Virus record (IMG/VR): IMGVR_UViG_3300042985_000001
Span: 1 to 32,733 of that record
Strand: one strand, 5' to 3'
Source of the DNA: a virus
DNA: 32,733 nt
Shown: one piece after another, positions 1 through 32,733 of the stretch
Numbering within the stretch: position 1 is the stretch's first letter
Layout: every line of letters starts with the position of its first letter
Translations under genes and position numbers: made by a program
The notes under the pieces: model-generated
Databases searched by the model: none
Told to the model about the DNA's origin: nothing
What the model saw: the letters and a program-made list of their open reading frames with translations, nothing else

Positions 1-386
1 CCATTAACTATATCCTGTTTTATTCTTATATGATAATATATTTTGTCTATGGTGGTTTGTATAAAAGTATCCAAAGTATTTGCGTTATCTTTGGTTATAC
101 GATGCTGTGTATTTTCTAGGGCATTTAATGCACCTTTCATCTTCTCCGTATTAGCTTTACTTATACTTCCTGAAGTCTCTAACATATTATTTATGATATT
201 AATAATATCATCAATAAGTTGTTTCTGATTTCTTGATGTTTTTTTGAGATTGTTTTGCTCAACGGCCCTCTCTATAGCGTTTTTATATTTATGCAGCAGT
301 TGTCTTTTTGGACTAAGGTCTTTTATTAACTTCCGTTGTTTTTCTTTAGATTCTATTACTTTACTCTTTGTTTTGTTTAGGTTTAC
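1..386 (-). CDS. Left-edge part of giant internal virion protein (partial, continues beyond window)
   Basis: The minus-strand frame is open from about 386 to the first base of the window, so the gene continues outside. About 128 codons encode a highly charged, Lys/Asn/Gln-rich helical stretch with coiled-coil character, for example KSKVIESKEKQRKLIKDL followed later by a Leu/Ile heptad-like run. There is no ATG near the right end of this segment. It therefore most likely continues the protein upstream (383-919) through a one-base frame change at the AAGAAGTAAAC junction near 386. A separate downstream gene is possible, because the upstream frame does end in TAA at 383-385. Function is unknown; position and character fit the C-terminal region of a phage ejection-type protein. 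Confidence 0.5.
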
Positions 387-919
387 TTCTTAGCTTCGGG
401 TTCAACTTTAGCCTCAGTTTTAACATAGTCCTTCCCGAAGAGTTTGTTTTTATAAGAATTCCATTGACTTTCGGACATCAAACTAGGACTTTTCTTGCTT
501 AGTTGTTCTTTCAACATCCTAAACTCTAACGGCAAGGCAGTTACTTCAGAGAGTTTCTCTTCTGATACTTCGTAAGCTTTACTATGAATTCCGCTCTCAC
601 GATAAACATATATAAGTTTTCCTTTACTGTTTTTGCTATGAAAATTCCTTTCATCCCTGAACCAGCTTATGGAAGGAGCGATAAGATGAGCGTTATTCGT
701 GGTGCCCAATAAGTCAAGAACCCTAAAATTTTTAATTAGGTTTTCAATTCCATCTGGCTTTATTGTTACTGATTTTTGGCCCCTGATACCCACATCAGTC
801 ATCCAGTCGTCTCTTTTCTGTTTAAAATCTTTCAGCTCTTGTACAACTTCGGTAATATATGCCGTATTTATATCAGTTCCTATATGACCAACAAAGGCTG
901 CAACCTGCTTAGAGTCCCA
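383..919 (-). CDS. Segment of giant internal virion protein
   Basis: Open minus-strand segment. The internal ATG at 802 gives a 139-residue ORF, but the same frame is open upstream to about 919 with natural-looking sequence (DSKQVAAFVGHIGTDINTAY), so 802 is not a real start. It continues the 880-1500 segment after a frame change near 920, where that frame turns into an unlikely tail (GGTLSRLQPLLVI) before its stop. The C-terminus is Lys/Glu/Ala-rich (KTEAKVEPEAKK). No catalytic motif is recognised. Confidence 0.55.
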   Translation of the reverse strand, partial: WDSKQVAAFVGHIGTDINTAYITEVVQELKDFKQKRDDWMTDVGIRGQKSVTIKPDGIENLIKNFRVLDLLGTTNNAHLIAPSISWFRDERNFHSKNSKGKLIYVYRESGIHSKAYEVSEEKLSEVTALPLEFRMLKEQLSKKSPSLMSESQWNSYKNKLFGKDYVKTEAKVEPEAKK

Positions 920-1500
920 CCTGCTGCTAATAATTCATATATAAACACATGGCGATATCCATGTTGGACAAAATTCTCTGACAGTTCGAGGTATTTTTCT
1001 AATTCATCCCTTTCTTCATTGGTAAGATTTTTTCTTCTTAAAAGCAGAAGAATAGATTTCTGATAACTAGCCTTTAGGTTTTTCTTCATAGCATCGGGCT
1101 TATATGACCTATCCCCACTCCTAAGTACTTCATTAATAAGCCTTGCTTTGCCATCCTTTGAAACCGTAAAGTCTATAAAGAGTACATTAGGGGCTGCATC
1201 TGGTTTCCCCTGTAATTGGTTTTTCCTTGCAGGTTGTTTTTTACCAGCACCCTCAAGCAACTTTACATCATTTAGTAAATCATTATCTATTGATAAAAGC
1301 TGACTCAGGGCATCATAATACATTTTCAGTGCCGCTTTAAGTTCTTTAATATGTGATATTGTTGCCTCTCTACCTTGTTGTCTTACACTCTTTGATGCTG
1401 CAATATCAATCTCAGCCTTAGTACCAGCAATATTAGACACAAGACTCGCCCAGGTAGGATTGTTTTCAGTTGCTCTTACACCTGAGCCCGTGTATATCAT
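880..1500 (-). CDS. Segment of giant internal virion protein
   Basis: A 206-codon open segment with mostly helical, charged sequence. The apparent start ATG at 1500 is internal: the frame is open upstream through NQGPLASMIYTGSGVRATEN, and the upstream segment (1506-1724) ends in a short unnatural tail at the same place. A frame change near 1510-1530 therefore joins them. It contains a helical stretch with Leu repeats around residues 45-75 (ALKMYYDALSQLLSIDNDLL). No enzyme motif is visible. I assign it to the giant ejection-type protein by continuity only. Confidence 0.55.
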   Translation of the reverse strand: MIYTGSGVRATENNPTWASLVSNIAGTKAEIDIAASKSVRQQGREATISHIKELKAALKMYYDALSQLLSIDNDLLNDVKLLEGAGKKQPARKNQLQGKPDAAPNVLFIDFTVSKDGKARLINEVLRSGDRSYKPDAMKKNLKASYQKSILLLLRRKNLTNEERDELEKYLELSENFVQHGYRHVFIYELLAAGGTLSRLQPLLVI

Positions 1501-1505
1501 CGAAG

Positions 1506-1724
1506 CTAAAGGTCCCTGATTGCTAGAAAATGAGCACGGGCATTATTAATGGATTTGTTTTTTTCCCATGTTTTTCGAGTGGTCATGGTTTCAATAGCCA
1601 ATATCTTACTTTGGTTTGATACACCAGTAGGATGAAGTCTTTTTCCAGCCACTTTAACCGTAGTCACAACCTGCACAATCGCCTTAACGGCGGCTTTAGC
1701 AGGGTTGTATCTTTGTCTTCCCAC
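1506..1724 (-). CDS. Short segment of giant internal virion protein
   Basis: A 72-codon open segment between two larger segments of the same coding stretch. It is basic and Ala/Lys/Val-rich (NPAKAAVKAIVQVVTTVKVAGKR). No ribosome binding site stands out before the ATG at 1724. The sequence between 1724 and 1827 has no obvious promoter or terminator, so I read this as a piece of the long protein isolated by frame changes on both sides. It could instead be the start of a separate downstream gene, which I consider less likely. Confidence 0.4.
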   Translation of the reverse strand: MGRQRYNPAKAAVKAIVQVVTTVKVAGKRLHPTGVSNQSKILAIETMTTRKTWEKNKSINNARAHFLAIRDL

Positions 1725-1826
1725 CCAAGATGGACGTGAAAAAATTCAGCAATTTTAAAGAAGTGATTTTTTATAGTATCATTAGCTGGCAGCTTTACTC
1801 ACCATCAACCGTTCTTGTTCGATTAG

Positions 1827-3857
1827 CTATATACCAGTCCCTATGATATTGCAGAAATTTCTTCCATTCTTTTTTGGTACTTGACCCCAAGGCTTAACAT
1901 CTCCGTCCTCAGTAATCAATATATCTTTCATATTACTATCAGCCTCTAAGGATTGATGTAATAAATCCATAGCCATGGTGAATGCATGAACCTTGTCCAA
2001 CCTCGGACCATCCTTACCTTCCTCCTTAAGAGATTCCATTCTCTCCTGCATTTGTATAAAAACGTAATCACTAAACAAATTATAATTTTCTCTTGTCATC
2101 CTCGTTCCAGCAGTAGTAGTCATAACCTTCGCTGGTGAAACCACCACGTTTGTTTCTAATTCTTCATTGGATATTCTAATAAAATCCTTGATTATATTAT
2201 TAATCTGGATCTTGTTTACAGACCTTCCTGGCTGTTGCCCTTCTTTGTAAGGCGAAATTCCCCGTGATATAAATATACTGTCCTGTTCACTTATGATGTT
2301 TTCCCAATCGGAGTAGTTATCAATAAACGAATTATCTGCCAAAAAATATAAAGCTGACCCTAGTTCTAAAAACCCAGGGTGTTCAAGTCCAAGCACCTCA
2401 CCGACCCTGATCCTGATTTTCATTATCCTAAGAGCATAGTCAGCAGCATTTCGAGCAGCTTCTTCTGCAGTAATAGCAGGTTTTTTATCATAAATAGGTA
2501 CATGTAAACCACCATCTGTTATATTATATAGTAGTAAGTCCTGATCTATAAGAGCCTGCACCACCTTTTTAAACTCTATCGGCTTGTTCATAAAATGTCT
2601 GTAAAGTGCAGTCGCATATTTTTCTTGATGTCCATCTATAATATCCCCTTTTATTTCACTAAGAGATGGGTCAACCGTCTTCATCATATTTGCAATGCTG
2701 GCACGTCTTTTGTTTTTACCACCTAGTAAACTTGCCAAGAATATTTTATCGTATATTTGGGTATTACTCCACCCCTTAGACATTATATCTTCATCGTTAC
2801 GGATTAATTCTACGTCATGGGCCATTTTATTTAGATCTTCAATCGTAAAGTCATTCTCCGCTGTTAAATATTTATGGACATCGAAAGTAAATTTTTTCTC
2901 TTTCCTCGTTATTTGTTTCTGGATAAGGTGATCCACTTCTACATCCACTCCTTCTTCTAATGTAGTCCTCGCATCTGGAAATTCTTTATCATAGTAAGAT
3001 ATTATATCCTTTCTTACATCAGCAGGTTCCCGTGCCTCCCCCTTCTTATTTTCTAGTTGTATTGAATGTTGTTTAGCAAGCAACATTTCCATTTCCCACC
3101 CTATATAATCAAGGAATGATGCCTCTGTATGTCCTTCAACCTTTGATGCTTCAGTTTGTATTATATCAGCCGCTAACTGTTGTTCGTTTTGTATACCACG
3201 CCTCTCAATCTTAGCAAGTGTCCAAATCATATACGACCGTACTGTTGCCTCAAACTCTTCTTCAGGTAAACCCTCAGCTATCTTTGCTATATAATCAACC
3301 CAGTTTCCTGTATTGATACCCTTACCTTCTAATGCCGCTGCTAATTCAGGAGTAGTATTAGATGCGTAAGAATCAAATGTTTTCTTCATCATCTTGGTTT
3401 CCAGCGCATATTTTTGTCTATCATCTTTTTCCTTCTGCTTTATTTGATAATGCTCTATAGACTTCCGTGCACGGGGATAGTTACCAACACCACTGGCACC
3501 AGCAAAGAGGAATGCTGCTACGGCAGCAGGCCCAAGAACACTGACAACTTCTGCTAATATTTCAGCTTCTGGCCTGATACCAGTCAGCTTTTCTGTAGTG
3601 GCTATACCAGCTTGCTGGGCAGCCTCAGTTCCCATCTCAACGCCTGCAACCCTTCCCATATTCAATATAAGATCTGTCAGCCATCCAGTAGTTGTTTTGG
3701 CTCCTATTTCGGCTGTAGACACCATGAATAGTTTTGCCAGATACTTGGTTCCGAAGTATTCACCAGTACCCTCAATAAGCCCCGTTATAAAAGGTGCCCA
3801 TGATAGTGTTTTCCTGAGAGCATTTGCCCCTTTAAAATCCCCCTGGTCTTCCAACAT
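1827..3857 (-). CDS. Central segment of giant internal (ejection-type) virion protein
   Basis: The longest open segment in the window (676 codons). The ATG at 3857 is internal: the segment overlaps 3785-4033, and the reading frame changes near 3850 just after a match to the upstream sequence. An N-terminal Ala/Gly-rich, partly hydrophobic portion (about residues 80-125, including VVSVLGPAAVAAFLFAGASG) could interact with membrane. It is followed by a long, mostly alpha-helical acidic region. The sequence resembles the very large internal proteins that tailed phages package and eject, but no transglycosylase, ADP-ribosyltransferase, protease or methylase signature is visible. It ends with an unnatural tail (FCNIIGTGI), so the C-terminus shown is probably a frame-break artefact. 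Confidence 0.65.
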   Translation of the reverse strand: MLEDQGDFKGANALRKTLSWAPFITGLIEGTGEYFGTKYLAKLFMVSTAEIGAKTTTGWLTDLILNMGRVAGVEMGTEAAQQAGIATTEKLTGIRPEAEILAEVVSVLGPAAVAAFLFAGASGVGNYPRARKSIEHYQIKQKEKDDRQKYALETKMMKKTFDSYASNTTPELAAALEGKGINTGNWVDYIAKIAEGLPEEEFEATVRSYMIWTLAKIERRGIQNEQQLAADIIQTEASKVEGHTEASFLDYIGWEMEMLLAKQHSIQLENKKGEAREPADVRKDIISYYDKEFPDARTTLEEGVDVEVDHLIQKQITRKEKKFTFDVHKYLTAENDFTIEDLNKMAHDVELIRNDEDIMSKGWSNTQIYDKIFLASLLGGKNKRRASIANMMKTVDPSLSEIKGDIIDGHQEKYATALYRHFMNKPIEFKKVVQALIDQDLLLYNITDGGLHVPIYDKKPAITAEEAARNAADYALRIMKIRIRVGEVLGLEHPGFLELGSALYFLADNSFIDNYSDWENIISEQDSIFISRGISPYKEGQQPGRSVNKIQINNIIKDFIRISNEELETNVVVSPAKVMTTTAGTRMTRENYNLFSDYVFIQMQERMESLKEEGKDGPRLDKVHAFTMAMDLLHQSLEADSNMKDILITEDGDVKPWGQVPKKNGRNFCNIIGTGI

Positions 3858-4033
3858 ACGTATTCTGTCCCAGGTAATTTCTTTAGTATGTTGTGCTGCT
3901 GAAAGCCAAAGAACCCTCCTACTGATGCTGAAGTAACACGGTTTACCATGTGTTGTGCTGTCTTTAAATCTCTTCTGGCCATTCGCACCTTTGTTGCATT
4001 ATCTACCTGCACTGAATGGTAAGCATCTTGCAT
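3785..4033 (-). CDS. Short segment of giant internal virion protein
   Basis: An 82-codon open segment overlapping its neighbours at both ends. The useful part is about residues 1-50 (MQDAYHSVQVDNATKVRMAR, then a Gly/Ala-rich TSASVGGFFGF). After that the segment becomes an unnatural His/Lys tail, while the neighbouring frame (1827-3857) takes over. The upstream neighbour ends KKKLCKMLTIQCR just where this frame begins KAMQDAYHSVQ, which suggests a frame change near 4035. It is not an independent gene. Confidence 0.45.
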   Translation of the reverse strand: MQDAYHSVQVDNATKVRMARRDLKTAQHMVNRVTSASVGGFFGFQQHNILKKLPGTEYVCWKTRGILKGQMLSGKHYHGHLL

Positions 4034-4371
4034 AGCTTTTTTTTGTTTCTTGGCAATTTTATATTCTTTGAAAGTTTAGTGCCAAGCCTTTGTGTTTGAT
4101 ATGATGCCTTTAGATTATGCACAGTTTTAAGTGTTTTCTGAACATGCTTTAATCTAAGCCCTATCGAAAGTAATATTCTTGCACCAGTAAGGCTGATACC
4201 ACCAGGAACAGCTGATGTAGGTATTATTTTACCCGCTTCATAGAACCACCTGGTAAATTCATCATACTCAGGTTTTGACCCCCATAGATTCTTAGACTGT
4301 TTATTTGCCCATTCTGTCAGCGCATTGCCTGCTGGCCCTGCTCCTAAAAACTTCCATGCCTCGCCCGTCAT
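4003..4371 (-). CDS. Segment of giant internal virion protein
   Basis: A 122-codon open segment between the N-terminal segment (4454-5170) and the next one. It contains a Gly/Ala-rich start (GAGPAGNALTEWANKQ), then a helical stretch with Ile/Leu (PGGISLTGARILLSIGLRL) that might be membrane-active. It ends in a very basic Lys-rich run (KLSKNIKLPRNKKKL). The 80 nucleotides between 4372 and 4453 code in frame with neither ORF cleanly, consistent with further indels. Its assignment to the giant protein rests on continuity of strand, spacing and composition. Confidence 0.5.
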   Translation of the reverse strand: MTGEAWKFLGAGPAGNALTEWANKQSKNLWGSKPEYDEFTRWFYEAGKIIPTSAVPGGISLTGARILLSIGLRLKHVQKTLKTVHNLKASYQTQRLGTKLSKNIKLPRNKKKLCKMLTIQCR

Positions 4372-4453
4372 ACGGGGCAGTTCAGTTGTTATACCTCTCC
4401 AAGGCCCCTGAGAAGTGCAGCTACTTTATTAGTAGATATTTCACCTTTTTCTT

Positions 4454-5170
4454 CTATTTTAAACTCTGTATATGACTGGATAGGGGTAAGTTTAGATGCT
4501 CCTCTTCCACCTTTAAGGGACTCAACCCCCTCATTATACGATCTCTTGCAAACTTGTTAGCTTTATCTATAATATCTTTTGTTGGCTCTTTTCCGCTAAG
4601 TAGCCAGCTTAACTCATCTCCAGTTGTTTTTTCGGTAATTAGTGGCATACTCATCTGGATACCATTTATTCTTATATCAGAAAGCCATGAATAATCACGT
4701 ACAAGATTGCCATCCCACCCCTTTTGATCGCCTAACCATCCCTGCTTCCGTGTTTTAATCCAATTACCATCTGTCGGATCGTACTCAGTACGTACATCTT
4801 TATCAGAAATCACGTATTCGCCCACGTCCCTTACAAGTGGTTTGTTTCTATCAAATAGAGGCGAGTACTGTTTATATATACCCTTCTTATCACGGGCCGC
4901 ATCGCTTAATACATTCCCATAACGAATACTACCTTCAGGGGCCAATATTTTTCCTGTTCTTTGGTTTACGTCTCCCCGAATTAATTCCCCTGTTTTACTG
5001 TCCCTGTAATATTCAGGGGGGTCTGGGACCCTGGCAGGGGCCGATAACATTGGTTTATTGAAAATGTCCGCAGTTATCCCTAACTTATATAAACTCTTCT
5101 CATACGGACTAAGCTTGTCAAGCTCATCTCTGTCTATTGCACGTTGTATTATCTGTTGATAAGTTCTCAT
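4454..5170 (-). CDS. N-terminus of giant internal (large polyvalent-type) virion protein
   Basis: This 238-codon segment carries the true start of the giant protein. ATG at 5170 (MRTYQQIIQRAIDRDELDKL) follows the AAGGATATTACAAA leader, 13 nt after the stop of the upstream gene at 5184. Residues about 145-225 match a motif that recurs in large internal or polyvalent phage proteins: a short strand region SDIRINGIQMSMPLIT, then ELSWLLSGKEPTKDIIDKA, then KFARDRIMRGLSP. In that family the last block usually ends KR..G.SPF. Here the frame breaks directly after SPL (near 4500), and the protein continues in other frames. Role inferred: a capsid-packaged protein ejected with DNA. Confidence 0.65.
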   Translation of the reverse strand: MRTYQQIIQRAIDRDELDKLSPYEKSLYKLGITADIFNKPMLSAPARVPDPPEYYRDSKTGELIRGDVNQRTGKILAPEGSIRYGNVLSDAARDKKGIYKQYSPLFDRNKPLVRDVGEYVISDKDVRTEYDPTDGNWIKTRKQGWLGDQKGWDGNLVRDYSWLSDIRINGIQMSMPLITEKTTGDELSWLLSGKEPTKDIIDKANKFARDRIMRGLSPLKVEEEHLNLPLSSHIQSLK

Positions 5171-5183
5171 TTTGTAATATCCT

Positions 5184-5472
5184 TAAAAGAATCCTCCTAC
5201 TGGGTGGGGGACTTTTTCCTCTTTTTTCCGAGCTTTTATTTCTTCATCCGTGTATTGTTCATATTCAGCCTTACCGCCTCCATATCCATCTAATATATTT
5301 GAATGATTTGTGGCACCAAAGTATCTTCTTTATCAAAGGGTGTCACTTGTTGTCCCCCTCTCAACGCTTTTCCTGTCCGCTGCCCAGGAGTTCTTATAAC
5401 TGTCTTACTTTTACCACCACTAGTGGGTTTCTGACTCATTATGTCTTGTATTATGGCGTTTTGGTTCATCAA
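5184..5472 (-). CDS. C-terminal part of internal virion-like protein (frame-broken)
   Basis: This completes the protein of 5420-6658. After REKI the main frame turns into a His/Arg/Asn tail, while the other frame continues MNQNAIIQDIMSQKPTSGG and a basic Gly/Thr-rich stretch to KEDTLV. A second frame change near 5310 gives GATNHSNILDGYGGGKAEYE and then a charged end (TDEEIKARKKEEKVPHPV) closing with GGFF and TAA at 5184-5186. The tail sits immediately before the giant protein's start at 5170, as expected for an operon. Function is unknown. Confidence 0.5.
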
Positions 5473-6658
5473 TCTTTTCTCTCAAGTCATTAATCACCTC
5501 ACCTTGAGGTGTTTTTCCTGTTAATGCCAGCTCCTCTTCTCTTAATCTTTTTTGATAGTTAATAACCATCATCTTACACCATTCTCTTCTAGCTGGTGCA
5601 GCCATCCCGCTCACTCCTCTTCCTCCTATTACTGCCTGTACCTGATGTTCTTTTTCGGTAGTATATGCGAATGCTATTTCAATCACACCATCATCTATAT
5701 AGAGGGGTAAACCATTTTTATCCACATAGCTTTTATCCGTAAGTCTCCGATACATATCCCATGACGCAAAGTCTAGACCACCCTTTTGTTTAAAAAGAGC
5801 AACTATAGATTCTGTTTCTTGTATTCCTGCCTGGGTCCATTTTTCCTTGGCAGAACCAGGTGTATTATTAAAAACTTTCTGTATCCTACGAAGATATCCA
5901 TTCTGTTCGGGAGTATCTCCAGTTCCTCCGACTTGTAGAAGGTTCCACCTATTAGACAGATTCTGAAGTCTGTCTATATATACATCAGTATTCTCACGTA
6001 CATCTCTATGGAGTATAGCTTCATTCACAAAATCTAAACTTTCTTGCAAGCTTGATTTTGTATCAACACCTGCCTCAAGTACATCCTTTAACCTCTCCAG
6101 GGTTCTTTCCTCTTTTGGTATATCCTTAAGCCACTTGTCTTTGAGAGGGTCTATAAAACCCTCTTTAAGATTTTGTCCTGCTATCTTACTTGATTCGTGT
6201 AAATTGCTCAAGACCCTTATAAAACTGGGCATATTAACAGCTCCTATCTCTAGACTCCCTAAAACATCCCTTATGGAGTGCCCAGTAGCATTGGTATCAA
6301 ATTGCTGAATTTGTTTAATCATACCCTGTAGTCGTTCCATGTCTGTTTTATATACCTTTCCCCCTGGTGATACGACTTCTACTGCACCAGTCTCGGAATT
6401 CATTTCAAGCCCGAAGGCTTTGACTGTCTCTTTGCTAAATATTGGTATATTTTCTTGTTCCGCTTGATCTACCCGCTTTGCAAAAGCATTCTGCAGTTGG
6501 ACAGTCTGCATGGTAATATCTTCCTTCTTTAGACTTTTTTTAGCGATAGTCAACATTTTTTCTTGATTCAGCAATGACTCCGCTGCGTGTGTTCTTGAAA
6601 TTTCTTCGTCTACTATGTTATGCCTTGCGGTCTCCTTGTTTCCTTTTGCTGTTTCCAA
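5420..6658 (-). CDS. Main segment of internal virion-like protein
   Basis: A 412-codon open segment, almost entirely predicted helical with heptad-like Leu/Ile spacing and many Glu, Lys and Gln residues. Examples are ESLLNQEKMLTIAKKSLKKE near the start and LQESLDFVNEAILHRDV in the middle. The ATG at 6658 is internal: upstream coding in 6618-7052 leads directly into it, with a frame change near 6655 in a run of short A/T homopolymers. The reconstructed protein (5184-7195) would be about 670 residues. Length, helical nature and position between a GNAT-like protein and the giant protein are typical of a podovirus internal core or ejection protein. No enzyme motif is visible. Confidence 0.6.
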   Translation of the reverse strand: METAKGNKETARHNIVDEEISRTHAAESLLNQEKMLTIAKKSLKKEDITMQTVQLQNAFAKRVDQAEQENIPIFSKETVKAFGLEMNSETGAVEVVSPGGKVYKTDMERLQGMIKQIQQFDTNATGHSIRDVLGSLEIGAVNMPSFIRVLSNLHESSKIAGQNLKEGFIDPLKDKWLKDIPKEERTLERLKDVLEAGVDTKSSLQESLDFVNEAILHRDVRENTDVYIDRLQNLSNRWNLLQVGGTGDTPEQNGYLRRIQKVFNNTPGSAKEKWTQAGIQETESIVALFKQKGGLDFASWDMYRRLTDKSYVDKNGLPLYIDDGVIEIAFAYTTEKEHQVQAVIGGRGVSGMAAPARREWCKMMVINYQKRLREEELALTGKTPQGEVINDLREKIDEPKRHNTRHNESETH

Positions 6659-7052
6659 ATAGTTCTATCCTGGTCAAGTTGATCTTGAATTTCTTGGTTC
6701 CATAGCCGACTAGATTCCTTATCTTTGTAAAGTCCTCTCCGCTAGACCCACCACTAAGCACGTCAGATGCGAATTGTGCAAACCGTCCTAATTTAGTATC
6801 AGGACCCGTTGGTATGGTTTCAAAATCCACACTACCAGGATTTTTACTACCGTAAGTAGCTATGGCGGTAGCAGCCTCTGGTGAAGCGTCAGGATCACCA
6901 CTGAGGCCCTTACTTATACTATCCATATATGCTTTTCTAGCATCCACATCAAGAGCATCTTTATTTGCTTCATCATACTCATTCATTATCCCTGCCAGCT
7001 GTATGCTCCTTTGTTTTTCTATCCTCAGCTTTTCATCTTCGTAAACTTTTTA
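6618..7052 (-). CDS. N-proximal segment of internal virion-like protein
   Basis: The open frame from about 7052 (VYEDEKLRIEKQRSIQLAGI, then MNEYDEANKDALDVDARKAY) runs to about 6655 before switching into the 5420-6658 frame. The ATG at 6986 is internal because the upstream frame is open and natural. The region is helical at first, then turns Gly/Ser/Pro-rich (GLSGDPDASPEAATAIATYG, GGSSGEDFTKIRNLVGYG). Together with 7053-7195 it forms the N-terminal 180 or so residues of the roughly 670-residue protein. Confidence 0.5.
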
Positions 7053-7195
7053 CGCTTTTATTGGTGGTAACTCCTTCAAAGAAGTCGCCTATTATATTAA
7101 ATGTTGAGGAACTACCCCCCTGGTGCACCTCCACCTCCACCTCCACGTCCACGTCTTTGTGGTGCTGGCGCATTAAAATCAATAAATTTTGCCAT
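7053..7195 (-). CDS. Start of internal virion-like protein (Gly/Arg-rich N-terminus)
   Basis: ATG at 7195 is preceded by AGGGGGAAAGTAACA, a clear ribosome binding site overlapping the stop of the GNAT-like gene at 7198. The first residues read MAKFIDFNAPAPQRRGRG followed by GGGGAPGG, then hit TAG near 7115 inside a six-G/C run. The next frame continues SSTFNIIGDFFEGVTTNKSV and, after a further frame change near 7050, VYEDEKL. The start MAKFIDFNAPAPQRRG has the look of a capsid-internal protein. The homopolymer run explains the break. Confidence is high for the start site and moderate for the joining. Confidence 0.5.
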
Positions 7196-7197
7196 TG

Positions 7198-7584
7198 TTA
7201 CTTTCCCCCTCTAACCTTCATTAATTCAACGAATAAATCACCGTCAAACCTAGTTCCTATTATTAAAAATCCAGCATTAAGAGCCACCTTAATAGCCTTA
7301 ATGTTTGTATTCTCTATTCTGCATATAATACCTTTATATTCATCAAGTACCTTATCTATAATCCTGTTAAACAATATTGGTGCATAATAACCTCTGAACT
7401 TTTCATCAAATGCCGCATACTGAAGATATATACACTCTTTGTTATGCTTATACGCAATCATAAACCCTATATATTCATCATCTAAATCACATGTATATAT
7501 AAAGTCGGGTTCATCTGTTTCTTTAAGATGCAGGTTACCACAGAACTCTTCATATGGTGTCTTAATTACATTAAGCTCTTTCAT
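7198..7584 (-). CDS. GNAT-like acetyltransferase-fold protein of the virion module
   Basis: An intact 128-residue ORF whose start ATG shares its A with the stop of the preceding gene (TAATG at 7584), which suggests translational coupling. The layout fits a compact GNAT domain: beta strands with FIYTCDLDDEYIGFMIAYKH, then CIYLQYAAFDEKFRGYYAPI (the place of the acetyl-CoA-binding beta4/alpha3), a helix FNRIIDKVLDEYKGI, then NTNIKAIKVALNAGFLIIGT, the typical end of GNAT proteins. The canonical Q/RxxGxG/A loop is only loosely kept (EKFRGYYAP), so catalysis is uncertain. GNAT-like small proteins next to internal core genes are known in T7-like phages, where they act in virion assembly. Confidence 0.6.
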   Translation of the reverse strand: MKELNVIKTPYEEFCGNLHLKETDEPDFIYTCDLDDEYIGFMIAYKHNKECIYLQYAAFDEKFRGYYAPILFNRIIDKVLDEYKGIICRIENTNIKAIKVALNAGFLIIGTRFDGDLFVELMKVRGGK

Positions 7585-7949
7585 TATTTACCGAAAATTC
7601 TTCCCATCCAGTCGCCCTGGCTTCTTCTCAGCTGGTTATAATCAAACTCCTGTTGTGATTTAAACTGTGCCTGTTGCTGTTGTGTTGATACATCAAATTG
7701 CCTCTGAGCTTCAGTTGCCATGTCTTGCCTCTGTGCCAGCTCTTTGTATCTGAACAACCTGTCAGACTGCTCTTTATGTGCAGCTGCAAGTTCTGACTGA
7801 AGCTGTTGGTTTCTGGCGGTTTCACCAAAATTAGTATTAGCACTAAACCGTTGCCTGGCAGCAGTCTTTGCAAGTTGCTGTTCAGCCTGTGGACCCAAGC
7901 CTCCTGTCATTGTTGATTTATACTCTTCTTGTAATCCTAATCCTGCCAT
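7584..7949 (-). CDS. Gln/Ala-rich coiled-coil protein, possible internal virion protein
   Basis: An intact 121-residue ORF starting MAGLGLQEEYKSTMTGGLG. Residues about 25-110 are a continuous helix rich in Gln, Ala, Arg and Glu (QQLAKTAARQRFSANTNFGE, then a stretch with several Gln runs), ending RSQGDWMGRIFGK. There is no signal peptide or membrane segment. It lies 15 nt after the large tail gene and overlaps the GNAT-like gene by one base. Its composition and location recall small DNA-transfer or internal proteins of podoviruses, but I do not recognise a named family. Confidence 0.6.
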   Translation of the reverse strand: MAGLGLQEEYKSTMTGGLGPQAEQQLAKTAARQRFSANTNFGETARNQQLQSELAAAHKEQSDRLFRYKELAQRQDMATEAQRQFDVSTQQQQAQFKSQQEFDYNQLRRSQGDWMGRIFGK

Positions 7950-7964
7950 TTATTATATCCCCCT

Positions 7965-9120
7965 TTAATCCTTCAATCTTAATCTACTTAATTCATAAAG
8001 ACCGCTAACCCAGAGCGGCTCAAATCCTATTGTCTCATCATCAGTGCTGATTGTAAACTTTAACCTGTGAAACACATGACTTCCCCATGTAGAGCCAGCC
8101 ACACTACTGGCTGGCATTGTTGAATCATACCCTGACTTGGAAGGAGAAAGGGTAACTGTTTTCCCTGTCTGGTTCATATCACCATAATGTGTTACTGTAA
8201 CCGTACTGGAGGTTGTTCCTTTGGCCACCATGACCAACCTAATATATCTTATTACGCTCTCTATATTTATATCAGAAGAAACAGGTAAATCCCCAAGTTC
8301 AAACTCGTATGTTATAGACCCTCCATCTCCCGTAAACGCAGTTCCGTTTTCCAGTCTCTGTAGGTATCCAGAACCAGTTGCACCATAACTGTAATGTGCA
8401 CCGCTTGTGGTAGAAACATCAAGCCCGCATTGTAATCTATTACTACTGCCCCTGTCAATCTCAAACCACTTCTGTCTTCTTAGATCAAACACCAACTCCT
8501 TGTCAAGTGTAGTAGAAGACCCTGATGCAAATAACCAGTGGTACTCATATTCTCCGTTTGTGTTATCCCAGAACCCATAACTATCTGCCACCTTACTAAG
8601 GTTTATAGATTCCGATTTTGTCTGGTCAAAATAATTACTTATAGAAGCAGAGACTATATGTACAGACGAAGCATCATACATCATTATGCCGTTTGATGAT
8701 TGCCACATAACAATCTGTTGTGATTGTAAAGGGGCAAACTCCAGCCCGACAGGACTTGCTTTAAATGTATGCGGAGCAGAACACCCAACATTATTATCCA
8801 CCTGTGTAATAGTCCAGTCTTCTGGGGCTGTTCCAGTTAGCAGATACATAGCACCTGCCTTTGCTATTAACAGGTTACTTGTTACGCCTATATTAATATT
8901 AACAAATATCTCAGCAGCAGCAACTACCTCAGTGTCATCCCCAAAAACAAGTCCGTCTCCTGAATCTGAACCTGAAAAACTATTAAGGGTTCCAAGGGCA
9001 GAAACTATACAACTGTTTTTTCTATCAGCCTGGTCACCAAACAGGAAAGTTCTTCCCTGTGCATATAAAGGGAATGTATAATTCCAAGTGGTTTTGTACT
9101 GTATACCTGATAAGTGATAA
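7965..9120 (-). CDS. C-terminal part of large tail protein (tail tubular/stabilisation type)
   Basis: Open from about 9200 down to TAA at 7965; the ATG at 8849 is internal because the same frame reads FLFGDQADRK, GSDSGDGLVFGDDTEVV and NLLIAKAGAMYLLTGTAPED without interruption. The block LLTGTAPEDWTITQVDNNVG, then SPVGLEFAPLQSQQIVMWQS and GIMMYDASSVHIVSASISNYF, resembles beta-propeller tail proteins of podoviruses, which have a similar LxG...W pattern and a nearby SP.G motif. The remainder is beta-rich (DKELVFDLRRQKWFEIDRGS; strands around FELGDLPVSSDINIESVIRY). It ends ELSRLRLKD. It is the C-terminal third of a protein that begins at 11503 and forms part of the tail. Confidence 0.6.
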
Positions 9121-9784
9121 AGAGAACATCTCCATGAAACCTGACTCCATGATATTGTATAATAATATAGAGGGTCTCTTTGTTTTCTCTTTCTAAATCG
9201 TATTTCTCACGGATTCCATGTTATATATCCTGATTTGCAATGATATAAATCAGTAGATGTACCTCATTAACGTTCCACCGAATCCAGTCAGCCCATTCCA
9301 ATGGAAACAGTATAATGTACTTGCAGTAGTGTTAGTATGGTTGGTATTACTTACATGAAACCTTGTTCTTTCTCAAAATCCACATAATATATTCAGTAGA
9401 TGTAAACCATCATAATGCATAACTGATTCATCCCCACCATGAATCATCATATAATAAGTATTTTAAAAACATTTTTGTATTTCCTTATATATACCGTTTT
9501 CATATAACTGAAAAGAACCTGCCGATCTAAATTGACCGTCCCAAAAATCTCTTAACTTCTGGAATGGTTCAATCACTTTTACATTAGATAAGCAGTAGCC
9601 GCATCAGCATCTGTTATTTCTATTTTATACCAATACCCCAAAACACCATCTATAATTTTCTGCCTGGCAATATCTTCCGTTGAATCAAATGTAATGGTTC
9701 CTGATTGAGCCAGGGGAATACCACCAGAAGCTGTATTATCAGTAAGGTTGGTAACCGTTGTCCATTCATTAGTAGAACTCCAAT
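9121..9784 (-). CDS. Middle of large tail protein, heavily frame-broken
   Basis: No ORF above 60 codons starts here, yet natural protein sequence appears piecewise in all three minus frames: YWSSTNEWTTVTNLTDNTAS with QSGTITFDSTEDIARQKIID and GVLGYWYKIEI (about 9600-9790), then VKVIEPFQKLRDFWDGQFRS, then MIHGGDESVMHYDG, then RFHVSNTNHTNTTASTLYCF, then ITWNP and REKYDLEREN. The W..V..LTD...L.QSG.I.FD.T...K..I.G..GYWY pattern occurs in beta-rich phage tail proteins. I therefore read this as the coding bridge between the lectin-like insert and the C-terminal part, damaged by at least five indels. Confidence 0.5.
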
Positions 9785-10164
9785 AATAAACTACTTAATG
9801 ATCCTGTAGATGTATTGGCATTTGAAACGGTAAAGCTGATCCCAGATAAGGGCAAGATACCACCAACCCTTATATTAACATCAGCCGTTGATGTACCATA
9901 CGCACTAGCTGGAACATCAAAGTCTGTTGTAGAGAGTGCTGTATTAGTCAATCTTACTTCGTCTAAATATCCATTAAGAGGTTTGGTTGTACTTGTACCA
10001 TCATGTGCCGCCCCTACAAACACGGTTGAATCATAAGCTACTACAGATTCTGTTCTACTTGCAGTGGTTACACGTGCCTTTGATATACCCCCAACAAATA
10101 TATAATAATCATTTCCATTTTCAAGCACACGCACATGTGTCCACTGTTGTTGCAGATATAACAC
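9769..10164 (-). CDS. Segment of large tail protein: end of LamG/concanavalin-like domain
   Basis: A 131-codon open segment that continues 10121-11503 after a frame change near 10145. The core sequence WTHVRVLENGNDYYIFVGG, followed by a strand and then KPLNGYLDEVRLTNTALSTT, is the typical second half of a LamG (concanavalin A-like lectin/glucanase) domain. In that fold W.H....NG....Y..G is followed by G.IDE.R....AL. The end turns into an unnatural LLLEFY tail near 9785, where the next frame begins. The first nine residues are out of frame with the true protein. The lectin fold suggests glycan binding at the tail. Confidence 0.65.
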   Translation of the reverse strand: MLYLQQQWTHVRVLENGNDYYIFVGGISKARVTTASRTESVVAYDSTVFVGAAHDGTSTTKPLNGYLDEVRLTNTALSTTDFDVPASAYGTSTADVNIRVGGILPLSGISFTVSNANTSTGSLSSLLLEFY

Positions 10165-11503
10165 TATTAGGTGTGGATAAATCCACTATAGCATCAATTA
10201 CAGCACCACTCATATTTACATCCGTAGTTGCTATTGTTGTTGCTGAACTTGAAACTACATATCCATTAGTTGCTGCGCCCTTTGTAACGGCTGTAATTGT
10301 TATAACAGCACCATCCGCAGTTGCTGTGTAATTAGGAGATGATGTATTGGCAGTTATATTACTTGCCACGTTTGTAGCTGTAGTACTGAGGTCAGTATCA
10401 AAAGATTCAGCACCAGACATTATAGCCACACTATTCACGGTTATACCATCTACAGAACCAGCTCCACCTGAGTCAAGAGTGACTGTTCCTGTTGCAGCCG
10501 TTGTCTCTTTTATATCAAGATTAATAGCTCCGTTTGTATCTACATATGTACGTATATAATCTGAAGTGGCAGAACTTTTAGCCTGAGAATAAAGCCCGTG
10601 ATCTACGCTTAAATTGTTTAAATAAACCCATCCTTCCCATGTCCATATACCGCCTGATAGTACAAAGTCTGCATCATCTGGGGCCGTAACCCAATCGCCA
10701 GTTCCGTCCAGCTGAAGACTGGCAGTCCCAAACTTCTTTATAGCTGTATCAAGCTTTGCGTTACCCACCGCTGTCATTGTATGGGCCGTAGTAGGAGAAC
10801 TATCTGTTATTGTAGTAGATTCATCTGAACCATCACAATGTAATAACAGCTTAGTTTCACTACCTATACCAGATACACGTTTTAGCGTAGCTACATTAGT
10901 TGTGTCAGATTGCGTATTCTGTACCTGTACGGTATAATCATATAAAAATGTACCATTAGGGTCATATACTGTAAAGTTTGATACTCTTGCTTTATCACCG
11001 CCCCATACCATTGTCTCCGCACCATTACAATAAACAAGTCTCCCTAAGTAACAATTACAAAACCTGCCCTTACTTGCACCAGAAGCATCTGTGTGTAGTG
11101 CAGTTGCAGTAAAGTCACCAGTGCTGGGAATAGCTGTATCGTTCCTGTATACTTTAGATTGTGTTTCCCCGCTGTTATAAGCCTGTACCAATACGTGATT
11201 TTCAGCTGGTTGTGATTTTTCAAACTGGTGTACGTGTCTTATCTTTGGATGTGCAGACAGGGCAGTTGAGTTTATCTTGGTCATGCCCCTTATACCACGG
11301 ATACCATTATCAGTATAACGTATATTTTTTAATGTCTTATAGTTATCAATAACAGCCTTAGCATCTGTCTTACCACCTGTTGTTCCTGTCATTAAGCGCA
11401 CTGAATTAACAGATGATAGAAGCCTTCCTGTTAATCCAATTTCAACTGGCTTTAATTCCTTGTCTGTATTTTTTTTTGTTCCTTTTGATGTTGTCTTTGC
11501 CAT
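10121..11503 (-). CDS. N-terminal part of large tail protein with lectin-like insert
   Basis: A 460-codon segment with the true start, ATG at 11503 (MAKTTSKGTKKNTDKELKPV), just after the stop of the adaptor gene at 11506. Residues about 20-205 look like the N-terminal region of a podovirus tail tubular/stabilisation protein (GKTDAKAVIDNYKTLKNIRY, then GIRGIRGMTKINSTALSA). At about residue 215 a LamG-like domain begins (ETKLLLHCDGSDESTTITDS, FGTASLQLDGTGDWVTAPDD, then WTWEGWVYLNNL). It is followed by a Thr/Ala-rich block (about 330-440) that looks like an insertion inside the LamG fold. Joined with the next three segments the protein would be about 1,180 residues. Confidence 0.65.
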   Translation of the reverse strand: MAKTTSKGTKKNTDKELKPVEIGLTGRLLSSVNSVRLMTGTTGGKTDAKAVIDNYKTLKNIRYTDNGIRGIRGMTKINSTALSAHPKIRHVHQFEKSQPAENHVLVQAYNSGETQSKVYRNDTAIPSTGDFTATALHTDASGASKGRFCNCYLGRLVYCNGAETMVWGGDKARVSNFTVYDPNGTFLYDYTVQVQNTQSDTTNVATLKRVSGIGSETKLLLHCDGSDESTTITDSSPTTAHTMTAVGNAKLDTAIKKFGTASLQLDGTGDWVTAPDDADFVLSGGIWTWEGWVYLNNLSVDHGLYSQAKSSATSDYIRTYVDTNGAINLDIKETTAATGTVTLDSGGAGSVDGITVNSVAIMSGAESFDTDLSTTATNVASNITANTSSPNYTATADGAVITITAVTKGAATNGYVVSSSATTIATTDVNMSGAVIDAIVDLSTPNSVISATTVDTCACA

Positions 11504-11505
11504 TA

Positions 11506-12434
11506 TCAGTTCCTAGCTAACATATTAATCCTAACTTTACTCCTAACAAGTGCCTTATCAACACCATGCTTACCTCTCCTCATCTCCATCTCAGCCATCT
11601 GGTATAGTTTGTCAGCAAAACTAGGCTCTCTATCTTTATATTTAAATAACCATGCTGCATATTTAACAGTGGCTAAATCAAGATGCTGGGGATACCTGAA
11701 TGTCCCAAAATTAGAATATACAGGGGCTGGTTTCTGTACGTAATAGAATGTTATTGTGTGCCCTGCCGTACTTGGGGGAGGGTTTAGAACAATTCTAAAC
11801 CTTCCCTGTGGCTGTATGACGTAAGCATCGCTCGCATCCCAATCACTATCCGTAGTAGCACTAGGATCGTCTGGGAAGAGTGCAGTAACCAGTACGGTTG
11901 ATGATGTCTTGCTCACCACTACGCCAGAAGAACTATCGGTCGTATTGTGAACAATATCACCAGGGCTTACATCACTGAAATCAGCTGCACTATCTGTAAG
12001 AGTTGCCTCTCCGCTACTGGAACTCTTTGTGCCGCCAGATGTCTCTGTCCCTGAAACCTTGGAATCAAGAGTAGGGTCATCTGTAATACTAAAATTACTT
12101 GGAATAAGAACAGAGGTGGTATCATCATAAAGAATGATATCTTCGTATGACCCCCATCTTATAAAGTGATTACTTGTACCATCATTATACTTAATAAAGA
12201 AATCACCGCTCTTATCCTTCAGATATAAAGAAAGGAAGTCCGCATTAATAGTGTAACCAGTCTGGTCCGCAACTGTTGTTATTGACTGAGTAGCTGTTAA
12301 TGCATTGGTCTTTCTTGCTATCTCCAGTGCACCTTCATTTATATAATCATACATAGTCTTCTCATCAAGAAAACTCCATCCGTCTCTTCATCCAGGGCTA
12401 ACTGTACCCTGTACTTCATCTCTCTTCCATCCAT
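11506..12434 (-). CDS. Phage tail adaptor (head-tail connector) protein
   Basis: The open frame starting at ATG 12354 (MYDYINEGALEIARKTNALT) is extended upstream: ATG at 12434 reads MDGREMKYRVQLALDEETDG and, after a one-base deletion near 12377, WSFLDEKTMYDYINEG. Total length is about 309 residues. The order helix-rich N-terminus, beta-rich middle (DSKVSGTETSGGTKSSSSGE, a Ser/Thr-rich insert), then a strand with PPPSTAGHTITFYYVQKPAPV and the C-terminal helix pair (HLDLATVKYAAWLFKYKDRE, KLYQMAEMEMRRGKHG) matches phage adaptor proteins of podoviruses. It sits between the head genes and the tail protein, as expected. Confidence 0.65.
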
Positions 12435-12436
12435 AT

Positions 12437-12766
12437 TTATTCCCCATGTATTACTTTGCCGTTTTCTATGTTAACAGGAACAACCATTGAGTTCCCTTTA
12501 GAACGCCCTCTGTCACTTCTTAACATCTCTGCATTTGGATTCGGGGCTGTGTCGCCAAGTAAGGATGACATATTCTTCCACATGCCCTCCGCTGTACTTC
12601 GTGATACCCTTCCGCTTGCATCCACTTCTATACCCATTCTCCTGGCCTCTTCTTTGTCTACCTGTACGCACGGTTCTGTCATTCTACGTGCCTCTTCGTG
12701 CGGGTCTGCCAGTCCTTTTTCCATTTCTAATCTGGTAAATTGTGCCCTGTTTATTTCACCAGCCAA
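12437..12766 (-). CDS. Small hypothetical protein between capsid and adaptor genes
   Basis: An intact 109-residue ORF beginning MAGEINRAQFTRLEMEKGLA and overlapping the previous gene's end by 16 nt in another frame. It is acidic/basic mixed, with helical N-terminus (HEEARRMTEPCVQVDKEEA) and a Gly/Ser-rich C-terminus, and ends NIENGKVIHGE. Its stop is 3 nt before the adaptor start. No family is recognised. Position suggests a minor head or connector component. Confidence 0.6.
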   Translation of the reverse strand: MAGEINRAQFTRLEMEKGLADPHEEARRMTEPCVQVDKEEARRMGIEVDASGRVSRSTAEGMWKNMSSLLGDTAPNPNAEMLRSDRGRSKGNSMVVPVNIENGKVIHGE

Positions 12767-13167
12767 TTCATCTCTCTTTGACTAAGACTATCTTTCTGCC
12801 GTCCAGTAAGCTTTGGCTTAGAAGCCTTAATCTCATCAAGTCTTTTCTTTTTCTGTTCATAATCTGCTCTTTGATATGGTATTTCTTCAATGGGAATCTG
12901 TTTATTATCTAACATATTTCCCAGTTTATTCACGTCATTTTCCAGTATATCAACGTTTCTGGGTAATGACCATGCTGGTATAGAACTCCCCTTATCAAAA
13001 TCAGCAAAATATGTATAATCATCATCTTTCACATTTCCAGCAGGAGCACCATCAATCTGTTTCTCCGCTTCTTCAACAATCGCTTTACACTCTTTCAACT
13101 CTTTAAGTTCGCCTTTATCAACAGATACTGTTTTTTCTTTCCTCTTTTTAATCTTTGCCTTTGGCAT
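12751..13167 (-). CDS. Small hypothetical head-region protein with basic N-terminus
   Basis: I set the start at ATG 13167 (MPKAKIKKRKEKTVSVDKGE), 8 nt after GGAGAA. The longer ORF up to 13275 would overlap the major capsid gene and cross a hairpin. The protein is 138 residues: a Lys-rich N-terminus, a Lys/Glu helical centre (ELKELKECKAIVEEAEKQID), then DDYTYFADFDKGSSIPAWSL and a helical basic C-terminus. It comes directly downstream of the major capsid gene. No family is recognised. Confidence 0.65.
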   Translation of the reverse strand: MPKAKIKKRKEKTVSVDKGELKELKECKAIVEEAEKQIDGAPAGNVKDDDYTYFADFDKGSSIPAWSLPRNVDILENDVNKLGNMLDNKQIPIEEIPYQRADYEQKKKRLDEIKASKPKLTGRQKDSLSQREMNWLVK

Positions 13168-13198
13168 TTTATTTCTCCATAAATAATAGTAGCGGATG

Positions 13199-13227
13199 AG
13201 TGGGAGCAGGACAACCCTGCCCCCAGT
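13199..13227 (-). terminator. Hairpin after the major capsid gene (possible terminator or processing site)
   Basis: Within the 77-nt gap after the capsid stop, the minus-strand RNA can form a stem GGGGGCAGG / CCTGCTCCC (one mismatch) around a GTTGT loop. No U-run follows, so an intrinsic terminator is doubtful. An RNA-processing or stabilising hairpin just after the most highly expressed gene is an equally good reading. Confidence 0.4.
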
Positions 13228-13244
13228 TTCCGTTAGAATTAAAC

Positions 13245-14180
13245 TTATACGTTGTGATGGAAATAACTTCTCCAATCAATGAAACCTCCAGCGTGTCGTT
13301 CATATACACTTGTCATTAATGCAAATGTATCAAAGTCCACTGTGTTGTTGGTTTCAGCGTCAGCACGTTGTATCCACTTGAAGTTATCCTTCATTGTGGA
13401 CATATCCAACATACCCCAGCTTGTCGTACTGTAATCGCTTAAGCGCAGCCAGTTAATAATCTGGTATAAACCATACTGCATATTAACATTGTTATTCTCG
13501 CTGTCAAGCTCAAACCTTGTCTTAACTAATTCCTGTGCCTTAAAGTTCAAGTCATCAGGAATCAACAGGCAGTAATTATCTCCAGTGTCAATTCTCTCAC
13601 CGTTAGCCTGTTTAAACTTCCTCATAAGGATTCTTGTTGCTGCTACTGAAGTCGCACTAAACGCAGTAGTACCAAGGTTATCAAAGCCACTTGAAGTGCT
13701 AACACCCTGAACCTTTGTCGTGTGACTGTTACTTGCAAGAGCAACTCCTTCTTCCTGACTAGGCATGAAATCAAACGCTGTAGATGTAGCATTACCAAAA
13801 ATAGCTACAGCATTCTTATCCCTAACCCTGTAAGCAGAATTAATCAACTGCTTTGCAAGATTAGTGAGGATATCATACTTTAAGTCATCAAACAACTTCC
13901 TACTTGCAACTGTTTTAGCTGCATACTCTTTAGATTCAATCTTAGTAGAGTAACCTGGAGTGATCCCCAATGTGGTTAACCTACCATTGAAACTAGGTAT
14001 GTCGCCAAGGGCAGATACAGATGTCCATTCTTCCCACGCTCTCGTAGAATCAGTAATAACATCAAATATCTGTTCCTTTTTACTGTTTAAATCATTATAT
14101 TTCCTTGCGTCATCTTCAACTTCACGCAAGTCCTCCTGCAACATTTTCACAAATGCAGGACTCGTTAATGGATTCGCCAT
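13245..14180 (-). CDS. Major capsid protein
   Basis: An intact 311-residue ORF with ATG at 14180 (MANPLTSPAFVKMLQEDLRE) after AGGAGACATAAG. Length, position downstream of portal and scaffold, and the overall pattern (helical N-arm, then RKLFDDLKYDILTNLAKQLI, then RILMRKFKQANGERIDTGDN, ending HHNV) fit an HK97-fold podovirus capsid protein. Central residues NYCLLIPDDLNFKAQELVK (about 203-221) resemble a conserved strand-helix transition. It is one of few genes of this size without a frame break. The family assignment rests on context and general features, not on a specific match. Confidence 0.75.
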   Translation of the reverse strand: MANPLTSPAFVKMLQEDLREVEDDARKYNDLNSKKEQIFDVITDSTRAWEEWTSVSALGDIPSFNGRLTTLGITPGYSTKIESKEYAAKTVASRKLFDDLKYDILTNLAKQLINSAYRVRDKNAVAIFGNATSTAFDFMPSQEEGVALASNSHTTKVQGVSTSSGFDNLGTTAFSATSVAATRILMRKFKQANGERIDTGDNYCLLIPDDLNFKAQELVKTRFELDSENNNVNMQYGLYQIINWLRLSDYSTTSWGMLDMSTMKDNFKWIQRADAETNNTVDFDTFALMTSVYERHAGGFIDWRSYFHHNV

Positions 14181-14210
14181 CTTATGTCTCCTATCTAATC
14201 AATGTTAAAA

Positions 14211-15014
14211 TCAATCTACACCACCAAAGTGTCTTGGTATAAATCTAAATACAGCGTGTTCCTTGCCAGCAGCCCTGAGATCAAGATGCTCAACTATAAT
14301 ACCCCATCCATCAGTGGCACATGCATCATCATTCTCAATATAAATAGCTTCTGTGCCAGTCTGCATTGCACAGTGGCCTGGAGTCACATTGACCCTTGCA
14401 AACGTATCACCAACCGCAATATCATGCGGAAATGAATGGTCAAAAGTAACAGCTGTTGTACTAGTATCATCAGATACTCTATACAACCCAGCATTCGCAC
14501 CTGTACGACAATAAGAAGTACAGTTATTAGCTATACCTGTCATATCAGAAACATTTGCTGTGTAACCTAAACCAGTAGTAGAACCAGTAGTTACGGTCTG
14601 TAAGTTAAGAGCACTGCCATATGAACCACTATAAATAGGAGCTTTAATCCTAGTAGTGTTGTCTATCAATGCAACCTCAACCAATGGTTGTTTGTCGCCC
14701 TTACTCCACATGCCTTCCTGACCAAAATACTTTCTGGCGTTTTGTGTTGACTGTGTGTCACTGTTATCAGTTAATCCTGACATAGATATAGTCTTGTAAG
14801 TAGAATCATAAGTTTGGTCTATATCATTAACACCAACAACAATACCAGCCAATACAACATTACTAGTGGTATCAAAAGCACCACTAGCCTGACCAGCATT
14901 TTCCACGCCACCATCTTCGCTCCATTTTACTAGCTGTCCAACATATACAGTATCCGCATTTCCTGAAATAGGAAACCACGAACACTGTTCGTCTTTTAAA
15001 TCTACAACTTCCAT
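14211..15014 (-). CDS. Head decoration or minor head protein
   Basis: An intact 267-residue ORF starting MEVVDLKDEQCSWFPISGNA after GGGAGAAGAACTC. It is beta-rich, with Gly/Thr/Ser-rich repeats and hydrophobic strands (VYVGQLVKWSEDGGVEN, VVLAGIVVGVNDIDQTYD, GDKQPLVEVALIDNTTRIK). It is located 30 nt upstream of the capsid protein, where phages often encode decoration or stabilising proteins. Late residues (EHAVFRFIPRHFGGVD) close the protein. No catalytic motif. I call it a structural protein by context. Confidence 0.55.
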   Translation of the reverse strand: MEVVDLKDEQCSWFPISGNADTVYVGQLVKWSEDGGVENAGQASGAFDTTSNVVLAGIVVGVNDIDQTYDSTYKTISMSGLTDNSDTQSTQNARKYFGQEGMWSKGDKQPLVEVALIDNTTRIKAPIYSGSYGSALNLQTVTTGSTTGLGYTANVSDMTGIANNCTSYCRTGANAGLYRVSDDTSTTAVTFDHSFPHDIAVGDTFARVNVTPGHCAMQTGTEAIYIENDDACATDGWGIIVEHLDLRAAGKEHAVFRFIPRHFGGVD

Positions 15015-15042
15015 GAGTTCTTCTCCCTAAACAAATGTTAAA

Positions 15043-15603
15043 TTAATAATCACCTCGCCAGTTAAAACTGCCACATAAAGGGCAGCCTCCACGTACTGAC
15101 ACCGTGTGGTAATGAACGGGCTCAACAGGATTACCACTCGAATCAGACCTCATAATGGGTGTTTTTTGCTTAAGAGTTATACCGCCAAGCATCAGACTGG
15201 CTGCTGGTAGACCTCCCCCTCTATACTCACTCGGACTATCCGAACCATTTACTCCAGGTTCTGGATATATCTTGAGGGTTGTCCCTATCACTTCCCAGGT
15301 AGTATCTGATGTATCAGTCCATGCACCATCAGAGCTATCACTGAACATAGTTCCAGGTCCTGCCAGAGCTTCTCTGGCTTGCTGTGTCTGTGTTGTTTCT
15401 ACGGCAAAGTCTTGCAATACGACCCCATTAGGTGTTGATTCATCTCCTAATGTGTCCCTCTTGTCATTACATGTGAAACCACAATTAAAGCAGTGATAGT
15501 AGCGACCATTTCCCTGTTTCGTTTCGTCTATAATCGGGATAGTACGGCTATCTCTTGGTCGTCTAGGTTTTCGTGCTTTTGGTTGTCGTCTCGCTACTCT
15601 CAT
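15043..15603 (-). CDS. Zn-ribbon-like protein of the head module
   Basis: An intact 186-residue ORF. ATG at 15603 overlaps the scaffold stop as ATGA. A highly basic N-terminus (RVARRQPKARKPRRPRDSRT) is followed by two CxxC pairs: CFNCGFTCND at about residues 38-47 and CPLCGSFNW at about 174-182. The two knuckles are about 135 residues apart, around a Gly/Thr/Ser-rich beta-like middle, and could form a single zinc site. I do not recognise the family; the zinc and basic arms suggest nucleic acid or protein contacts in the procapsid. Confidence 0.6.
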   Translation of the reverse strand: MRVARRQPKARKPRRPRDSRTIPIIDETKQGNGRYYHCFNCGFTCNDKRDTLGDESTPNGVVLQDFAVETTQTQQAREALAGPGTMFSDSSDGAWTDTSDTTWEVIGTTLKIYPEPGVNGSDSPSEYRGGGLPAASLMLGGITLKQKTPIMRSDSSGNPVEPVHYHTVSVRGGCPLCGSFNWRGDY

Positions 15604-16363
15604 AACTTCATAGTCCCCGACATTGGCGACTTATTAGCCATCGCCTTCTTAACAAATTTCTCGTCTTTTTTTCTACGCTTCATATATGCCTGAACATGTT
15701 CGGCATTTAGCGCAGCCGCTATATCGGGTTCGCCAGCGGTTCTACTGGACATGGCGGTAGAACCACCAACTGCACCACCTGCTTTCTGTCCTGGAAAGCA
15801 GTTGTTGGATTTTGTGTTTGTCTATACATACCTTTATAATAATTCCTTTCCGCTATTTCATAGTTTCTCTGTGCATCAAGTTTTCCATTCTCCGAATAAC
15901 CAGGAAGTCCTTCCATTGATTTTAAAATAGCTTCATATGTTTGAGGGTCTTCTTCCATCCCCATATCACGAACGGCTCTTGAATAATCACCTATATACTT
16001 ATCTCTTTTCTCGATCTTTCTTCTTCCATTTTTTGAACCTTGGCTTCTACCATTTTTTCCATACGCTTACTATCATAACACTATCATCATCATACTACCA
16101 CCAAGATCAAATAAATCATCTTCTTTTTCAGCAGAGGGAGGAGATTGATATTTTATTTCAGATATCTTATCCAGTAGGTATTATATCTGTCCTCATTATC
16201 TTCCTTATACGCTTTAAATTCTCTCCCAAGCCTACTGTTACCATCACGGAGGTTTTTGTTTTCCTCTTCCAGTCTAGCTGCATCTGTAACCTCTTCACTA
16301 GATTCCGTTACTGGTTCGTTGACTTCTTCCCTCTGTATTGTCAAGTCCATTAAGTTCGTCCAT
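15600..16363 (-). CDS. Scaffolding-like protein (frame-broken)
   Basis: Reconstructed from three frames. ATG at 16363 (MDELNGLDNT) follows AAAGGAGAGAAAA. The frame then continues VNEPVTESSEEVTDAARLEE and ENKNLRDGNSRLGREFKAYK (16153-16350). After breaks near 16165 and 15985-16080 comes EKRDKYIGDYSRAVRDMGME, then YEAILKSMEGLPGYSENGKL (15719-15964). A last break near 15770 leads to AGGAVGGSTAMSSRTAGEPD and a basic helical end KRRKKDEKFVKKAM. It is about 250 residues, acidic helical first and basic last, located between portal and capsid: a typical scaffold with a basic capsid-binding C-terminus. Confidence 0.6.
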
Positions 16364-16389
16364 TTTTCTCTCCTTTAAATAAAATTAAC

Positions 16390-16617
16390 CTATTGCTTTC
16401 TTATTCTTCCTATCCTGTACCTCTGCATCTTATCTACACCCTTACCATGCACCTCTATTATCTTGTTCCACCTGTTACCTATGTACTTACATGCGTCAAA
16501 TATAGCCTTATCTCTCTCGTTAGCCTCATCCTTGTATATCAATTCAAACTTCTGGTCTAACAATAATACAAGATCATTAAACAGAGCCTTCCCTACTTCC
16601 GTATTAAGGGCCGCCAT
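16390..16617 (-). CDS. Small helical protein between portal and scaffold
   Basis: A 75-codon ORF starting MAALNTEVGKALFNDLVLLL and ending MQRYRIGRIRKQ. The frame is open upstream through EATTLRNLEKTTEF to about 16662, where a GAGGATCA ribosome site precedes ATAGAA, perhaps an ATGGAA corrupted by an indel; the real protein may be about 90 residues. It is helical, with KFELIYKDEANERDKAIFDA, and basic at the end. No family recognised; probably a small connector or assembly protein. Confidence 0.55.
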   Translation of the reverse strand: MAALNTEVGKALFNDLVLLLDQKFELIYKDEANERDKAIFDACKYIGNRWNKIIEVHGKGVDKMQRYRIGRIRKQ

Positions 16618-16695
16618 AAACTCTGTTGTCTTCTCCAGGTTTCTGAGTGTAGTTGCTTCTATTGATCCTCAACCGTTACCTTACTATATACGTTA

Positions 16696-17820
16696 TTAAG
16701 CACCCATTCCCTCCGTTAATTGAGCTTCCTGCATAGTTTGTTCTACAGCCTGACTGATTAGTGGGAGGTATTCCACCTCCACCTTGCGGCTGTTGTCCAC
16801 CACCACCTATACTTTCCATAGGGGGCGGTGCCTGTGTATTAGCAAAGAACTTATTACGGAACCCTTCATATTCCTTGCCCATCAGGGAAGCAACTTCTCC
16901 CAGTATATAATCAACAGCATCCCTTCTCTCAGGATCATTCGCTATATAACCCAATATAGAAATCCAGTTCTGTACCTTTGCCTGTCTTGATGCATCATCG
17001 TTAAGGGAAGCAGATAATGGTTTATATGTAAAGTCAATATAGGGGTTAAAGAAAACTACGTTTTGTTGTCCAAGCGTCTCTACAGCTGTCTGCTCTTTCA
17101 TATGTTGTGCCGCCATCTGTGTTATAAACCAATACAAATCACTAAGGCCTGTGTTTTCCATTGTTAATGTCCTGTAATTAGACCTTGTATCACTACGCTG
17201 CATCTGGTTAGCTGTTGCAGTAGCTGTAGTGGTGGGGGCCGCCAGCCTACTCTGCGTTTCTGCCGATATACCAGATGCCTGTTGCATGGCACTTTTATAC
17301 ATAACAATCTGTTGTAAGGCACCATTAACATCACCACCTATCTGTACCTCCTGTAATACGTTACCGCTTTCTGTCTGCCAGAACGCCCCAGGTTTCCACT
17401 CCAGTGATTCATTATCTGTTATATCATGTTGGTTACCCTGCATAATAGGTATAGTATGTAACTTGGTTCTATCGTTTTCCATATTAAGTGTGTCGTTAAT
17501 ACCGACCTGGAGTTCCTTTAAACACTTACCATCTCCCATGCCATCATCTTTTGCTGGATGAACATAACAAAGTGCCCTTGATATAGGCCTGTAAGGATTA
17601 CCCCTTGCATCTATACAACGGGTTGGATTATATCCTATTAAAACCTTATTATGGTCACTTATAGCAAATGTAATTACCATCTCATGTAGTTCTGCCTTAT
17701 CCCTCTTCTTTCCCCTGTTGTCAATACCACATGTTACCTTTGTAGGATTACCGTCAGGATCTCTCTCTTTTACTATAACCCAATGTTTTCCAAGCCTCTG
17801 AATTACAGTCCAGTTTTTAA
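16696..17820 (-). CDS. Portal protein, C-terminal part
   Basis: It continues the N-terminal part after a frame change at an A5 run near 17818 (KNWTVIQRLGKHWVIVKERD). The frame is open through DPDGNPTKVTCGIDNRGKKR to the segment with ATG at 17680, which is internal. Typical portal features: NPYRPISRALCYVHPAKDDG, then GINDTLNMENDRTKLHTIPI, then QQIVMYKSAMQQASGISAE and MENTGLSDLYWFITQMAAQH. Near 16750 the frame changes from an unnatural tail to QAVEQTMQEAQLTEGMGA, ending at TAA 16696. Gln/Gly/Pro-rich sequence precedes this tail. The reconstructed protein is about 640 residues. Confidence 0.7.
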
Positions 17821-18624
17821 TGGTGTAGTAGGTGCATCCAGCTTGTTATCTAAACCATGATGTGTAGTCTTATCGCCTTTAGCTCCCGCTTTAGGTGGTG
17901 TGTTTACCTCTTTAAGCTTATCAAGATTAAAATATTCCATTGTATCTGCATTAGCCTTGAGCTCATCAGCCGTGGCATTAAACCTTAATATAACCCACTT
18001 CTTTTCCTGTAAACTATAAGTATATGATGGGTCGGTAAAAACATCCCGTGGGTCAATAACATCAAAATTAAAATGATCCTTCAGTACAACCTCCTGCATA
18101 ACGTCTTGCTCTACCATTCTTTCTACGGAATTACCCTCTGGGTCACTACCTACCCTTTCAGGCACCTGTTCTGTTCCAGCCTTTTCTTCTGTTGTTTCCT
18201 GCTCCCACCAGCACCTGAAATATGTAACACCACATATATTCTTCATATTAACAGCTCTCATGTATTTCTGATAGAACCATAAATCACGCCTGTTTAGGGT
18301 GTTGTTTATTAAATCTTTGTTTACCTTTGCAGAACGAATACTCATCTCATCGTCATTACCAACATACACCTCCACAAAATCATGTGTCTTAAAGTACAAT
18401 CCAGCTTCTATAGCAGATTGTGTAAGCATCTGTGATAGAAACTCAGGCATATATATGTCAGACATCCAATCGTAATTCCTTTCTGTACGCTCACAGTCAA
18501 ACATATCAAGATAGTCCAGATAATCCGCATCTGGAATATTATTGTTACTTTGCCCGACTACATATTCGCCATCTATAATTAGATTAGCAAGGGCTTTGGT
18601 TTCTTCTTCACTATATTGTGCCAT
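17803..18624 (-). CDS. Portal protein, N-terminal part
   Basis: True start at ATG 18624 (MAQYSEEETKALANLIIDGE), 12 nt after the terminase start-side neighbour ends at 18636. The segment includes DCERTERNYDWMSDIYMPEF, then RRDLWFYQKYMRAVNMKNIC and GVTYFRCWWEQE with HFNFDVIDPRDVFTDPSYTY, a pattern shared by portals of podovirus-like phages (YG.G......W, then DP.D...DP). The portal forms the dodecameric DNA entry pore and docks the terminase. After LKTGL it stops at 17803 because of an A-run indel, and the protein continues in 16696-17820. Confidence 0.75.
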   Translation of the reverse strand: MAQYSEEETKALANLIIDGEYVVGQSNNNIPDADYLDYLDMFDCERTERNYDWMSDIYMPEFLSQMLTQSAIEAGLYFKTHDFVEVYVGNDDEMSIRSAKVNKDLINNTLNRRDLWFYQKYMRAVNMKNICGVTYFRCWWEQETTEEKAGTEQVPERVGSDPEGNSVERMVEQDVMQEVVLKDHFNFDVIDPRDVFTDPSYTYSLQEKKWVILRFNATADELKANADTMEYFNLDKLKEVNTPPKAGAKGDKTTHHGLDNKLDAPTTPLKTGL

Positions 18625-18635
18625 ATAATTTTTCC

Positions 18636-20138
18636 TTATCTTTTGGTCTGATAATACCTCTTGTGTATATAATCCCTAGGTTTCTTTACAAGTTGTTTTC
18701 TTGGAGAAAACCTAATATCCTTCATTAAAAACTCAAGAGCCGTACAAAAATGACTCCATTTAACAGTAGGTTTCCCTTTCTCAAGCCTCCATTGCTTTAA
18801 CGAATCTGCTGCAAGGGGGCAATCATTTAATATCCATAAAGTAGGAAGTCTCTTCTCCAGCCCGCTCTGATGTATCTTGTTATTAAAAGGCTTCTCGCAT
18901 AAAGTGGCATTTGCAAGCCTTCTTCTTATTTCATCCCTACCTCTTAAATTGTGGTCTGTCCTTGATACAGTAGATTTTGTATTAGCACTTTCCCACCATC
19001 CACCAGTACACTCTTCATTCTTCTTCATTTGGTTGAAATAGTGGTTCATATCATCTACTACACTTCTTGTTGTATTTGACTGCTTTATACTGGCCAGTGG
19101 GTCTATAAGGTTCATCCCAAACTTCCTGGTAGGACCACTTACATCGGCTATCATCTTACATACAGATAGTGTGTTGTCCCTCTCTGGGTCAGGGTTTAAC
19201 TCTGCATACACAAACGCCTCATCATACGGAGATAAATACACAAAAATAATAGCAAGCTTTGTAGTTGGGTGCCAGTCTTCTGACCTGAAAAACGTACCAG
19301 TCTTGGGTATACCATCTGGAAAAACATCACTTCCTTTTCTTATATGTATCCTTGGAACAAACTGTTTATATATCTTACCTGTAACAGCAGCAAATATACC
19401 ATACCTACGCATATCAACCAACTGTCTATCGTCAAATCCTGCGTATTTCCTGTCTATAGTGTCTTTTGTCAGCAAGGGGTTATCATCAGTTGCCATCTGA
19501 ATAACCGCTATAGACTCCTTACTATTAGTAAATTCTATCTCAGGAAACTTGGTTTTATGTTCACGGAGATAATACTCCCTTATAGCGTTACTTTTATAAT
19601 AAACTTTAGCACGTTCATATATACGGTCAAAATAATACCCAATAGCATTATCTTCTGTAGGCGTATATGATATACATGTATCACCATCTTCTATCAACAG
19701 ACGGGCTGGTTGCTCATCATAAAACGGTTCTGGTGCCAACTCGTCAAGCCATAGTGCTGTTCTCTTGTGACCAGCAACAGACTGTGTGGATTGATTATAA
19801 GATACATATTCAATCGTTATATCATCCCCACCATAAGGATCTCTTATTATCTGTACCTGTCTTCGTGCTGTAATATCTTTCTTTAAAAGGAAAGATGGTA
19901 GCCATCTGGTAAACTCTGGATATTGCGTGTTCTTTGTTTCACTGGACCTTTCACTACTATCTTCATTAGATTTAGATTTCTCCACAGGGAGGTTCTGTGA
20001 CGCAAACCTATATATCTTATGAATCCTTTCATGTTTATGTATCTTTGTATTACAATGAGGACATGGCTTACCTTCCAGATTACTGAAATATTCCTTCGGT
20101 GAGAAATAATGTCCCCTCTCAACACCTTCAACATCCAT
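18636..20138 (-). CDS. Terminase large subunit, C-terminal part
   Basis: Joined to 20139-20410 by a frame change near 20145 in GAAGAAAACATGG. It has HYFSPKEYFSNLEGKPCPHC with CPHCNTKIHKH (Cys/His motif), then QIIRDPYGGDDITIEYVSYN, Walker B TALWLDELAPEPF (about residue 130) and a coupling motif SYTPTEDN. The nuclease half includes AIIFVYLSPYDEAFVYAEL and NLIDPLASIKQS with acidic residues, and it ends with a basic KKPRDYIHKRYYQTKR. It packages DNA into the procapsid through the portal encoded next. The reconstructed length is about 590 residues, normal for the family. Confidence 0.8.
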   Translation of the reverse strand: MDVEGVERGHYFSPKEYFSNLEGKPCPHCNTKIHKHERIHKIYRFASQNLPVEKSKSNEDSSERSSETKNTQYPEFTRWLPSFLLKKDITARRQVQIIRDPYGGDDITIEYVSYNQSTQSVAGHKRTALWLDELAPEPFYDEQPARLLIEDGDTCISYTPTEDNAIGYYFDRIYERAKVYYKSNAIREYYLREHKTKFPEIEFTNSKESIAVIQMATDDNPLLTKDTIDRKYAGFDDRQLVDMRRYGIFAAVTGKIYKQFVPRIHIRKGSDVFPDGIPKTGTFFRSEDWHPTTKLAIIFVYLSPYDEAFVYAELNPDPERDNTLSVCKMIADVSGPTRKFGMNLIDPLASIKQSNTTRSVVDDMNHYFNQMKKNEECTGGWWESANTKSTVSRTDHNLRGRDEIRRRLANATLCEKPFNNKIHQSGLEKRLPTLWILNDCPLAADSLKQWRLEKGKPTVKWSHFCTALEFLMKDIRFSPRKQLVKKPRDYIHKRYYQTKR

Positions 20139-20410
20139 GTTTTCTTCAGTTTATCCTCGTATATACTGGCAGAATCACACTTGAAATATACCATATTCTT
20201 TCTAGGCACAGGATGCCAGCCAAGTATTCTCAGTACAAAGTTATATGCAATAACAGCTGTACCACCTGCCTGGTTTCCCTTATTTACAAATATCATATCA
20301 TAGTCAGCATTAAAGAAAGCATCTGAATGTTTTGTGTGCTGGTATGTATACAGATTGGCAAAATCATTAGCCTCTTTCTTCTGCTTATTTGTAAGTTCTA
20401 ATGCCGTCAT
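20139..20410 (-). CDS. Terminase large subunit, N-terminal part (ATPase Walker A)
   Basis: True start at ATG 20410 (MTALELTNKQKKEANDFANL), overlapping the previous gene's stop as ATGA. The nucleotide-binding loop reads NKGNQAGGTAVIAYNF (about residues 47-62). The usual Lys of GKT is Gly, but a Lys lies at the loop's first position, as in the deviant Walker A of lambda gpA. WHPVPRKNMVYFKCDSASIY then leads to KLKKTW, where the frame breaks and continues NMDVEGVERGHYFSP. Past the break the same frame stays open to 19883, but that tail is not natural terminase sequence. Confidence 0.75.
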
Positions 20411-20881
20411 AGTATAGGTTCTACAACAAAGGATAATTTAATTGTGTCGTCTGCATGAAAAGTGGTTGCGCTTCTGTTTACCAATCCAACATGTAATTCA
20501 CCTGTACCGTCTGCATCTTCGTAATATATTGGTGATTTAAAGCTATTCTCGCTTTCATAGTAATACTGACCAGAGCCAGCAATCTGTCTTGCATCTGAAT
20601 TTGAAAACAGAACAGATGCTATATATCCATCTGTATCCAGGTCTGTATTTGAATATCCATCTGTATTCCAGAATACAACCTCAAGATCTAAGGTGTGCAC
20701 CCGTATTTGTAAAATCAGCCTGAACTGCTATACTGTTTATCTTCAACTTGTTAATATTCACTGTTGAATAGTCAGATGGAAAACTAAGAGATTCGTTCTC
20801 TATAGCATTCTGAGCTAGTGCTGCAGTGAAATTAGTATCCTTATCACTGGAAATTGTTTCTATTGAATAATGTACTGACAT
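20407..20881 (-). CDS. Small beta-rich virion protein upstream of terminase (frame-broken)
   Basis: Start ATG 20881 (MSVHYSIETISSDKDTNFTA) after AGGAGGGAAGTA. The first frame reads to QADFTNTGAHLRS. Near 20690 it changes to TLDLEVVFWNTDGYSNTDLD and continues to KLSFVVEPIL, stopping at 20407 with an ATGA overlap onto terminase. The protein is about 157 residues, beta-rich, with ARQIAGSGQYYYESEN and YYEDADGTGELHVGLVNRSA. No signal or enzyme motif. The position just before terminase suggests a small head or fibre-associated protein; a terminase small subunit is unlikely because it is all-beta. Confidence 0.55.
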
Positions 20882-20893
20882 TACTTCCCTCCT

Positions 20894-21110
20894 TTAATTA
20901 CATTTTTGTTCTGGTTTATAGGCCAGGGACCTTAATTCGTCTAACATTCCCCTATACCTCTTTGTAAACTCGTCACTATCGTCATTAATATCTACTTAAA
21001 TAATTGCCAACACTGGCTTCCGCACTATACATCTGGCCTATTATATACTAACATCTTCAGTTCCTTTATAACAAACAGCATCATCTCGTCTTTATGACAG
21101 ACGACCGCAT
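20894..21110 (-). CDS. Small hypothetical protein, frame-broken (~72 aa)
   Basis: A strong AAGGAGGTTAACC precedes ATG at 21110. The direct frame stops after nine codons (MRSSVIKTR), but neighbouring frames carry natural sequence in order: KDEMMLFVIKELKMLVYNRP, then MYSAEASVGNYLSRY, then NDDSDEFTKRYRGMLDELRS and LAYKPEQKCN, stopping at 20894. Two or three indels are needed. The span is exactly 217 nt and ends 12 nt before the next start. It is a small acidic/helical cytoplasmic protein, function unknown. Confidence 0.4.
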
Positions 21111-21124
21111 GGTTAACCTCCTTA

Positions 21125-21325
21125 TTAATATAGTGTGTTATAACTGCCAGTATTGAAAACCTCAATCCATCTCATGTCTACGTCAGCTCTATCAATACAC
21201 TCTTTATCGGTCTGACCTTGAGATATTAGGGGCTTTAATCAGTTTGGCTTCCGTAGGTGTTGTTAAAGTAACGCAGAACACCAAAAAAAAAAAGTAATAC
21301 CTACGATATTTGCAAATAACATCAT
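21125..21325 (-). CDS. Possible small signal-peptide (spanin-like) protein
   Basis: The frame from ATG 21325 reads MMLFANIVGIT, enters a T11 run (A11 at 21283-21293), and one choice of frame continues FFLVFCVTLTTPTEAKLIKA and PNIS; after another small break it continues QGQTDKECIDRADVDMRWIE to SYNTLY, stopping at 21125 just before an AAGGAGG site. The first 25 or so residues look like a signal peptide or lipoprotein signal (LVFCVTL). A small secreted protein embedded at the end of a coiled-coil/TM gene is the layout of overlapping spanin genes, but the frame depends on homopolymer length. Weak. Confidence 0.3.
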
Positions 21326-21594
21326 ACCCTTGACTAATCTCCAAACTCTATTACCCCTTTTTTTGTATTTTATGAAGTACTCTAATATCTTATCAATCTT
21401 ACTGTTTTGTTCCTTTATATGACCAGATTCAACACATGTATTGCGCTTTCCATCAACATGTCATATTTTCTATTACCATCTACTTCGTGTTTATCAAACT
21501 TATCTCTTAAATGTTTTACTGTTTCATCGGTACGTATTACAATATCTCTTATATCTTCCACAGTTAACCTTTCTTTATTTAAGGACCTGACCAC
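21263..21594 (-). CDS. Small coiled-coil protein with C-terminal membrane segment
   Basis: From a GTG at 21594, 7 nt after the previous stop at 21601, the frame reads VVRSLNKERLTVEDIRDIVI, then KHLRDKFDKHEVDGNRKYDM. Near 21425 it changes frame and continues EQNSKIDKILEYFIKYKKR and MMLFANIVGITFFFWCSAL, stopping at 21263. It is about 110 residues: an N-terminal coiled coil and a single C-terminal membrane helix, reminiscent of XhlA/hemolysin-type phage accessory lysis proteins. The T11 run in the membrane helix makes the C-terminus uncertain. Confidence 0.45.
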
Positions 21595-21600
21595 TCTTTT

Positions 21601-21903
21601 TCAGGAAACTTTCTTAGTAGGTATATATACAATAACGTCTTCTGTTTCAATCTTAATAGTTGATCTATTAGCTGATATAATTTTGCCGTCAACACTGCCA
21701 TCATCATTAAATAACCTCACCTTTGCACCTATACCTATAACAAGTGATCCCTTGAATTTACGCCACGCAAACTCATTAAAAAGAAAGGATTTAATGGTAA
21801 TCAGTATATAACCAACTACCATTAACTGAAAGAGTGTGAATAGGAGTTCCCACTCCAACCCCTTTGTTACCATATCTGTTACAACTCCTGCCGTCTCATC
21901 CAT
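21601..21903 (-). CDS. Small membrane protein with MscS-like beta domain
   Basis: I choose ATG at 21903 (MDETAGVVTDMVTKGLEWEL) over 21924 because the upstream gene's end overlaps here. It has a single hydrophobic helix (LLFTLFQLMVVGYILITI, about residues 20-37), then a basic stretch FNEFAWRKFKG and a compact beta-rich domain: GSLVIGIGAKVRLFNDDGS, then DGKIISANRSTIKIETEDV and VYIPTKKV. This pattern, with (G)xxV.........G.I..I....I.T.D...V.IP, looks like the Sm-like beta domain of MscS-family channels. It is about 100 residues, too short for a full channel. A cell-envelope role is likely. Confidence 0.5.
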   Translation of the reverse strand: MDETAGVVTDMVTKGLEWELLFTLFQLMVVGYILITIKSFLFNEFAWRKFKGSLVIGIGAKVRLFNDDGSVDGKIISANRSTIKIETEDVIVYIPTKKVS

Positions 21904-22054
21904 TTTGCTCTCTCTGCCTCCCATTCAGCCTGCCACTCAACCAATATATCAAGCACTTGCCTTTTAGTACATCTGCTTGCCTTGGTAAAAACTGCTCAAT
22001 AGGCATATCCAGCTCGAATATTTTATCGGTTACGTGTTTTGCAGGTGTTATCAT
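21879..22054 (-). CDS. Small acidic helical protein, frame-broken (~58 aa)
   Basis: ATG at 22054 overlaps the stop of the holin-like gene (ATGA). It reads MITPAKHVTDKIFELDMPIE and QFLPRQADVLKG. In the direct frame it would stop at 21896, but one base off, near 21985, the sequence becomes VLDILVEWQAEWEAERAKWM and RRQEL, stopping at 21879. The second reading is amphipathic, Trp/Glu-rich and far more natural. It overlaps the start of the next gene. Function unknown; it belongs to the membrane/lysis cluster. Confidence 0.45.
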
Positions 22055-22236
22055 AGTACTGTGGGGCCCTTTATCTCTGCTGCCGCTTTTTGTATCTTAT
22101 GCCCTATACCGACAAAACCAAATCCTGCCGCTACTGTTACCACTATCTTAGCTAAATCTACATAACCAAGACTTGTTAATATTGCACTTACTCCTGCCAA
22201 TCCTGCTGCTATCCACGTCTTATAACCTTTCATCAT
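22051..22236 (-). CDS. Holin-like small membrane protein
   Basis: An intact 61-residue ORF with an AGGAGGCAGGAA site immediately before ATGATG at 22236. MMKGYKTWIAAGLAGVSAIL begins a hydrophobic segment (about residues 8-24), and a second (DLAKIVVTVAAGFGFVGIGH) follows after a short polar turn. The C-terminus is charged (KIQKAAAEIKGPTVL). The layout of two short membrane helices and a charged tail is typical of small phage holins and holin-like proteins, and its place before other membrane proteins agrees. I cannot tell its class or whether it is the lethal holin. Confidence 0.6.
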   Translation of the reverse strand: MMKGYKTWIAAGLAGVSAILTSLGYVDLAKIVVTVAAGFGFVGIGHKIQKAAAEIKGPTVL

Positions 22237-22259
22237 TTCCTGCCTCCTATTAAATTAAT

Positions 22260-22651
22260 TTATTCTAACCCAACCCCATCTTCCAAATCCCAACTTTGAT
22301 TTTCTTCGTTCCATTTATATCGTTTGTCATCATCAGGGTAAGATACAGATGATTCCCATTGACAACTATCTTCATTTAAAAGCCATGACGGATAAGGTTG
22401 CGATGTATAAAAAGCATCTTTATCACTATCGTAGTATATCCAATTTCCTGCAAAGTTCTTTCTTAAAGCAGTACCACCGTCAGGTTCATCACTATCAGGA
22501 GTATAATGAATACCACCTCTTGTATTATAACTTGTCTGTATCCAATTAGAAGAATCACCAACAGCACTAGAATCTATAAAATCTGTTCTGCAACTATTAC
22601 CCTTTTGACTATATTATTCTCATCTATTTCTGCAAAATGTGCATACTTAAT
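22260..22651 (-). CDS. Small phage tail-fibre-associated protein (frame-broken)
   Basis: No long ORF is visible, but the reading KYAHFAEIDENNIVKRVIVA, then (after a one-base deletion near 22575) EQDFIDSSAVGDSSNWIQTS and YNTRGGIHYTPDSDEPDGG, then LRKNFAGNWIYYDSDKDAFY, QPYPSWLLNEDSCQWES and YKWNEENQSWDLED is clear to TAA at 22260. This is a pattern I recognise from a family of small proteins in environmental phages (HFA.ID..N.V..V..., then T.YNT, R..YAG..Y.YD...DAF...PYPSW.LN). It lies directly downstream of the Gly-rich tip protein. The start seems to be ATT at 22651, or an ATG lost to an error. Confidence 0.6.
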
Positions 22652-22661
22652 CTCCTATCCC

Positions 22662-23508
22662 TTATTGAAATTTATATCTTATTATTACCACGCCTGAACC
22701 ACCAGAGCCACCAACCTCTGGATAACCAGAGCCACCGCCACCGCTTCCTAGATTTACTGTCCCCGCTGTAGCACCTACTCCAGGTGTACCTCCTGCTCCA
22801 CCACCACCAGTACCTCCTGCTCCTGCTGTACCAGCAACACCATCATCGTCTGCACCACCACCACCACCACCAGCACGAGTCACAGAACTGCCTGTAATAG
22901 ATGATGCACTTCCAGCACCACCAGCACCAGCAGTATCGTCATTTGGAGAATTTCCACCAACTGCACCAGCACCACCACCACCACCACCAGCGTCATCATG
23001 CCAAGTCGTACCAGTTGAAGCGACCTCCACCATTATTTCCACCAGCATCACCAGCACCACCAGCGTTAGAGTTTCTGCCCGAACCGCCACCACCCGAACC
23101 GCCAGCCTTGCCAGAATCTGAGTCCTGCGTTCCACCACCACCAGTAGCATCAATGGAAGAAAAAGTTGAATTTGTACCAGAGATTCCACTTAAACCAGCA
23201 CCACTACCACCACCACCTACGGTTATTGTAAATGCTTGGTCTGTAACTGTAAAATCTACTGCTCCATTAGTCAAGTAGCCTCCAGCACCACCACCACCAG
23301 AAGCCTGAGCCGCACCGCCACCACCTCCACCAGCGATGACAAGATACTCTACATTGTCACCGTATGTGGGGTTAGAACCAACAACAGGTGTCCAAGTTCC
23401 AGATGAATTGAATGTGATTACCTTATAGTCTCCATCGGTAGCCTCAGAGCCATCATGTGTAGATGACATGAACTCTAATAAAGATACAATATTTCTTAAT
23501 AATTGCAT
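22662..23508 (-). CDS. Glycine-rich tail fibre tip / receptor-binding protein (frame-broken)
   Basis: Start ATG 23508 (MQLLRNIVSLLEFMSSTHDG) after AGGAGAAAAA. Residues about 27-60 (YKVITFNSSGTWTPVVGSNP and YGDNVEYLVIAGGGGGGA) form an N-terminal beta region like those that precede Gly-rich fibre domains. They are followed by about 190 residues of Gly/Ala/Ser runs (GGGG, GGAG, SGGGGSG). The first frame ends near 23000 as FNWYDLA; the other continues TGTTWHDDAGGGGGGAGA to the C-terminus GGSGGSGVVIIRYKFQ, the standard end of such proteins. One indel near 23010-23030 joins them. Length is about 280 residues. Probably a polyglycine-helix adhesin. Confidence 0.65.
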
Positions 23509-23527
23509 TTTTTCTCCTAAATTATAA

Positions 23528-24716
23528 TTAAGGTAATCTGAATTCCATTGTAATTAATAATCCTTTGGCTGCTGTTGATGAAACTTGGTCAACATCTATT
23601 CTTATAACATCATTTGTTGCCACATCATCATAAGATGCGTTTATTACTGCTGGTGTTGCTGCTGTATCAGAACCAGTTTCGGTACTATCAATAGTTAATC
23701 CAGTTGAAAGCATATCCTGTCCATCAGTTGCATTGTGTATTTGAATATTTGTTGTATTAGTAGTACCTGCTGTAATAACCTCTGCATGAACAGTCACTAA
23801 ATTCATTCCGTTCATTGATGCTGGAACATGAAATAATATTTTCCGTTTCCAGTTTCCGTGTCCGTAGCAAATTCAAATACTACTGCCTGTACTGTTTCCG
23901 TGCCAGCATAAGAACCTGCAAGAGCATCTGGTGTAACCGTTCTCCCTGTATCTGTGCCTGTATTAGTTTCTGCTGTTGTTGCAAGTTCTGATGCACCTGA
24001 TACCGTTGTTGAAGCTGATGTTAAATAGGCACTGCCTATGGCAGTTCCATTCCATACACCAGTTGCAATAGTTCCTGTCGCAGTAATATTAGCTTGCGTG
24101 AAGTGTTCATTTGCGGCAAAGTTTCCCAGAGAGTCATGGTCTATGTCGCCATCCGCAACAGCACCAGTAGAACCACTAACAGAAGTAACTGGTGCAGTTT
24201 GCCAGGAACAACTATTATCCCCGTCTTCTCTTAAAAACTTCGTTCCCCCGCCTTCTCCATGTAGATAATACTGCCGTACCTTCTGGGGTGTGTGACGAAG
24301 AAACGATTGGCGTTCCGTCTGCCTTGTATAATTAATACATTGTACAGTATTAGAAGCTGTTGACTGGAATGTTGCAACATCCCCTGCTGCTGTTGTATAT
24401 TTGCTTCACCAGGTAAATCTAAATTAGTAGCATGGATGTGTCATTGTCAACACTCCATCAAACTGCAAAGTGAATTGCCTGTCAGCAGCTAACCGTCATA
24501 GGCAGCAAAACTAACTGTACCTGTTACATCAAAGTAATCTCCATCTGTGTCAATTACGAGTGGACTAGCCGAAGCTATATCTCCACCCTTCTCTGTCTGG
24601 ATGTAATTCCCATCCGTATCAAGAAGTCCACCCAGTTTAACCGTAGTACCAGTTTGCCCCCTGATAACATCGGCTTGTAGTGTACTATTTGAACCATCTA
24701 ATTCTATCTGTCCCAT
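23528..24716 (-). CDS. Tail fibre-like protein with duplicated C-terminal domain (frame-broken)
   Basis: Starts MGQIELDGSNSTLQADVIRG (ATG 24716 after AGGAGAAAG). The 24489-24716 segment ends FAAYDG; the other frames carry on through TAAGDVATFQSTASNTVQCI, then SVSGSTGAVADGDIDHDSLG and VSGASELATTAETNTGTDTG, with DALAGSYAGTETVQAVVF before 23820. The last segment (23528-23815) is MNGMNLVTVHAEVITAGTT to KGLLITMEFRLP and closely resembles the C-terminal 95 residues of 26289-26963. Four or more indels are needed. The reconstructed length is about 395 residues. It is a beta-rich fibre or fibre-associated protein. Confidence 0.55.
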
Positions 24717-24746
24717 TTACTTTCTCCTAATTAAAAATTTTATTCC

Positions 24747-26275
24747 CTAAAGTATTACCCACCTTGAACCATTAGAAACGGTAACCGTATAGGTATTTGC
24801 AACAGTAACGGGTCCTATAGTACTTCCGTTCTCTGTACCTGCAAAGGTTATATTTTCCGATATTGTCTTGCCATTTGTTCTAATCATAGAACTTGATCCC
24901 AAACTAGCACGGGCCTCAAGAGTAACATCTTCGTCAGGCATGGTAATTGTTCTTATCGTACTTGTTGATATACCAGAAGCCTCAAACGCTATCTTCTTAG
25001 TTGTATCAGTCTGATCTGTAATCCTGAATACATTATCAGCAGGAGTGTCACTACCTGCACCTGCTGGCCCTGTTGCTCCAGTTGCCCCTTTAGCACCAGT
25101 ACGTATAAATGATATATAAAGTGTGTCGGTATTTGATATTGTGCCGTTGGATGCAACATGGGTTACTGGTACTTGCAACCATCCTGTATTATCTACTACA
25201 GCTCCTGTAACACTATAACAGGCAAAAGTAGCAGGTGTACCAGATTTTCGTATCGTTATATAACCCTCATGTGTATCATTACTGCCATCATCTATACTTG
25301 CGATTAAATCAGATATATCAGGATTTCCAGTATCTGCTGAAGTTGCATCCATAGCCAGATTAGTAACTGAAGCTATAGTGGCATTATCAAATCTTATATC
25401 CCCTGCGCCTGGGTCGTTCATTGAAGTACTACTATCAAAGGTATACTTCCAAGCCAAAGCTCCTACTGCTGAAGTTGTATTTGTTTCAGATGTACTTGCA
25501 TTACTTGCAGATGTACTTGCAGCGCTTGCTAGACTGCATTACTTGCAGCACTTGCCGATGTACTTGCAGCACTTGCAGAAGTACTTGCAGCACTTGCAGA
25601 TGTACTTGCAGCACTTGCAGATGTAGATGCCGCAGAAGCAGATGTAGATGCATTTGTTTCCGCTGTTTCCGCATTAGTCTCTGCTGTTTCAGCTGCTGTC
25701 TTAGCTGTCTCTGCATTAGTTTCTGCTGTCTCTGCATTAGTTTCTGCTGTCTCAGCATTAGTCTCAGCCGTCTCTGCCGCAGTCTCAGAAGCTGCTGCTG
25801 CCGTTGCCGAAGTTGCTGCCGCAGTTGCCGAAGTTGCTGCCGCAGTTGCAGATGTAGCTGCAGCTGCTGCATCAACAATCAAATCCCACTTGGCACTATC
25901 AGTATTGGTATTAATGGGCTGGGAACCGCTTGATGTATGTGATGTATTACAATAATATATATTATTATTAGATGTGTCTTTAACGAGCTCTCTCGTTACG
26001 TAAGCAGTAGAAGCAGCCCAATTACCTTTATAATCCCCTATTAAAGCATTTCCCTTCAGTATCCATCTTTTATTACCTGCATTGGTATCAGGAGATATAA
26101 CACCAGGGGAACTTTCACTTGCACCAGAACTATCATCCAGTGTGTAAAAATATGCCTTATTGCCTGTTACCACCATAGCCGCATCTAAATCTGACAGGTC
26201 CATTCCATCTATCTTATCAAGTGCACCAGTACCACCACCTGTCAAAGCAACTGCTGGATAAAATTTATTAGCCAT
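24747..26275 (-). CDS. Tail fibre with heptad repeats (frame-broken)
   Basis: Start ATG 26275 (MANKFYPAVALTGGGTGALD) after GGAGATATAG. An N-terminal globular part (about residues 1-135) includes TGGGTGALDKIDGMDLSDLD and YYCNTSHTSSGSQPINTNTD. It is followed by long 7-residue repeats: AAATSAT, then AETAETN and then STSASAA, typical of a trimeric fibre shaft. The segment ends NAV at a frame change near 25529, and the other frame continues TSAVGALAWKYTFDSSTSM to a collagen-like GATGATGPAGAGS and the C-terminus SNGSRWVIL. About 510 residues. The product is most likely a tail fibre shaft protein. Confidence 0.65.
25530..25860 (-). repeat. Heptad-coding direct repeats in the fibre shaft gene
   Basis: Within the fibre gene, 21-nt units (such as the plus-strand GATGTACTTGCAGCACTTGCA) recur with small changes between about 25540 and 25630, and related 21-nt units coding AETAETN and AAATSAT follow to about 25860. 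Each encodes a heptad. Near-identical units could vary in number by slippage. Confidence 0.7.
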
Positions 26276-26288
26276 CTATATCTCCAGA

Positions 26289-26963
26289 TTATGAATTAGG
26301 TATTCTAAAATCTAATGTAACTATTAAGCCTTTGGCTGCTGTGCCACTATGAATAGCATCCACATCAACCCTTATAACATCATTTGTTGCCACACCATCA
26401 TTCGATGTGTTAATCACTGCAGCTGTTGCTGCTGTATCAGAACCTGTCTCTGTTGTATCAATAGTAATAGCAGTAGATAACATATCAACGGAATCCGTAA
26501 CATTTGCTATCTGTACGGTTAAAGTCCCTGTAATACCTGCTGTTATTACTTCTGCATGAACACCGACTAAATCCATCCCGTTCATTGAAGCGGGTATATG
26601 CCAGTAATGTTTACCATCACCTGTTGTATTATCAGTAGTAGGTGCAATAGCTAAAACCTGTAATGATACCGTTGTACTCTTTACAATAGGTATATTATCT
26701 ATAGTCCTTGTAGTAAAAGCGGAACCTCCGTTTAGCGTCACCCTGAAAAGCTGGTCTACACCATAGTCGCTTTCATCTATCCAAAAACTGTAAGAACCAT
26801 CACTTCCCGAAGTAACCTTACTGCCCGTAACCGCACTACCACCAGAACTGGCAGCGTATATAGTAGCCTCTGTTGCTGTACCTGTAAGGTAAACCGTAAC
26901 ATCGCCACTTACTACCACATGCCCCTGTTGGTCTGTTAATGTACTTTCAAATGGGTGTCTCAT
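26289..26963 (-). CDS. Tail fibre/appendage protein with N-terminal Ig-like region
   Basis: An intact 224-residue ORF starting MRHPFESTLTDQQGHVVVSG right after AGGAGACAGGGTAA. Residues about 1-95 look like a beta-sandwich (GDVTVYLTGTATEATIYAAS, then DGSYSFWIDESDYGVDQLFR) similar to fibre head-binding or carboxypeptidase-regulatory-like domains. Residues about 130-220 form a second domain (NGMDLVGVHAEVITAGITG to GTAAKGLIVTLDFRIPNS) that recurs as the C-terminus of the gene at 23528-24716. No enzyme motif. Likely part of the fibre network; the duplication suggests partner proteins with a shared interface. Confidence 0.65.
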   Translation of the reverse strand: MRHPFESTLTDQQGHVVVSGDVTVYLTGTATEATIYAASSGGSAVTGSKVTSGSDGSYSFWIDESDYGVDQLFRVTLNGGSAFTTRTIDNIPIVKSTTVSLQVLAIAPTTDNTTGDGKHYWHIPASMNGMDLVGVHAEVITAGITGTLTVQIANVTDSVDMLSTAITIDTTETGSDTAATAAVINTSNDGVATNDVIRVDVDAIHSGTAAKGLIVTLDFRIPNS

Positions 26964-27170
26964 TTACCCTGTCTCCTCTAAGTCTAATAACCAGTCTTCA
27001 TCATCATCATCATCCTGTAATCTTCAAAGAGATCATTCATTACTGGTTGTTTCTCTATAAAAACCTTATATCCATACCCACCCTGCTCATAGCTAGTCAC
27101 CGCCACATTCCTCAACTATACTCATAATAGATACAGTCAAGCGAGCAAGGTCCTTCGAGTGTTTATTCAT
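26964..27170 (-). CDS. Small acidic protein (frame-broken, poly-Asp tail)
   Basis: ATG at 27170 follows AGAGGTAT, which overlaps the phosphoesterase stop. It reads MNKHSKDLARLTVSIMSIVE and ECGGD, then stops; one frame away SYEQGGYGYKVFIEKQPVMN and DLFEDY continue, and after a further change the GAT repeat encodes DDDDDEDWLLDLEETG to TAA at 26964, adjacent to the next start. The length (207 nt) is a multiple of three, consistent with two compensating indels. An ATC/GAT triplet repeat sits near 26999-27015. Function unknown. Confidence 0.45.
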
Positions 27171-27177
27171 ATACCTC

Positions 27178-27942
27178 TCATATTGTGCCACTGACTCTCT
27201 TTGATTTGGATTCATAACTCTTCCCATTAAAATAAAATCTATTATTTATAATGTCTATAGGGTACAAATTAAACTCACCATTACTTGCCACATACAGCAC
27301 TGCAAACTGGTGATCCCAGCTTCCAGCTTTACCTCTCAAGTAAGATGGTTTCTTATTGCACAAGCAACCGAGCCCCCAAGCTTTGAGAGTTTTTTGCATA
27401 ACCATGTTAATACCATAAACCTGACTCCTGTGTGTGTGTCCATATACAATATTACAACCTAATTTAGATAAATGTAATTTGGCATGATGCTCTCCAATCC
27501 ACATCCCGTGAGCCATATATAACTGACCTATCCTGTATAAATCATTATGTTTAACCCACTCTATGCCACGTTTCTTCAAGTCCAGAAGAACGGGGTATTC
27601 AACCAGCCCCTCTACCTCTGGGTGGTTATCAATATACTGTTCAACCCAATTCTCATGGTTTCCTTCAAACCATATTACTTCTTTACTGTATTTCTGGATG
27701 AAGTCAAGTTCACGCTTTAATGCATTTATTTCATTAAAGTGTCTCTTTCCCTCCATCTTACGCTTACTGTCCATCTCCCAATGGCTGAGACTTGCACATT
27801 CTGCGAAGTCACCCAGTAAGTATGTCTTGTCTGGCTTAAATTCTTTTAGGAACTTTTTAACCGAATCATATACGCTATCGTATCCTTTGTCGCCTATATG
27901 AACATCTGGTAATATAACTGCTTTAAAACCTTTTTTTGCCAT
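27178..27942 (-). CDS. Calcineurin-like metallophosphoesterase
   Basis: An intact 254-residue ORF starting MAKKGFKAVILPDVHIGDKG. All metallophosphoesterase motifs are present: DVH at residues 13-15, GD at 44-45 (LLGDFAE), GNHEN at 94-98, MAHG near 145, and YGHTH near 168. The fold and residues predict a di-metal phosphodiesterase or phosphatase. Sequence ends SKRVSGTI. It lies in the virion block with AGGGTAAG before the start. Substrate is unknown; phage relatives are often labelled DNA-repair exonuclease-like without proof. Confidence 0.85.
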   Translation of the reverse strand: MAKKGFKAVILPDVHIGDKGYDSVYDSVKKFLKEFKPDKTYLLGDFAECASLSHWEMDSKRKMEGKRHFNEINALKRELDFIQKYSKEVIWFEGNHENWVEQYIDNHPEVEGLVEYPVLLDLKKRGIEWVKHNDLYRIGQLYMAHGMWIGEHHAKLHLSKLGCNIVYGHTHRSQVYGINMVMQKTLKAWGLGCLCNKKPSYLRGKAGSWDHQFAVLYVASNGEFNLYPIDIINNRFYFNGKSYESKSKRVSGTI

Positions 27943-27961
27943 AATCTTACCCTCCGTAGTA

Positions 27962-28008
27962 ATCTCCGAAAGAAAGGGAGGAAACTGTCGGAGGCAGCGT
28001 TCGGAGAT
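27962..28008. other. Inverted repeat in the gap upstream of the phosphoesterase gene
   Basis: ATCTCCGAA (27962-27970) and TTCGGAGAT (28000-28008) form a perfect 9-bp palindromic pair around a 29-nt loop that itself contains further CTCCG/CGGAG-like sequence. It is the only gap of this size (90 nt) between two genes in this part and could be an RNA hairpin, a terminator without U-run, or a protein-binding site. No promoter is obvious. Confidence 0.45.
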
Positions 28009-28032
28009 ATCATCCTATCCCCCCTTATCAAT

Positions 28033-28432
28033 TTAATGTTTGTCTATATAGTTAAGTCGTTCATCCTGATTTTTATACGTGAACCCACCTGTACCATACT
28101 GGCCATTAGCCCTGTCTCTCAATTCGCCTATCTTGCTCTTATTCCAATTAGCAATTCCTGAATAATATCCTACGATACGTGTATAACCTTTTACTACAAT
28201 TTCATTCCTACCGTTTAGTACCGCAATAATAGAACTTAAAGGAGCACTTATTACTTCTTCGACATCAATTTCTATCTGATGTCCCAACTCATCTTTTTCT
28301 TTCTCTGAGTCTTTAATTACAAATACCGTATTGTCTTTCGCAAGTGTGACAATGCTGAACCTGTCACTAGTCTTCCATCGCCTTACAAAATCCCTCTATT
28401 TTTTCTCCTTTACTCTCCATTACCACTGTCAT
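28033..28432 (-). CDS. Small protein resembling the C-terminus of anaerobic NTP reductase (frame-broken)
   Basis: ATG at 28432 (MTVVMESKGEKIEGFCKA) after AAAGGGGACTATTTAT. Near 28380 the frame changes and continues WKTSDRFSIVTLAKDNTVFV and IKDSEKEKDELGHQIEIDVE, then (intact 28033-28287) ISAPLSSIIAVLNGRNEIVV and GYTRIVGYYSGIANWNKSKI with GELRDRANGQYG. The block TRIVGYY....NWNKSK.GEL.DR closely resembles the C-terminal signature of NrdD and of small stand-alone proteins annotated as NrdD-like. The glycyl radical context of full NrdD and the catalytic domain are absent. Total about 130 residues. Function in the phage is unclear. Confidence 0.5.
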
Positions 28433-28472
28433 ATAAATAGTCCCCTTTCCTTTCTAAAAATATAAATATAAA

Positions 28473-29998
28473 TTACGCCTGTCTAGCCATTCCACGCTGG
28501 CTCATCCTTGGTCTTGGCGCATTAAATCTAAATTGTGGAATACCACCGCCCGCCATACCACCATAATATCCTTCATCTGTTATAGTTAATCTTTCTTTTA
28601 ATGTATCAAGGTCAGGGCCTGGAGCATCTGCTGGTAATCCTAATTGTGGTGTACCTGGGGTCCAGTTAGGTTCAAACGGCCTGAGCATAGTATAGTCTCC
28701 AAATTGAGGAGTACTTCCCGTAAAATCCCTCATCTTGGCTAATTCAGCATCAAATGGTGCAGTAACATCCTTTGTCGCTTTAGCTCTTGCTTCTGCTGCT
28801 GACAAAATAGGACCGTATCTTGCATTATACTCAGCGGTAGTCAGCCTGCTGCCATATTCGGGAGGCCGATATGTCGAGGCCTGAGCTGAGTTCCACCTAT
28901 ATACTGACCAGCAATTTGAGCATCCTTGGTTATAATCCCATACCCTCCCCCATATGCAGGCACGTAACCTCCTCGCACTCCCTCATAACCTGCTATAGCT
29001 ATTGCATTGGAGACTGATAGTTGTATACCATGCCCTGAGCCTGAGATCCACCTATATACCCATAACGGCCAGAGCCTCTTACTGTAGCTCTATTTGCCTC
29101 GGCCAATGCCTCTTGCCTGGCCCGTTCCTGGCCAGGAATAGTTAAGTTATCCATTATCCAAACATCAGTTGAAAACTTAAAACCTTTTTCAAACTCTTCA
29201 AATGGCATCTTGGTTTTACGTCCCATATAACTTTGTGCCATTGGGTCCTGAAAAAGCTCTTCTATAAATCCTTCTGCCTATAAAGACCGTCAGCATATCC
29301 CTGTAATTTACTAAACGCCTCTCCCTGGCTACCTGATCCACCAAGTGCAGCAGCCCTTGCCTCATCAAGTTGGCTGGAAATTGTTCTCATCCCAGGAAAT
29401 ATCTACTCAAAGAACCAGCCTCTGCTGTACAAGAGTGTGTGCCCTGTTCAGAGGAGCAGTAGCTTGGTCATATGCAGTCTGAAAATAGCGATAGCGTGAT
29501 ATTGTTATAGGTTCCCTGTTTAGACCTAATCTCTTTAATACGTCCTGGTGCATTTGCTGGCAGACTATAACCAGATAACTGTATATTACGACTACTTTTA
29601 GATGTCATTCCCATCACTAAGCCTGCTACAATTAAAGCAACAGCAATATATGGAGCGGCAGCTGCCATAGTTGACATTAGACTGCTTAAAGCAGGGCCCA
29701 TCATGCTTGCAGCTGAGGCTCCGAGATTTGCCATCAACGTGGGGGCTAAATAGTTTGCAGCTGCCGTAACTCCTATTCCTCCCAACATTGATGCACCCTG
29801 CCTGCCTAATGCCGATGCTGTTTTAGCTCGTGAGGATATTACATGTGGTGAGCCAACAGCAGCATATGAAGGACTTGTAGCCTGGAAATTAGGAATATAA
29901 GTAGTCCTAAACCGTGCCTCAAGTTGCCTTTCCCTGCTACTAAGCGTACGCCCACCATATGTGGGCCTGGGTGTTGTTGATACTACCGTACCTGCCAT
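28473..29998 (-). CDS. Internal virion-like protein with a hydrophobic segment (frame-broken)
   Basis: Starts MAGTVVSTTPRPTYGGRTLS (ATG 29998). Segment 29468-29998 includes ASMLGGIGVTAAANYLAPTL and an Ala/Met-rich hydrophobic helix (AAAAPYIAVALIVAGLVMGM, about residues 110-130), then a basic end. After breaks near 29490 and 29400 come RYFQTAYDQATAPLNRAHTL and MRTISSQLDEARAAALGGSG. Segment 28999-29275 contains GFIEELFQDPMAQSYMGRKT and WIMDNLTIPGQERARQEAL. Segment 28473-28860 ends GGIPQFRFNAPRPRMSQRGM. About 510 residues with five or more indels. A membrane-active internal protein is likely. Confidence 0.55.
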
Positions 29999-30008
29999 AT
30001 ATTATCCC

Positions 30009-30275
30009 TTATGCGTTCTCTATGTCCATTGGCTTTCGTGCATATCTAGCACTGCCACTCTCGCCATACCCTATGTTTTCCCTTCTAACTGCCTGTCTCT
30101 CTGCCTTTGCCAGGTGTTGCTTTCCTACATGTTTAAGAGCCTTCCCAGCACCTTTCTTTATAAGTGCCTTGCCAGTTGCCTTAGCACCTAACTTCACTCC
30201 AGCCTTTGTAGCTTCTTTAGCCCCCAACTTTAGGGCGGTACTACCTACAGCTTTTGCTATTGCTCCCCATACCAT
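30009..30275 (-). CDS. Small basic Ala/Lys-rich protein
   Basis: An intact 88-residue ORF (MVWGAIAKAVGSTALKLGAK) preceded by AAAGGAAAATAAA. Ala/Lys/Gly-rich repeats such as GAKEATKAGVKLGAKATGKA and LIKKGAGKALKHVGKQHL form an amphipathic basic helix, and the C-terminus is polar (ENIGYGESGSARYARKPMDI). It probably is a small DNA-binding or membrane-active internal virion protein. It is 11 nt from the next gene's start. Confidence 0.65.
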   Translation of the reverse strand: MVWGAIAKAVGSTALKLGAKEATKAGVKLGAKATGKALIKKGAGKALKHVGKQHLAKAERQAVRRENIGYGESGSARYARKPMDIENA

Positions 30276-30361
30276 TTTATTTTCCTTTCTTTAGGGTTAT
30301 CTTCCCCTACTTTTTAATACATTAAAGGTTCTTTTGTTTCTAGTCTTCAACTGAGAATCGG

Positions 30362-31537
30362 TCATAGACGTTGTATTCCAGGTGGATTTATATTATTACC
30401 GATGCGGGCAGCTGGTTTTTCCACTTTTGCGGGTTTATGAATAGTCCCATACTTCGCTGCTGCCTCTTTGTTTAAAGGCTGTTTTTCTTCCATGGATAAT
30501 TCCTTGCCTCCTCTTGCCCTAAACTCCACAGTAGCATCTTTTTTAGGTATTTTTTTATTATTTTTAGGTGATTATTATTAGGTGATGTGCTACCCCCTTT
30601 TTCCCCTTTTTTAACCTTATACCTAGAATCATAAGTCTTATTAGGACTGTCAACATCTAATCCCTTTCCACGGCTACCAGTCATTGTAAACTTCTTGTTT
30701 CTGTCTTTTGTAAGTAAATCCTTAGTGCTTCCACCTCTTTTACGTTGCCGCCTGTATGTTTCCCGTGCATTTACACCCTTACCTTTTTGCTTAAAACTTT
30801 CTTTATCCTCGAAAAATACCCCTCTTTGCCACCAGATTTCTTTTTACATCCTCTGATTCTTTGGCCTTTTCTACCTTAGTTCCAGACTTCGGTAATTCTC
30901 CCTCTAGTTCCCTAAACTCCTTAGTAGGATTTTTCTTTTCGGCCAAATTTAGGTATTTTCCTTCCAGGCTTAGTGTCAGCGGCCTTTGGCTTTTCTACCT
31001 TTGGCTTTTCTACTTCTACCTTTGGCTTTTCTACTTCTACCTTTGGCTTTTCCCTGTTACACGTTTTTGAGGTGCTTCTGTTGTAGTTTCTGGTTCAACG
31101 TCTTTTTCGGTTTTAGTCCTTCCACCATGCCCTCCTGTGCCTATTTCTTTAGTAGAAGTGGTTTTTTTTCGCAGCTTTGTACTCCGATCCTTAGTAGGGA
31201 CAGCCGTTTTATCAGTAGTAGGTGTAACTTTTTCGGTTTTATTCCTTCCAGCATGCCCTCCTGTACCTATTTCTTTAGTAGAAGTGGTTTTCTCACCCCC
31301 CTTTTTACTCCGATTAATAGTCGGTGGTTTCTCGGTAGCACTTGGCTTTTTATAAACTTTTCCTCCCGTTACTTTCTTTTTGTTTGTAGTTTTTTCGACA
31401 GGTGTTTCCTTTGCCTTCTCATCCGCTTTCTTCTTTTCGTCCATTTTACGTTTCAACTCTAATGCACCTTTAGCGGCACCTGTCAAGTGTTCTTTCTCAC
31501 GTTCAGAAACTACTCGACTCTTCTTGCGCTTGCTCAT
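30362..31537 (-). CDS. Long Lys-rich, low-complexity repetitive protein (frame-broken)
   Basis: ATG at 31537 (MSKRKKSRVVSEREKEHLTG) follows AGAGGGATA. The first frame runs to about 31045 with a 42-residue tandem duplication (KTTSTKEIGTGGHAGRNKTE and KTTSTKEIGTGGHGGRTKTE). The next frame continues 7-residue repeats KVEVEKP to KPKAADTKPGRKIPKFGRKE. After further changes come KNPTKEFRELEGELPKSGTK, then KESFKQKGKGVNARETYRRQ and RGGSTKDLLTKDRNKKFTMT, then ATVEFRARGGKELSMEEK, stopping at 30362. About 390 residues, very basic, no folded domain. Probably disordered; DNA or RNA binding or a capsid filler is plausible. Confidence 0.55.
30990..31300 (-). repeat. Tandem repeats in the Lys-rich gene
   Basis: Two copies of a 42-codon unit start near 31102 and 31228 on the plus-strand text (both begin CTTTTTCGGTTTTA and share CATGCCCTCCTGT and CTATTTCTTTAGTAGAAGTGG), 126 nt apart. 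A second array of 21-nt units (TTTGGCTTTTCTACTTCTACC) lies at about 31000-31050, encoding KVEVEKP. Confidence 0.7.
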
Positions 31538-31746
31538 TATCCCTCTTGCGCACAAGGTTTTTCCTTGGGTAATCGTTCGACGGTAACCAAAACCAGTCGG
31601 TTTTTTTGGAATGGGAAACGTACTTGGTGGTCAGGGGTATCTTCATTAGGCTTAGTGGTGTCTCCTTTCGTGTCAGTTTTTCCATTAGATCTATTTTCCC
31701 TTCCAGTCCTGGCCTTGGATGCATACGGCCGTACTTGCAGCGGCAC
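31537..31746 (-). CDS. Small hypothetical basic protein (GTG start, weak)
   Basis: A 69-codon ORF from a GTG at 31746 whose stop overlaps the next start by one base (TAATG), the same junction seen at 7584. The sequence is charged (ASKARTGRENRSNGKTDTKG, then KLPKEK-like end KPCAQEG). No good ribosome site is visible before the GTG. It may be the true N-terminal gene of the block, or the 3' end of a longer frame-broken gene. Weak. Confidence 0.3.
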   Translation of the reverse strand: MPLQVRPYASKARTGRENRSNGKTDTKGDTTKPNEDTPDHQVRFPFQKNRLVLVTVERLPKEKPCAQEG

Positions 31747-32733
31747 AGCCCTTGTTCTTACGACTTGGCGTAGTGGGTCGTACTCTGCTGTGTATTAACT
31801 ATCCCTATCCGCTTCTGTGTGCCCTTCTCCGTTAATAAGAGATCCTTGTTTAATTCCACTCGTTACATCTCTTCATTAGTTTATCGGTTCGGGCATTCCA
31901 GATAGCCCATACCGAACCAGTGGATTAGAGCACTTACTAAATATAGTCGGGAGTCAACAGTAATCTCTAGTACGGTTATTATATGATATGAGCCAATGCA
32001 GCGAGAGGGAGGAATGTCTTCCATTAATACGGGATGCATGGCCTATTAACAGGTGGCGTTTTCTAAGACCACTCACTGGAGTGTATCTGCCTTCCGCAGC
32101 ATACTTATCAGCATAGCCTCGGCTGTTCTTAACGATCCTTCTCAATGCGTCTAGAGTCATTATCAGATATCTCACCGGCATACTTGCCATGTGTTAGTAC
32201 ACAGACACAAATCTCATACGTGCCGACGCAGTTCTGCACGATTCCCGTTCCTAGTCAGCCCAAGCCTAGTAAATACCGGTAGTGAAATACCCAGAGACTT
32301 CTGTACCAGTCAGGCATGTCGAGTATTATGCCACAGTTGGCACGTGAACTTCGCCAAGTCACCGACTAGTTACGACACTGACCCTAATGTTCGACGGGCT
32401 TGGTCAGCTTAACTATTGAGACATGACAAGTATATCATTTGTGGTCATTGTGGACTAAAGAGACGAATGCTGTGTGTATGTAAACTTTTGTGAGGTATTG
32501 TTAGACGTTAAAGACGATATTTGAGAGTTAGGTTACAGGTAGTTGCACTTGAGAACCGACACTGCATATGAAGAATCCACGATATCCGCACTCGGTCTGT
32601 ATTCTTCTCGCATAGGTTACACCTATAACTGGCGCATTACTAACATGATCGAAGGGTATCAGCAGAACGGTGGATTTGAATAGTGTTGGCAAACTGTCCA
32701 TACCAGGATGGCGGGGGCCTTTCGAAGGTTGTC
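31747..32733. other. Right end without supported genes
   Basis: About 1 kb with no convincing gene on either strand. Frames are short (the longest, about 78 codons on the minus strand at 31954-32190, has no ribosome site and no family pattern). Base composition is more even than in the virion block, and the strand asymmetry typical of the rest is lost. It could hold the promoter for the leftward block, a noncoding end of the phage genome, or low-quality or foreign sequence. I see no tRNA, promoter or repeat I can defend beyond one hairpin. Confidence 0.5.
31886..31918. other. Imperfect hairpin in the right-end region
   Basis: GGTTCGGGC (31886-31894) can pair with GCCC...GAACC (31904-31918): GGTTC/GAACC outer and GGGC/GCCC inner, with an asymmetric bulge and the 9-nt loop ATTCCAGAT. 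It could be a structural RNA element or a terminator of something reading in from the right; no T-run follows closely on either strand. Confidence 0.35.

Follow-up and report, generated by a model that had tools for sequence, protein, structure and literature searches.

The window analysed here, which is the whole of IMG/VR virus record IMGVR_UViG_3300042985_000001 (32,733 bases), carries its main genes on the minus strand and encodes a Phage_capsid_4 capsid protein and an SU10-type adaptor, together with a portal match of SU10 type that lies below threshold. The virus is marine, these capsid, adaptor and portal matches point to an SU10-like podovirus, and the relatives of the capsid at 84-100% identity are further IMG/VR contigs. 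The capsid-tail operon is closed by a giant gene (1..5170, minus strand), which comes last, behind the genes for capsid, adaptor and tail and in their orientation, and whose 5' end is complete (ATG at 5170) while its 3' end lies outside the window. A contig of 3,850 bases from an independent assembly, DKQR01000155.1 (termed L031), has been assigned to a Ca. Marinimicrobia MAG. This makes the Marinimicrobia a lead to the host and not a host call, because phage contigs of small size can end up in the wrong bin. The tRNA and Rfam scans of the window were empty. A near-identical stretch of about 70 bases (22186-22260) was considered as a recombination site and discarded, as it resembles the beginning of a small gene with its ribosome-binding site.

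As deposited, the minus strand from 5170 to 1 is not one frame and consists of about ten open pieces, which the preliminary description had joined into a single reading. This joining was borne out by two relatives. L031, 98.7% identical to window positions 5203-1362, stays open in one frame for 1,276 codons and crosses eight of the breaks (near 4514, 4393, 4056, 3905, 1873, 1797, 1687 and 1510), at each of which one base is absent from the window; the true stops between segments that would have marked several separate genes after correction were not found in it. The syntenic phage contig L020 holds an intact single frame of 2,957 codons, and the stitched window residues 1-1569 align with the first 1,539 residues of its protein (32% identity, E 0). 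A ninth break at about 905 was bridged through homology to this intact frame, while the joining stays tentative from the break at about 385 onward, the last window segment (1-389) being no more similar to L020 than shuffles are. Single-base indels private to this record were also seen elsewhere in it against relatives at 84-95% identity, and sequence error is therefore the likely cause of the frame breaks.

The ATG at 5170 is supported as the start by L031 and L020, which have the same N-terminus, and the division of the region into two separate genes was ruled out by the read-through in both. On these alignments the open pieces from 5170 to about 385 are one gene. Because the L020 gene is intact at 2,957 codons and aligned along the stretch, the window is taken to hold about the first 55% of the gene, the full length of which is probably around 3,000 codons. 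The protein does run off the left edge, as had been described; the more than 1,700 codons proposed for it up to that edge are a plausible length, of which about 1,607 (5170-383) are supported.

The N-terminal motif that had been pointed out at first sight (SWLLSGKEP...RIMRGLSP) turned out to belong to a real domain of about 100 residues (4500..4825, minus strand; SDIRINGIQMSMPLIT..ELSWLLSG..KANKFARDRIMRGLSP), which sits at the same place in the giants of L020 and of another relative, L053, and which recurs as a free-standing protein of about 99 aa in Methylophilales phage MEP301 (gp34, E 1e-5). Acinetobacter phage Acibel007 gp49 is also alignable to this domain, at an E of 7 that alone is not significant. 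The following module of about 330 residues (3435..4424, minus strand; GITTELPRMTG ... EGTGEYFGTKYLAKLF ... SVLGPAAVAAF) occupies about residues 250-580 and is predicted by AlphaFold to be all helix (pLDDT 73). A fold search with this module against the PDB gave no match, and its viral matches in Foldseek include a protein annotated as "large polyvalent protein associated domain", at a probability of 1.00 and an E of 0.017. Exact-peptide scans of IMG/VR with peptides of the giant protein yielded no relatives, and the relatives of the module there were found with degenerate patterns drawn from the alignment of the window with Methanosarcina virus MetMV. The module is common to the archaeal virus MetMV and about a dozen giant proteins, and its bearers comprise many phages as well as archaeal viruses. 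Of the roughly 1,400 residues for which the preliminary description had recognised no match, residues 250-580 or so therefore constitute a conserved helical module of many polyvalent proteins.

The middle region of about 500 residues (1932..3434, minus strand) is shared with L020 and L031 only and contains no recognised domain. Beyond the point where the window ends, the L020 protein harbors an HExxH segment (LHEIAHAF) at residue 1823, for which no profile match was obtained, and a C-terminal part with similarity to a giant protein from an uncultured podovirus (E 1e-10) and a weak likeness to gp123 of Cellulophaga phage phi18:3 (E 0.03 over the whole collection).

Upstream of the giant gene, the tail proteins of the window, L020 and L053 are mostly 79-98% identical, and the last gene shared before position 7184 or thereabouts encodes a GNAT-like acetyltransferase (7198..7584, minus strand; Pfam Acetyltransf_1, 2.4e-5), the coding frame of which is about 90-96% identical in L020 and L053. 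Homology among the three then stops sharply at about 7184. The preceding gene or genes, present in pieces (5290..7184, minus strand), lie within the resulting cassette and have no similarity to the L020 and L053 genes at the same place, including the gene just before the giant, which is dissimilar among all three, and the match between the giant and that of L053 is limited to the N-terminal 560 residues or so. These sequence comparisons show the remainder of the giant gene and the preceding gene to be swapped as a cassette between close relatives, and a sharp homology boundary next to shared tail genes is, at this level, the pattern of an exchangeable payload.

Toward the left edge of the window, a region assigned as a tyrosine-recombinase domain, with a core-binding and a catalytic part, is fused in frame (800..1931, minus strand; detected by PHROG, profile and hhalign). 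The preliminary description had seen no enzyme domain in the protein, which no longer holds, as all six catalytic positions are filled between about 1931 and 800. Frame breaks had cut the domain into five or six pieces, and owing to this splitting the Pfam and PHROG searches with single window segments returned nothing significant. Four motifs were spotted by eye in the window pieces (TGSGVRATE, IDIAASKS, QHGYRHVF and VGHIGTDINTAY), and the catalytic positions were assigned by adding the window and L020 sequences to the profile alignment. On the minus strand, the putative Arg I of TGSGVRATE (1474..1476) falls on XerD R148, the Lys of IDIAASKS (1390..1392) on K172, the His of HxxR in QHGYRH (961..963) on H244 and the Arg II of the same motif (952..954) on R247, while His III of VGHIGTD (884..886) falls on H270 and the nucleophile Tyr of INTAYITEV (857..859) on Y279. 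The order is R..K..HxxR..H-x8-Y, with the Tyr nine residues past His III; the window/L031 copy is complete, and the L020 domain reads K, K, H, R, W, Y at the six positions, a W at the His III position being as in Cre.

Among 38,880 families, PHROG 7685 (integrase) was the best match, obtained with the C-terminal 90 residues of the domain (E 0.0011), and it was recovered again with a second, frame-corrected query of the domain (E 0.0029). A home-made profile in which ten other recombinases joined XerD, lambda Int and Cre gave the combined L031 and window domain 17.8 bits (p 8.5e-8), and hhalign aligned the domain colinearly with the XerD family over the domain length (E 7e-5). The domain is represented by two sequences, the window/L031 type and L020. 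Scans for further recombinase-bearing orthologues gave only L020, and the recombinase profile scored on none of the other giants that bear the helical module. An AlphaFold model of the L020 domain, made from an alignment of the two sequences, reached a pLDDT of 38, too low to support the fold. The PHROG, profile and hhalign matches argue strongly that window positions from about 1931 to 800 are homologous, in divergent form, to the tyrosine recombinases.

The explanation that we favour, and hold to be reasonably likely, is that the giant is a swappable, virion-borne, co-injected polyvalent protein of probably about 3,000 residues, whose payload in this virus is a tyrosine recombinase; its packaging, activity and target are the inferred parts. 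The protein would be packed in the head and would reach the host cytoplasm's interior together with the DNA or before it, for which the virion annotation of phi18:3 gp123 offers an analogue. The motif domain and the helical module of about 330 residues may form the common packaging and delivery part, as suggested by the retention of the module while the remainder is swapped, and a zincin-type peptidase, indicated by the HExxH present in the second half of L020 only, might cut the chain after packaging or entry. The recombinase domain, recognised by homology, would then be the payload with a presumed activity. As its first-choice task, it might act early on the incoming phage DNA by turning redundant ends into a circle or by resolving or integrating the genome; as a second choice, it might cut or bind host DNA. 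No separate PF00589 integrase was found in the 32.7-kb window; as the record is incomplete, this lends weak support to the domain as the enzyme by which the phage circularises or integrates its genome.

A tentative idea, to which we give about one chance in three, is that such a site-specific recombinase, occupying the swapped payload slot of a polyvalent protein and delivered by the virion, works on DNA within minutes of infection, ahead of all phage gene expression. This early-acting reading covers circularising, resolving or integrating the phage genome as well as recombining host DNA.

Whether the payload is a working enzyme bears directly on the most serious alternative, in which the giant is likewise polyvalent and virion-borne but its recombinase domain has lost catalysis and serves in DNA binding, for example to hold the giant on the packaged genome or on the incoming ends. 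In L020 the Arg I position is occupied by Lys and the domain alone scores at shuffle level with the recombinase profile, from which the family may be partly inactive, and this occurs in a phage whose tail genes are otherwise mostly about 80-90% identical to those of the window. Against it, the six positions are intact in the window/L031 copy, which is unlikely to last in a dead enzyme. The chances that the recombinase is active in the window phage appear about even, and the dead-domain alternative is a sizeable minority possibility.

A plain ejection or scaffold protein of the T7 gp16 kind, free of any DNA enzyme and matching recombinases by chance, is improbable. In its favour are the silence of Pfam on the domain, PF00589 having no match in the window or in L020, and the presence of a loose form of the six-residue catalytic pattern in 26 of 5,000 shuffles; the profile score, by contrast, exceeds that of every one of 1,000 shuffles, the best of which reached 7.8 bits, and chance would have to explain an integrase as the top PHROG match and a colinear alignment of the whole domain. 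An ordinary, separate integrase gene of a temperate phage, fused to the giant in appearance only through frame errors, is scarcely credible. A TTG or ATG codon does lie near the domain start (ATG at about 1931), but two independent contigs contradict this alternative: the L031 frame is uninterrupted between the helical module and the Arg I and Lys positions, both included, and that of L020 stays open across all of the domain and for 1,500 residues after it.

Integrases and resolvases are normally produced after infection. If the favoured explanation of a co-injected polyvalent protein is true, a virion-delivered recombinase could act ahead of phage transcription, and the tyrosine recombinase would be a new payload class for polyvalent proteins. 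The helical module would mark the payload slot, so that the genes bearing it would provide a direct route to other co-injected enzymes, and the occurrence of one module with unrelated payloads in bacterial phages and archaeal viruses makes the proposed delivery role testable.

Among known systems, T7 gp16 and the N4 virion RNA polymerase are giant, largely helical, virion-borne and injected proteins, and the likeness to them is one of working only. Neither a transglycosylase nor a single-subunit RNA-polymerase domain was matched by Pfam or PHROG in the window pieces or L020; the N4 enzyme is described in PMC5512222. With XerD, lambda Int and Cre (PF00589; PHROG 7685), the window domain has R, K, HxxR, H and Y in the same order, whereas it differs from them in falling below the PF00589 cut-off, in lying amid a protein of about 3,000 residues and in its long insert between Lys and HxxR, and the L020 copy differs further by its lack of Arg I. 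Cellulophaga phage phi18:3 gp123 is likewise large and the last gene of the virion operon, and it is annotated as present in virions by MS/MS; unlike the giant, it has 1,935 residues and no recombinase signal, and its similar part corresponds to a region past the window's end. AZF89913.1 of MetMV (3,002 aa) carries the helical module at the same place (43% over 111 residues) and agrees in size and operon position, but it has another payload, LPD38 and HExxH, with no recombinase signal.

Some polyvalent proteins lack a named LPD/PolyVal domain, and a zincin metallopeptidase domain is common in them and not universal. Pfam gave no LPD/PolyVal domain for the window pieces or the L020 protein, and the membership of the giant in this class rests on the helical module, which it has in common with giants bearing InPase, ART-PolyVal, LPD1, LPD23 and LPD38; an HExxH segment is also present in L020's giant, beyond the part covered by the window. 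One of the module-bearing giants combines InPase, LPD1 and RadC, and others carry InPase with RelA/SpoT and an Eco57I methylase, InPase with ART, LPD23 and LPD38, ART alone, or InPase with AAA_34. These belong to the polyvalent proteins as described by Iyer et al. 2017, who proposed that such phage proteins are injected together with the DNA (PMC5512222). A recombinase payload is a domain missing from that founding survey, the text of which contains neither "recombinase" nor "integrase", and no fusion of a tyrosine recombinase with a polyvalent or internal virion protein was found in the literature searched, the coverage of which was incomplete. Like the polyvalent proteins, the kind to which the preliminary description had rightly pointed through the N-terminal motif, the giant is a very large single polypeptide with disparate domains (motif domain, helical module and recombinase) that lies in the virion operon with swappable payload domains, and it differs from them in its payload, which here is a tyrosine recombinase.

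A sharp boundary of homology was found just beyond the acetyltransferase-like (GNAT) gene (7198-7584, minus strand), the last one before this boundary that the window shares with two relatives with similar tail genes, L020 and L053. The homology stops at position 7184 in the window, at 4743 in L020 and at about 4760 in L053, past which the next genes are unrelated and the giant proteins differ, while the tail proteins of the phages that diverge there are mostly 79-98% identical.

Elsewhere in the window, a short stretch (16007-16330) displayed many insertions and deletions among relatives that are otherwise 84-95% identical. A segment of about 70 bases at 22186-22260 matches two of the compared sequences, L014 and L016, at 98-100% identity, although the flanking DNA is only about 70% identical to theirs or not alignable; this segment looks like a ribosome-binding site followed by the beginning of a small ORF (MMKGYKTWIAAGLAG...). 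Two minus-strand ORFs were also observed: one (25529-26275), harboring a long alanine/threonine/glutamate repeat (ETAETNAETAETNA...), is likely a fibre or coiled-coil stalk, and the other (27178-28014) contains motifs resembling those of metallophosphoesterases (PDVHIGDKGYD, GDFAE, GNHE and GHTH), identified by eye alone.

The helical module, an all-helical part of about 330 residues near the N-terminus of the giant protein (3435-4424), recurs in other viral giants. In L052, a giant ORF of 3,517 residues (9344-19894) carries the module together with an HExxH motif; a Pfam search of this ORF returned zero matches, and its middle may harbor further unrecognised domains. In the giant protein of L025 (9326-17542), the module is accompanied by a similarity to the anti-CBASS protein Acb1 that falls short of the threshold (E 0.0006). 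Two further carriers of the module, the contig L032, listed under Ca. Methanoperedens, and the 3,002-aa protein of the Methanosarcina virus MetMV (L001), show that it spans bacterial and archaeal viruses.

Follow-up and report, generated by a model that had tools for sequence, protein, structure and literature searches.

A predicted SU10-like tail nozzle protein with an optional LamG domain nested in its propeller framework

Introduction

The tip domains of phage tail nozzles are regarded as cell sensors that open the tail, and few of their ligands are known. In the SU10 nozzle gp17 (7z47, 7z4b), which is built on a platform and a propeller, the available part of the published description places the entry of the tip domains between propeller blades 2 and 3, and it mentions four Ig-like nozzle domains and no LamG domain (PMC9509320). 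The same part states that the SU10 and T7 nozzles show no sequence similarity to each other, while the T7 nozzle, according to the accessible text on that system, also holds its tip domains in an insertion of the propeller (PMC6702177). For the crAss001 muzzle gp44 (7qol, 7qok), the portion of the source at hand reports two similar inserted beta-sandwich domains, with further insertions nested in the second one and a length that varies between relatives; IG1 enters the chain between blades 2 and 3, and contact with the cell is the role that its authors propose for the tip (PMC10172136). Our literature search, in which most subscription journals fell outside the scope, found no paper joining a phage nozzle with LamG, or laminin G with a podovirus tail; one crassvirus review mentions both a nozzle protein and lectin in the setting of phage tails.

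Here, we describe a gene from a 32,733-nucleotide viral stretch (IMG/VR record IMGVR_UViG_3300042985_000001; hereafter the window). Judging by structure prediction, it appears to encode a variant of the tail nozzle (stabilisation) protein of an SU10-like short-tailed phage from an environmental sample. The tail part itself is known; what appears to be new is a lectin-shaped domain in the tail-tip protein where some related phages have none.

Results and Discussion

One gene with an interrupted frame

Three-frame translation and comparison with relatives showed that 11503..7965 on the minus strand is a single gene, the whole nozzle gene, whose frame is interrupted in this contig by dense indels and open in relatives. 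Using six relatives as tblastn queries, three pieces were found head to tail on that strand in three frames, at 11503-10145, 10143-9793 and 9791-7968, with frame shifts near 10144 and 9792; L010 as query split the last piece further, and with the truncated L007 the alignment began at 10071. Identity of L004 to the three pieces was about 84%, 90% and 70%, respectively. The open frame was uninterrupted in all 14 close relatives: each of the eight complete copies (L002-L006, L008-L010; about 1190 aa) is a single frame, as is each of the six copies cut by contig ends alone (L007, L011, L014, L016, L018, L019). The sequence-only reading had also proposed one protein, and the two or three genes with their own starts that it named as the contrary outcome were not found, since the 14 frames run through. 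In the window, the pieces do lie in three frames with several stops between them, and a more distant relative, L027, is read in two overlapping frames, as would be expected if a framework, a lectin and a tail protein were separate genes that merely appear joined. However, the near relatives of L027 (L025 and L029) are unsplit, the breaks consist of dense single gaps, other genes of the contig are broken likewise, and every close relative reads through all parts in one frame, so that we reject this explanation as extremely improbable.

The breaks themselves are best taken as a sequence, consensus or assembly error, because comparison with relatives reveals split genes elsewhere in the contig too (5170-2064, 13242-12446, 12443-11509 and 16338-15603). 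A decaying gene or programmed frameshifts would account for breaks that are present in the record as given, but this is improbable: more than 30 non-triplet gaps fall within about 500 bases, adjoining a switch of the closest relative between 9551 and 8951, and the broken genes across the contig look like the outcome of consensus or assembly error. For the six of the 14 close relatives taken into the comparison, the non-triplet alignment gaps of the gene that lie within 9000-9499 numbered 38 of 45 (L004), 37 of 44 (L008), 37 of 43 (L009), 36 of 39 (L010), 35 of 37 (L007) and 32 of 43 (L002).

Some close relatives show a mosaic pattern. As far as the module nested in LamG (see below), L005 matches L002 at about 100% identity, and beyond it L004; around the same site, the closest match of L008 changes from L004 to L009. 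In the window, 10450-9851 resembles L008/L009 (99-100%) and 8800-7901 resembles L002/L003 (98-100%). Recombination in a conserved stretch or mixing during assembly may have produced this pattern, and a single sample yielded both L005 and L008; mosaicism was therefore given no weight in our conclusions.

A nozzle framework formed by both ends of the chain

As the window copy is broken, the fold was predicted on the intact relative L004, with 23 homologues (alignment A5) supplied to AlphaFold. The model reached a mean pLDDT of 81.5 and a pTM of 0.73, and structure alignment (VIA-align) matched it to tail chains in over ten phage entries with Z of 21-28: Pa223 (27.9), VP1 (26.5), SU10 (26.4 over 462 residues), Pan3 (26.1), the crAss001 muzzle (25.8), P22 gp10 (24.9) and Pam1 (24.4), all over 412-462 residues at 10-13% identity, and the LME-1 tail chain M (9efk; 22.5). 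Entry titles mostly name tail complexes, so that apart from the crAss001 muzzle and P22 gp10 the matched chain was taken to be the nozzle. Unrelated propellers gave Z of about 19-21 over about 280 residues. The nozzle alignments run from L004 residue 16-18 to 1184-1190; both ends of the model are thus aligned even though many of the matched chains have half its length, from which it follows that the aligned part is made of the chain ends and that some 600 residues in the middle are extra. The short nozzles of P22 (gp10), Pa223 and Pam1 fit this arrangement, with 412-460 of their 442-512 residues aligned to the framework (460 of 512 for Pa223) and without the roughly 600 inserted residues.

Foldseek ranked the tails of cyanophage A4 (E 1.8e-14) and SU10 (E 3.4e-14) at the top, with low whole-chain TM-scores (0.30-0.32 by query length, rmsd about 30), which would be expected if the tip domains differ in kind and angle and which are no proof of the whole fold. 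On the basis of alignment, model and fold match, we assign 10871..11503 (minus strand; L004 aa 1-205) to the N-terminal framework, with the first platform strands and the first propeller blades, and 7965..9110 (minus strand, stop codon at 7965) to the C-terminal framework, with the remaining blades and the platform. The predicted framework fold agrees with the earlier proposal that the N- and C-terminal parts form one tail framework of the stabilisation or nozzle kind. The strand list of the model suggests that two blades precede the insertion and the remainder follow it, as in SU10 and crAss001.

The gene neighbourhood points the same way as the nozzle class, in which the gene adjoins an adaptor gene. 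Directly upstream on the minus strand, at 11506..12354, lies an SU10-type adaptor, or head-tail connector (PF24175, 43.4 bits, cut-off 27), a type also found in the SU10 genome; this adaptor gene ends 2 bases upstream of the nozzle start at 11503 and begins earlier in relatives, extending to about 12443 (in another frame in the window). Farther upstream, Pfam identified a capsid gene above cut-off and an SU10-portal match of 28.9 bits, just under the cut-off of 30.

At the sequence level, similarity to a solved nozzle was looked for with L004 and with a 23-row profile, and none was found. L004 alone gave no framework match to solved structures at E 1, and the profile retrieved LamG-type chains (an S-layer-domain protein, neurexins and AbnA domain 4) together with two histone chimeras at E 0.03; the SU10 nozzle was likewise absent from the matches in the profile search of the PDB. 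Such similarity is not taken as defining, because it is also lacking between SU10 and T7. One observation against a nozzle is that the C-terminal piece weakly matches a PHROG annotated as internal virion protein (E 1.7e-4). The C-terminal parts of L012 or L013 matched nothing in known phage genomes at E 0.1. Searched whole against the same genomes, L004 matched 17 records, all within residues 196-615, a range that takes in LamG, its nested module and, in some cases, possibly the nozzle domain R1. Among bacterial and archaeal genomes, one of 23 pattern stretches proved to be a relative (L080).

A LamG domain that is optional in the family

Between the two framework parts lie three predicted tip domains, as in SU10 gp17, where tip domains are also inserted in the propeller; the exact blade rests on the strand list. 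First in the chain is a LamG, or concanavalin A-like, domain at 9886..10870 (minus strand), in which the frame changes near 10144 and, just past the domain end, near 9792. The window piece 10164-9772 matches PF13385 (Laminin_G_3) at 31.4 bits, above the cut-off of 27.6. Residues 214-530 of the L004 model align with AbnA domain 4 (5hon), an arabinan-binding module of the same fold, with Z 20.7 over 191 of 206 residues at 20% identity, and the profile match to that domain has E 2e-5. A LamG domain nested inside a tail framework, as the sequence-only reading had it, is therefore borne out by both the Pfam and the fold match, the latter on a predicted model of a relative. Searched alone against solved structures, the LamG domain of L013 returned nothing at E 0.1. 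Clostridial binding-domain folds were also among the structure matches; they belong to the same jelly-roll class and carry no implication of toxicity.

In the family, 18 of the 23 rows of A5 have LamG, four join the flanking parts directly and one has another module. Scanned whole, 11 of the 18 passed the PF13385 cut-off (L012, L013, L025, L048, L049, L056, L070, L072, L074, L075 and L080), as did L023, which lies outside A5. Another four (L002, L004, L009 and L010) matched Laminin_G_2 alone, under its cut-off, as the nested module splits the domain there, and the remaining three (L039, L043 and L044) had no Pfam LamG match, their assignment depending on alignment and on our own profile. This profile was built from ten members, L043 included, and it matches L043 as well as L039 and L044, which were not used to build it. 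L073 gave none in Pfam and 112 bits with our profile. The Pfam scan returned no LamG match for L021, L024, L030, L031, L032, L069, L071 and L078. L024, L069, L071 and L078 show the direct join, in which '...NTLxDxxNxATL' passes into '...VGxxxPLxGFxFYV'; in L021, another module sits slightly upstream of the LamG site, and the three most distant members (L030-L032) are without LamG by Pfam and by our profile.

We then placed the presence of LamG on a framework tree of 37 rows, obtained by a short search with the LamG columns excluded and SH-aLRT as sole support, in which L073 and L027 (whose LamG sits in its other frame) were scored as having LamG. The trait needs six changes on this tree, at least three of them forced by strongly supported branches, and clustering of the label is weak (as low in 59 and 46 of 500 shuffles). 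The tree gives no direction of gain or loss.

A module nested within LamG

A Thr/Ala-rich module of about 100 aa lies inside LamG at 10196..10504 (minus strand; L004 residues 332-434), identified by alignment and module searches; the insertion noticed earlier at this place is thus real. It is the weakest part of the L004 model, with blocks at 43-60 pLDDT. Six of the 18 LamG rows of A5 carry it inside LamG, and L039 and L044 have a second copy, 37-50% identical, within the nozzle domain R2. Of 183 stretches that match the pattern, 86 contain relatives of the module, and the 80 best of these were retained as 79 loci. Among the 72 loci new in the module scan, some of whose contigs had been seen before, 16 had a framework match in the same frame and 56 had none, one of the latter with a 15-bit trace; in many cases the frame is truncated where the 3-kb flank ends.

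Matches to Pfam were sought for eight module carriers and matches to PHROGs for seven. One carrier, L091, is a muzzle of the crAss type (crAss_MUZ in Pfam at 59 bits, cut-off 27) with the same nested module as the window nozzle; L115 and L140 match the virion structural family PHROG 3287, L123 matches another such family, PHROG 3758, and L101 has a weak match to an amidase family. L115 and L132 also match PHROG 165 (tail sheath), over the module alone, so that they are not shown to be sheaths and a sheath-like label for module carriers was rejected. Among named phage records, the module occurs in Tenacibaculum phage Gundel_1 alone, where two records have it and the annotation reads sheath or structural protein. 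The outcome is a nested arrangement, with a module in LamG in a predicted propeller, and the module is common to non-nozzle proteins and to a crAss-type muzzle.

Duplicated nozzle domains R1 and R2

The nozzle domain R1 (WTTVTNLTD...GYWY) follows LamG at 9580..9885 (minus strand), with the frame change near 9792 inside it. A linker (which may belong to a propeller blade) and the nozzle domain R2 occupy 9111..9579 (minus strand), an indel-packed stretch in which boundaries are approximate. R1 and R2 are homologous domains of about 105 aa (hhalign probability 99.5%, E 4e-23, 23% identity), and both were matched in each of the 70 frames that hold the two framework ends, a count that takes in repeated cuts of one contig. 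The WTTVTNLTD...GYWY domain noticed earlier is therefore present, though in two copies rather than one, and it belongs to the regular middle of the family, with or without LamG.

Modelled separately, R1-linker-R2 reached pLDDT 91.6. R2 matches residues 488-637 of the 817-residue LME-1 tail chain with Z 17.1; lower matches were to baseplate proteins of contractile-injection systems (Z 9-10) and to discoidin/CBM32-like domains (about Z 8, where values of 7-8 are often reached by chance arrangements). By sequence profile, R1-R2 alone retrieved one solved entry, at E 0.048. The crAss001 tip has the crass fold and not LamG, and we liken R1/R2 to IG1/IG2 by placement alone.

Position at the tail tip and possible functions

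One gene, an optional nested LamG and duplicated nozzle domains are established by these comparisons. The account that best explains them, and which we consider probable, is that of an SU10-like nozzle with a propeller framework and with LamG, R1 and R2 at a distal tip touching the cell. According to it, the N- and C-terminal parts would co-fold into the platform and beta-propeller, attach to the adaptor ring and seal the channel for the DNA, and the middle of the chain would leave the propeller to form the distal tip domains, namely LamG with its inserted module followed by the R1 and R2 beta-sandwiches. Six copies, joined as a hexamer that gates the DNA below the adaptor, would place six LamG domains at the outer tail tip, around the channel exit, where they would most likely touch the cell surface as the tail docks and help to set off nozzle opening or to stabilise it.

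We favour a tip domain because LamG occupies the site of the distal tip domains in the SU10, T7 and crAss001 nozzles; by analogy with SU10 and crAss001, it should face the cell at the tail tip and not form a lobe on the tube wall. The sequence-only reading had seen a module built into the tail tube and raised a side lobe on a propeller as a point to check; the structure prediction places LamG within the tip-domain insertion instead, and a side lobe is not supported. Overall, that reading stood as to one protein, its framework, the nested LamG and the insertion within it, and was not supported as to the placement on the tube and the single GYWY domain.

Glycan binding by LamG is putative, being suggested by the fold. 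The Trp-rich concave cleft of AbnA domain 4 held arabinopentaose, as the accessible part of the source reports (PMC9110388). AbnA has 9 Trp in the aligned stretch; in the family profile, 2 of them are retained, one is replaced by Tyr and six by other residues, and a ligand could also bind to other faces. Identity among close relatives is 0.83-0.98 in LamG and 0.75-0.88 in the N-terminal part; conservation of LamG is about equal to that of the rest of the protein beyond the N-terminal framework, and dN is below dS. Diversifying selection on LamG was not seen in these comparisons, which covered 10 pairs among seven of the 14 close relatives, excluded pairs identical through mosaicism and may still be disturbed by it. 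Both the conservation and the low dN argue against rapid receptor switching, that is, against a fast-changing receptor binder.

These results also bear on a different role, in which LamG and its module would be passive spacers or stabilisers of the tail tip, for example in contact with short fibres or the neighbouring subunit, and would have no glycan ligand. Conservation with dN below dS is compatible with it, as are the members that keep the remaining protein without LamG, the lack of conservation of most AbnA Trp residues and the presence of the module in proteins without the nozzle framework (the 56 loci above). Nevertheless, the site would lie at the distal tip, by analogy with known nozzles, and it is empty in some members, with another module nearby in one, as would sooner be expected of a surface that changes than of a strut that is required; we therefore regard passive spacers as possible, but the less likely role.

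Extending the account of a cell-contacting tip, one may picture the nozzle as a phage adhesin, with a conserved propeller and an exchangeable tip site at which lectin-fold and other mobile modules are gained, lost and nested. A first or second glycan contact would then be made by the DNA gate and not by the fibres, coupling binding to opening. We put this forward as speculation that is rather unlikely to hold; if true, it would tie binding directly to the opening of the tail. Elsewhere in the window, weak matches point to possible separate fibre-like genes near 24750-26275, which would count against a nozzle tip that contacts the cell. As one framework exists in versions that have a lectin-fold tip, another module or a direct join, the family provides natural comparisons on the function of the tip.

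Modules, Domains and Possible Mosaicism in the Nozzle Protein Family

R2, the second of the two homologous domains that follow the LamG domain of the nozzle protein, is similar, in its predicted model (mb0daad8d0823, residues 116-281), to baseplate domains from contractile injection systems, with Z scores of 9-10. As to R1, the first of these domains, the nozzle family member at L023 (2062-7116), which reaches 1685 residues, gives two partial matches to it, separated by approximately 600 additional residues (487 to 1087). The Thr/Ala-rich nested module is also found at residues 614-713 of a crAss-type muzzle protein (L091, 1162-5412). Moreover, other inserted modules are located in the N-terminal framework of the nozzle genes of L071 and L021, and in LamG of that of L012.

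Around LamG and the nested module, in the window (10600-7900) and in L005, L006 and L008, the closest relative switches sharply and synonymous divergence is low, and the switches may reflect either a recombination hot spot or assembly mixing.

At possible earlier starts in L024 and L075, and also in L048, a signal-peptide-like hydrophobic stretch precedes the usual nozzle start; such a stretch is atypical of nozzles, and may result from a start-site mistake. In addition, the contig carrying the L080 nozzle homologue was binned as a Syntrophales bacterium, and could possibly be a phage or prophage of this group.

Other Genes of the Window

Compared to their relatives, genes at window positions 18624-16676, 16338-15603, 13242-12446, 12443-11509 and 5170-2064 are split into frames, and the portal likewise appears to be in two pieces, as judged from PHROG matches. 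These splits may affect other results on the window. Between the nozzle gene and the downstream genes lies a GNAT-type acetyltransferase gene (7584-7198; PF00583, 25.0 bits, cut-off 20.7). Lastly, the genes at 26275-25529 and 25457-24747 are candidate fibre genes, based on a weak CBM_5_12 match (19.3 bits, below the cut-off of 26.2) together with a match to a tail-fibre family C-terminus.
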